Shown one piece after another: positions 1-64,000 of a stretch of 64,000 nt of DNA. The number at the start of each line of letters is the position of its first letter. Position 1 is the stretch's first letter. Source of the stretch: Deroplatys truncata. Its lineage: Eukaryota; Arthropoda; Insecta; Mantodea; Mantidae. The position numbers and the translations under genes are program-made. The DNA is taken from NCBI GenBank assembly GCA_030765065.1, contig CM060984.1:82299988-82363987 (forward strand), given 5' to 3'. The notes beneath the pieces are model-generated. The model had not been told where the DNA came from. It saw only the letters and a program-made list of their open reading frames with translations, and searched no databases.

Positions 1-504
1 ACTGCTGTAGAATAATTTCATAAAGAGCGGAGGGAGATAAATGAAATTTAAAGAAATTGTCATTCAAATTTAAAAGACAGCTAATCACTCATTAAACATA
101 AAATTGGTAAATTAATAACAGCTTGCACAGAGTAACTGTGGCAACAGTGCAATCCATTTTACTTGTAATATCTTTTGGTACGAGATGCTCTATAGATATT
201 GTGTATACTCTACAGAAAACGTTTTGACACCAATCTTTTAATTGCCTCTCTCCAAGGCTGTGGGACGTGGACATGACATAAAGAAAAAGTATGTCAGAAC
301 CAAAACCGCCTGCATAAAAAGACATATGAGAATGTAACTTTAAAAATTGTATTTTTTTTATTGCTAACAACCAAAATAAATCAACACATCTATGATAATG
401 GCTGCATATTTGCAATTTGCCATTAGGATCAACTGACGAGCAGAAATTCTGTATTTGTAGTTTATTAATCACCACAATCAGTTGTATGCATGAACTATGC
501 AGTT

Positions 505-560
505 GCAAACATCTACATATATAATGGGACAGTAGCAAACATCTACATATATAATGGGAC
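505..560. repeat. Two-copy 30-bp tandem repeat
   Basis: A 26-bp segment beginning GCAAACATCTACATATATAA occurs at 505-530 and again at 535-560, a 30-bp period. It is a small local duplication in otherwise featureless AT-rich DNA. I see no gene in 1-650. Confidence 0.9.
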
Positions 561-659
561 TAATTGGTGACCCATTATGTGGTATTTGTAACTCCTATTC
601 TAATTGTGTATAGCACTACAGGCGGTGGACACTGATGATACATGAAATGATTATTAGAA

Positions 660-830
660 AACGAAACATTCCAGGTCTAAGTTAAGGGTACCTCATCATC
701 ATTTGCCAGTTTTGACGACTGAGGAAAACCCGGAAAAAACAGTCATGGAATATAGACCTGGCAGGACTTGAATAACAGACTATGTTCACAAGTCTGTGCC
801 TTAACCACCTTGCCTACCCATGTCAATGTG
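660..830 (-). mobile_element. tRNA-derived SINE (Leu/Ser-like head)
   Basis: Read on the minus strand, the segment begins GGTAGGCAAGGTGGTTAAGG, which resembles the start and A box of a Leu/Ser-type tRNA. About 35 nt further on, TATTCAAGTCCTGCC resembles a B box. The non-tRNA body lies toward lower coordinates and includes a CCCGGAAAAAAC stretch. The head is too diverged to be a working tRNA gene, so a SINE fits best. The 3' limit is uncertain. The DNA from 830 to 1640 holds no recognisable gene. Confidence 0.6.
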
Positions 831-1648
831 GAGTGTCAAAAGCCATTTCAGACATTCCATAATTATGTACTTGCATTTTGCAAGGTGTAAGATAATTACT
901 GCTGCATGCTTGCTTTTCGCTCCAGAAGACATTAAAATAACAAAACACCAAGACTTTCAATCATGAGTCATTGATCAATGCAGCAGAATAGTTTATAGAC
1001 CATTCCTATACTGCGAGTGCCACGTTGAAATGTTCAGGTTTTGGAAGGAAAAAGAGCAAAATGGTGAAGTGCAGGGCAAGGTAAAAGTATATGTTTTTCT
1101 CACTGGTGCTGGATCCTTCATTTTCTTACTTCTGCTATACATTTTATATTTTCGGATGGATATGTCTTCGGCCATTGCATGAAGAACCAGCATTCTGGTC
1201 CATTGACTGGAAAATATTTTTATTTGTATAGCATAGTACTTGATTAGAATCCACAAAAATGTTAAAAACATTCAAAATTGAGTAAATGAAGTGTGAAACT
1301 TGTACAAGTGAAACAGGTACAGGGGCTTTATCCTCATTTTCACTCTTATCCCTTTAGGTGTGTATAGTTTGGTATTCTCTGTTTACTCACGCAGAATGTC
1401 CAATATGCTAAAGGAACCCCAAAATACAGTACACATCAAGAGAGACAAAGTTGTACTCCACTACAGTGGAACTTGTAATTTCTTTGATCTTGGGAAACAC
1501 ATACTTTAATTCATGAAGACTGCAAAAGGCTACATTAAGTATTATCCTTTCAATCCATTCTGCTATTTTAATACTATGGAACAACGCAACCCAACAAATT
1601 ACTTAGGACTATGTTCTGCCAATTGTCTTTTACTGTTAAAATACTTAC

Positions 1649-1817
1649 TCCTCATGTTCACAAGAAAGAAATTCATGCTTCTCGTGCGCACATTTGTAGT
1701 ACCATGGTGCTACATCAGCTCTACAGGCACGGTACTTTATCAACAAATGTGCACAATAATCACGATCTTTTAAGGGCAGCTTGGCAGCTTCCATTTCCTC
1801 AGGAGTAGCAATCATTT
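1649..1817 (-). CDS. NDUFB7: NDUFB7 exon 2 (complex I B18 subunit)
   Basis: NDUFB7 is an accessory subunit of mitochondrial NADH dehydrogenase (complex I), facing the intermembrane space and built on a twin CX9C CHCH fold. This exon encodes the core: EMIATPEEMEAAKL, then DYCAHLLIKYRAC, then YYKCAHEKHEFLSC. The two cysteine pairs (C-X9-C each) form the CHCH domain. The acceptor TTTTAG precedes the exon and the donor GTAAGT follows it at 1648-1643. The exon enters in phase 1, joining exon 1 to give ...KRR-E-MIA, and leaves in phase 2 after CEHE-GA, as expected for the Asp-Tyr-Val that normally follows. The stop read directly after CEHEE lies in the intron and does not end the gene. Confidence 0.93.
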
Positions 1818-2645
1818 CTAAAACCAAAATTAACCACTTATATATCTATTATTCAATATAATTTTATCATTTGCATCAATGTCAGCATCTTTAACTTAGC
1901 AAATTTATGTATCAGGTATTATTAACACCTCACCAAACTTGGTTACACAAGTTGATTTGCATCAATATTGCCAACTATTGGTGATGAGGATAGCCAAAAG
2001 TGGCCAGAAATGGCTAAGTACTGAACAGCTTATAAATAGTCACATAGTCGTTACTTCGGAACCTCCCTATCCCCCACAGACACCAAATGTGCAAATTTTG
2101 GGAAATCAGAGATTGACTTACATCTTTTCTTTAACCTATTCGAATCATTTTCATTTAAGTAGCTATACATAACAAACCTCTTTTTGATATTTTAGTGATT
2201 TTAATTTAAAAATTGGACAATTAAAACTAAAAATGGTTAGAAATAGTTTAATATTTTGGAAAATGGCTAAAATTTACTGTGGGTAAAATTTAGGATGGCT
2301 AGAAATGCATTTAATAGTCTCTTTCACAAACTAGTGACAGTCTCCTAAAAAAAAGGCTAGATTTAACTATAAAAGACTTATATTGGCATCGCTAATACGC
2401 ATCTTTTACTTAACCTCTTAAGCTTAATATACAGTCGCAGAAATAAATATCGCCAAGAGGTCCATTTCAGATGACCTGTCACGGTTTTCAGTTACATCCC
2501 TAACATAACTTTCCATATTCTTTTTACGTACTTGCTTAATCAATAGATGTGCATAACTTGCAAGGATCAGCTTGTAGTTCCGATGAATGTTAGTTACGAA
2601 TATAATGATTAGTTTAAATACATTTTAGTTAACCTACAATCTCAC
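1818..2645 (-). other. NDUFB7: NDUFB7 intron 1
   Basis: An 828-bp GT-AG intron with donor GTGAG at 2645-2641 and acceptor TTTTGGTTTTAG ending at 1818. It is AT-rich, and I recognise no transposon or RNA gene inside it. The open frame 1939-2172 on the plus strand has no recognisable content. Confidence 0.85.
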
Positions 2646-2754
2646 CTCTTCGTTTTCTACCATTTGGGAAACCATACATTGGATCAAATGAAGGTGGGTG
2701 CTCAGGATTTGGAAACCCTACTGGATCTCTATATAGTGCCCAAGCGTTTCCCAT
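2646..2754 (-). CDS. NDUFB7: NDUFB7 exon 1 with start codon
   Basis: The exon encodes the N-terminus MGNAWALYRDPVGFPNP followed by a Pro-rich segment with PSFDPMYGFPNGRKRR. The initial MG is the usual myristoylation-type start of this family, and the DPMYGFP block matches the conserved PDYGFP-like region of NDUFB7. The exon holds 36 codons plus one base, and the donor is GAG|GTGAG. I chose the ATG at 2754 because the longer upstream reading gives no family-like residues and MG-start is the rule. The last exon, with the charged helix after the CHCH domain, is not recognisable at 1-1640 and is probably beyond the window edge. Confidence 0.93.
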
Positions 2755-2871
2755 ACTTTCTACTTGATTGACAGCACAAAATAACGAAATTAAACCCCAG
2801 AGTGTAGACAAAATGTAGACTTTTATAAATCAGTTAATCCAGACCACGAAGGTCATCAGCTGAGCGGAAAC
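2755..2871 (-). promoter_or_regulatory. NDUFB7 5' leader region
   Basis: This 117-bp stretch lies directly upstream of the NDUFB7 start codon and ends at the 8-bp target duplication (2864-2871) of the inserted hAT-like element. It is probably 5' UTR or core promoter. It is duplicated almost exactly at 7468-7575, where it runs on without interruption into the sequence that here lies beyond the transposon at 6593. No TATA box is evident. Confidence 0.6.
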
Positions 2872-2994
2872 CACAGAACAGCAAACTATTAGAAGTGCAA
2901 CTCTCGTGTTAAACGTTGGAAACACGAGGGCGATCGCAGCGTGAGTACTGATCTGCGATGGAACTAAACTATGAAAAATCGTGCTCTCGGATGA

Positions 2995-3002
2995 TGACGT
3001 CA
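2995..3002. promoter_or_regulatory. CRE palindrome TGACGTCA in element left arm
   Basis: A perfect ATF/CREB-type site, TGACGTCA, lies about 240 bp upstream of the NDUFB7 start, inside the transposon. The wider segment 2888-3035 aligns with the displaced flank 6625-6745, which carries the same site at 6710-6717. Activity is an inference. Confidence 0.6.
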
Positions 3003-4624
3003 CTCGTAGCTACTACAGCTGTATTTTTCATACCTGCCTAGCTGTCTACTCAGCTGATCATATGTTCCAATATTGTATCACTACTGACGACGTACAAAGT
3101 TAATTACGTGAGCTTCAACAATCATGATTGCACTTGGAGTTATTCATATTTCTTTTTAAAGGAGTCGATTAAGGCTCACATAAAATAACTTGTCACTGTC
3201 ATCTGTAGCAATACAATATTAGAACACAATTAAGATCAGTTGAAAACTCACAGCTAGGCTAGTATGAAAAACACAACTGTTTATTCCTGTGTAACTTATT
3301 AAATTATCCAATAGTCGGCACATACATTGCTTTTTATACAATATTATTGGGGTTAATAGTGGTTGCTGAATGTTTCTATGTCATAATACATAATGGTCAC
3401 ATTTAAATTTTTGAGAGTGAATGAGATCCAGCACCTTGCAATAATTTCTTCTGCATGCTTCATAGTAAAATCTTTTGCACTTAAACTGCCTCCATGGTTT
3501 GTTTGAACTTCCAACCAACAGTAGGATGTGGAATTTGACAGGAAAATTGGAAGAATAACCATGTTTGACACTGTTATTTTATTCTACTCTAGATAGCGCA
3601 ATATAATTTGACATAACTTAAATCCATTTCCTACAAAGAAACTTCTGCACACATTATATGCAATAGTGTAGCTATTGTTTGTCATTCACTAAATTGCTAT
3701 TAGCAGTGCAATAAATGTCATTAGCATGTTTCACCACACCATTTAACACTATTAATGTCATTGTCACTCTTTGTGCTCTGACTTGAAGCACCATCACTGG
3801 ACACAAATAACCACAACTTAACTCCAGCTTTCCATTGTGTATATCCTAGAATTAAATAGAACACACATGTTTAAGCTACCCTTAAAAGTAGGTTTCTGAA
3901 AAGAGAAATTGCTTACATTAAGGAAAAATTTGTGGTTACAAACACCTTGTGATTACATTACACACTATCCACTGTAAAACAGAGTTCTCTCTGATGTAAA
4001 CAAAGCATATGCTTCCTCTTGTCTTGAAACTAAGCACTACGCTTATGCGAATGTAAATAGTTCCTTAAACGTATTGTGTCATGAAATATTGGAGTAGGAA
4101 AGGTAAAGAACTACACATTTTATTGTGATTATTCGTAAGAACTCATTGTTAAAGGTTATGGATATATAGTAATTGTTAAGAGATTACAAAATATGATTTT
4201 CTTAATTCTACCTGCTATTGCATTAACAATTAAAGAGTATCTTTTTGTTAATTACCAACTGTATGGATGACTGCTATTCTCTTGCCTATATGAGAAATGC
4301 GGCAATGAATTCGCAGCGGTGCTATCTGAGTACCAAATAAACTCTTTGCATAACACAGGAAATATGATAAGCAAACAGTCATTCATAATACGCTAGCACT
4401 CATATGCTCAGCTCAGGTCAAATCTTCGATTTTATCAGTTAGTGTTTGAGTTGCCATGACAAAGAAGAAGTGCATAGTGTGAATAAGCTGTTTTAACACA
4501 AAACTGGGAAACCGTTAAAAAGTGGCAAAAAGTTTGGTTGATAAAGTGCTAAATGAGAAGGAAATAGCACTTTTTATTGTAAAACCACCACCACTTTGTG
4601 TTACTTGAACAAAATAAAATTCAG

Positions 4625-5020
4625 TATATGCAAAGGATCCATGGATCTTTTCATTGAAGGTTCAATGAATCAGGTCTTTTGAAGGATCCTTCGAAATGTT
4701 ATTTATAGTGAAATTTTAAACACTTTTCATTAAAAAAATTACTAACCTTCTGTGAATTAGAAAACTAAGCTTATATATATATAAATAAACAAACCTAATG
4801 CTAACCTTCCATAAATTCAGAAACCTAAGCTTATATAAAAAAAACCTAACCTCCCATAGTAACTTGGATGCAATGTGCTGTATATGAAAAGCGTTTAAAA
4901 TAATCAGTGTGTTAAAATGTTCACTATAAATAACAGATCAAAGGATCATTCAGAAGATCCAATTCATTCAAAAGATTCATGGAACCTTCACTGAAAAGAG
5001 CCATGGGTTGTTTGCATATA
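4625..5020. mobile_element. Long-TIR MITE nested in copy 1
   Basis: The left end TATATGCAAAGGATCCATGG and the right end, read in reverse, TATATGCAAACAACCCATGG, begin imperfect inverted repeats of about 110 bp. The arms include ATCTTTTCA, GAAGGTTC and GTTATTTATAGTGAA. With TA taken as the target duplication the element is about 392 bp, fitting a Tc1/mariner-type MITE. Between the arms are two tandem AT-rich units sharing AATTCAGAAACCTAAGC-like sequence. The same MITE lies in copy 2 at 21121-21515. It is absent from the diverged inverted copy at 17.4-18.8 kb. Confidence 0.75.
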
Positions 5021-5029
5021 CACAATAGT

Positions 5030-5140
5030 GGATGAGTATATACAATCAGACAAAAAATTCAATGCCATGCCTGGGATTCAAACCAGCAATCTTTAACTTG
5101 CCATACCACTGCTCTGCCATCTAAGAATTTCTCTACTCAC
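5030..5140 (-). mobile_element. tRNA-derived SINE fragment in copy 1
   Basis: Read on the minus strand, TTAGATGGCAGAGCAGTGG forms a good A box and GGTTTGAATCCC a near-perfect B box, at tRNA-like spacing. There is no tRNA-like acceptor stem pairing, so this is a SINE head rather than a tRNA gene. It adjoins the MITE at 4625-5020 and is repeated in copy 2 at about 21526-21640. Confidence 0.6.
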
Positions 5141-5968
5141 AGTTAGCTATTTTCATAAGTATTCTACAAATGATTCATCATATATCGTGATCAACTTCAT
5201 GTTTATCATATGTGTTAACTTAAAAGGCTTCAATACATTTAAAAAATATTAAATGCCCATTACTTCAAAACCTTTGATTTTTGCACAAAAACAACACGAT
5301 CATTTAAATGCCTATACATTTCTTATAATAAATATCCTGCAACTTAATTACTACTGCACAATGTATCTTTAAGGGAAGATTTTGTATCATCAAAATTGCT
5401 ACAAAGTTTAAATGGTAGAAAACAGACACGAAAGATTGAAACCACTTTGGAATTTCAAAGCCTCAGAACACATACTGAAGCTGCTAATTTCACTCAAAAC
5501 AAACACTTCAGTTATTCTTGGAAACAAATGCTTTTGAGCATCTGTAATAACAGATTACAAGGACATTGCCAAAAAAGCTACCAGAATTTCTATTTTCATA
5601 TAACAAGCCCAGTTCAAAAAAGGACATAGCGGCAGTTAGATAAAAATGCCCAAAAGAGGGTGAATTACTGAAATATATGTGAATGATATCAAATATCTTT
5701 CTTCCTTCTGTATTAGAAAATTTCATTTGGGCACTGTCTTAAAAGAATTATAGTATCATTAGCATGCTATCCTTGACAGTTAGTGTGTGAGTCCACCAAT
5801 AATCCTACATTTTTTAATTATACAAGAGTATCACTCGCATGATCTGCATCTATGTGTTTGAAAATTAGCACAGTAACATGCTAATTAATTTGCATTAAAG
5901 GTTGATTTTACCTTACCTACTTTTGGCTGTGATCTCCATCCATCAATTATGAAGTGCAAACACGAAAA

Positions 5969-6006
5969 TTAATCGTATATTCCACTGTCTGGATGGCTCA
6001 CAATAT
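5969..6006 (-). CDS. Putative element ORF, exon 3
   Basis: The predicted last coding exon of a short spliced ORF within the hAT-like element. The acceptor TTTCAG precedes it, and it continues in phase as D-IVSHPDSGIYD then stop. It resembles the start of exon 2 (ATA..TTGAGCC.TCCAGACAG in both), suggesting that exon 3 arose by local exon duplication. A donor-like GTAAGG follows near 5930, so the transcript may splice further. Not recognised as any known family. Confidence 0.35.
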
Positions 6007-6109
6007 CTGAAACGTAAATTAGGACAATATAAAATTCAGCAAAACTAAGAAGCTCTTAAAAACTTAACCTTTCAGCCAGCACTCTCATGCTGGAAACTTA
6101 ATAACATAC

Positions 6110-6205
6110 CTTCAGATTCTATGTCACCATTCGGGACTCGAACCACAACACTGGAAGGAATGTAAATCGTAGGCGTATCCCCTCTGTCTGGACGGCTCAA
6201 TGTAT
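6110..6205 (-). CDS. Putative element ORF, exon 2
   Basis: A 96-nt exon with acceptor TTTTCAG and donor GTATG. In the frame set by exon 1 it reads TLSRPDRGDTPTIYIP then SSVVVRVPNGDIESE, with no stop. The same exon and splice sites are present in copies 2 and 3 with substitutions. No domain is recognised. Confidence 0.4.
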
Positions 6206-6356
6206 CTGAAAATTAATTCGTTATATAAAAATGTTGCAACACACAGTAACCAATCAGTTTTCTTACTCATTCCACGAATATCACTGAAGTTAATAGAAAA
6301 TACCAATATTACAACAAATATACATTCAATCAGAAATAGCGTAAATGTATGATTAC

Positions 6357-6447
6357 CGTCTCGGCTTTGCTCCTGGTGAAAAAACTTCGGACGAAAGCTT
6401 CCAGCTATAAAAATCCAAGATGGTCCCTTTCTTCGTGCCTCTGCCAT
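6357..6447 (-). CDS. Putative element ORF, exon 1
   Basis: The exon starts at an ATG in AACTAAATGGCAG and encodes MAEARRKGPSWIFIAGSF then RPKFFHQEQSRD. The donor is GACG|GTAATC. Exon 1 ends in phase 1 and joins exon 2 in an open frame; the whole predicted product is 74 aa. Copy 2 lacks two bases after the ATG, so its frame shifts. Copy 3 keeps the frame with MARKKGPSWIF. The basic, aromatic N-terminus could be part of a transposase or a captured exon, but I do not recognise it. Confidence 0.4.
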
Positions 6448-6592
6448 TTAGTTCGTTACGAACGTCGAAACTTGAAACAGCCAATCAGAAAATTCGCCTT
6501 TCCCGCAAAAGTACAACTAGTGACACACCGTGTCCATGTGGGGAGTTAGTGCCCTCGGTTTCCACTTAGCCAATACCACCATCACCCCTGTG

Positions 6593-6760
6593 GCGGACAC
6601 CCCCACCCGCAGAAAACCAAAGTAGTGATCACCTAGTGCAACCTTAGCGTTAAACGGTAACAACTCGCAAGTGATCGCAGTGTTAAATGTTAATAGCGCT
6701 CTGGAATGCTGACGTCACTCATGGCTACGACCACAGCCCACTACACTACAGACCTGAGCG
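6593..6760 (-). promoter_or_regulatory. Displaced upstream region of NDUFB7 with CRE
   Basis: The sequence beyond the transposon includes GACACCCCCACCCGCAG, CTAGTGCAACC..AGCGTTAAACG and TGACGTCA at 6710-6717. The duplicate at 7468-7632 shows it was originally continuous with the NDUFB7 leader. It is thus probably the gene's old promoter, now 3.7 kb away. It aligns with the left end of the inserted element. The DNA from 6760 to 7467 is AT-rich with nothing recognisable. Confidence 0.55.
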
Positions 6761-7467
6761 CTGATTTCAATATGGCGGTGGGCAACGAATTCCACAGTTC
6801 CAAGCAAAAATACATAGGAACGTGAAATTAAAAAACTAAGTTAATTTAAAATAATAGCAACTTGACACCACTAGAACACAAAGATAACATTAAAGAAATA
6901 ATGATAATTTATCGTTTTTATAAAAACAAGTATTTGTGCATGTAATTGGATTTGAAAAAATTAAAATAGTGCTATAAGTATAAAACACAGCAGAATGCGT
7001 AGCTGTAGTCGTTATGAGCCTATCGAATAATGTAACTGAAGCAGTATTATGGGTACTTTGTTTTAATAATGATAACAAATAAACTAAAACAGAACATTAT
7101 TACTATGCAGTTAAGTTAAACAGCATTAAGTTATACAGGTGCGCATAAATGCCAATTCACCTTATTACAAAGAAAGTGGCTCAACATATGACAATTTTAA
7201 ATTTAATTATGCTCTGAACATTTGTGTAAATGTTTAGGGACAAAATATACTTTTCACTAAACTCCTTACCTTTATATATAATCATATGTTTACAAGCTTA
7301 GCTTCAAATGGAATGAAAATAAAACAGCTAGATAACACAAATACCAACATTTCAGTTTATTAGGACTTACCTACCTATTGAATACTATTGTAAGAACTTA
7401 TTCTCATGCTTTATATATTTCATTACAACAGCAATAGCAAAATTGTACAAAGAAGTATTTTTGTTTC

Positions 7468-7632
7468 TACTTGATTGACAGCACAAAATAACGAAATTAA
7501 ACCCCAGACAGTACACAAAATGTAGACTTTTATAAATCAGTTAATCGAGACCACGAAGGTCATCAGCTGAGCGGACACCCCCACCCGCAGAAAACAAAAG
7601 TAGTGATCACCTAGTGCAACCCTAGCGTTAAA
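7468..7632 (-). repeat. Partial duplicate of NDUFB7 leader (empty site)
   Basis: 165 bp matching 2757-2871 joined directly to 6601-6660, with only a few mismatches. It holds the hAT insertion site in uninterrupted form (GAGCGGACACCC). It begins just upstream of the NDUFB7 ATG and contains none of its coding sequence. It therefore proves both the target duplication and the original continuity of the locus. Confidence 0.85.
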
Positions 7633-7990
7633 CGTGTACAAGTCAATACACACTGACAAACTTTTATAAGATTTCTTTTGTATTTATCGAAAATTAAAGT
7701 CAACACAAAAGCTAATAGTCCATCCACTAAATCTGTTAATGTTACTACTGGCAATATACTAAAGCTTGCCACATACTTATTAGTTTAGTAAAAAGAGTAA
7801 AATTACTTAAATATATTATGCGAACCAAAGTCGATAGCCTCAGTGTGTTCATTATAAAATATATACAACAATTCATATTGCAGAAAAAAGTGGCTTTTAA
7901 TACACACATTATTACATGTGAATGTCATAGAAATACTGAAAGTATTGTTTCCTTCCTCATAGCAAGCACAAAATACTCTTATGAATTCAC

Positions 7991-10740
7991 TCACTGGTCA
8001 GTTTCTTTTTTTCTTTTATCGTAAGACTTTTGTTTCTTATCCTCAGTCACCATTTTGGAGTAACTATTTAGAATAATTTTGGAAATAATTGAGCATACAA
8101 CATGAAGATAGTCTTCAAATTTATGAGTGAATTGATTGATGATCGTTTCCCTGGTTTCATCCATAATGTTTATTATATAGGGACTGCACAAATTCTTCAA
8201 AAATGTAAGATGATTACTGCTTTTAATAAAATCCACACTTTCACTTAGCCTTGAAATAATTGGATACACAACCATGTTACTTTTACGCAATATATCTGGA
8301 TTTCTTTAGAGAACTTCTACTTAAGATCAATCAGCCTTGCCGCACCTTCAAATTCATACTCTAAAGTGTAATTTAAAATCAATAACTCAATGCATTTGGG
8401 GCATATTATACCATTTGCTACCTTGAAAGCAGCATAACCTGTAATGTAAAACACGATAGGCATTACATCATTATTCACCAGTTTTGCAATTTCAATTCCT
8501 GTTACACAAAGGCAGCAATTAGGGAACATTTTTGTTTTCAGAATCTGCACACACATTTAAGCTTCTTACTGGAATGTTACCATATTTTGATGAAAATAAA
8601 AGAAAATTATTAATTCTGATCTTTCTCTCACTCATATAGCTATTGGAGAAAGATAAAATGATTACTGCCAGACAACTGGCGGTAAAAACTGAATAGCTCT
8701 TCAAGAGGATCTATTTGAAACTTGCCAAACAGAACGTAGTTTACTTTTAATTCTTTTAGAACATAATTTGCAAAACCATAAAGGCCTGAGCAGTCTGCAT
8801 TATTGCATCAAATAATGCAAATAATGCAATGTCAGCCCTTGGTATACATTCCCCCTACAGGGCTGTTCCCAATTGCACAACCATGCTGAAATTTTATTCA
8901 GGAAAATTAACTCTTCTTGCTCGATGGCAAAGACAGTTTTGTAATCAGCTTTTTTATACCTTACATCCTTATATGGAAACTTAACATTCACAATATTCCA
9001 CCATTTTAGGATAATATTTAAAAACTCTGCTGTTTCTCCATAACCATTATTGCATTCTAAGAGGGCATTAATATTTTCATAATTGAAAATTTTACACACC
9101 AGACTCAGTTTTTGTGTTTCAATTTTTGATGCATAAACAGCTTTTGCATTTAACTTAATTTCAGCAATTCATTCTTTTCTTTGTGATAAAGTGATCTGAG
9201 GTGGCCAAAATTGGTACTCTTAATTATATCTGCATATTCAAAACCAGGAAAATTAAATGTAAGATCTTTCTGATTTATCCAATTATTCCTTATATTTTTG
9301 GAAATATGCTTAGTATCATAGAGCAAAAACAGCGGCTGTGATTGGCTAAAGGGATTTACTACTGAATAATAGAATAATAACTAAATGTATGTAGTGTGAA
9401 TTTGTGAAACTGGTCTGATTTGTTGATCTGATTATTATCAGCTATAAGACTGATTACTTTTACATCAAGTTTGCCAAATTCGCAGAGAATGTTACTCACA
9501 GTAGCATGTAAAAAGTCCCCAGAATTTCTACTGACTGGCAAAATGGCATTGACATTTGAATAATTACCAAATGCAGCATTTACTGAAAACACTTGAGCTG
9601 TTTTAGCAAGCTCATGTGTATTTATTGCACTAGTTCCTACCAATTCACCACCTTTAAAAGTTAACTCTGGTGAAATATAAACTTCATCCATCAAAAGATT
9701 AACAACTCTTTCCTCAAGTTTCAAGGAGCAAATGCGACCAATAATGTAGGAATTGCTAATATTAAAATTGCTGTCATTACATTTATACTGGCAGCCAGTT
9801 TTCTTAAGTTACTTGAATGTGGAAGAGTTAGTACCTGTGACTGACGTATGGTTCTGTAACATGCAGGAGATATCGGGAACATCTTAGGGCCAACCTAAGA
9901 AGATCTGATGAAAATCTGTACCTTTCCTTCTTAAAGGAGAATAATTCTATCTGTTCTGTAAGGACACTTAACCTCAATTTTTACTAGCATCTAGCACCTC
10001 ATGTTCTTTTTAACAATTTCACTGCTGCAGGAAGTTTACTTTCTTTAAAATTTGACAAAGGCACACTACACAATTAAAATAATGCATGCACCTGAGATTA
10101 CTCCAAGATAACACTAAATTCGAGATTCAGTTCATTAGGATTCAATTCTTTGACTATATACACTGTAAAGCACTTATCACCAGAAACCACAAAACTACTA
10201 ACAACATAAGGCACTAATACTGTATTTATTTTTAGCACTGTAATGACACTAACACTAATTGAAAGTGCCCAATCTTTTCTCTCGTTGACACATTTTTTTA
10301 TATGAACGGTTGCATCTTCATATGTGAGTAACTTGTTATTTTCTAATTCCTTATCATATGAAGCTATACTCTGATCCAGAGCTGTTTGCAGTGCTTCATC
10401 TTATCTTTCCTCTCTTGTTCTTTTCTTTGGAAGTGAAAAGCTTAAGTGGGGTGTACTTTCATTAACAACTGTAGGAAAAGCATCATCGTTAAGGCAAGGA
10501 TTAGCACGTGGAATGAATAGCACTCGTCCATCTTTCCTGCCATTTATCCTCTCGAGTAACCATTTATTCTAGAAAGTGTCTAATGTAGACTCTAGCATTT
10601 TCAGTGAATTCAAAATTCTGCCTGCGTATTCTGCTTAGCCATAATTTTCGTCGTTCCTCATCTCTGGGAAGCCTAAAGCAAGTTACATACGGAGGCTCAT
10701 AATTCGATCTGCAACCTGATACTGAACACTTAAAAGGCAT
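7991..10740 (-). pseudogene. P-element-like THAP transposase, decayed
   Basis: The order along the minus strand follows P-element/THAP9 transposases. An N-terminal THAP domain is at 10740-10566. An RNase H-like catalytic segment at 9724-9359 has LLMDEVYISPELTFKGGELV and the D of SLIADNNQINKSDQF. A helical/GTP-binding-insert-like region is at 9099-8800. A C-terminal block at 8556-8317 contains YITGYAAFKVANGI followed by CPKCIELLI, and a basic tail is at 8290-7991. Frames are broken between all blocks by stops and indels, so no intact enzyme is encoded. No terminal repeats were identified. The DNA from 7633 to 7990 holds nothing else. Confidence 0.85.
10564..10740 (-). pseudogene. THAP zinc-finger domain of P-like transposase
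   Basis: Starts MPFKCSVSGCRSNYEPP and continues with CFRLPRDEERRKLWLSRI, then FTENARVYIRHF before a stop. THAP fingers bind DNA through C-X2-4-C-X35-50-C-X2-H. Here C5, C10 and H55 are kept, but the third ligand (Cys in the usual VC..HF motif) is Tyr52. The conserved Pro and Trp (LPRD, LW) are present. Confidence 0.85.
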
Positions 10741-11064
10741 TGCTGCTCTGAAAACACTGTTGTTTTACACATTTACAATATAATTCTCTGATAAAAGCAT
10801 ACAAATAATTATTAGTTACTTTCAGAGTTGTGCCAGACATAACCAAGTATACTTCTGCAACATATTATAATAACAGATATAATAACTATAATAACAGATA
10901 TTAGTACTTACCCCAATGTGGTTTGTAATCCGTAGAAATGGGGGGTAAAAAGTGAATACTTTCACACGTGAAATTACTCAAAATATGCACAGGAGAACTG
11001 CTTTATTCATTGATAGAAAATTTCCAACACAAACATGCCTCTCCAACGTTCGCCGCCTGCACTA

Positions 11065-11076
11065 GGTCACGTGACC
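11065..11076. promoter_or_regulatory. Palindromic E-box GGTCACGTGACC
   Basis: A perfect 12-bp palindrome with core CACGTG in the USF/TFEB (CLEAR-like) context GTCACGTGAC. It sits in a locally GC-rich stretch (11040-11300) at the edge of the segmental duplication, where a minus-strand promoter is possible. Function is inferred. Confidence 0.4.
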
Positions 11077-13459
11077 ATGCACTGACAGCAGAGCGCGCAA
11101 GCCACATATGTAGTAGGCTGTGGTTGCGACAGCTGTATCCATTTGGGGGTAAGGTGTCGCGTAGGGCGCTTTTTTTCTTGATGATTCGGAGTAGCCGTTT
11201 ATGAAACTAACGCTGTGGTCGGTAATGCATCTGATTACATTATCAACCGAACCCGCCAGCTCCCATGCACGCTGCTAGCGCCGCCCACCGGTTTTCAAAC
11301 GTAAGGAACCAAACTGAAAGGAACGCAACTTTTAAATAAAATCACCAGCGTTTTTAATAGTTTTCTCAACCTGCTGAGAAGACAATTAAAGACTCGGGTA
11401 ATTCTATTCAAAACCTGCACTCCTTACAGTTTCCTTACTCATGTGCTAATATATTGACATTGTCACTTTTGTGTTAAACTAACAATATTTTTACTTGCTT
11501 TTCAATAAGGTGGGAAAGTAGGAAAGGCTTTGGTTTGTTATTATGCAGTGTTATTCTTTGTATACAGCAGTTTACCATTCATTAATTTAAAAGTTGGTAA
11601 CCTACAATGACAGAAATGTTATAGATTTGTATTCTGCAATAATATGCAAATTATAACAAAAATGATATCCTACCATGTACAAAGAATGTCGACATCTAGT
11701 TATACATAAAACACCACATTATACATGAACACATCTATTGAAAAATAAATTAAATACTTCAGCAAAAACAAAAAGCAATTATTCAAACAAAAAGATAATT
11801 TAATAAAGCATAATCTTAGCTGTCACAAACTTCAACAAATTGCCTTGCACTAGCCTTCCTAGATACAGATTCAACAAAATATGATACAATTTAATAGCTG
11901 CTTGTACATTATCCAAATTATATTAGCTATTATTCTTTGTTGAATTTTTATTTGGAATATTTGTTGCAGTATAATCTAGTATCTACTGCTCAGGAACTTA
12001 AGCACTAGCACCATGATTCTATCTCATTTTCTTAAGGTGCAAGAAATGTTTTAGATCTATTTTTGGCAATAAGTATTTCAATATATATAATTTTTGTCCA
12101 GTTAAAATAAGAAACTTCTAATATGCAGGCCATCAATTCCTGCTTCATGGTACACTGAGAAACGCTCATTTATTTAAACCTATGCCCAAGATAGCACATA
12201 GGTAGAAGCAAAGTTGGAAAACAAAATTTGAAAGAAGTAAAAAATTATTTTTCAGTTTGACTTTAGAATCATAATAGTCAATAATTTTATGTTTAAAATA
12301 GATTCAAATCAAATAGCTGTTTTTAAAAGTTGTGAACATGAAAACAACCTTTTATGAGCATCATATTTGACATGGTTTCTTCTTGTGTTTTCTTTGTACT
12401 GTTAAATTCTTAATATTTAAAATACATAATAATTATTCTTTCCTTCAACGTCAGCAGATTAAAACATTTTAATAATGTGCAGCAAACAAATTACTAAACC
12501 ATGAAAAAAATAGTAAACTGCAATAGATTATGAATTTTTTTCCCACGGTAAACTAATATTTTCCATTACTATGGGACTCCCCTCATGAAGTTGCACTAAT
12601 TATGGGTTTTTTAAATCATTCTGACATAAATTATGACTTTTGCATCATAATAATAATTAAAATAACACACATTTTCCCTAGCATTATTCATGACAAAATT
12701 TAAACGAAAGGATTTCTTTTCACAACCACTTGAGGGGTACCATCATTCGTCATATTTGGCACACCAACATCACTGTGCATAACAATTACAAGAACTATTT
12801 CAACGACTTCATAGACAAGAATATGTTACAACCTGGACTATTTGCCAGTTTATTATGCCTGTTTTGATATCATTAACAACAGGCGGTACACATTATGACA
12901 CAGGAAATTAAGTTAAATATTTCAAACAGAAAGTTTAGATAAATCCAACAATCAGGCTAGTTAGTTGGAAGTTGCCAGTAATGTTATATTAGGAAAACCT
13001 GACAAATTTATATAATTTTTTGTTCTATTTTGTTTTAATGCAATTCTATATGAACGCAGTGAAAGCAAATCTTGGTCGCAAATGGCAATTACAGAATAGC
13101 TGTAATTTAAGAAATCTGTTGTTGCAGTGATTTAAGCTCAAAACTACTTTCATTAAATGCACTATCAATGTGATATTTTACATTTACTGCAACATGAGGT
13201 GTGTTATTTATCATTCTTAAAAGAATCACAATGTAATTAAACTAAGTTAACTGAAATTCTTGCTACCATTTTGTTTATTTAGTGGATTACAAATAAATTT
13301 GGAAAACGCATATCTGTAGTTAGATTGAGCTTTTAACAACATTAACTAATAAATGCAAGCTTTAAAGCTATTAACACAGAAGCACTAAATCCAACTAATT
13401 CACTGAAACAACTACCTAACACCAACTTCACTTTTTCTAAAAATTCAGAACATTCTTGG

Positions 13460-16445
13460 GTGATCGCATACTCGCAAATGTACACACACTAATTTTTCCC
13501 TGTATGTGAAAATGCATATGCCTCTATAGGTATGTATACAAGAAAGGAAAATGTCAAACTTTCTTCTGTATGAAGAGCTTATTTAAACTCCCCGCGCCTT
13601 CTTTACCAAACGCCAGTGCATTTGGTCAACGAGCTGTAGAGACGCGCAAACGAGATTTTGCGACTGGCGAAGGAAACTTTAGGGCGGGAGGCCGCGGGGA
13701 GCGGGGCAACGCTTGTATTTGAAAGTACGGCGAGTTAACGCAGTGTAATCGACAAGCCCAAGAGTTGCGATTGTTATGGCGCAAGCGCAGTGCGTTCCCG
13801 TATAACTTCATTTCCTTCTGTGCCTCCCTTGCTACGAACATTTCCCTCGCTGTTGTCTAGCAGAAGTTGCGCTTAGCCAACTTTACGTTTCTAAGCACAA
13901 TCTAGCCATTTTCTGTATTAACGTGAGAGTTATGTTAATGTTACAAACACATTACATCTATTTTAATTAAACCATTATAAATGCATATAATTATTCTTCA
14001 TAATATAATAAGGTAAATATTTCAGTTAGGGTTAGTTAATTTCTTAGGGTGTTTTCATTTTTGTTTGTTATGTTTGTGTCCTGGTGGCTATTGGTATGCA
14101 TTTGAATCGGCCCATAGTAGTAGATTTGAATCTGTGTAAGTGTGAAAATGAATAGCGTTGCGAAACTAAAAGAGATAAACCCTTCGGGTTTATCCTTAGA
14201 AGAAAAGATGCAAATTAAAAACGAAGGCAGACCGCTGCCAACAATCGATTTAGTTCAAGTAACTAATTGTAAAGGGAAGACAGTTACAAGGAAGTTTAAC
14301 GAAAGTATGTATAAAAGTTGCTCGTGGATATGTGCTTGTGAAGCAACTAACCGCTCTTCTGTTTTCCGTGTTTATTGTTTGCGAGTGAGAGAAACGGCAC
14401 CTGGACAAATAATGGTTGTGGTGATATTGGTCATTTAAAACAAAAAATGGCAAAACATGAGAGCTCAATTGCCCATATGAATTGCGAATTAGAACTAAAT
14501 GTTCTGGGAAAATATAATATATCTTAGCAGTTAGACAGTGCTTTTAGGCGTAATGTAGAATAACACAATGGGGAAGTTACTAAGAACAGATATGTTTTGT
14601 CGCAGATAATTAATTGCATAAAATTCTGCGGCGCGTTTGAGTTAGCTCTCAGGGGACACGACGAAAGTCAAAGTTCATTGAACCCTGGAGTGTTTCGTGG
14701 ACTGATAAACTTCACCGCAGAATTAGATTCCGCGGTGAAAGATCACCTCAAGCAGGCCAGCGTTTTTCGAGGAACGTCGAAAGAAATACAGAATGATCTG
14801 TTGCAGTGTATGCTTGACATATGTCAAGAAGAAATTAAGAGAGAAATTTCTAAAGCAGACTATATCGCTGTAATTGTCGACGAAACATCTGATATTTCAT
14901 CTCTTTTTCAAATGGTGGTTGTGTTTCGTTACCTGCTACCAAATGGTAAGCCAGTGGAACGATTCTGAACATTTTAAAATCCAGATGGACAAGATGCGAA
15001 CGTTCTCTCCCTATGTATAAAAAACGCGCTCTCAATGGTGGTATCTGAAACTGAAAAAAACAAAGCCGTGTCTCAGAGATACGACGGCGCAAATGTTATG
15101 AGTGGGCAGCATGCTGGTGTACAAGCATTGGTGAAGAAAGATTACCCTTTCGGTCACTACATTTATTGCTATGCATACAAATTGAATTTAATTATGGCGC
15201 AAGCAGCAAGTCAAAATACGGAAGTTCGAATATTTTTCGAGGACTTAAATGAAATTCCTGCATTCTTTTCTAATTTTCCGCAACCAGTTCGTGTTTCGAA
15301 TGAGATTGTAGGTAGAAGGATACCTGGAGTTTCAACAATAAGATGAAATTTCAAATCCCGATTAGTGCAAACAGTTTTCGAGCATAAGGAATCAATTACC
15401 GAATGTTTAGAGACCATAGAGAGAAGCAGTAAACAAAGCAACACAATAGTTCAGGCTAGAGGACTGCCCTTAAACTGATAGAGCCAGACTTCTTGTCCTG
15501 GCTATAAATATTCTTCATTATAATGCCACATGTGGATGTGCTATCTAATCAGTTCCAAAGACGATCCATTGATGCAGTATTTGCAAAATCTGCCATTGAA
15601 ACATTTGAAAGCGCAATAAAGGAAGTTAGACGAAAGATTGATGATATAGCCGAGAACCCATGTTATTCAGCAGAGGCTGAAAAACGACGTAAGGTTGACC
15701 ATTTGTCAAGAAAGTCTGCAGCAAAAGAGGTGTGTGACGTGATTCTGCTACAAGCAAAGGAGAGGTTTTCATTTCACAATCATCTTGTCACGTCAAATCT
15801 CTTCATTTGCAAAAGATTTGACGAATACAACAAAACGTATCCGGAGAAACACATGCATACCTTAACTGAAGCATTTCCATTCATATACACGACCAGATTA
15901 CGAACGGAGTTGCAATTGATGTACATGCGCAGAGAATTCAGAAATGTATCGGGTGCTGTAGATCTTTTAGGGTTTATTGTGGAAAATAATCTAGAGAAAA
16001 CGTTCAGTGAAGTTTTTAAATTACTGAAAATACTTGTAATAGTGCCAATGCCAACTAGTGAAGCTGAAAGGTGTTTTTCAAGTTTAAAGCGCATAAAAAC
16101 CTTCCTTCGGTCCACGATGTCAGAAGAACGCCTGGCTGCTCTAGCCATGTTGTCAATCCAGAAAAGCCTTGTAAGGGATACTTCAGACTTCAATGAGAGA
16201 GTAATAGACAAGTTTGCAACTAAAAAGGAGCGCCGAATGGACTTCATGCATCGCCATGTCCTGTAAGCTGATGTGAAACAGTGAAAGAGACTGGAAGCTG
16301 TAAGAGATTTTTGGTGAGTCAACTTTTCTTTTTTGCATAGATTGTGTGTATATGTGTGTGCGTGCATGTGTGTGTGTGTGTGTGTGTCAGGAAGATAGCA
16401 TGTAACAAACTGCACACCCATTGCAACAGGTCACGAGCTGCCACT
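13460..16445 (+). mobile_element. Decayed hAT transposon (ZMYM1-like type)
   Basis: The element is absent from the paralogous half B, which reads straight through at 32764-32795. The right end, read inward, is CAGTGGCAGCTCGTGACC, a typical hAT terminus. The left terminus is less clear and may be truncated; CAGTGCATTTGG at 13615 is an alternative. A CpG-rich 5' region (13560-13860) probably held the promoter. The coding remnant is at 14148-16266, and a (TG)n tract lies at 16345-16388. Confidence 0.7.
14148..16266 (+). pseudogene. hAT transposase pseudogene (TTF-zinc-finger/ZMYM1-like)
   Basis: Pieces in order: MNSVAKLKEINPSGL with KSCSWICACEATNR, from the TTF-type zinc-finger region; GHLKQKMAKHESSIAH after a frameshift; and YIAVIVDETSDISS, whose Asp is the first catalytic acidic residue of the RNase H fold. 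Next come SGQHAGVQALVKK.YP and YCYAYKLNLIM, typical hAT blocks. The C-terminal dimerisation domain contains VPMPTSEAERCFSSLKRIK and RLAALAMLSIQK, with the final stop at 16264-16266. At least five frameshifts or stops separate the pieces, so no product is made. Confidence 0.88.
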
Positions 16446-16633
16446 GGTTTCCAGTAATAGTCCCCAATTTTTAGTTAATGTTTCAACTGATATAAAATGA
16501 AATTCTAAATAGTAAGGAATATTTAATGATATACAACAAAACATTGCTATATATATGAAAAAGAAAACTTCGTACAACATTAATAATAATCCTGGAGGTG
16601 ATCACTGCACATCCACAGAAACAAGAAACATAC

Positions 16634-16703
16634 CCAAATTCTCTTGACTCCATACTTTGGATATCTGCCAGAGTAAATTCGGTAGCTTGAGATGGTGACT
16701 GCG
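16634..16703 (-). CDS. Conserved 70-bp exon, half A (unknown gene)
   Basis: An acceptor-like TTTGTTTAG precedes the exon and GTATG follows it. Half B has a 70-bp exon of exactly the same length with both splice signals at 32955-33024. The most plausible frame reads QSPSQATEFTLADIQSMESREF; the B copy reads QSPSQAS..MLADIQIVESREF. Equal length and kept splice signals argue for an exon of a real gene or gene family, but I do not recognise it. An upstream reading with a signal-peptide look is just the pyrimidine tract of the intron. Confidence 0.45.
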
Positions 16704-17383
16704 CTAAACAAAACAAAACAAACACAAAAAGGAGAGGAAATCTCATTAATGCTTCAATTATTAAATAATAAGGTTAATAATGGTACTTAGAAGGTAAAGT
16801 ACTTTGCATCTACAACATCCATGACTGACATTTCATCACTAATTGCTGCATTAATCATTAGACTTCGAACTACAACATTTCCTGTTCTTTTTAATATAGC
16901 CTCTTCATTTACAGTAGCTATTGTGTGTTCATTGTTCAGAAAGACAAAGCAAACATTACTCTAATTCTGTAAATGCAGCAGTGTATTTTTATATTTACTA
17001 TAAAACCTTGCTTTTTATTTAAATTGTTTTACTTAATCTGAAAACTCATTTGTTCTACAAATAAATCATTTTCTGTGAAAAGATACCATGAGCTGTGTAT
17101 AAGTTAAACTAACCGCAAGATAGTACTCATTAAACAATGCAACAACTTATCAAGTATTTAATACCAGATGTTTTACTACATCTTTCTTTGCTGAAGTTTG
17201 GACATTAAAATGAATTCTTTGATAAAATGGCACTACTATGTTGTACAGTTTGCAAAAGTGTTTAATCTTAGCATATGGTACTAGGTCAGAAATGTTCATC
17301 ATTGTGTGCACTAACGCTATCACAGTGAAAAACAAAACAAATAAACAAAAGGTAATCTAATGTGACAATAACTCTGTCACGAG

Positions 17384-18775
17384 CACAGGGATGAAGGTTG
17401 GATTAGGAAACTGGGAACACAGGGCACTAACTCCCCACATGAACACGATGTGTCACTAGTTGTATTTTTGCGGGAAAGGGGATTTTCTGATTGGTTGTTT
17501 CAAGCTTCGAAGTTCGTAACGAACTAAATGGCACGCAAGAAGGGGCCATCTTGGATTTTTATAGCTGAAAGTTTTTGTCTGATGTTTTTTAATCAGGAAC
17601 AAAGCAGAGACGGTAATCATACATTTACGCTATTCCTGGTTGAATGTATATTTTTTGTAATATTGGTATTTTCTATTAACTTCAGTGAAATTCGTAGAAT
17701 GAGTTAGAAACCTTTGATAGGTTATTGTGTGTTACAGCATTTTTATACAACGAATTAATTTTCAGATACATTGAGCCGTCCAGACAGAGTGAATATGCCT
17801 GCGATTTACATTTCTTCCAGCGTTGTTGTTTAAGTCCCGAATGGTGGCTTAGAATCTGAAAGTATGTTATTATGTTTGAGCAACATAAAATGATAGTGCT
17901 GGATGAAAGGTTAAGTTTTTAAGAGCTTCTTAGTGTTGCTGAATTTTATATCGTCTTGATTTACTTTTCAGATATAGTGAGTCATCCAGATAGTGGAATA
18001 TAGATTAATTTTCCTGTTTGCACCACATAAGATGAGTGGAGATCACAGCCAAAATGGGTAAGGTAAAAATCAACCTTTAATGCAAATTAAATAGCATGTT
18101 ACAGTGCCAATATTCAAACACGTAGATGCAGATCATGCGAGTGATGCTCGTGTATAATTTAAAAATGTAGGATTATTGGTGAGCTGACACACTAACTGTC
18201 AAGGATAGCATGCCAATGATACTGTAATTCTTTTAAGGCAGTGCCCAATTGAAATTTTCTAATACAGAAGGAAGAAACATATTTGATATCATTCACATAC
18301 ATTTCAGTAATTCACTTGCTTTTGGGGATTTTTATCTAATTGCCACTATTATGACCTTTTTTGAACTGGGCATGGTGTATGAAAATAGAAATTCTGGTAG
18401 CTTTTTTGACAATTAGTGTCCTTGTAATCTGTTTGTACGAGTACTCAAAGCATTTGTTTCCAAGGAAAACCAAAAGTGTTTGTTTTGAGTGAAATTAACA
18501 GCTTCAATGTGCATTCTGAGGCTTTGGAATTCCAAAGTTGTTTCAATCTTTCGTGTCTGTTTTCTACCACTTAAACTTTGTAGCAATTTTGATGATACAA
18601 AATTCTTCCCTTAGAAGATACATTGTGCATAGTAATTAAGTTGCAGGATATTATATGAAATGCATAGGCATTTAAATAATGTGTTGTTTCTTGTGCAAAA
18701 ACCAAAGATTTTGAAGTAATGGGCATGTAATATTTTTAAATGTATCTTATTTAACACTTTATCAACCAAACACGA
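17384..18775 (+). mobile_element. hAT-like element, copy 3 (inverted, partial)
   Basis: The segment starts CACAGGGATGAAGG, a diverged form of the right terminus of copies 1 and 2, and runs in inverted orientation through the sequence equivalent to 6592-5240. It then jumps to the equivalent of 4555-4528. It lacks the MITE and SINE block, so either those inserted later into the lineage of copies 1 and 2, or the block was deleted here. Divergence from copy 1 is much greater than between copies 1 and 2. The far end and the expected second target duplication (GTCACGAG) are missing. Confidence 0.75.
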
Positions 18776-18984
18776 ACACAAAATTCCAATTTTCTCATTT
18801 AATTCGTCTCTTTTCACTTCAGGCGTTTGTAGTGTGTTTTACTACATTAGCTGACTAATTAATTCACTCATATCAATATTTCCGCATTGAAACTTGTATC
18901 GGTTGTTTTTAAATGTAAGCAGGAAGTGACATAGCCTCTCTTCACTCCAAAGCACCCTCATTACTTAAGCTGCTGGTGATGGGT

Positions 18985-19072
18985 CGAAGGAAACGGAGTC
19001 GTTTCAAAGGAATGCTTCCTCCTTTAGAAGTGTGTGGAAACCATTCCACTATTCGGAACTGGCACTTCCTTA
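18985..19072. repeat. GGAAGT-rich repeat, left part (interrupted)
   Basis: Together with 23623-23765 this forms a repeat rich in ACTTCC/GGAAGT, split by element copy 2. Read on the minus strand it resembles 29917-30140, sharing the CCTTTGAAACGACTCCG-like segment. Such short dispersed motifs are typical of subterminal transposase-binding repeats, but the family is unknown. Confidence 0.5.
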
Positions 19073-19879
19073 CTTTCAATCACAGAACAGCAAACTATTA
19101 GAAGTGCAACTCTCGTGTTAAACGTTGGAAACTCGAGGGCGATCGCAGCGTGAGTAGTGATCTGGGATGGAACTAAACTGAAAAATCGTGCTCTCGGATG
19201 ATGACGTCACTCGTAGCTACTACAGCTGTATTTTTCATACCTGCTAGCTATCTGCTCAGCAGATCATATGTTCCAGTATTGTATCGCTACTGACGACGTA
19301 CAAAGTTAATTACGTGAGCTTCAATAATCGTGATTGCACTTGGAGTTATTCATATTTCTTTTTAAAGGAGTCGATTAAAGCTCACATAAAATAACTTGTC
19401 ACTGTCATCTGTAGCAATACAATATTAGAACACAATTATGGTCAGTTGAACACCTCACAGCTAGGCTAGTATGAAAAACACAACTGTTTATTCCTGTGCA
19501 ACTTATTAAATTATCCAATAGTCGGCACATACATTGCTTTTTATATAATATTATTGGGGTTAATAGTGGTTGCTGAATGTTTCTACGTCATAATACATAA
19601 TGGTCACATTTAAATTTTTGAGAGTGAATGAGATCCAGCACCTTGCAATAATTTCTTCTGCATGCTTCATAGTAAAATCTTTTGCACTTAAACTGCCTCC
19701 ATGGTTTGTTTGAACTTCCAACCAACAGTAGGATGTGGAATTTGACAGGAAAATTGGAAGAATAACCATGTTTGACACTGTCATTTTATTCTACTCTAGA
19801 TAGCGCAATACAATTTGACATAACTTAAATCCATTTCCTACAAAGAAACTTCTGCACACATTATATGCAATAGTGTAGC

Positions 19880-20455
19880 TATTGTTTGTCATTCACTAAA
19901 TTGCTATTAGCAGTGCATTAAATGTCATTAGCATGTTTCACCACACCATTTAACACTATTAATGTCATTGTCACTCTTTGTGCTCTGACTTGAAGCACCA
20001 TCACTGGACACAAATAACCACAACTTAACTCCAGCTTTCCATTGTGTATATCCTAGAATTAAATAGAACACACATGTTTAAGCTACCCTTAAAAGTAGGT
20101 TTCTGAAAAGAGAAATTGCTTACATTAAGGAAAAATTTGTGGTTACAAACACCTTGTGATTACATTACTATTGTTTGTCATTCACTAAATTGCTATTAGC
20201 AGTGCAATAAATGTCACTAGCATGTTTCACCACACCATTTAACACTATTAATGTCATTGTCACTCTTTGTGCTCTGACTTGAAGCACCATCACTGGACAC
20301 AAATAACCACAACTTAACTCCAGCTTTCCATTGTGTATATCCTAGAATTAAATAGAACACACATGTTTAAGCTACCCTTAAAAGTAGGTTTCTGAAAAGA
20401 GAAATTGCTTACATTAAGGAAAAATTTGTGGTTACAAACACCTTGTGATTACATT
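19880..20455. repeat. 288-bp tandem duplication in copy 2
   Basis: Two units, 19880-20167 and 20168-20455, both starting CTATTGTTTGTCATTCAC. Copy 1 has one unit at 3670-3957. The near-identity of the units shows the duplication came after copy 2 inserted, or shortly before. Confidence 0.9.
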
Positions 20456-21120
20456 ACACACTATCCACTGTAAAACAGAGTTCTCTCTGATGTAAACAAA
20501 GCATATGCTTCCTCTTGTCTTGAAACTAAGCACTACGCTTATGCGAATGTAAATAGTTCCTTAAACGTATTGTGTCATGAAACATTGGAGTAGGAAAGGT
20601 AAAGAACTACACATTTTATTGTGATTATTCGTAAGAACTCATTGTTAAAGGTTATGGATATATAGTAATTGTTAAGAGATTACAAAATATGATTTTCTTA
20701 ATTCTACCTGCTATTGCATTAACAATCAAAGAGTATCTTTTTGTTAATTACCAACTGTATGGATGACTGCTATTCTCTTGCCTATATGAGAAATGCGGCA
20801 ATGAATTCGCAGCGGTGCTATCTGAGTACCAAATAAACTCTTTGCATAACACAGGAAATATGATAAGCAAACAGTCATTCATAATACGCTAGCACTCATA
20901 TGCTCAGCTCAGGTCAAATCTTCGATTTTATCAGTTAGTGTTTGAGTTGCCATGACAAAGAAGAAGTGCATAGTGTGAATAAGCTGTTTTAACACAAAAC
21001 TGGGAAACCGTTAAAAAGTGGCAAAAAATTTGGTTGATAAAGTGCTAAATGAGAAGGAAATAGCACTTTTTATTGTAAAACCACCACCACTTTGTGTTAC
21101 TTGAACAAAATAAAATTCAG

Positions 21121-21640
21121 TATATGCAAAGGATCCATGGATCTTTTCATTGAAGGTTCAATGAATCAGGTCTTTTGAAGGATCCTTCGAAATGTTATTT
21201 ATAGTGAAATTTTAAACACTTTTCATTAAAAAAATTACTAACCTTCTGTGAATTAGAAAACTAAGCTTATATATATAAATAAACAAACCTAATGCTAACC
21301 TTCCATAAATTCAGAAACCTAAGCTTATATAAAAAAAAACCTAACCTCCCATAGTAACTTGGATGCAATGTGCTGTAAATGAAAAGCGTTTAAAATACTC
21401 AGTGTGTTAAAATGTTCACTATAAATAACAGATCAAAGGATCATTCAGAAGATCCAATTCATTGAAAAGATTCATGGAACCTTCACTGAAAAGAGCCATG
21501 GGTTGTTTGCATATACACAATAGTGGATGAGTATATACAATCAGACAAAAGATTCAATGCCATGCCTGGGATTCAAACCAGCAATCTTTTACTTGCCATA
21601 CCACTGCTCTGCCATCTAAGAATTTCTCTACTCACAGTAA
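21121..21640. mobile_element. Nested MITE and SINE in copy 2
   Basis: The same long-TIR MITE (21121-21515) and tRNA-derived SINE head (about 21526-21640, minus) as in copy 1, at matching places. Both were therefore present before copies 1 and 2 separated. Confidence 0.75.
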
Positions 21641-22523
21641 GCTATTTTCATAAGTATTCTACAAATGATTCATCATATATCGTGATCAACTTCATGTTTA
21701 TCATATGTGTTAACTTAAAAGGCTTCAATACATTTAAAAAATATTAAATGCCCATTACTTCAAAACCTTTGATTTTTGCACAAAAACAACACGATCATTT
21801 AAATGCCTATACATTTCTTATAATAAATATCCTGCAACTTAATTACTACTGCACAATGTATCTTTAAGGGAAGGATTTTGTATCATCAAAATTGCTACAA
21901 AGTTTAAATGGTAGAAAACAGACATGAAAGATTGAAACCACTTTGGAATTTCAAAGCCTCAGAACACATACTGAAGCTGCTAATTTCACTCAAAACAAAC
22001 ACTTCAGTTATTCTTGGAAACAAATGCTTTTGAGCATCTGTAATAACAGATTACAAGGACATTGCCAAAAAAGCTACCAGAATTTCTATTTTCATATAAC
22101 AAGCCCAGTTCAAAAAAGGACATAGCGGCAGTTAGATAAAAATGCCCAAAAGAGGGTGAATTACTGAAATATATGTGAATGATATCAAATATCTTTCTTC
22201 CTTCTGTATTAGAAAATTTCATTTGGGCACTGTCTTAAAAGAATTTTAGTATCATTAGCATGCTATCCTTGACAGTTAGTGTGTCAGTCCACCAATAATC
22301 CTACATTTTTTAATTATACAAGAGTATCACTCGCATGATCTGCATCTATGTGTTTGAAAATTAGCACAGTAACATGCTAATTAATTTGCATTAAAGGTTG
22401 ATTTTACCTTACCTACTTTTGGCTGTGATCTCCATCCATCAATTATGAAGTGCAAACACGAAAATTAATCGTATATTCCACTGTCTGGATGACTCACAAT
22501 ATCTGAAAAGTAAATCAGGACAA

Positions 22524-23043
22524 CGCCATTATGCTCTAGTTTTGGCCCGCACAGCGATGACGATGTCGTATTAAAGAAGTTGCTTTACCGTAACAGTGGT
22601 AGATAGTTAACGCAAGCGTACATAAAAAACAACCCTAAGCTAAGGCTAACCTTCCCTGAATTCAGAAACGTAAGCTTATATAAAAAGAAGTAATCCCAAC
22701 CTAAGGCGACGTTTGTTTTGTTTCGTACGCGATTCGCCTATATAAGTAAAACACCGTCGAGGGGCGGGTAGGTGGACACAAGCTATTGAACAGATCACAT
22801 CTACTTCTAAACTCACTCACAAGGTAAATTATTCGCTTTTCTTTGGCTAATTTAAGGCTACGTTTGTTTTGTTTCGTACGCGATTCGCCTATATAAGTAA
22901 AACACCGTCGAGGGGCGGGTAGGTGAGCACAAGCTATTGAACAGATCACAACTACTTCTAAACTCACTCACAAGGTAAATTATTCGCTTTTCTTTGGCTA
23001 ATTTAAACTACTTCGACGGGCCACAACTACAGTAGATTAGCCA
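22524..23043 (+). mobile_element. 520-bp insertion with duplicated TATA promoter unit
   Basis: Flanked by CAGGACAA at 22516-22523 and 23044-23051, an 8-bp target duplication; copy 1 has the uninterrupted site near 6016. It contains two tandem 151-bp units (22705-22855 and 22856-23006). Each has CTATATAAG (22738-22746; 22889-22897) followed about 75-80 bp later by AAG|GTAAAT, so each looks like a core promoter plus first exon and splice donor. A single related fragment is at 39190-39289. No coding capacity; origin unknown (LTR-like or captured promoter). Confidence 0.6.
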
Positions 23044-23622
23044 CAGGACAATATAAAATTCAGCAACACTAAGAAGCTCTTAAAAACTTAACCTTTCATC
23101 CAGCACTCTCATGCTGGAAACTTAATAACATACCTTCAGATTCTATGTCACCATTCGGGACTCGAACCACAACACTGGAAGGAATGTAAATCGTAGGCGT
23201 GTCCCCTCTGTCTGGACGGCTCAATGTATCTGAAAATTAATTCGTTATATAAAAATGTTGCAACATACAGTAACCTATCAGTTTTCTACCTCATTCTACG
23301 AATATCACTGAAGTTAATAGAAAATACCAATATTACAACAAATATACATTCTATCAGAAATAGCGTAAATGTATGATTACCGTCTCGGCTTTGTTCCTGG
23401 TGAAAAAACTTGGGACGAAAACTTCCAGCTATAAAAATCCAAGATGGTCCCTTTCTTCGTGCCTGCCATTTAGTTCGTTATGAACGTCGAAACTTGAAAC
23501 AGCCAATCAGAAAATTCGCCTTTCCCGCAAAAGTACAACTAGTGACACACCGTGTCCATGTGGGGAGTTAGTGCCCTCTGTTTCCACTTAGCCAATACCA
23601 CCATCACCCCTATGCTTTCAAT

Positions 23623-23765
23623 CACTTCCAACCCCGTAGGAGTTACTTCCACAACAGTTTTACTTCCATTCCGCCGAAGTACTTCCAAGACATTTTTATT
23701 TCCAACTCCCTCGGAAATACTTTCACCTCCAATTGCATCATTCCATCAATTCCATTGACATTCCA
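23623..23765. repeat. GGAAGT-rich repeat, right part
   Basis: The continuation of the repeat at 18985-19072, with many ACTTCCA motifs. The stretch from 23770 to 24630 beyond it is AT-rich with nothing recognisable. Confidence 0.5.
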
Positions 23766-24633
23766 ATACCTAACCAGTATTGCGTTATGCGTATTACTTA
23801 GAAGTCGCCATAACATTGGATATAATTTCCTTTATGATAATTGAGATGGCATTAATGCAGCCTGCGGCACGTTGCAATTTGAGAAAAAATGTTTAAGTAA
23901 ATTAAGTCAATAATTTTGACTCAAGTACTGATGAATTCGGATTTGGGCCCTTTATGCAAAATTGATGATAAATGCCCCATTGAATATGATAAATGCAATG
24001 AACGTCTTCAGTTGAACGTTAATACAGACTCTAAAAAACACGCATAAACTCCCCCCCCCGATCAATGATTCAATAGCAATTATGCTTCCATTAGTAAAAC
24101 CTAATTGGTTTTAGTTGTATTTCATCTACTCGTACTTCCCACATAATGTAGTAGTGATTTTAATAAGGGAATATTGCAGTAAGTTGAACGTTATGTACAG
24201 AATTCCAAAAGCACGCAGAAGTCTGTTTTTTCTGTTGTAATCATCTAATTCCGACTATGCTTGTATGAGAAAATTCCAAATTCTAGTTGCATGTCCACTC
24301 ACTACCAAGCACGTATGTAACGGTTATAATATTATAATTTTGCAGTATGTCTGTAGGCAAATATTGCATTTTAACTCCCTAAAGCAACATTTTATATTGA
24401 TTGCGAGTTTTAGCCTTAAAATTAGTAGTGAGCCCTTTACATGAACAGCACGAATTATGCATAATTACCCATTTAAATATAATTTTCATTTGTTACATTA
24501 TCGCTATGAGCAAAATAATTTTTGATACAAGAAAACTCTTAAAGCACCATAATTAGCGACACAAAGCTACAATAGTATTTAATTATGATTTGCCATTCGT
24601 CACATAACCTCATTTTAAATCAGCTAAAGCTGA

Positions 24634-25198
24634 TAAATGTTACTTCCAGTTTCGCCAACCTCATTTCAGTTGAAAATGTTGGTACTCCACATTCCGCATT
24701 TTCCTTATCCACTTCGTTGTTGGCTATCTGCCATGACGTAGATTAATAGTCGTCAACAGCAAAACAGCTGATAATTCTGCATATACAGGTGTAGCTTAGA
24801 CCAACAAGTTGTAATGTGCATTATTTTGTATCTGATAACCTAGTGTTTTTTCCTCAAAAAATTAGAGTAATACCTTAATAATTTATACTATTAAACTGCC
24901 TTAAGGCAGTAAACCTTGTCCCGTAGACATACGGTTCAGAAGGACAATTAAATAAATGTAAATCGGAGCATACCACTTTCTATTAAATTCTCAAAATGTT
25001 CCGCTTCACCATAACATAGAAATCAGCTCCTAGAGATTATAAGTATACTTAAGTTAATTTCTCAAAAGAATGTTTTATATTTGCTGAAACCACATTTATT
25101 GCAAAAGAATTTACCTCCACACTGCTCATAACCTAAACGTTTAACACCCAATACAGCAATATTTTACGAGGTATCTAGGCATAAGTTTCAGTCTCAAT
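24634..25198. repeat. 565-bp duplicated segment, copy 1
   Basis: Aligns in direct orientation with 29090-29649 at high identity, beginning ATAAATGTTACTTCCAG and ending GCATAAGTTTCAGTCTCAA. At 25199 this copy is joined to a fragment of the long-TIR repeat family. Read on the minus strand, both copies have an open stretch with VPTFSTEMRLAKLEVTFI, which might be a remnant exon, but no family was recognised. Confidence 0.85.
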
Positions 25199-25335
25199 GT
25201 TTTTTCCTGAAAAATGACTCAAACTATTTTGATTAAAATGTCATTGTATTCAAGATATTTACATGAAAAATAAAATGTTTATTTTTAATTTTCTGGGAAT
25301 AGCTTCATTCGGAAGGAATTTTGTATAATCTTGTG
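25199..25335. mobile_element. Fragment of long-TIR microsatellite element
   Basis: Contains the internal block of the family seen at 52024-52999: TTGATTAAAAT, ATATTTACATGAAAAATAAA, TTTTCTGGGAATAG and a GAATTTTG segment. Truncated at both ends. Confidence 0.65.
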
Positions 25336-25405
25336 TAACTGGTAAATTTAAGCAACAGAGGAAAATGGAAAATGCACATGCACAAATTCTGCTGTCCTGT
25401 GGAAT

Positions 25406-25759
25406 ATGTGTAAACATATTCATTTAGTATACCAAGCATATAAGCCTGTACTTGCATGCCCCCAAAATAAGGGCCCTGAAATAAATACTAAAGCGCATCT
25501 ACCCACTGAAAATGCAGAATTTCTTGCCAAGGAGCTGTCAACAAGGAGGAAAGTAGATGACTTAGAGTTGAAGAAGAAATGTGAAGCAGAAAGGCTAATG
25601 GAAATTATAGATGGCATAAAAACAGAAGCTGGGCTTTTTGCCTTACAGAAATGGGCCGCTTCTCTTAAGATAGTGGTGAAAAATGCAGAGCAAACACAAG
25701 AACGTACAACAGATTTCATTTGCCAAACTGGACCTTTAAAAGAGCCAGCTAACAAAAAG
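25406..25759 (+). CDS. Candidate exon, unknown protein
   Basis: An open frame with an amphipathic, highly charged composition, including AEFLAKELSTRRKVDDLE, KKKCEAERLMEIIDGIK and a Trp-containing FALQKWAASLKIVV. It ends at a strong donor, AAAAAG|GTACGT, in phase 0. The composition (many Lys/Glu, probable coiled coil) looks more like real protein than chance. The 5' limit is uncertain; an acceptor-like TTCATTTAG lies at 25420-25428. It could be joined to 27722-27790. No family recognised; it might also be a transposon or retrocopy fragment. Confidence 0.35.
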
Positions 25760-26834
25760 GTACGTCATGTTTTACTCTACAAAAAAGAAAACTATGAAAT
25801 TATCTTCACGTTTTAAAAAGCCCAATCATGAAGAATGTAACCAGTTAGCGGTACAGCTCAGTAGTGGATTTGCACCAATCCTTGAGTAGCTAGAGAAGAG
25901 TAGTGCCAAGATTTTTCTGGTGTGCTGAATTTGTTCGTCTGCTTTTCTGATCGCACATCATGACTAGTCTTCTGCTGCTGGCTGGTCTATGCAGAGTTAT
26001 CACATGGACGCAACTGTAACTGAAATTCCTTTCTTCCGTTTCCAAATGGTGATAATGAAGTAGTCTATAGAGTACAAGGTTGTCATTTCAGCTTTTGTGT
26101 GCTACTTCACCTAGTTGAGTTGCATAAGTTTGTATAATGCTTGTTTGAACACACATGGTGAGGAAGCAGAGGAAATTATACTCCTCCCCATTCCTGACAT
26201 GTCTTTTATGATATTGTCATCTTGCTAAACTGCCAGTCTCTACAGACATAGCAGGTTTGATATTGGACTTTATATACTTAAGCTACCATTTAAATACTAT
26301 TGCTGGATAGAAAGTAGTAGGAATACCGGTAGCACACAGTGATTGTATAATTGTTAGTCAATGGGATAGATGGATCTGTTACATCCCAGTTTTATATGTT
26401 ATAATGTTTTATGTATATGCTAACTACACCAACTTCTAAATGTTTTCTTATACAGGGTGAAAGGTATCGCTTGAACTGTAATAAAATGGCTAATAGACAC
26501 AGGCACAAGGAACATCACTATGTTTCATTTTTGTAGGTTTAATGACAAAAATTGTATTGGACATATTTGCACTACTCATTATATAGAATCCATGATTAAC
26601 GTACGGTTCAAGCAGTACCTTCCACCCTGTATACTGTCCTCCCAAATAATATCCATGCCGTAAAAATGAGAATTTCTCGTTTCAAGTGATGTCTTTCTCA
26701 AAAATGTCTTCAAGGTAATAGAAATTACATGGGAAATTGAAATTTAAGCATAACATAAGTATAAAGCGATAATTTCGAGCCTATTCAAAGTGAATTAATC
26801 ATCATAATAGTATCAACCTCATGTAAGCACTTTA

Positions 26835-27110
26835 TGTAGGGCAGATTGCGTGTGATGGTGATTAACACTTATTTGCTATTGTTGTCCTACTGTAATGCGT
26901 GTCGAGAAGTTTACTGTTGAAATGGTGATGGTTTACAATTTTTTCTCTCTTAGATAATGCATGATGGGGAGGGGAGCATCCCCCCGAAGGCTGTTCTTGG
27001 TGTTGGGTATATTCCTACTTACTCTGCATACTTCATAATTGTATGATGTGTTCAATTTCCCTGAGTATTGCTCACAGTGGAGCCAAATGAACAAACCCAA
27101 ACAAACATCA
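26835..27110 (+). mobile_element. 5'-truncated LINE 3' end
   Basis: Aligns with the 3' UTR of the non-LTR element ending at 35815. Shared blocks are TTGTCCT.CTG, GAAATGGTGATG, TTAGATAATG.ATG.TGGGGAG, ATAATTGTATGA.GTGTTCAAT and the tail AAATGAACAAAC..AAACAAA. It is a typical short, 5'-truncated insertion. I see no gene in 25760-26830 or 27110-27700. Confidence 0.75.
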
Positions 27111-27721
27111 CTGTATGGGCTCAATTTGTTTTTTCCCCTATGACCTGTCAATAAATTTAAGGTTCCCATGTGCTGTAGGACCTCTACTGTGTTATATCAA
27201 ATGTTATATATAGAACCTTTCCCAGGAAAAGGAATCAAAGTGTATTTTCTATTCAATAACTGTAAGTTTTATTAACTAGAACTGGCTTTGTGTATGCATA
27301 AGTGACTAAGTGCAATTACAATTACCTATAAGATCATTCCAATAGATTGTAATAACAGACATTCAAGAGGTTAGAATTTAATGGACATTTTAATTGGGTA
27401 GGCCATTCAAATGTATATTAATGTAGGCACATGTTCCTTAAAATACCATACAAATGTATTATACAGTATTATTAAATATGAATGTGAATGCAATGTCTCT
27501 GTGTTTAACCATATCACACCCACCCTTCATAATTGTCAATCACTTTAACATGTAGTTTAGTGTGCCAGTATTAATTGTTTTTTCATATGTTGACTGCAGA
27601 AAGAATGTAACAGCATATGCTGGTTTATAAATTTGGGTGGCTGGATGAGACACTCGTCCATTAGTATTGCTCTCTGTCCTCCATAGTATTTTTAATTTTA
27701 ATGTCCCTTTTAACTTCACAG

Positions 27722-27790
27722 GTTTACAAAGATTGGAGACTGGTGGAGGGGTGTGACAATGATGAAGATGGTGCAATTGATGGAATTATG
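27722..27790 (+). CDS. Candidate second exon, unknown protein
   Basis: A strong acceptor TTTTAACTTCACAG precedes an open frame reading VYKDWRLVEGCDNDEDGAI, in phase with the candidate exon ending at 25759. The proposed donor (ATG|GTGGGG) is weak, and the frame stays open to 27883. The pairing is a guess. Confidence 0.25.
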
Positions 27791-28918
27791 GTGGGGAAAA
27801 CCAGAGAACATTCAAAGTGTCATTTTATATACCACAAAATCCCACCTCTGGTCCCTAGGATTGAATCCAGGTTTTTTTTGTGAGAGGCCATAGTGTTGCC
27901 AAATTAGAAGTGTAAATATGAGACAACATTTAAAACAGAGATAGTATTACTCAATACTATCAAGTAATGAAACCAAGAAGTTGTTTTACAAGGCAGCTCC
28001 CACTATGACTTCACAAATGAGGTGTATGTAAATAATAGATACTTAAAAAAGAATAACTATTTCAACAGATATTTTGCCATGCAATACATATTATACATTT
28101 ATATAATTTAGGTTGGGTGTTTTGTCATAAATATGGTAGCTGACATTTCGATATGTAGAAATCATTCAGCAATAATGTGGTAATACACAAGTTTTATGTA
28201 ACTATTTGTGCTTCCAAGGCCAGCGCTTAACCGAGTTACCTAGATTGACAAAAAATCCCAAAGATACACAGTACATATGGAGAATTTTCTGTTTATGAAA
28301 TGCTTGTTATTTTGCAATGAAAAGAACATTATGTCCTAATTTATTTATTTGGTATAACAGCAGGAAATAGTGTTTGAGCACAACACTGATACACATACAA
28401 AATCAAACTATGGATCCCAAACTATTATCATTACATCACATTCAAAATTGAAATAGGTATCAGACATAATCCTTTGAGCATGAGTTCTCATGTTCGTTTT
28501 ACGATATTAGTGTGCAATCCACAAAAACAAACGTTTCGAAATACAGTCCCTATTTCGAACACATTTCAACACTAAATAGCACAAACACACATTTTAACAC
28601 CTTAACATACTAAGTATAGTTTATATTTAAGGTTAGCTTGTTTTCGCTATATATTTCAATTCTTCATTAAAACCAACTGAACTTTCGATTCATATCCTGT
28701 CTTCTACCTTACTAGGTTTTCAGGTCATGTTCTAGTTTTAAACATCGAATGCGCGTTATTTGGTACTCAATATTAAATACGGTATCACTATAAACTCCTA
28801 CATTTACACAATTGCTGGTTGATACGAAAATTCAGCTTTATTTTTATATTTTCGGCATTGCTATTTTATCAGCACAGCTTGGCTGATTTATAGCCATATT
28901 CTAAGGAAGATTGCTAGC

Positions 28919-28964
28919 ACAAATAAATAAATAAATAAATAAACAAATAAATAAATAAATAAAT
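28919..28964. repeat. (AAAT)n microsatellite
   Basis: About 11 AAAT units with one AAAC. The surrounding 27890-29085 is AT-rich, and I recognise nothing else in it. Confidence 0.95.
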
Positions 28965-29089
28965 TTTATCAGCTAACTTCCATCGTAGTTTACTTTCAAG
29001 CCTCAGCAATCAGCATGGCAGAGGTCGCGGTATTCGCTCTGGAAGCGTGCTGTTCATTTATCTTCGGGAGAGTATCTGCAAGCGCTTGT

Positions 29090-29649
29090 ATAAATGTTAC
29101 TTCCAGTTTCGCCAACCTCATTTCAGTTGAAAATGTTGGTACTCTACATTGCGCATATTCTTTATCGGCTTCGTTGTTGGCTATCAGCCATGACGTTGAT
29201 TAGTAGTCGTCAACAACAAAACAGCTGAGAATTCTGCATATACAGGTGTAGCTAAGACCAACAATTTGTAATTTTCATTATTTCGTATTTGATAACCTAG
29301 TGTTTTTTCCTCACAAAATTATAGTTTAAGAATTTACACTATTAAACTGCCTTAAGGCAGTAAACATTGTCCCGTAGATTTACAGTTCAGTAGGATAAAT
29401 AAAATATATGTAAATCGGAGCATACCACTTTCTATTAAATTCTCAAAATGTTCTGCTTCACAATAACATAGAAATCAGCTCCTAGAGATTATAAGTATAC
29501 TTAAGTTAATTTCTCAAAAGAATGTTTTATATTTGCTGAAACCACATTTATTGCAAAAGAATTTACCTCCACACTGTTCATAACCTGAACGTTTAACACG
29601 CAATACAGCAATATTTTACGAAGTATCTAGGCATAAGTTTCAGTCTCAA
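29090..29649. repeat. 565-bp duplicated segment, copy 2
   Basis: The partner of 24634-25198 in the same orientation. Upstream (29015-29089) this copy continues an open minus-strand frame (QALADTLPKINEQHASR) that the first copy lacks. Confidence 0.85.
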
Positions 29650-29916
29650 AGCCAGTGTTGCGTTCCGTTAATTTTATTTCCTTTACAGCAAATGGAATTA
29701 CAAACTATTCATGTACGTAGGGTCTCCATACTACATATGATATTACCAATATTACTTTGTAGTTCATTATACAACAGGGATAAAAGCACAACATACTAGC
29801 GTAGAACTGCAAGCTATTAAATCACAAACACTTGTTCATGTGACAGGAGTCATTAATTGTTAAAGACATTTGTGACATCCTGTTGTATATATACTAGACA
29901 TGGGGAAGTCATTCCG

Positions 29917-30140
29917 GAGTAAAACAGTGGAAGTATTTTTACCAGTACTCCGGGATGAGGAAGTGGAAGTATTTTCAATGGAACTAGTTCCGCCTCAGGC
30001 TGGAAGTACTTTCAATGGAACTAGTTCCGCCACAGGCTGGAAGTACTTCCAATGGAACTAGTTCCACCAAAGGCCGGAAGCACTTCCTCGGAGTGGAATA
30101 GGAGATATTTCCTTGAAACGACTCCGACAGCGGATTGGAA
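29917..30140. repeat. GGAAGT-rich tandem repeat
   Basis: Three tandem units of about 41 bp, each with TGGAAGTACTTTCAATGG followed by AACTAGTTCC, set in a longer GGAAGT-rich stretch. It shares CCTTGAAACGACTCCG with the repeat disrupted by element copy 2. It is possibly a subterminal repeat array of a DNA transposon. Confidence 0.7.
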
Positions 30141-30219
30141 GTGTTATAAGTAGTTCCGGTAAATTAACGCACTCGTCTCATCACTATCAGCAACTTTTAA
30201 ATTTGGTCTCAAATCGGAG

Positions 30220-30500
30220 ACAGTTAGCCATTCTTAGGATTTTCTCATTTCGTGCATTGAGCTCAAATATAGCACTAGTTAACCCACTAATATTATGAAA
30301 TCGTTTTGTTCGTAATACACTGATATACTATATGAACTTTTGGACTAAATATGTATTATTTTAAAAACCATTTAATATGCAACATAGCTGGCTACAAAAT
30401 CCGTGTTGGAAACCTTGAATAATACAAGTGTGCCGTGCGGGCCGCATAGTGTGACCTAGCGTGTGCATTTAAAACCAATGGGCATATGCAGCGCTCAGTA
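30220..30500. repeat. Upstream repeat shared with 37800-38090
   Basis: Diverged direct similarity to 37800-38090. Shared blocks are TTTTGGACTAAATAT/TTTTGAACTAAATAT, TTTAATAT...AACACAGC, GTGTGACCTAGCGTGTGCATTT/GTGTCATCTAGCGTCTGCATTT, and GGCATATGCAGCGCTCA/GGATATATGCAGCGCTCA. It lies just upstream of duplication half B. It may be an old promoter-proximal duplication. Confidence 0.6.
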
Positions 30501-30599
30501 TGTATGATTCAGGTTGGCCGAAGTGGGAAAACCGATGCTGCACGGGAAGTTTGTATCCCAGTTGAAATATGTTGTATCCGCAGATTAACCAGATTCTCA

Positions 30600-33545
30600 A
30601 ATCCATGGTGGGAATAAGGTGCCACATATGGCGCTTTTTACGGACCTTTCTGGTGCCCGTTAGCGGAACCAACACTGCGGTCCGTAATTCAGCTTACTTC
30701 ATTATCAACTGATCACGCCTGCTGCTAGCCCCGCTCCACGCTTTCGAAACGTACGCACGCAAACTAAAACATCGAAAGGAGTGCAAGTCTCAAATAAAAT
30801 CACTTGCGTTTTTAATGGTTATCTGAATCTGGAGAGGAAATCATTAAACGCACAGGTTACTATTTAGAACTTGCACTCCTTTCTGTTCTTACTCATCTGC
30901 TAGAATACTGAGATCAGTTTTAATTGTCTTAAACTGACAATGTATTTATAGTCATTTTCAATAAAGGGGGAAAATAGGAAAGGTTGTGGTATCGTATTAT
31001 CTAATATTACTCTTTGAATACAGCAGTTTACCATTCATCAACTTAACCGCTGTTAACCTATATGACAGAAATTGTCATTGATTCGCATTCTCTAATAATA
31101 TACAAATTATAACATAAATGATATCCTGCCATGTACAAAGAATATCAACATTTAGTTATACATAAAACACCACAGAATATTTTAACATGTGTATTGAAAA
31201 ATAACTGAAATACATCAGCAAAACCAAAAACAACTATTCAGTTACATAAACATTTTTTAATAAAGCAGCATCTTATGCAATACAAACTTGAGCAAACTTT
31301 CTTACACTAGCGTCCGTTGATGCATATCTAACAAGCATTACAATTTTAATAGCTGCTTGTACATTCTCCAAATCATAAATATCTTAGCAAATAACTTGTG
31401 ATTAGTTATTGCTCTTTGTTGGGTTTTTATTTGGAATATCTGTTGCAATCTAATCTAGTATCTATTGCCAATGCACTTAAAATAGGCACTAACACCATGG
31501 ATTCTATCTTCTTTTTTTAAGTGAATGAAGTTTAAAAAAGTTTTACAGCTATTTTCTACTAGTCCATTTTAAATATAAAAACTTGTAATATGGAGGCCAT
31601 CAACTCGCTGCTCCATGGTGAACTGAGAAGTCCTCATTTACTCAAACATCTGTCCTAGATAGCACATAGGTAGAAGTGAAGTTGAAAAATCAAAGGTAAA
31701 GGAAGTAAAAATTATTTTTCAGTTTGACTATGGAATTATAATATTCAACAACTTCGTGTATTAATACAGGTTTGAACCAAACAGCTGTGAACGGTAAGAC
31801 AATCTTATGAGCACCATATTAGACATAATTGCTCCTTTTTTCTTTGTACTGTTAAATTCTTAATACTTAAAATACTAATTATTCTGTCTTATTACAGCAG
31901 CAGATTAAAATATTTGATTAATTGCAGCAAATACACTACTGAACCATGAGGGAAAAAAAATTAAACTGCAATACATATGACTTTTGTTTCCTCAGCAAAC
32001 ATGTGTTTCATTGCTATAAAAGCTTTTGCCCCTCCCATGAAGTTGCACTAATTATGACTTTTCACCTCCACTTGAGGTGCACCATCATTCATCATACTTG
32101 CTATACCAACATCGCTTTGCATGGCAGTTAAGAGAACCATTTGCACGACTTCATAGTGAAGAAAATGGTACAACCCGAACTATTAACCAGCTTATGATGC
32201 CTGCTATAATATTGTTAATAACAGGTTGTGTAAACCCTATGGCGTATGAAATGAAGTTAAATATTTCAAACACAAAGTTCAGATAAATCCACAAATTCTA
32301 ATCAGGCTGCCTAGTTGAAATTTGCCAGTAATGTTATATTAGGAAACCCTAACAAACAATATATACATGCTTTTATGTTGCTTTAATGTCATTGTATATG
32401 AAGACAGTGAAAGCAAATCTAGGTTGCAAATGACAATTACAGGGTAGCTGTAATTTAGAAAAGCTATTGTCTTTAAGCTCAAAACTACTTTCATTAAATG
32501 AACTGTTAATGCTGACACATTGCATTCTCTGCAACATGAGGGTGCTATTTCTTAGTGTTAAAAGAATCACAAAGCTAACTGGAATCATTGGTACTATTTT
32601 GTTTATTTAATGGATAACAAACATTTCAGAAAGAGCATTCTGTAGTTATATTCAGCTATTAACAACTAACTCAAAAATTATAACTTTAAAGCTATTAACA
32701 GAGAATCACTAAAGTTTACCAATACACTGAAATAACTGCCTAACACCAACTTTACTTTTTCTGAAAATTCAGAACCAACGTATTTCTAGCAATAGTCCTC
32801 ATTGTTTTAGTTAATTTTTCAACTGATATTGAAATGAAACTCCAAATTATAAGGAATGTTTGATGATATATGGCAATAAATTGCTGTATAGTTGAGATAA
32901 AGCTCCATACTATATTAATAATGTTCCTGGGGATGATCCTGCAACTCAACATACCCAAATTCCCTTGACTCCACGATTTGGATATCTGCCAACATACCTC
33001 TGCTAGCTTGAGATGGTGACTGTCCTAAACAAAAGAAAGGAGAAAAAATCTCATTAATGCTTCAATAATTAAATAATAAGGTTAATAAAAGTGTTTTGAA
33101 GGTGATGGACTTTCCATCTACAATATCCATAACTGTCATTTCATCACCAGTTGCTCCATTAATCAAGAGTTTGAACTAAAATATATCCTATTATTTTTAA
33201 CATATCTTCTGTTCATTCGCAACAATTACTTTGTTGTTTATTCAGCAACACAGAGTAAAACATTCTTTAATTTTGTAAATATGACACAGCATTTTCACTT
33301 ATTTACTGTAAAAACTTGCTTTTTATTTAAATTTTTCTTTTACTTAATCCGAAAACTTAATGGTTTTACAAAGAAATATTTTCTGTGTTAAGATACCATA
33401 AAACTGTTTATAAGTTAAACTAAATATCAAGTAAACCAATGGTAAGAATGTGCAGATTGAAACATTGAAACACCTTATGAAGTATCCAATACCAGATGTT
33501 TTACATCTTTCTTTACTAAGGTTTGGAAATTTAATACTACTTCTG
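30600..33545. repeat. Segmental duplication, half B
   Basis: The partner of half A (11130-17205) in the same orientation, without the hAT insertion. It carries the 70-bp exon at 32955-33024. Otherwise it is AT-rich with no gene that I recognise; the open frames in it are short and have no family features. Confidence 0.8.
32955..33024 (-). CDS. Conserved 70-bp exon, half B (unknown gene)
   Basis: Flanked by acceptor TTTTGTTTAG and donor GTATG, the same length as the half A exon. The frame reads QSPSQASRGMLADIQIVESREF. One alternative frame that is open in A has a stop here, which favours this frame as the coding one. Unknown family. Confidence 0.45.
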
Positions 33546-33781
33546 GAGGTGCTGAACAGGAGAATGAACTGCAGTAGACTATATATAAAAAAATTACAGT
33601 TCTGAAATTCAAAGAATGCAAAAAATGAATTTAATATTTAAATGGGAAGGGAAATCCTTTCAATGCTAGCTTCCTAACAACTGTAAAGCCCAACTAGAAT
33701 GCCAAACAGACTTGTTAACTAATGGTGACTAGATTTGACTTACAAAATGTAATATTACTCATGAGTAGTCAGTTTTTGCAG

Positions 33782-35538
33782 AAGTAGATTAAATTGTGAT
33801 GGAGTGACTATATTTGTTAAAAGCACAATAAAGTTCAGCAGCATAAATATTGCATCTTTTTGTGAAGAAAAGGAATTTGAATGCTGTTCAGTGAAAATAG
33901 GATTTGGTAGGGAGACATATATCATTTTAGCAGTATATGGAGCTCCCACAGGGAACCTCCAAGGATTTATAAATAGATTAGAAAGAACCATTTCATATAT
34001 TTACATTCAAAATGCCAAAATAATGGTTTGTGGAGATTTTAATGTTAACACGCTTAATGACAGTGAAATGAAAACTATACTCACTTTCCTATTACATACA
34101 TTTAACCTGGAATATGTGGTTCATTTTCCCACCAGAACTTACATGAACACGGCAACAGCTATAGACAACATATTTCTAGACTTAGAAAAAATTCCAAATT
34201 ATACCATAATTCCTATTGTAAATGGCATGTCAGATCATGATGCTCAAGTATTGTTGCTGCCTGTCATAACCAGCAAACAGACTGTTAACACAAAAGTAAA
34301 ATTACAACAAGAATAATTAATGATGAGCATATATTTTAAACTATCATTAAAAACGAAAAATGGGCTTCTGTCTATTCCAGCACTCATGTAAATTGATAGA
34401 TTTGATGAATTCCTTAAAACAGTGCTATTAGCATTTGAGGCTATTTTTCCTTTTTGTGACTTACCTAAGGCATTTGAGAGCATAGATCACAACCTCTTGC
34501 TGCAAAAATTAAAAGTTTATGGCTTCAGTGATATCACTATAAAATGGTTCTGATCTTACTTAACGAATAGGATCCAGAAAACCAGAATCAGTAGTTGTGA
34601 TTCAGAACCAGGTATTATTACTAGAGGTGTTCCACAAGGTTCTACACTTGGTTCTTTGTTATTTTTAATATTTATGAATGATCTGCCATACTATCTTAGC
34701 AAAGATTCAATAGCTGTGCATTTTGCAGATGATACCAATGTACTTTTATCTGAAAAGTCACATCAGCAATTAAGAAATCCTGTCAATAAAGTGTTCGAAC
34801 AAGTGGTTTGAAGCTAATAAGCTTTCATTAAACTATGACAAAACCAATTTTATTCAATTTCTAACGAAGCATAAACAAGTGAGTGAATTAACAATCAGGT
34901 ACAACAATTACAGCATAAATAATGTATCTGATAAAAATTTATTGGGCTTCAAATAGATGGAGAGCTCAACTGGTAAATGCTGCCAAAACTCAGCTTGGCC
35001 TACTTTGCCTTAAGAAACTTAAACAAATTTACTCCACCAAAATGCCTTAAGAACAGCATATTTTGCCTACTTTCACTCCCTGTTACGATATGGAATACTG
35101 TTCTGGGGTAATTTGGCACATAGCATGCAAGTATTTATATTACAAAAAAGGCATGCATATTATCTGTGGTGTTGGGTACCGTTATTCCTGTAGACCCTTG
35201 TTCAAAACCCAAAAATTCTTACTCTCACTGGTGAATATGCATATTCTCTCTTGGGCTACATTACAGATAATTATGATAACTTCACAATGAACCTTGCTGT
35301 GCATGACCACAACACAAGGCATGCAGGCGATTTCCATAGACCAGAAAATAGTTTAAAACTGTTCCAAAAAGGATGTTACTGTTCTGCAACAACAACTTAT
35401 AATAACCTTCCATGCCACTTAAAACTATTAGGCAAAACTAATCAATATAACATCTTTAAGAAAGAGCAAAAGTCTTTCTTATATATTCACACCCCATATA
35501 CTATGGAGGATTTTCTTAATATGTTGTGCAAAATATAA
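33782..35538 (+). pseudogene. Non-LTR retrotransposon ORF2 (EN-RT), broken
   Basis: An APE-type endonuclease at 33782-34316 (5' end missing) shows YIILAVYGAPTG, the catalytic IMVCGDFNVNTL and the final SDHDAQVLL. After a deletion, a reverse transcriptase follows with AFESIDHNLLLQKL, RGVPQGSTLGSLLFL and the FADDT active site at 34722-34736. Stops and frameshifts interrupt it, for example a TGA after IKWF. The C-terminal region (35250-35538) has HNTRHAGDFHRPE and YNNLP, typical of Jockey/CR1-like elements. No RNase H is seen. Confidence 0.88.
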
Positions 35539-35815
35539 ATATTCAATTCATAGGACAGATGACATATGATGACTTACTTTTATTTGTTATTGTCCTGCTG
35601 AAATGCATGTTGAGATGTTTACTCTTGGAATGGTGATGCTTTGCAAATTTTCATTTCTTAGATAATGTATGGTGGGGAGAGAGAGATCTTGGTGCTGTGT
35701 ATGTTTATTAGTTATGCTGCATCTTTTATAATTGTATGACGTGTTCAATGTCCCTGAGCGTTTCTCACAGTGGGTCCAAATGAACAAACAAACAAATACA
35801 ATTTTATTTTGAAAA
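35539..35815 (+). mobile_element. 3' UTR of the non-LTR element
   Basis: Follows the ORF2 remnant and ends in AAATGAACAAACAAACAAAT. It is shared with the truncated copy at 26835-27110, confirming it as the element's 3' end. Beyond it, 35816-36220 is unremarkable AT-rich DNA. Confidence 0.75.
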
Positions 35816-36221
35816 TAAATGTATAGGTAATGCTATTCTGGTTATCTTATAGATTTAATTTTGGTTATTCTACGTTATTTATTACATTCATTCATCTTAC
35901 TTATCCGACATGGTTCTAAACAGCTAAAACTGGCCAAGCTTGGACACATACTTAATGGAAGTACGTGTGCTAAGAGATGCTGTTTATGTAAATTTTCTTT
36001 AAATGAATGTGGTACTTGAGCACTTGTATGCGTGAGTGTGATTCAGAGTATTTTTCATTTTATATGCATATATATAATGTGGTGATTATAAAATAATTTT
36101 TTCTGCTCCATTCTGCAAGTCACGTTTACAGACCAAGTATTTTTCTAGAGAGCATGTATGGTCTTATGACCACATGGGCGATTTTGTTATGCAATTAATG
36201 TAATACTAAGTACTTAATAAA

Positions 36222-36359
36222 TACTACTACTACCACTACCACCCAACCCCTAACCCTACCGCTACCGCCACTACTACTACTACTGCTGCTGCTGCTACCA
36301 CTACTACTACCACTCCTACTGCTGCTCCTACCACCACCACCACCACCACCACCACCACT
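36222..36359. repeat. (TAC/CAC)n triplet repeat
   Basis: An impure trinucleotide array of TAC, CAC, TGC and CTA units ending in ten CAC repeats. Open frames through it are meaningless. Confidence 0.95.
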
Positions 36360-36725
36360 TACCAACAGGCCTTTGAAAAAATTAGATCGCTTCCTTCTTG
36401 CTACTTATACGCTCTTATATGCCTTTAAAATCTTGCCAGTTTTACTAAATCAAAACTTTTCTTCTCAGATTTACTCTCGCATCCGTTAAAATACAATCCG
36501 CAGCTTCTTCTTATTATTATTTAAAGACGTCCTGAAGACACTATATCTTCTTTGATGTCTAATTACCCTATCTGTAATAATAGTTGACTATTCCCAAAAA
36601 CTAAAATGGCTAAGTAATCCTAACTTATAGTTTCATTTTGCACATACGGATATGGGTTATGATTTTTTAAATACTTTAATTGGTTAATATTGTATTATTT
36701 TAGTTTTATTGGGACCAGAAAAATC

Positions 36726-37620
36726 TCATTTGTACAATTCTAAACACAATTTATTGTTTTGTTGTTCATTAAAAGAACATCCAAACAAAATGTGTTCTAT
36801 ATTACTAAGATTGCCACATGAGCATTTAGTATTAACAGTTTTACCTAATTTATATTGAAAAATCTGGTGTATAAGCTACTTGTAATCTTATTTTGGAAAT
36901 AACCTTAAGGTCTTCTTTCTTCATGTTGATATTACAGAACCAAGGTTTATCAATATAAAATTACATAGAAGAATTCAGGTTATGAGAATAATTATAACAC
37001 CATTTATTAAGGGTAAAGATTTTTTCATCCTTTAAAGGAAGTGGTTCTGATGAAAAGTCTTCATATCGTGCTGTTTTTGCCATAGAGTCTGCTTTTTCAT
37101 TACCAAAAATATTTTTATGGCCTGGGATCCATATCAATTTGATTATTATTTTATCAAGTTGAGCTTGATAAATCAAAAATTAAATTTCCACTTCTAAGAG
37201 ACTAATATTTTTCTTAATAGAGAAATTTCGGAGTTCCAGCAGAGATGATTTGCTATCTGTGAATATAATATTAAATTTAGATCTGTTTTCTGATGATTTG
37301 AATAACTTTCTTAATGCCAACATTTTGGCAGAATAAATGGACCAATTTAATCAGAATTGATTGATTGATTTAAATGATAATGATATGCAGCTGCTCCCAT
37401 TCCTTCTGATACTTCTTTGGAAACATCTGTGAAGAATAAATTCTGTCTTCTTAGGAAATATGTGAAGAAATTGTAAAAAAAATAATGATTGTGAAATGAC
37501 TCTATATTGGAAAAATTACTGGTATCAATATCCAAATTGTTGAAGAGAATCTTCCAGCCAACACAGTATCGAGGATGGCGAGGAGTAATTGCCAGGTTTG
37601 ATAATTAATTATATTCGATC
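36726..37620 (-). pseudogene. Non-LTR retrotransposon RNase H and C-terminal finger
   Basis: On the minus strand, an RNase H domain: FFTDVSKEVSEGMGAAAY (first Asp, usual FTDGSK), AKMLALRKL with its Glu replaced (usually AE..A), IIFTDSKSSLLEL (Asp), and IWIPGHKNIFGNEKADSMA (His and last Asp). After a short gap comes KCSCGNLSNIEHILFGC, the C-terminal CCHC-like motif, with a stop at 36726. This is the tail of an element from an RNase-H-bearing clade (I, R1 or Jockey-like), different from the one at 33.8 kb. There are frameshifts between blocks. Confidence 0.82.
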
Positions 37621-37799
37621 CAGACATCCAATTGTGATCCAAATTCATTTTCTAATTTCTCCAAATGAATTGAGTTACTAATTTGAGACAACAGAAGCAA
37701 AAGTTTATCTTCAGAACTACTGAATAATTTGGAGAGTAATTTATAATTTGATATACGTTGATAATTTTTAAATCCAATTAGGATTCGTAGCTTTACAAT

Positions 37800-38250
37800 T
37801 TCGTGTCAAATTGAATACACTTATCCAAACTTAGGTTTTCTTTCCGCATCGAACATCGATCTCAAATACTGTACAAACCGATCCACTAATACTATTAAAA
37901 CGACTTTATAGAAGGTAAACTGTTATAACATATCAAATTTTGAACTAAATATCTGCTATTTTTAAAATAATTTAATATTAAACACAGCAATTTAGAATAA
38001 TTGTATTGGCAGCACTGAATATAATATGTACGGGTTTTGCAGTGTCATCTAGCGTCTGCATTTGAAGCGATGGATATATGCAGCGCTCAAAATGTAACTT
38101 TCGAGAGGTCGATGCGGCAACATCCATGTTGCATTAGAAGTTTCTCTGGTAGTACCGCAGCACTCCACTATTTGTGCTACCGCTTCCATGTGCCACTACG
38201 TAGCGCCACCGTATGCACACGTTACGATGGATTATTGCATGGTCACAATT
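37800..38250. repeat. Diverged copy of the 30.2-kb upstream repeat
   Basis: Similar to 30220-30500 (see that entry for shared blocks). It ends in a more GC-rich stretch around 38100-38240. The plus-strand open frame 38037-38294 has no recognisable features. Confidence 0.55.
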
Positions 38251-38754
38251 ATTTAAATTTTGAAACAAGGATAATTTGCTGTTCTGTGATATGACCTGCG
38301 AACTGGTATTAATCCGGGCATAAATGATAATTGTGTAAGCAGTATTTTGACGGCAGCAGGAAGAATGTGTTACCTATTATTCATTTATTTATTTAGCTCT
38401 TTAAACTCATTTTGATACGAAACAGCATGGCTTGAGTTATTTGTTAGCCAATATCTCTTTGTTCAACAATAATGCATTATGACATTTTGCGCAATATAAG
38501 CAGGGGTGCATTCAGGTGAGTGAGTATTTAAAACAATCTAATAATTGCAGAATAATGAAATCATACAGTACCTATCCCGTTTTTTGTTATTCTTTCATAC
38601 GAATCCCATGGCATTTTTAAAAGTGTGTGTTATTTTATTTATTCTCTCGCTGTGTTCATACCAATATTTTAGTTACTCTGTGACTTAATTACTAATTATT
38701 ACATGTTTTTGCATTCCCCTCCTCTCTTTCTTAATATATGTAGTGGTTTTCAAA

Positions 38755-39110
38755 TGGCAAAAGAGAGCACTTAGATGCATAAAAGGTTTAGCTTGCAAGT
38801 GTTTAAAGAATATAAGATAATGGCTTTGCCTTCACTGTACATATAGGTAGCTATCACTGTTCAGTTTTTGTCAATGAAAAGATACAAGACTTAATGAACA
38901 GAATCGGATACATACTTACAGTACCCAACTCAAAAATTATTTCAAAATTCCCTACACAAGGCTGACAAAACTGAATAGCTATAAATATTCTGGATTAAAC
39001 CTTTACAATAAACTTGCTACAAACACAAGATGTTTGGCTATGGCTTCATATAGAACAAAGTTTAAAAACTTTCTGATTAGCTGTGTTATCTGTACTGTAA
39101 GTGAAGCTGA
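38755..39110 (+). pseudogene. Non-LTR reverse transcriptase C-terminal remnant
   Basis: Reads FKWQKRALRCIKGLACKC, matching the conserved QKRA+R.I.G... block after the RT of Jockey/CR1-like elements. Then MALPSLYI in another frame, and GLNLYNKLATNTRCLAM with FKNFLI, which is the end of such ORF2 proteins. It is short, frame-broken and 5'-truncated. An imperfect tandem duplication of about 82 bp follows (39035-39180). The DNA from 38260 to 38750 has nothing recognisable. Confidence 0.65.
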
Positions 39111-39189
39111 AGATATCTGGCTATGACTTCATATAGAACACAATTTAAAAGCTTTCTGATTAGCAGTGTTATTTATGCTGTAAGTGAGC

Positions 39190-39289
39190 ACAAACATCTA
39201 CTTCTAAACTCACTTCACAAGGTAAATTATTCGCTTTTCTTTGGCTAATTTAAGCTACTTCGACGGGCCACAACTACAGCACATTTGCC
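39190..39289 (+). repeat. Fragment of the duplicated promoter-like unit
   Basis: Matches the second half of the 520-bp insertion at 22524-23043: CTACTTCTAAACTCACT, the AAG|GTAAATT donor, CTTTTCTTTGGCTAATTTAA and CTACTTCGACGGGCCACAAC. It shows that the insertion is a dispersed family. The stretch 39290-40920 is AT-rich, and I see no gene in it. Confidence 0.75.
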
Positions 39290-40933
39290 GTGCTGCATAT
39301 ATGTGCATAAGGAAAGTTCCATATGTATCTATTCACCCTAATGTGTTTCAAACATTGATTTCATAAACGTTAAGCTAATAAAAACAAAGTTATCCACCTT
39401 TAATTTGCCTTTAACACATTAGCAAACTTAAAATCAGTCTACAACATTTATTAAAAATTTAATTTTCAGAAAGTTTGAATGTCTTTGCCATAAAATATGA
39501 TACAAATTGCCTTGACATCAGGATCAAAAGGTTATATATTCAACAGAAATCTTCCCAGTGAGCGTTTAATTCATTTACAATCTGAATATAGTTTTAAACA
39601 AGGAGACAAAACATCCAAGTCAAAGTTTAGGTTTCTCATTCAGTATTCAATTAGCTCCATGAAATGAATTTGGGAGAACATCTATAGATCGTAGCAAAAG
39701 AATGAAGTTCTTGACTCATGTCAAGCCGTATTGCTTGCGTTTGTTTTTAAGTTACAAGTAATTGTTGTTGGCTTCTTAACATACACAAACCTGGTTACTG
39801 CAAGCACCTCTATGTCTGCAAGTGACTATGAAAATGGCAGCCACTAATTCTGCAGAATTGCAAATGCAGTAGATTGTGATCGTCAATGCCCCTCCAAGTG
39901 TGTTCTATACTGACCACCAACCTAACTTGCAAACCAGCCCCATTTATTAATATCCTTAATACCTGCAACTGAGTAATTTAAAGTATATGCATTTGGATGT
40001 ATCACCCAGGATGTCACTGCTAGCTGTCTAAAATCTATGAGATTCAAATACAGAACCATCTCAATGTAATTGTTGGTTAAGTTTTAGAAATCGACTTGTT
40101 AACATTCAGTATTGTATTAATATTTAAATATAATTTTGTAAAGCAGTGTTTCTAAGTACAGTTTAAAAGTAACCAGACGGTATTAGGATCAAAAAGGCAG
40201 ATATTCATAATAGTGCAACTAATTATTGAGAGATCTAAAATGCATTTTTCCACTGGTTAGCTTTGTTTTCAAATCTGAAAATTACTATTTTAATTTGTGA
40301 CATTCGTGACATAAGCATGAATTAATTTTTTCTATAACTAAATAACTCCAGATGAGAAACTTAAATGGTAGGTAATACACTTTAGCACTGCATTCATGTA
40401 AGTAAGGTTTGAAAGCAATTCTCTATATTTTGTGACAGAGGTAGCAGAAAATAAGGTCAAGTAAAGAGTCATAACCACAAAAAGTAAATACAAATAATCT
40501 TAAACTTTTCAGGCTTTTCTTTCAGGAAGAGGCATACTAACCTGAAGTTTAAACTGTAATGAAAACATTTTATGAAGATATGAATAAATCATTATATAAC
40601 ATTTATAACAGGTTATTTGTGACAGGTGAACAATGGTCATTATTTGTATCTGTATACGGTCAGTGTTGATTATGACTAGAGCTCGGCATTTGCCTACTTT
40701 CTTTATTTAGAATCCTGGGTTTTGTATATATAGATATGTTTCATGCCTATAACTGCATAATTTCATAGAGTGGGCCATTTCATTGCTTAAGGGCCTATTA
40801 TGGCTTTCATTTTGTAATGAGAACTTTTAATGTTTTTGCTTATCACAATTGTATTAACGGTGGTTATTTATTAATATTATTTATAAATGTGATTTTAACC
40901 TTAGTATTTCAACTAATATTTCATGCTCTGAGC

Positions 40934-41230
40934 ATGTCGTCCTCCGTGATGTAGTAGTTGCCATGTTAGCCTCTAGTTCCCGAGATCACAGGTTCAAACC
41001 CGGTGGAGGGTGATGGATTGTTTTTGGGCGTAAAAGTCCTTAGAATGCCTTCCTTCGGAAGGGAAGTAAAGCCGGTGGTCCTATGTCATAGATTTACAGC
41101 ACGTAAAAGAACCTCAAGCGTGATAAGGAAGCCTCTGAGCAAAATTGCTGGTCTTTTAGCCCAATATAGAATGGGACGCTAAGGACCACAGCAATTAAAG
41201 AGCGTCCGTAAATAAAACTCGATTTAATTT
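40934..41230 (+). mobile_element. Full-length tRNA-derived SINE
   Basis: 297 bp flanked by an 11-bp target duplication, ATGCTCTGAGC, at 40923-40933 and 41231-41241. The head has an A-box-like GTGATGTAGTAGTTGCC and a B box GGTTCAAACCC. The body contains CTTCGGAAGGGAAGTAAAGC and CACGTAAAAGAACCTCAAGC, and the tail is AATAAAACTCGATTTAATTT. Other copies are at 55670 and 60609. The stretch 41242-41940 holds nothing else recognisable. Confidence 0.88.
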
Positions 41231-41954
41231 ATGCTCTGAGCCGAGGCAATACGCCATTGTTGACAACATGCCTAAGGATGTTTGTGATACTGGCATTTGT
41301 GTTCTAAAGTGAGCACTTACATTGTTTCATATAATAATAAAGTAGTGGCTACTTAACACAATAAAGTGTTTGATAAATGATCAACTACAAAAAATTGATG
41401 GTTTATGACTGGAAAATTGCTCATTTTAATATTAACTTAACGCTTTGTTCATCAATACAATGGCTTTATTGGACAAGAACACCGGGGCAAAAACACTGTA
41501 CTGACCTAAAAAGACTAGTTATTTTTATTGCAAATGCAACAATATCTTGTTTAACAATAATACATAACAGACATAATAAATTATAATTACAAACCATTAT
41601 GGGAATTAAAACGTATTCAAGAGAAAAATTATTTAAGAACTGGTAGTAGAGTAAAAATGACATAGTAACTGAAGAGTGAAAATTTAAAGCAGTAATGCTT
41701 ACAGTTTGCACTCCATTAAGAGAATAGTGGAATCTAGTAAATTTAATATTCAGGCTATTGTGATTTGATATGTCTATCAAAATGTGATTTTAAGTAGTAA
41801 ATGAATGAATGATCGTGCCTACTTCAATGCTTACCATTACTAATATTGCTTGTATTAGTGCCTATTTTGAACTTATTGTAGTGTCTATTTGCCTGCCTAT
41901 TTTAAGCATTTTAGCACCCATTGCGCTGAGCTCTAATTATGACAAAATTTGCTG

Positions 41955-42222
41955 ACTGCCTCTGTGGTTGAGTGGTCATCATTCTGGCTTCTCAATCTTC
42001 AATTCTCAACTGGGACGGGAAAGTTTTTGTGTAATTAGAATCTTACCCTATCCTCTGCAGAGTCTGGAAGTATGTATGTGGGAGTGGATGTAAGTGTGTT
42101 TCAAGTTTAAAGACCAACATTAAAGAACCTACAGTCAACAAACTGTTTCTCAAATCAACCCCAATGTGACCATAGAAGTTAAAGTGGGCTATACAAATGA
42201 AACAAACAGACAAACAAAATCA
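41955..42222 (+). mobile_element. tRNA-like SINE, second family
   Basis: The head CTGCCTCTGTGGTTGAGTGG has a tRNA-like A box. CAATTCTCAACTGGG is a decayed B box. The body has AAAGAACCTACAGTC, and the tail is GAAACAAACAGACAAACAAA. The 3' tail style resembles that of the LINE at 33.8-35.8 kb, possibly its mobilising partner. Confidence 0.55.
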
Positions 42223-42308
42223 TCAGAGTATTCACAAATTGTTATTGAGGCAGCTAAATGAAATATGATAAAGAGCACCTTACAACAGCTGATTAGCAAA
42301 TTAATTAC

Positions 42309-43157
42309 AAAAATCTGATGTGTTACACTCACCTGACTTTCTCTACTCTTGTACAAACTATTTATACAAACGCTTATTCTCCATCTACTTCAAGTTAATC
42401 GAGATAAACATTTGCAGAGTCTATCTTATTGCTAATTTTCTTGTAGATGTAAGGGGAATATATATTTACAAGTGCAATTTGGAAATACAGTAGCCTTTAA
42501 GCACATACATATCTCTTAATAGCTGGTTGCTAGGTGCAGCACCATTCCCTTTCCCACAGATTAATACTCTTTGCATATCCAAGACAAAAACATGAATAAT
42601 GAATTCCCATTTGAGAAAATAAGTATTGAAAAATTTAAGGGAATAACAAGCAATATCTCGAAAATGGTTCACTCAACAAAAAAAAATGTATATGACATAA
42701 ATTGTGTATTTTAATGTGATCTACATTTTTTGTGAGGTAAAATTTTGTCTATCTCTTATGGTTTACCAGTTATGGAAAAGTCGTTCACAATGAAGAATAC
42801 TTTTGGAGGCATTCCCAGGAAATTCAAGATATACATTTTATTTGTCATAAAAATATCTTAAACATATGATATTTTAATCAAAATCGTTAGAGCCATTTTT
42901 GAGAAAATTAAAATTGTTGCATCCTTGGAAGATACTGAACCTAAATACCAAGTTTGGTGTTTATCCGACTGTTCGTTTCTGAGTTATGCTGTTCACAGAC
43001 AGACACACACACGGGCATGTTTCCAAAAATGCTTTTTTTTGATTCAGGGGGTCTCAAAACATGTATTTCTGGTGAAATCTCGGTATCAAATTTTTGGGTG
43101 GAATACAATACTTCCCCTACTTACTATAAGTAGTAGAGAAACTAAAAATTATAATAG
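42309..43157 (-). mobile_element. Long-TIR microsatellite element, reverse copy
   Basis: The reverse orientation of the family defined at 52024-52999. It ends near 43157 at the outer TIR (AATACTTCCCCTACTTACTA then AAGTAGTAGAGAAA). It carries a short (AC)n at 43000-43013, at the position of the GT array of the other copies. The opposite end, near 42309-42345, matches an internal part (ACACTCACCTGACTTTCTCT), so the right TIR is missing. Open frames in it, including 42925-43227, are not genes. Confidence 0.75.
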
Positions 43158-43834
43158 CCGACCTCTATATTGTGGGAGTACCATTCTGTCTTGCATACAA
43201 AAAATATTGAGTTCAAATCTTTGTTAGGTTTGTTTGTTAACAACGCTGTCAATTGCCAGGATCAGTGCCACCGATGTGCCGGAATTTCATCCTGCAGGAG
43301 TTCAGGTCAAATGACAGGTAATCCTAAGCTCAATGGACCCCTTGCTCATTTAAGCATAATTTCGCCTGCTTCAATCATTCATTGTCCAATATATGATCTA
43401 CCCGATCAAAGAATGTTAAACTCATCAAAAAGGTTATAATGGCCAAAAGAATTGGCACATCCATAGAAGGGGATACAGTTATACAGTTTTCACAATAGGT
43501 TCTCTAATGAAACATAGAGCTTGTTTTTACTTTATATTATTTTGGTAGTATGCCGTTATAAAAGCTTCCATTCCTTAACAGTAACAACCATAATATGAAT
43601 TTGATTTGCCTGTGCATTTTAAAATTGGCCCATGGATTTACTCTGCTGTGAAATTAGCCAAAGATGGCATTTAAAATGAATGTTAAATCATTAAATAACT
43701 GAGAATTGCTTAATTATATTCCTTTCTAAGCATTTTAATATCAATATAAGACTATTCACCTTAATTTTTTGTTATTTTTATATACATAATCTGTTTATAG
43801 CAAAATATTTGTCTTTTGTTTCTTTATGTTTCAG

Positions 43835-43925
43835 CACAGTGGATTTGTGTAAACAACAATCAGATGGGAAAATGGTGGTGGTGAAGAAAATTTCAGTTCC
43901 ACAAATCTCAGGAGAAGAATTGAAG
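43835..43925 (+). CDS. NEK8: NEK8-like kinase exon (N-lobe, beta-3)
   Basis: Encodes TVDLCKQQSDGKMVVVKKIS followed by VPQISGEELK. This is the beta-2/beta-3 part of a NIMA-related kinase; the Lys in VVVKKI is the ATP-anchoring residue. The acceptor TTTATGTTTCAG precedes it and the donor AAG|GTGATC follows. The exon enters in phase 1 and leaves in phase 0. The glycine-rich loop must lie on an upstream exon not found in the window. NEK8 acts at the cilium base in animals. Orthology to NEK8 rather than NEK9 is inferred from the fit of the next exon. Confidence 0.8.
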
Positions 43926-45047
43926 GTGATCATGAACAGAATAGTCCTGTACAGTAACGTCTGCTGTGTAAGAGCACAAGAGCATGTATACACCCTAATT
44001 TCTGACACCTTGCAGATTTATTCATTATTTTTTCTTTGATGTAGTACACATAACATAGATGTGGTAGTTTAAAATTACAGTGTTTAAATCCACCATGCTG
44101 CTACTCTAAACTCGGTGAGACATGACAACAGAGTCATGAGATGAGGAGAAGGAAGCTTTGAAAGACTCACTAAGATAAAAGAAAGGTTGGGCAATATACT
44201 GTGTGCGCTGTGATAAATATCGATCTACTGTGCTTCCCTTCGTTTATTCTCCTAAGTTCCCTGTTTGTTTGCAAAGACTGCAGTCTCTTCTTGACTTGTG
44301 CATGTTTTTAGGAGCTTTTGCACATGTGCAACTGGTATGACATAATTACCTTATGGGGTGAAATACTTACAGGTCAGGACACTTGAAGACATGCACTGAC
44401 CCTTATCATCCATCTCTCAGCTATAAGTTTACACAAATGCCACTAGGTGATAGCATATTACCGCAGAAGTTTAATTTATGCGAGGGTGCAAAGGCATGGA
44501 AAGTTGGGAACCCCCATTCACTTTTCAGTTTGGCATAATCCCGCTAGATGGTAGCACACTGAACAGTTATACCAGTTCACACACTGTGTCGCAAAATTTA
44601 GATTTGACATGAGTATATGATATAGTATACAAATAGAACAGCCTATGATATACATTATGAGTTTTTGGATGAGTTGTGGTATATTATGAACTAAAAAATT
44701 CAATCATAGAGTGATAGAGGCATTTGCGCAATTGAAAACTTGACGGATGGATTTTCTTTATAAGTAGATAGCATCAGCCTTTGTGCAGTACAGTTTTCCC
44801 TATTTAACATTCATACTGATTAACTTTTGTGTGGACTGTATGGAGGGTCAGGACATTTTACAACAAGAAATTATGCCATTTTCCTGATTCGAAAATGAGA
44901 CTTTGTGAGTGCTAATAAATTATTAATATTTGACTGACGAAGGAATGAAAATTAGCGAAAGCTTACACGTTCCTCTGTTCTTGCCCTAAACTGTACTTAA
45001 TTATGTACAAAACAATAAAAAACCCTTTCTTTCATCAGACAATTTAT

Positions 45048-45048
<1 letters not shown>

Positions 45049-45104
<56 letters not shown>
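45049..45104. repeat. (ATT)n microsatellite
   Basis: About 18 TTA units, followed by GGC/GCG-rich triplets at 45118-45136. It lies in the large NEK8 intron. The 43926-45046 interval has no other feature that I recognise. Confidence 0.95.
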
Positions 45105-45106
<2 letters not shown>

Positions 45107-46113
45107 ATTATAAGTGATGGCGGTGGCGGCGGCGGTATACAATATTGTTGTATGATGATGATGATGTTGGAAGCGGCTGCAGTTGTATCAGTTTGTTTAT
45201 AATCATAGTTATTATTCAGTAGATGCTATTTCACTTTTGAGCCATTTCATGTCAAGTTGCACAAATTTACACAAAATTTGACCATGTCTCTGATTCACTT
45301 CAAATTTTGTATGGATTGCAAAAACAAAGGGAATTATCTTGTAAATTCTTATTTTTTTTTAAAAATTGCAATATATTAAAAAATATTGTGCAATACTACT
45401 TGTGAAAAGCAGCACATCTCTTTGGCTTTAAATTAGAACATCTCACAGATGCTAAGTGATAAAATCATGTTATAAAGCTCAATACAAAGTTTCATATATA
45501 GTGTTTTATTTAATATGTAGTATATGTAGTTTAGTAATTTACAAAAATTTTTAAAAAATCAAAGATTTAAAAACTATGTCCCTATTAACCCCCTAGTTTA
45601 AATTTCCATAAAAAAATATAAATAAATTCCTTGATTTTTTTTGTATATATTTACATAAAACAAGCATGGGATCCTGTTAGGCTAATTTTAAATAAAATTG
45701 CTTACAAAGAAGTTAAGTAGCATGATTCCAGCGAGGTGAGGCTGGAGAGTAGTAGTACTCATAGTAGCAGCAATAGTTGGATGCCTTGTAAATTATTCAC
45801 AGCACTTTAGGTGTACTGTAGTTTGTTCACATGCAACTGTTAAATTTGGTACGTATAGTTGAGAAACATTTGAACTTTCAATCTTATCCTATGGAAGGAA
45901 ATATAACTACAATTTAAATGCACACTTTTTTCACTTCAGGCTCAAATGAATATCATCTGGTTATTATGGCATTATTGTTTGATGGAATAAATGAATTTAG
46001 CTTTAAGGTACCAGGGATCACGTTTATATTGCTGTATATTGCTTTAAAATGGTCAGTATGCTCCTGATGTTGATATTCCATGAAAAACATAAACCTTATG
46101 TTGGGAATATGTT

Positions 46114-47826
46114 CTATTGCCCAAATAGTTTTTCAGAAGTTGTGATCGGATCCTGAGAGGGCTGTAGACTGGCTCTCATTGCTAGTCTTTTAGTAGCACC
46201 TCCGATGCCACCTCCTTTTCCGTGTGACTTTGCAAGGAAATGCCACTCAGCACAAATACCAAAGTCATTCTCATGGTAACACAAATTAGAAAATTGTTTC
46301 TTATTTTTATACTGAGCTTTGGCACCAGCAGAAAAGTAATAAATCTTCTTCCAATGTTTAATTTATTTTTTTAAATGTCTTATCAGTTCTGTCTGAAAAA
46401 GATGCACAGTGTTGGTGTCATGTTTCAGGCATTCCAAAATTGAAACAAAGTTCAGGTGTTGTGTTTCACTGCACTGCTTGAAATAGACAACAAATGGGTG
46501 TACTGTAGCTTGGTTGTTATTCCAATGTATGCCTTGGACTGAACTTTGCACAACAAAAGCATAGTTCTCTGAAAAATCAGAAATAATTTTGCGATCTCGT
46601 TCTTCAAGGTTTTCCTTAAGATTTGCCAGAAACAAAGACTGTTGCTGAGCTAGAAACATTGAGGTATTAAGTTATGTAGTTTATTTGCTGATATTCTTGT
46701 ACTGGAGATTCCAAAGTTTTCAGATTTGTTCTGTCGTTGGTAACCCACTGCTTATACCTAACATATTGTATGTCTTCTGCATCAAATCGTTCTTCTAAGA
46801 ATGTAGTGAAGCTATCAGTTCAGGACAAACAGGGCATTCCAAAAGATAGCAATGCTGAGATGGAGGGTTGCAAATTTTTCTTGAGTATTGGCATCTTTAT
46901 AATTATTTATAATTATTCTGCTTCCTTCAGTAAGTTTTAGAATATCTGCACTGTCAATCAACTTAACATTTTCATGGTAAGCATAGATGCACATGGTATG
47001 AATTCCATGAGATCCAGTAAAATACACTGTTTAGGTCTTAATTCAGCAAATTCAGAACTCCAATACTGTTGGGTACTCCTCCTTAAAATGCTGGTAGGTT
47101 TCTCTCAGAGTGCATAACATCTGTCTCTCTTGTTTTTGTACCTTTTTGCCATTCTCTTTTAAACTAACAAAATTCTTCTTTCCTGACATCACTCTACTTT
47201 CTTCATCTGAGGTGTAAAATTCAAGGACCTTTTGCACTGCTGATGGTTCCAGTTGTTTTCCAGCTTTGCATTCAGGTGTTGACAATATTCCCTTTTCTGC
47301 AGCAAGTTCTTTGCCTTCCTAAACACGTGAATTGATGCATCAAAGTGTTGCTGATTTTTTTTTGATATGGCCAGTCTTCAAAAATGATTAGTAATTCTAA
47401 TTTTAAATTCTTATCAATTGCATGGTAGGAGTCTGACAGTTTTTGTATGATAGTGGAACTGTCAGTTGATATTTCATCAGAGGTTGAATTTTGCTTTTGC
47501 TCTGTATGAAATATTTTCTCTCTAAGGGACATTTCTATAGTTTTCAAGTTTTGCTGTGGATGTTGTGCTTGGGTTAGTTTCCTTTTCTTAATTGGCGATT
47601 CACCCAAAATCACTTAGCTTTCGTTCAGCTAGAAACACATCCAAATTAGAAAAAACATTTTTTTTCGACATGCATCACATATTTTTAGGTTTGGTGATAA
47701 AGCTATGTTCTCCATTTCTAAGTTTATAAGCATATTGGGTGTAACTAATCTCAATGATTTATGCTTTGTGTTATGCTTGGAAACATTAAATAGATTGGAA
47801 CAATACCATAACGTTTCTTCAGTCAC
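46114..47826 (-). pseudogene. Broken transposase-like gene of an unnamed invertebrate family
   Basis: Pieces in order along the minus strand: ICDACRKKMF near the N-terminus; EDWPYQKK and LGRQRTCCRKG; KVLEFYTSDEESRVMSGKKN, KKVQKQERQMLCTLRETYQ and GSHGIHTMCIYAYHENVKL. Then SDFSENYAFVVQSSVQGIHW, NNNQATVHPFVVYF, LECLKHDTNTVH, and YYFSAGAKAQYKNKKQF with WHFLAKSHGKGGGIGG. I know this block order from multicopy uncharacterised proteins of invertebrates, where FSDG..QYKN and WHF..SHGKG look like an RNase-H/DDE-type core. Here the FSDG Asp is Ala, and five or more frame breaks are present. Family naming is uncertain. Confidence 0.65.
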
Positions 47827-48867
47827 TCATTATGCAATTTCACAAATCACAGAGCTAAACGTGTACTTATAACACAAATAGCTGAACACAAAGTAATATT
47901 TAAAATAAAACAGCGAAGAGAGGCTTCATAGAATGAGTTTCCAGTTGCTAAGTTATTTTGAACACCAGATATGATAGCCTGTGTCGTTCATACTGCATAA
48001 CACATCGGCCAGTGTGCCACTGTGGTGTGAAGCTCTGTCAGCAATTTTATGTTCAGAAATGCTATGTGTTAACATAAAGAAAGTATTTAAAAGCATACTT
48101 CTAATGAAGATCCCAACCTGATATTAACAGGAAAATATATCACAGATTCCTTCCGTATGTTTTCCAGATTTTAAAATTAGATATTGCGGTTTAAAATATT
48201 TGTAATTAAAAAAGTGGTTGGTTTTTATTCTGAAAAAACAGTATTTTGGATAAAGAAAACCACAATATTTTTATCTACAAAATGATGCATTGTTCTTATC
48301 CGTGACTATTCTATTCTCCGAGAATAAATTGCTTTTAGGTAATGTTGTGCGCAATAAGAGAAATGTTAAGTATATTGTAAATCCTAAAATAATTTGATTT
48401 TCCACAAAATATAAAATACGTGTCCATTTATTTTGTGTGTGGAGCACGTAAACTAAATTCAGAGAAAGTGTTGTTCTGTGTGTGTTCAGTTTGATGTGGA
48501 ATGACCTCATTTTCAGGGCTATCTGAATCTAAAATTTTGTGAACACCCAAAATGTATACTCAGGAGCTGCTGCTTGCCCTATATGCTAAATGGGTCTTCA
48601 ACAGAGCTGTTTTTCCCCCCTCTCTCTGTACTTCTAGTTAACCTTCCCTGTCATCTGTATTATGATGAAACAGCCAATATTAAGTTTATTTTCTACAAAA
48701 AGAAAAACACAAAATTATAGTTTTTTGCTATCAAAAGTTATCTTGGTATATGAATCTTAGAAAAGGATAGAACATCTTATGTCTAACTGCCACATAACTT
48801 TTACTCTGCCCATCACCATTTATTCCCATAGTTATTCTATAAATTATTCATAAAATATGCATAATTG

Positions 48868-48997
48868 CCTTCTCTATCACCTAGCTATAGTAGGTAAGAG
48901 GAAGTATTGTTCAACCCATAAATTTGATATCTAGAAATGCATGTTTTCAGGCCTCCTAAATTTACAAAAATGCACTTTAGAAAAAAAAAGTGTGTGG

Positions 48998-49067
<70 letters not shown>

Positions 49068-49560
49068 CATAGTCCAAAAATGAAATGGACGATAAATACC
49101 AAACTTGGTGTTTTGCTTCAGCATTTTTCAAAGGCGGGACATGAAGATTTTCAAGAAAATCCCCCCCCCCCATAACAAACTATACTTTACATGGAAGCTT
49201 TTTCAAAATTTTGAATTTTCTCAAAAATAGCTCCACATTTTCATTAAAATACCATATTATGTTTAAGAGATTTACATGACAAATAAAATATGTATCCTGA
49301 GTTTTCTAGGAATAGCCTGTGAAGCCCCGTTCATCCTGAACGAATTTTGTTTAATTTTATATAAGAGGTAGACAAAACGTACCACACAAAACATGTAGAT
49401 CTCTTTTAAATACACAATTTATTTCATATAATTTTTTGTGCATAAGCCATTTCCAAGATATCTGTTATTATTAGTTTGAATTTTTGAATATGTTGTCACT
49501 TTTTTAAAGTGCTGTCACTATTCAGTTGCTTCTTGGAATGTCATGTAACACATCATTTTT
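48868..49560 (+). mobile_element. Long-TIR microsatellite element, forward copy
   Basis: Begins CTTCTCTATCACCTAGCTAT and AGGAAGTATTG, then the family's inner blocks (TACCAAACTTGGTGTTTTGC, TTTTCAAGAAAATCCCC, TTACATGGAAG.TTTTTC). A pure (GA)n run of 65 bp (49001-49065) occupies the place where the copy at 52024 has (GT)n. The right end is unclear. Confidence 0.75.
49001..49065. repeat. (GA)n microsatellite
   Basis: A 65-bp uninterrupted GA run. The Ser-Leu and Arg-Glu repeat frames across it are artefacts. The interval 49560-50520 holds no recognisable feature. Confidence 0.97.
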
Positions 49561-50619
49561 TTCTGCTTTCTTCCTACTTAAACATTCCAAATGTTTGCTG
49601 GAAATGGATTCAATAAGTAGTAGTTCAGTAATATACCTACATTTTGTGGGCTGTGATATTTCAAGTATTTAATAAGTGATAACTGAATGGTAGTCATGAT
49701 ATGTGTATATTTTATTTGGATGAACTCATCAGCTGCATAATTCATGTCAGTTCAAATAAAGGGTGAAAATATTCCAGAAAAGCTACAGCAAATATTAACA
49801 TAAATTGCATAAATTATATCTAGACTTTTGCTGCAGTGAATTTTTTCACATCTAGGCCTTTGCAGTAGTTGTATAAAATCAACTAGAATGAAGAGCACTT
49901 CAAAGGCTATCAGGGGCATAGGCAGATTTTTTTTTGGAGGTGGGAATGAATGAGTGTAGGAAGCCCATTGCTGTAACTATGGCTATGTTGCTAATGCTAC
50001 ATTATCCAATGATCATTTGTTGATTGCAACTGTTTACCTATTAAGCTCTTGGCTTAGCTTGCAGTTATTGCTTTTTAGTTTTTCTGTTATTACTGTGTCT
50101 TTTTTCTTACTGTTATTTTTTATTTTTTGAGATCTTTATGTACTTGTGAAGAAACATTCTTGTATTACACATTTCAGGTGATCATGTGTTGCACACATTG
50201 GCAACAACGCTCTGATTTCAGAGACATGTTGTTAACCTGCAAGACCCCCACATATCAAAATTAGCACTATAATGCATATCAGCCGGCAATATTGTTGCTA
50301 AGATCACACAAAAAGCTATATCATGAGCTCAAGCATTCTTGATCATGGATTTGTGGGACTTCAACTCAGTGCATCATCGTATCTAATTGTCCATCGATAA
50401 GCATAACATTCATTAACACTACACATTTATATACAAGTATTAGTGTTAATGTTTAATTTGAAATTTATTTCTTATGCTATTGAAGGTAACCAAGAGCACA
50501 GACTAAAGTAAATGAAAAAAGAAATGTTTAATTGGATTTCACCCCCAGTTACTCCTCTTCCCCTGCACCCTGAAGGCTAATTCTATAAAATTCAAGATTT
50601 ATTCATTCCTCCTTAATCT

Positions 50620-52020
50620 TAAATAAGTAACATTTCCTTCAAAATCATCAGAGCCATTATTTAGAAAATAAAAATGCATATTTTCAATGCAAGAGGTTGT
50701 TTGGGATGTGAAAAATTTTTGAAAACATTCATATTGCATCCTTAAAAATGCCTACTGATATGTCATTTTGTATTTATCTGACTTTTTGGTTTTTTAATTA
50801 TGTTATTCACAATCAATTACACAGGTTGTTTTCTCAGTCACCTTTTTACTTTCTCTAGTATCTACTTAGAGTAGGTAGAGGAAGTATTAAATGGCACCCA
50901 AAAGTTGATAAGATTACACCAGAAATACATGTTTTGAGGCCCTCTGAATTCAAAATAACCATTTTAGGAAAAGGTTTGTGTGCGCGCATGGATTTTTTAC
51001 ATGAAAAAATCTCGTGGTTTTTATTTCCTCAGAAATGCCTTAAATGATTTTGATTAAAACATCTACATAACTAATAAAATGTATATTTTGAATATTCTGC
51101 AAATGGCCTGTGAAATTCTCTTAATATGGAATGAATTTTTTATAATTTTATATAAACCATAAGATATAAACAACTACAACACACAAAATAAAATCTGTCT
51201 TATATTCACATAACTCTCTCTACCATCTATCCTTTATTAGTGGGTATACAAATTATTCTCATGAAAGTTTATTTTTCTAATCTACTTCATTTTAATCCAG
51301 ATAAACCTTTGCACATTTCATTAGGATACAAAGAGAACAGTGACAGTCAAATGTTTAAGAACTGGACGCTATATGCTGGCCTTAAAATTCCATACTGTTT
51401 CCGTGCAATCATGAGAAATAACTGAAAATCAATGAGACTTAAAAGAATGACAAAGTATTGAACAAATCGAGCCATTAATATTGGATATCTCAGAAATGGC
51501 TGATGCTACAAAAAAAGTTGTTTGAAGTAAGTAAGATGAAGTTGACATCACTGGAAGCTTTTGTAACTCATTTTAGAACAGAAGTGTATAGTCCATAAGA
51601 AAAAACTGAGTTTGTGTGTTTTAAAACGATCTACGTTTTTTGTGTGAAATTTTTTCATCTGTTGCTTAGTGTTTACCCTTTATACAAGATTATACAAAAT
51701 TCCTTCGGAATAAAGAGAACTTCTCAGAATATTCCCAGTAAATTGAACATATGCATTTTATTTGTCATGTAAATATCTTCAATATATGGTATTTTAATCA
51801 AACTCGTTAGCCATTTTTTAAAAATCTAAAATTTTGAAAAATAATTGGATAGTTTGCGGAGGGGGGACTTTTTTTGAAAATCATAGTGTCACATCTTTGG
51901 AAGGTACTGAATCTAAATACCAAGTTTCATATTTATCTAAGTTTTCAGTTTTGGGATACTGTTGACAGACAGGCAGACAGAAACACACACATACACACAT
52001 GAACCTTTTTCTAAAAATGC
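50620..52020. mobile_element. Cluster of truncated long-TIR element copies
   Basis: Three partial copies. The one at 50620-50852 is reverse and ends at a T-run; that at 50853-51240 is forward and starts CTTTCTCTAGTATCTACTTA. The one at 51590-52020 is reverse, with an (AC)n tract near 51985, and ends at a T-run where the complete element at 52024 starts. Blocks such as TTTTTGTGTGAAATTTTTTC and TATTTGTCATGTAAATATCTTC define the family. Confidence 0.65.
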
Positions 52021-52023
52021 TTT

Positions 52024-52999
52024 TTTACTTTCTCTACTACGTATAGTAAGTAGGGGAAGTATTGCATTCCACCCAAAAATTCAATACCGAGATTTCACCG
52101 GAAATATATGTTTTGAGACCCACTGAATCCAAAAAAAGTATTTTTGGAAACATGTCCGTGTGTGTGTCTGTGTGTGTGTGTGTGTGTCTGTGAACAGCAT
52201 AACTCAAAAACGAACAGTCGGATAAACACCAAACTTGGTATTTAGGTTCAGTATCTTCCAGAGATGCGACAGGAAGGTTTTCAAGAAAATCCCCCCACCC
52301 CAGACTACCCTTTACATGGAAGATTTTTCGAAAATTTTGATTTTCTCAAAAATGGCTCTAACGATTTTGATGAAAATATCATATGTTTAAGATAATGTCA
52401 TGCGAAATGAAATGTATATCTCGAATTTTCTGGGAATGTCTCCAAAAGTATTCTTCATTGTGAACGACTTTTGCATAACTGGTAAACCATAAGAGATAGA
52501 CAAAATTTTACTACACAAAAAATGTAGATCGCGTTAAAATACACAACTTATGTCATATTCATTTCTTTTGTTGAGTGAACCGTTTTCGAGATATTGCTTG
52601 TTATTTCCTTAAATTTTCCAATACTTATACTTTTTCTCAAATGCGTTATTCATTTTTTTTATGTCCTGGACATGCAAAGAGAATGGAATGCGCCACATAG
52701 CAACCAACGTTAAAATATTTGACTATCGCTTAAAATCTAGCATATTCCCCTTGCATCTACATGTACATTACCAATAAGATTGACATCTCGATATCTCGAT
52801 TAACATGAAGCATATGGAGAATAGCTGTTTGTAAAATTAGATTGTACAAGAGTAGAGAAAGTCATGTGAGTGTAACACATCAGATTTTTTTTTTACTAAG
52901 GGGGGCTCAAAACATGTATTTCTGCTGAAATTTCGGTATTGAATTTTGGGGCAATGCTATACCTTCTGTACCAACTATGTACATGGTAGAGAAAGTAAA
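52024..52999 (+). mobile_element. Complete long-TIR microsatellite element
   Basis: 976 bp. The left end reads TTTACTTTCTCTACTACGTA and the right end, reversed, TTTACTTTCTCTACCATGTA. The inverted arms continue for about 115 bp (AATTCAATACCGA.ATTTCA.C, then ATGTTTTGAG). No coding capacity. A (GT)n stretch (52157-52193) lies just inside the left arm. Target duplications are not clear. It is best described as a large MITE of unknown superfamily. Confidence 0.75.
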
Positions 53000-54300
53000 T
53001 ATAGATCTCAAGAAGACAAGCAAATTGATTGTGGCAGGCACTATTTAATAGATGCCCATTGTTATTGGTTTGAATTTTTCAATACTTTGTCAGTTTTTGA
53101 GTTACTGTCCCTATTCAATTGTTTCTTGTGATGTTATGCAAAGAATATGGAATTTCAAAGCTAGCATATAGCTTTCCACTTTATAAAGATTTGATTATTG
53201 CCTTGTGTATCACTCCTGTACATATAACAAAATGTGTAATGAAACTACCATTGCAAAGGTTGATTTGAAGTCAGTAGGAAGATATGATTTTATAAGTAGA
53301 TATCGGATTTGTATGAGCTAAAAATATTTAAAATATGCAATCATTTATGCTGTCAAAATCTTTAAAATGTTCTCTGTAATTTTGAAAATATGCACTTATC
53401 TTGCACTAAAAACTTTTACTTTAAGCCTTACTTTTTTGTACTTAGAATGCACATTCTTCTTTAGACCTTCATGCCATTGTAATTTGATTTGCAGTATACA
53501 ATGATCATTTTCTCCAAATGCTCAGGTTTAAGTTTATAACATTTATAGGTTAACACAAGTTTGTATGCAATTCTCAAGATTAGTCCAAACCTCCATATAG
53601 GTGTCTCCATAGTAAGGACTTTATTATTTTGTCTGTAATGTGTTTAAATATTTTCTTTAAATCTAAAAGTATTAAAATGCATGTATTATATGTGTGATGC
53701 ATGGAAAAATGATTAAATATGCAGCAACATTAGAAACATACAATTGTATGCACTAGGAAACTTTACATATAGGCACAAAAGAACATGAAACATGTTGCAA
53801 AACTTATTCCATATCACAAGTAAAAACAAACTAAAATGCATTTGCATACAAATCTGATGTCTATTTATAAGAATAGTTTGCAGAACAGTGGGTAGAGAAA
53901 CTCATGAGTATAATTCGTTAGAAAAATAAAAATTTAGGGGACCTCAGAATACATGTTTCCATTGTACTCTTAACATCAATACTCCTTTTTTCTCTTTTTT
54001 TAATTTAATGTCTAGTAAATGTGTAGATAATATCAGTGGTAATAAATCAAATTGATGAATGACTGAACCGAAAAACAAAAAATCTGGAAGTTGTACAGGA
54101 GTGAAGCACAAATTGTAATACTAAATTGCAATGTGAGTCGAATGTACAATTAATTACCTGCAAAACTCCAGGTAATTAATGTTAATGAAGTAACTCAAGT
54201 GTACATTTGATTCCAATAATGGCAATTTAATGAAATTATGCTCTCATGAGCATAGAACCATCTGACATTCATCTTCTGAGGATAAGGGAAAACGCTAGAA
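53000..54300. other. Intronic AT-rich DNA, no gene seen
   Basis: NEK8-like intron sequence. Only a weak resemblance to parts of the long-TIR family is visible around 53030-53140. The open frame 54343-54495 upstream of the kinase exon is intron read-through. Confidence 0.6.
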
Positions 54301-54495
54301 TAAACTTATCCAGGTAGCTCACTCCAGGAACGTGAGGCACACATGCTACCCCCAGACCACAAAGGAGGATATATTCTTGAGGGAAATACATTACTTCCTC
54401 TGCCTAGAAACAGCATTAGCAGTCAAAGCAACAGGAACAATATCATTGTATCTCAAGTGCTGACCAACATGACCATGATTTTGTTTTCTTCACAG

Positions 54496-54666
54496 GAAGC
54501 TCAAAATGAAATGCATGTTTTGTCATCACTTCAGCATCCCAATGTTATAGAATATTTTGACAACTATTTGGAAAACAATATTCTTGGAATAGTAATGGCA
54601 TATGCCCAAGGTGGAACTCTTAATGACTTCCTTGCAAGACAAAATGGAAATCTCATGACTGAAAAT
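54496..54666 (+). CDS. NEK8: NEK8-like kinase exon (alpha-C to hinge)
   Basis: 171 nt, 57 codons, phase 0 at both ends. The acceptor TTTTCTTCACAG precedes it and the donor AAT|GTAAGT follows. It encodes EAQNEMHVLSSLQHPNVIEY (alpha-C helix; the Glu in NEM pairs with the beta-3 Lys), then FDNYLENN, and the hinge IVMAYAQGGTLNDFL. HPNVIEY and YA.GGTL are characteristic of NEK8. It joins the exon ending at 43925 to give ...GEELK-EAQNE. The catalytic HRD and DFG segments must be on exons beyond the window's recognisable part. Confidence 0.9.
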
Positions 54667-54699
54667 GTAAGTAAACTTTTCTGTTATTAGGCACTACGT

Positions 54700-55232
54700 T
54701 TGCATGGATGAGAACAGGATCAATGTATCTGAGAGGGCTAAGAGGCAAAAAAAAAAAAAAAAAAAAAAAAAAACGGAATTTGAGAATTATGCGGAGGTAG
54801 TGAAAGCACAGAGCATTATATGACAGAATGCAAAGAATTAGCAGAATGGAGACAGGAAGTATGGGAGGAAAAATTGGAAAAAATGGATGGAAAAATAGTA
54901 GCAATTAAAATGTTAAGAAGAAAAGCTAAATAAGAATATGGGGGAGTTCTTAAAGAAAGTAAAAGAGAAATCAATTAGAAAAGTAAGAGAGATAAGAAAG
55001 GTAGAAAGGCAAACAGAGGATGGAGAGGATGTGCAATAGGGATTAAGGGTAGCAAGGGATGCTCAGATGAGCCAGAAGGCCAGGGTGCCAAGCAAAAAGA
55101 GTAGTATAGCTGGCAAGGAAATTTGTACATAGGTTAAGTTAGTTTATAAGTGGAATATCGTAAAAAGAATTGTGTATAAAAATGTACAAATAAAGTTATC
55201 TATCTGTCTGTCTCTGTCCGTCCGTCCAACTA
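54700..55232 (+). mobile_element. 5'-truncated LINE 3' end with microsatellite tail
   Basis: After a poly-A run (54747-54773) the frame reads LCGGSESTEHYMTECKELAE then WRQEVWEEKLEK, matching the C..G..E..EH....C..W type C-terminus of LINE ORF2. The 3' end passes into TATCTATCTGTCTGTCTCTG and CCGTCCGTCC, a tetranucleotide tail. It lies in the intron after the second kinase exon, in the sense direction. Confidence 0.55.
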
Positions 55233-55669
55233 AACGCCAAAAGTGTTATCGAGAGATAACGGGATTGTCCTGTGATTTTCTCCCTCCCACTGCCTCCATA
55301 ACATTCTAAAACTCTGTGGAATATTCCAGCAGCTACATAAGTAGTTGGTTCACACATTTCTGTTGCAACAAGTGATTTTGTGATGACAGTTGTGCTGCTT
55401 CTATGAGAAATTAAAGACATCTTGTGTTTGATTCCCCAGCAAATGAATCATCCGAAGAATGGGCTGCTTCACATGTATTTCATTGTGCAATTATGTCAGG
55501 AAGAAAAGTGAAGTGACAGGGAATATTGAACTAGATCATATTAGGTAGGACTGTGTGAACTAAGTGAAGCCATATTGAAAATTGGACTAAATCACATCCG
55601 TGAAGTGACAGTGAAATCTGGACAAAATCACACTGGTGTCAGGAGTGGGATTTAAGTGTCACAATGTTG

Positions 55670-55880
55670 TCTTCCTCGTAAAAATCCTTAGCATGGCTTC
55701 CTTCGGAAGGGAAGCAAATCCGGTGGTCCCGTGCTGTAGATTTACGGCATGTAAAAGAACCTCAAGCCTGATACAGAGCCTCTGAGCAAACTTTCCGTTC
55801 TTTCACACCCAATATAGAATGGGGCACTAAGAACTATAACAGTTAAGAGCGTGCATAAATAAAACTCAATTTAATTTTTT
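55670..55880 (+). mobile_element. 5'-truncated SINE (family of 40934)
   Basis: Lacks the tRNA head. The body shows CTTCCTTCGGAAGGGAAGC, TGTAGATTTACGGCATG, TAAAAGAACCTCAAGCCTGA and the tail AATAAAACTCAATTTAATTT. The stretch 55233-55670 is unremarkable. Confidence 0.85.
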
Positions 55881-55887
55881 AATTTTA

Positions 55888-56215
55888 AGCATCATGATAG
55901 AGGAAATGCTTAAACAATTATTAGCTGGAATGGAGAAAATGTAGAAAAAATTTGGAATGGCAGAGATGGTAACTAAAATTAAAACAGTTAATTCCAGAAT
56001 GAAGATATAGACTGAAATGACTGAGGCAGATTCTGCCTGCGGACAGTTATAACTAAGTCAAGATTATAAATAATAAAGGGAGTGCTAAGTGAGCAGGGAA
56101 AGAAGGTTATGCTAGTAAGGAGCTCTGTGGCTGAAGAGGAAAAGTGAATTAAGGGACAATGGGAGTTGATATTACAGTATACAGTATGAGAATTGGACTG
56201 TTTATGGCAAAAAAG
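55888..56215 (+). other. Possible coiled-coil ORF remnant
   Basis: A frame starting MIEEMLKQLLAGMEKM then stop, with KKFGMAEMVTKIKTVNSRM following. This resembles the N-terminal coiled coil of LTR-element gag or a LINE ORF1 leader. Several stops; low confidence. Confidence 0.3.
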
Positions 56216-56232
56216 GTTATTAAATGTAAAAC

Positions 56233-57041
56233 ATGTCGATGAATTGGTTGACAACAGGAGGTGTGATACTTATGCTCCTAGTGATTGGAGGGATTGAATT
56301 AAATCCAGGCCTAAAGAATATGCAAGAAATGATGGAGGATCTCGTAGAAAAAATCAACAACATGAACGTAATGGAACAACGCATAAAAGATAATTTAAAC
56401 AAAGTGGCTGAAGAAATAAAAGAAAATGTTAGTAAAGATGTGCAAGGAATAAATATAGAAGTTGATGGAATCAAAGAGAGAATGGAAAGAATAGATGAAA
56501 GGAGGAGGAGACTCAATTTGGTGTTCATAGGAGTTGAAGAAAGAAGGGGTATCTGGCCATATGAAGAAATAAGAAAAATTTTAACAAATAAAACTAGAAA
56601 TGGATCTGATAGGATGGGAGATTGTGGAAGCATACAGAATGGATAGGCAAGGCAGAAAAAGACCAATAATAGTACAATTTGCAACATCCAATATAATTTA
56701 CGAAATTTTAGGATGGTCAAAAAATGCTAAAAGGAAGTAATATATTTATAAACAAAGACTTGAATCCAGCCCAGAGGGACCTCCAAAGAAGCCTAATACA
56801 GAAGCTGAAGAAGGCAAGATCAGAAGGCAAACGAACATTCATTCAAAACTTACAGTTTTGGATAGATGATGAAGATGTAACATATACCGGCAAAAAGGAT
56901 CAATGGTGGAGAGAACCAGAATGGAAGGAAACAAGTCAGCAAAATAGTGGCGAACGAAGTAAATTAACATCAGTGGCAGCCAGCAGAAGTACAAAGTCCA
57001 GAACAGAGCTGAGAAAAGGAAAGAAGATAGATCTAACATGA
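56233..57041 (+). pseudogene. LINE ORF1 (2A-like N-terminus, coiled coil, RRM), broken
   Basis: Residues 9-27 read GGVILMLLVIGGIELNPGL, close to a 2A ribosome-skipping peptide (D.E.NPGP) with the last Pro changed to Leu and the Asp to Gly. A coiled coil follows (about residues 28-92, many Glu/Lys/Met). Then RRRRLNLVFIGVEE starts an RRM-like domain, which continues after a frameshift with RKRPIIVQFATSNIIYEIL. After a second frameshift comes the C-terminal domain, MLKGSNIFINKDLNPAQRDL and LKKARSEGKRTFIQN. The order matches L1-type ORF1 proteins that bind RNA. Two frameshifts make it a pseudogene. Confidence 0.75.
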
Positions 57042-57167
57042 AAGGAAAATGATGTAAATGTAACAGGTGAAGGTATGTCACAACATATGTATGAAACAAT
57101 AACACCGAGCCAGAGGGGAAGGAGAAGCCCAGTAATGTCACGGCATACGTCATCGCCAAAGAAGATA

Positions 57168-57513
57168 GTCTCCGGGGAGAGAGGAGAGGGAAGCTGCACA
57201 TGTCCTTGCAGAGAAAGGGAAAGAGGCGTGGCCACAGTGTGTAGTGAGTAATGGTAAAAAGCATGTGGCGGGGAAGGGAAGTGGTGTGAATCGCCGGAAA
57301 AGTGTGGAGTATTCGGAGGAAGAAGGGGAAGAAAATATTATTGTGTCACTGGGGAAAGAGGAGAGGGAAGCTGTACGCGTCCTTGCAGGAAAGAGGCGTG
57401 GCAACAGTGTGCAGTGAGCAATGCAAAAAAGCATACATCGGGAAAGGGAAGTGGAGAGAATCGCTGGAATAGTGGGGAGTATTCGGAGGAAGAAGGGTAA
57501 GAAAACATTATAT
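57168..57513. repeat. Two 177-bp tandem units inside the LINE
   Basis: GAGGAGAGGGAAGCTG occurs at 57181 and 57358, and the remainder (AAAGAGGCGTGG..ACAGTGTG, AGTATTCGGAGGAAGAAGGG) is repeated too. The period is a multiple of three. The minus-strand open frames over this region are shadows of the purine bias. Confidence 0.85.
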
Positions 57514-57629
57514 CATCACCGCATGGAAGTATATTGGTGCTCCAGAAAGAAATGCAAAAATCAGTGGAGGGAATCAAACTGAGAAGTAAAAAAACTTTAG
57601 AGAGGTTTACACCTTTCCGTAATAGAATG

Positions 57630-57960
57630 GGATCGCAATAGCGGCCAACAAGGAGATTGGGATTTTGGAATTGTGAAGACCAAACCGGCTGCTTCACAAT
57701 TCCACAATCTTGGATTGTACCGTCTTTTAGAGAAAGATTTAGAAATGTTAAAGGGTAAATATACGAACATAGAAATCATAAAAATGGGGACTTTAACTTA
57801 GGAACAGGGGAAAGAGATAAGTAATTAAAATTATTAGAGAAAATAATGTGAGTAAAATATGGAAGGGTATAAAATCAATGTATCTAAAGAAAAAGATTAG
57901 GAGAAAAGAAAGTTCATGGTATGGAATGAATAAGAATAAATGGATATGGATGGTTAAAAG
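57630..57960 (+). pseudogene. LINE endonuclease remnant
   Basis: A frame with NWDFGIVKTKPAASQFHN then LGLYRLLEKDLEMLKGKYT and NIEIIKMGTLT, which resembles the DL..L...Y....IIMGDFN part of an APE endonuclease with the DFN lost. The following SMYLKKKIRRK also looks ORF2-like. It is probably the same element as the ORF1 at 56233, with most of ORF2 deleted. Confidence 0.45.
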
Positions 57961-58097
57961 AAGGAAATAATGTAAATATAAATAAATATAAGAATTACTA
58001 ATTATATTAACATGTAATAGTAATCCGAGAAGGCATCTAATATGTAATAACTTAATGCTCAATAGATTAATATATTATTATAATCAAAGGAGGGGAG

Positions 58098-59115
58098 ATG
58101 ACTATAAAATGGCCAGGACCAGAAGCAGTCACTCCCAATATAATTGTAATTATTTTGGCACTCAATAAATATTACATTGCAAATAAAAGATTACAAAATA
58201 ATAAAGGCAAACAGTAATCCAAGTCTCACATGATAATAATAACAATAATAATATTAAAAAAATAAAAAATGTTAATATGAAGTGTGTGATAAGAGCACAT
58301 ATTAAATTGATTGATTGTTTTGTTTGTAATTGGGGTATAGTATAATTTCCATTTCAGAATCATATTATTTAAATTTAAGGGGTTAAAGATTTTATTTGTT
58401 GGTAATATAGCAATAGATATTTCAATATGTTCTCTTTGTGATCGTTATTTTAAGTAATCAATGTTTTGCATTGCTAGAGAGTAGTGGTAGTAAAACAAAT
58501 GGAAAGAAAGCGACACCATTTGAACAAATATATTAAATATTTAATTTATTGTCATTCTATAAGTGCATTTGCAAGTTGCATTATAAAAAGTGAGTTATTC
58601 AATTGTAAGAGAGCTTAAGAGTTATTTGAGGATGCAATGAAATTAATCCAGTTTGCAATATAAGAGCTGTAAGTAGAAGCAACGTTCATAACACAAGATA
58701 TATGAACATATAGTTAATAAAATTGCTGTAAACAGAAGTTAATAGAATAACACAATAAATATAGTAAGAGATGATTGAGGTTTTAATGTTACTAAACATT
58801 ACTAAAGTTATCCTACAGTCAAAACCTTAAACCCATAGCCCAGAGATATAAAAGTGGAAGCAATATTCAGCGAGGGTAAGAGCTGTTCAGCAGCATAGTG
58901 GAGTATCATGTGACCATGAAATACAGAATACATCTCAGATTACGGCAGTCTACAACTGAGCAACATTGTGCTTCAGGCAGCATTATAATGACTGAGCAGC
59001 GGTGCAACTATACAATTCACAGCACATTGGCACACTATTGTGTGACAAACATTAACTACATCTCTTTGGCACAACATCAGGGGATTAAAATCTATGTCAT
59101 CTAAACCACCGCACA
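58098..59115 (+). repeat. Probable LTR of first LTR element
   Basis: A purine-rich AAAGGAGGGGAGA at 58086-58098 is followed by TGACTATAAAATGG. The right limit is set by a primer-binding-site-like TTGGCACCCATCTGAGGGGC at 59116-59135, preceded by CACA. A polypurine tract directly before the LTR would suit a 3' LTR, so the arrangement may be recombined. No second LTR copy was identified, so limits are tentative. Confidence 0.4.
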
Positions 59116-60600
59116 TTGGCACCCATCTGAGGGGCATTATTGGAATGACCAGCAGGAGATATTTTAAAGTTGTGTGTTGATTTTTTCACATAAAATTTCA
59201 TGAAACTACGTAGTGGAAAAATTAAGTGTGATAATTTGAGAATCAAAAGATCTCATATAAGAAAAATGGAAAATGACGAGGCATTAGTTATTGAGGTAAT
59301 CCAACCCAGTGCAGGAGGTAATGTAGACAGGGGGGAAAATAATCCTATGGTGCAGATACTTAACATGTTAAGTGAAATGAAAATCAGTATAGAGGGGCTA
59401 AAGTCAAACAGAGAGAGTAAAAATTGACCAGAAACAAATGAATATTAGAATAGAAGGGATAAAATTAGAAACAGAAGGTGTTCAATTAGCTCAGGAAGGG
59501 ATTAAGACTGAAATAAATAACTTGAAGTCAGACTTAACAAGCAAAATGAAGAAATAGTAGGTCTTAGAAAAGAAATAGAGTTACAGAATGCAAATGTAGG
59601 AGAACTATTGTTAAAATAAAGGCAAAAAATAACTCTTGAAATAGATAATTGTAGGGAAATTTTACATAATGAGATACAAGATAAAGTTGCAGGAATAAAA
59701 ACCACATTAGGACAATTCCAAGAGAAACAAGTTAAAATAAACGAAAGAAGTTATAGCAGGATCAATGGGCAAGTAGAAGCTATCGATACACTAATAGTAG
59801 ATCATCATGAGTTTGTATCTACACATGCTAAAGCCAGTGTTAGAACTAACGGAAAGTTTAAATATTGATTTTGCAAATTTGAATCGCAACTTTGTGCTTC
59901 AGGTGCAGGAACAAAGAGAAGAAATAAATAAATTAATGCAATTAAGGTTAATTCTGACAAAGAGCAAACAAATACTACTCACATAAACAGTGTATCATTT
60001 GCATCTCAATCAAGAAGTTGCATTCAGAATAACAATGCTACTTGTAGTTACGATGATGTAATTGCAGAGAATAATACAAATTATGAATGTATTAATGACT
60101 ACATGTTGTAATATGAATCATAATGTAAATAACACACAATTACATATTAACACAAACAGTGACTAAAATACAATAGACAAATCTCGGACGAAGTAGTACC
60201 GCCTATACTTGATGAGGATGCTGACAATAATTCCAAACAATTCCTGAGGGAAATAGAATCTTATTTTAAAATAAAAAGGATCCCAACAGAACTTAGAATG
60301 CAGATAGTGTAGTCTCAAATGAAGGAGTCTTCAGTGGAAGAAGTCAACCTTCATAGGGAATGGGACGTTTATTTCATTTAGAAATTTGTTCTTATCCTGA
60401 TATTGGGGCCCAGCTAAGATAATCAAATACAAATAGAATTAGCAACCGGAAATATGGCAATAAGGAGGGATTAAACTTTGGCGATTATTTTTTTGAAAAT
60501 GGCTAACCAAGGACTTATGATCGACCCCTGAGGCAGAAATAATGAATGCGGTAACTAAACATTACCCTGATCATGTGCATCATAGCTTAATAGCAGCAAA
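59116..60600 (+). pseudogene. Decayed Ty3/Gypsy-like gag, first element
   Basis: After the putative primer-binding site, a frame starts MKLRSGKIKCDNLRIKRS and continues as a coiled coil (MVQILNMLSEMKISIEGLK), then decays. At 60180-60330, VVPPILDEDADNNSKQFL and REIESYFKIKRIPTELRMQI align with the capsid start of the second element (LPLPYFN..SPVQFIHDVVEYFKLKNVPE). Many stops follow. No protease or RT is present. Confidence 0.65.
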
Positions 60601-60608
60601 GCCAGGTC

Positions 60609-60650
60609 ATCCTCTGTGGTGTAGCGGTTACCATGTTACCTCTAGTTCCA
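60609..60650 (+). mobile_element. SINE head cut by an LTR element
   Basis: CATCCTCTGTGGTGTAGCGG then TTACCATGTTACCTCTAGTTCC equals the tRNA-like head of the SINE at 40934. The match stops at 60650, where the LTR element begins. The A-box match is better here than in the full copy. The rest of the SINE is expected after the 3' LTR, beyond the window. Confidence 0.75.
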
Positions 60651-61426
60651 TTCATTAGGAAATGTCTTAAAAATATGTTCAATCAGTCGTGCATTCATTA
60701 AGGGGAATTTCTTATTTTTGCTATATTGTGAGGCAGTATTTTTATCACTTAAATGATATCAGTCTAATTATATAATATAAAAATAATAACAGCCTGCCTT
60801 AAAGCAATATGTGTATAATATAATATATAAAGTATATATTACGATCATTGTATTATGTACATGTATAAAAATGTTATGTGAATGTATTACGTAATTTAAC
60901 AATGTACGAGCTGTGAGAAAAGATGCAAGCAAGCTTTCCTACAAAGTAGAAGCCGAAAGTTGCTAACAATAAGGTAACCTTGAGACAACAACAAAAACTA
61001 GAAAAGCTAAAAGTTACATAAAGGTATTCTATTGGAGTAGGCTTAGCCAATCAGAGACTTGAAATAGAGAAAATGTACAAATTCAAATGATAGATGCTAC
61101 AAGAAAGCATACCCAAGCAGTTTGGTTTGGTATGGGTCAGTGATTGTATGTGAGACATGAAAATTCATTGCGGTGAGAATAATATAAAGTTTACCTGTTA
61201 AAAGTGCAATTAACAATAATCTCACAGCTCTATAGTAGGATACATCAGTGAAGTGTTATTTAATCGTGTGAAGGATTAATAAAGGGAGTGGAGTAAAATG
61301 ATAATTTGTGTAAGCCTTGTTCTTTAGCCATACCAGCCCTGTTAAGAGATTTGTGCTTTACAAATTACTAATAACGCAGCTGAAGTATACATATATACAT
61401 ACATAAATAAACATTAAAATAAAAAG
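60651..61426 (+). repeat. 5' LTR of second LTR element
   Basis: Bounded on the left by the interrupted SINE and on the right by a primer-binding-site-like TTGGTTCTTAAATGTGGGGC (61427-61446). It is AT-rich, with TATA-like stretches near 60760-60830 and AATAAA signals near 61265 and 61404. The terminal dinucleotides are not the usual TG..CA, so the exact edges are uncertain. Confidence 0.5.
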
Positions 61427-61618
61427 TTGGTTCTTAAATGTGGGGCAGAGACCACCAGAAAGTTTGTACCGTACATGGGCTGATCACTACTAGAAACAAT
61501 CTCCAGCAAATTGGCATCCCTTATGTGTGTGGTCTAAAACAGCTTCAAATTGGTGCCTACACATGGTGCAACCACAACAACAATTAAACTCCTGCAAATT
61601 GGCGCCTAAATGTGGGGC
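61427..61618 (+). other. Four primer-binding-site-like repeats
   Basis: TTGGTTCTTAAATGTGGGGC at 61427, TTGGCATCCCTTATGTGTG at 61511, TTGGTGCCTACACATGG at 61550 and TTGGCGCCTAAATGTGGGGC at 61599. The last is the best match to the TGGCGCC... type complementary to a tRNA 3' end. Others may be decayed duplicates. Confidence 0.55.
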
Positions 61619-61995
61619 AAGAATAGGTGATAAGAAGAAAAGAATCAATGAACATTGTAGAACTACCAGAATCAATGTAACTACAACTACAGACTTCTAG
61701 ATCATCGTACAATGACGTCACCTAAGGACAGCAAAGTCAATTCTTTCAGGAGTACAGGGCACACAGTCAACAATTCAACTAGAATCTACAAGGGAACACC
61801 AGAGTATAAAGGTTTACTAACACAGCCAGAGAAAAGGTCAGAAAATTCCAATACTATATATGTATATTTATATAATTGTCAAGATAGTTACGAAAAATAT
61901 ATTGTTATTAAAATAATTACATGTTGTTAAGAAGTGGAAAGTTAAAATTCAGCCATTCCAAAGTAAATGTAACAATATAAAATATACAAAATAAA

Positions 61996-62170
61996 ATGGA
62001 AACAGAAAACAATGGAAATATGGAAGTAGGAGAGGATAGGTCAGCCATTACTGATTATAATGTAAATTTACAGTCAGAGCTGGAGGAAACAAATAGATTA
62101 GATGTAGAAGAGCAGGCATCTGTAAATTCACATAGGGAACAACAAATGAAAGAAACACTATCCTTCACAC

Positions 62171-62256
<86 letters not shown>

Positions 62257-63700
62257 GCCAACAAGAGCAAGAAAACTCATCACAGCAAAATTTAATGTGC
62301 ATTCTAAAAGCAATATCTGAAATGAAAATAGAGTTAAATTATAAGCTAACTGAAACTAGAACAGATTTAAATAATAAACTACAAGAAACTAGTCAGGAAA
62401 CTAATAATAAACTATCTAGTATAAAAAATGATCTAGCTAAGCAGATAGAAAATTGTATGAAAGAAAGCAAAGCTGAAAGTAGGAGGTTAGAAATAAAAAT
62501 AGAACAATCTTCTATAGCACTTCAGAATGATATAGATTTAAAAGTAAATAAAGGTTGCAATCAGCTAGAACAGAAATTGTCAAATCATATTGATAAAAAT
62601 GGAGCTGAAACTTACTAATACTAAACAGGGTATTTATAATAAGTTAGATAAACAGGGTGAAGAATTAAAAACAATGGTGGAAAACACAAATGCAGATCTT
62701 GTGCAAATACAAATAGATCTAACAGGGGAAATAAGTAAAATGCATGAAATGGCTAAAACAAATGCAGAGCAATTAAGGAAGCGCACACAGGGCAAGGACA
62801 AGTAATGTCAATGATAGACAAAATTAATGTTAAAGTACAAGAAAGTAGCTAAGAAATAGATAACTTAGAAATAGTTTTGAAACTATAAGTACCAGTGTAC
62901 CAAAGATAAATGCAAATGTAACTAGTTCTGTAAATGCTAATCAAATGCATGATAATATAAGTGCTGAAAGAAGTGTGTCACTTTTGTTAACTAATAATAC
63001 AAGAGACGCTACTGCTTTCTCCATAGCATCAGTCTCTCAAACACAAAACAATAATGATGACACACATGTGCATGTACCAAATCGAGTGTCAAACTATCAT
63101 TCTGTGCTAAATGAATTACCTTTACCTTATTTTAATGCTTCCTCAAGTCCAGTACAATTTATTCATGATGTAGTAGAATATTTTAAATTGAAGAATGTGC
63201 CTGAAGCATTAAAAATGATCCTTGTTAGAAAATGCTTGGATAACAAAACCTTAGAATGGTTACATATGCTAGCAGATAGTGAAATGAATTTTGAGACATT
63301 TACAGTTTTATTTATGAATAAGTTTTGGAATACTACATGCAACATAAGATTAGAGCAAGCCTAAGTTATTCACAATATAGTAGAAATGACAACTTGCCAA
63401 TGACAGATTATATTATAAAGTATGCAGGATATGTCAGATATTTAACACCAGCCATGTATGATGTAGATTTTATTAGTTTGATTACCAGACATTACCCTCC
63501 CCATCAAAACTACATCCTAATTGCAAGACCTAAAACTATGAGATGACAGAACTAATATCATCATTAGAACAGCAAGAACATAATAGTAGTAACAAAATTT
63601 GGAGTCCACACAGACGAGACAGACAAATTAGACGCGATAGGCATAATGAAATGCCTTATAATACACACTATCACCATGAAAATGGGAGAAATAATGAATT
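61996..63700 (+). pseudogene. Ty3/Gypsy-like gag of second LTR element, broken
   Basis: Begins METENNGNMEVGEDRS. After an (ATT)n tract that shifts the frame, it resumes with QQEQENSSQQNLMCILKAIS and a long coiled coil (KLQETSQETNNKLSSIKNDL, KAESRRLEIKIEQ). The capsid-like region 62945-63364 has ELPLPYFNASSSPVQFIHDV, VPEALKMILVRKCL, NKTLEWLHMLA and FETFTVLFMNKFW. A further frameshift leads to YIIKYAGYVRYLTPAMYDV and a tail rich in Arg, Gln, Asn and His without a clear zinc knuckle. Pol is expected past 64000. Broken by at least four frame changes. Confidence 0.75.
62171..62256. repeat. (ATT)n microsatellite inside gag
   Basis: An 86-bp uninterrupted TTA run within the gag reading frame. It would encode a poly-Ile stretch. 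The coding frames before and after do not match, so it breaks the gene. Confidence 0.95.
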
Positions 63701-64000
63701 TCAGGGTTAAAACAGATTCAATTACACTACTCAAAATATCAGAGATTCAAGACAACAAGGGAGACAGGAACACACAAATTATGTAAGAATGGAAAGGATA
63801 AATCAGCAGAATTCTACTTCACCTAGAGGTAATAATCGATTTCAGCATAGAGGAAGTATGCAAAACAGGGAAACTTCCACAACTATAATCACACAACACA
63901 AATGCAGAAGTATATACACGCGCAGGACATAGCAATTATAATGGGAGAACACAGCTAGGGGGCATGGCTCATACACAAATGTTAATGATGATGAGATAAC

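Follow-up and report, generated by a model that had tools for sequence, protein, structure and literature searches.

Among the closest described systems is P-element homing in Drosophila, in which a transposon with a gene's regulatory DNA inserts near that gene; that is, the carried regulatory DNA can guide insertion (PMC3261919). In the sections of that report drawn on here, homing involves engineered vectors and is regional for en, bithorax, and eve; the smallest en fragment that homes measures 1.6 kb, and among 166 lines with a 181-bp en fragment, none had an insertion near en (PMC3261919). Pack-TIR elements offer another likeness: they are DNA transposons with terminal repeats, target-site duplications, and a short host sequence, found in more than one copy at different sites (PMC8277862). 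The portions of that survey used here report a hAT element with 291 bp of a 5' UTR and none among the birds and insects it covered (PMC8277862). The introduction to the same paper also describes transduction, or end bypass, for P elements, in which host sequence beside the element serves as a terminal repeat and is carried along on transposition (PMC8277862).

Here, we describe a naturally occurring element in a window of 64,000 bases (the whole stretch of DNA analyzed; G+C 33.8%, N = 0) from an animal host, most probably an insect. We posit, and hold somewhat better than even, that the outermost left 143 bp of this element are a copy of a host promoter, captured long ago and later placed before NDUFB7. 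In contrast to the engineered vectors of P-element homing, as described in the sections cited above, we are dealing with a natural element, a 143-bp arm of presumptive promoter derivation, a distance of 9 bp between insertion and homologous stretch, and a single event. Compared with the Pack-TIRs described in the cited portions of the survey, the host-like sequence is terminal and not enclosed by two element ends, and one copy sits beside its presumed source. That survey required host sequence between ends of at least 10 bp each and searched with a source identity of at least 90% (PMC8277862); at this locus, the homology runs from base 3, and identity is 75% (87/116). Finally, end bypass in P elements was seen, according to the introduction cited, on artificial transposase activation (PMC8277862), whereas here it would have to be read from the anatomy of the element.

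The element and its insertion site

The coordinates of the element, its copies, and the adjoining genes are collected in Table 1. Self-comparison of the window delimits the repeat at 2869-6592 and 19078-23614, and the exact edges were set by the target-site duplications. The 8-bp duplication is perfect (8/8) for copy 2 and 7/8 for copy 1; for copy 3, no pair was found. The right end of copy 2 reads CTATG, versus CTGTG in copy 1. A nonautonomous cut-and-paste transposon generating 8-bp target-site duplications is the best explanation for the element. Copies 1 and 2 are ~97-99% alike, and their arms are 95% alike. The left arm is carried by two of the three copies within the window; in copy 3, no left arm was detected (score 34.5, against a shuffle mean of 36 and a maximum of 53.5). 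The presence of the arm in copy 2 bears out the claim, made in a sequence-only reading of this DNA, that the arm belongs to the element; the start given there for the copy 2 arm, 19097, has to be moved to 19081.

Table 1. Features of the locus, with positions in the window
Feature	Position	Strand	Basis or remarks
Transposon copy 1, ends CACAG...CTGTG	2872..6592	+	Limits from target-site duplications and empty-site duplicate
Left target-site duplication of copy 1, GCGGAAAC	2864..2871	.	7/8 identical to right one
Right target-site duplication of copy 1, GCGGACAC	6593..6600	.	Same as empty site 7571-7578
Left arm, promoter-like, CRE TGACGTCA at 2995	2872..3014	+	Homologous to 6610-6731
Foldback, inverted repeat 3015-3118 / 3169-3280	3015..3280	.	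Score 102 vs maximum 50.5 in 300 shuffles
Right arm, common to copies 2 and 3	5233..6592	-	CpG-rich end; three exon-like ORF pieces, GT-AG borders
Transposon copy 2, same left arm, CRE 19202	19081..23614	+	CTTTCAAT on each side
Copy 3, inverted, right arm only, 88%	17384..18745	-	Self-comparison; no left arm detected past 18745
Duplicate of uninterrupted NDUFB7 upstream DNA	7464..7634	+	2757-2872 joined to 6593-6656
NDUFB7 coding exon 1	2646..2754	-	Start codon 2754-2752 (MGNAWALYRDPVGFPNPEHPPSF...); limits approximate; reading frames
NDUFB7 further coding exon	~1645-1817	-	Limits approximate; reading frames
NDUFB7 ATG to element, 117 bp (5' UTR and proximal promoter)	2755..2871	-	Duplicated at 7464-7570
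Native DNA between NDUFB7 and divergent gene, probably their bidirectional promoter	6601..6771	.	CRE at 6710
Probable first coding exon, NEK-type kinase gene (MAVGNEFHSSKQKYIG..)	6772..6821	+	Start codon 6772; frame-compatible; presumptive assignment
NEK-type kinase exon (VDLCKQQSDGKMVVVKKI...)	43835..43925 (about)	+	Pfam and PDB matches of joined product
NEK-type kinase exon (EAQNEMHVLSSLQHPNVIEYFDNYL...)	54496..54667	+	End approximate; Pfam and PDB matches of joined product

The window also preserves the arrangement that preceded the insertion. The duplicate at 7464-7634 matches the DNA on the two sides of the element (116 bp at 95.7% identity and 64 bp at 96.9%) and retains the empty site GCGGACAC; the uninterrupted arrangement thus came first, and the insertion followed it. 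The duplicate is 171 bp long, begins 2 bases before the NDUFB7 start codon, and lies in the presumed divergent gene's first intron. The sequence-only reading had listed 7600-7632 within it among the segments to be aligned; this segment is part of the longer duplicate, which contains the homologous stretch only in its first part, as far as GTTAAACG, and has no CRE.

Several differences between copies 1 and 2 were also observed. Their density follows a U shape along the element: the first 500 bases contain 16, the following 2500 another 16, and the final 721 bases 18, a pattern that would fit homogenization of the middle or faster evolution of the ends. Copy 2 has an internal 290-bp tandem duplication (19879-20168 / 20168-20457, 99.3%) and an extra block of ~520 bp (22522-23044) with a 154-bp tandem repeat (22702-22855 / 22853-23006); this block is missing in copy 1.

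The genes on either side were identified from their products. The protein joined from two NDUFB7 exons matches Pfam NDUF_B7 (E 2.6e-22), with 8esw_B7, the NDUFB7 chain of a complex I structure, as the best PDB match (E 6.4e-34); no last coding exon was identified. The joined product of the divergent gene matches Pfam Pkinase (E 1.7e-14), with NEK1 (4apc_A) as its best PDB match (E 8.9e-14). Simple patterns yielded no glycine-loop exon, such that the gene model is incomplete, and the kinase region with Pfam and PDB matches excludes the first exon at 6772-6821. For these two reasons, we describe the stretch at 6601-6771 only as the probable promoter shared by NDUFB7 and the divergent NEK-type gene.

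Homology between the left arm and the native stretch

The left arm and the native stretch are collinear and in the same orientation. Alignment of 2874-3016 with 6610-6731 gives 87 identical, 29 different, and 33 gap columns (87/116 = 75%); the copy 2 arm gives 88, 28, and 31. Local alignment of 2872-3060 with 6601-6772 scores 85, against a mean of 24.2 (standard deviation, 4.6) and a maximum of 50 in 2000 dinucleotide-preserving shuffles, 0 of which reach 85. Outside the element copies, the native stretch, and the duplicate, the best of 2970 tiles (both strands) scores 37.5. The motifs that had been quoted as shared by 2888-3035 and 6625-6745 are all present and in order, and the CRE-bearing sequence that now adjoins NDUFB7 is indeed homologous to the original upstream DNA. 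AGTGCAAC is found at 2894, 6635, 7613, and 19103 and also at 40212; GTTAAACG at 2908, 6649, 7627, and 19117; and GATCGCAG at 2932, 6673, and 19141, with no other occurrence on the plus strand and none of its reverse complement. The CRE TGACGTCA occurs at 2995, 6710, 19202, and 61713, the last in a context that looks unrelated. With up to 3 mismatches allowed, the window contains 3 matches to the 37-base pattern AATNGNGCTCTNGNATGNTGACGTCACTCNTNGCTAC, against 0.00 expected. A collection of viral contigs gave 0 matches to the CRE block; as the collection is not one of animal genomes, this result carries no information.

Could unrelated promoters have converged on a few factor sites, the CRE among them? 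The best-conserved part is the CRE block, and 75% identity is modest. Nonetheless, the part without the CRE block is significant alone: it and the CRE block score 51.5 each, against maxima of 37 and 34.5, respectively, in 5000 mononucleotide shuffles, and order, strand, and spacing agree across 120-140 bp. Given the separate significance of the non-CRE part, we rejected convergence, to which we assign very little probability. As for base composition, the observed/expected CpG ratio is 1.37 and 1.24 in the arm and 0.93 in the native stretch, versus 0.28 in the middle of the element and 0.48 in the window; these values hint weakly at a promoter-like left arm. High CpG is not special to that arm, since the right terminal arm is also CpG-rich (0.98).

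From the third base of the element onward, the two sequences are homologous, strongly so as far as ~3014-3016; the gain in score with element length flattens at 3016-3020. Copy 1 has the start of its foldback at 3015, and copy 2 has it at the corresponding position, 19222. Inside the foldback, the score creeps up (81.5 at 3035, 82.5 at 3040, and 89 at 3075), and the arm border is thus not perfectly sharp. The earlier limits of 2888-3035 captured a real arm but need correction at both ends, to 2872 (2874 for the aligned homology) on the left and ~3014-3016 on the right. Behind the foldback, the element scores 22.5 against the native downstream DNA (shuffle mean, 22.2; maximum, 36 of 500). On neither strand does the element match the NDUFB7 5' UTR or the divergent exon 1 and intron above the level of 100 shuffles each; only intergenic DNA is therefore common to host and element. 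Capture reaching beyond the promoter was rejected on these shuffle-level scores. Also rejected was later insertion of the foldback into a longer captured stretch: joining the flanks adds nothing (79.5 both ways), and the DNA behind is shuffle-like.

Origin of the left arm

The simplest explanation for strong homology that runs from the third base to the first internal border, and that involves intergenic DNA only, is the joining of a host promoter to an older element. The opposite direction has to be weighed against this. That is, the native stretch might be the remnant of an older insertion of the same element family whose left end was co-opted as a promoter, with a younger copy landing beside it. 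The homology does start at the element terminus, as it would for a solo left end. However, its strong part goes no farther than the internal junction 3014/3015, the element sequence past the foldback does not match the native downstream DNA, and the homologous stretch fills most of the 288 bp that separate the start codons of NDUFB7 and the divergent gene in the empty arrangement. Homology that halts at a structural border is what the joining of a promoter to an older element would produce; it would not be expected had some arbitrary part of the element turned into a promoter. We consider such a remnant unlikely.

The sequence-only reading had offered conversion between the two sequences alongside promoter capture. 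The arm of copy 1 and the native stretch do lie within 4 kb of each other. Copy 2, however, lies at least 12 kb from the native stretch and is at least as similar to it (86.5, versus 81.5 for copy 1). Five arm columns differ between copies 1 and 2; four are in gaps, and the one informative column matches copy 2 to the native stretch. On these two grounds, we rejected conversion, and we regard it as extremely improbable. Promoter capture, the other suggestion, is in our assessment the best reading, with the strong homology stopping where the foldback begins.

The divergence values bear on the age and the source of the arm. Given 75% identity between arm and native stretch versus ~97-99% between copies 1 and 2, either capture is much older than the insertion or the source was another locus or species. 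In the latter case, the arm would come from another gene's promoter or, by horizontal transfer, from a species whose NDUFB7 promoter had been captured. The gap between 75% to the native stretch and 95% between the arms is compatible with such a source, as is the lack of a closer one within the window; conversely, the window holds no other candidate source, and the collinear match is exactly to the stretch that adjoins the element. Such a source is, in our estimation, improbable, although it merits slightly more weight than the co-opted remnant considered above.

How would capture have proceeded? In the model that we favor, sequence would have passed from host to element, and the source promoter would be a homologue of the native NDUFB7/NEK-type intergenic stretch. 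By end bypass, the transposase would have taken host sequence for the element's own left end, such that the flanking promoter traveled along. The native stretch reads CGCAG where the element has CACAG, and we speculate that such a host sequence was accepted as an end. The left and right arms have only CACAG/CTGTG in common (beyond these, the score is 25, against a shuffle mean of 24), as expected if the left end is foreign. End bypass also predicts an older left end, and none was identified. After insertion of the element at its present site, in the same orientation and 117 bp before the NDUFB7 start codon, the arm would serve NDUFB7, and the native promoter would stay with the divergent gene.

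Consequences for NDUFB7

The element inserted 117 bp before the NDUFB7 start codon, leaving 9 bp between it and the homologous stretch; arm and stretch have the same orientation, and the earlier spacing is nearly restored. AGTGCAAC, GTTAAACG, and GATCGCAG in the element are now 140, 154, and 178 bp from the ATG, versus 152, 166, and 190 bp for their native counterparts in the empty arrangement; the corresponding distances for the CRE are 241 and 227 bp. Motif distances in the present and the empty arrangements differ by 7-14 bp. The native stretch at 6601-6771 has been 3.8-4.0 kb from NDUFB7 since the insertion, with its CRE now 3956 bp away and still adjoining the divergent gene. The idea that the native promoter was displaced holds insofar as it was separated from NDUFB7; it was not destroyed and still lies directly upstream of the divergent gene. 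The arm is predicted to have promoter activity and may drive NDUFB7.

If capture is correct, the transposon has a gene's promoter for a terminus and has returned that promoter to the gene in near-original register, and a shared promoter has been split into two. Such an element would be a natural counterpart to P-element homing and would suggest a route by which insertions beside essential genes survive. Should the landing be due to chance, the locus would still exhibit a clear, datable promoter substitution by a transposon.

Chance landing or homing

It is striking that the element came to lie next to its own homologue and in matching orientation. Under uniform insertion, the chance of such a landing is 5e-7 to 1.5e-4, and under an assumed promoter bias, it is 2.6e-5 to 2.6e-3; both are post hoc estimates that rest on assumed copy numbers (100 to 10,000) and genome sizes. 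With three copies in one 64-kb window, the element family may be abundant, and such abundance would weaken the argument from improbability.

Might the element instead have homed by mimicry at its end? We speculate that the transposase, or factors on the shared CRE block, could take the native promoter as a landing platform: the left end would be a copied host promoter, and the element would insert head-to-tail a few bases outside the native one. Each insertion would then give the downstream gene a ready, correctly spaced replacement promoter, and insertion at an essential respiratory gene would be made tolerable. A linotte fragment is said to home site specifically. The en fragments described in the sections of the P-element report cited above (181 bp without homing and a 1.6-kb minimum) speak against homing of a 143-bp arm by tethering; we considered recognition of an end-like sequence by the transposase as an alternative to tethering. 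Overall, we regard natural homing of this kind as doubtful.

Element class and neighboring repeats

Like members of the hAT superfamily, the element has 8-bp target-site duplications; its ends, which have only CACAG/CTGTG in common, may be short imperfect terminal repeats of the hAT kind. No transposase domain was identified among the ORF pieces tested. The usual hAT terminus differs from the element's terminal CACAG. Self-comparison of the window found no partner element with these ends, and hAT-type transposase pieces at 14564-16266 have no sequence in common with the element.

In the right arm, three exon-like pieces with GT-AG borders lie at 5921-6448 on the minus strand, the second and third of which share D(T/I)(L/V)S(R/H)PD. 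Their 75-aa joined product matched no Pfam family at E 0.01, and copy 3 is 84.5-90.7% identical in them, which is not above the introns. These pieces are possibly another captured gene start.

Other repeats surround the element. A broken hAT-type transposase with DUF4371 and Dimer_Tnp_hAT pieces (14130-16266) lies inside a larger repeat, which recurs at 30601-33534 without that transposase. P-element-like transposase remnants occupy ~7991-10740 on the minus strand, with a TNP-like RNase H domain at 9359-9808. Finally, a direct repeat of ~566 bp (92.6%) is found at 24633-25197 and 29090-29649.
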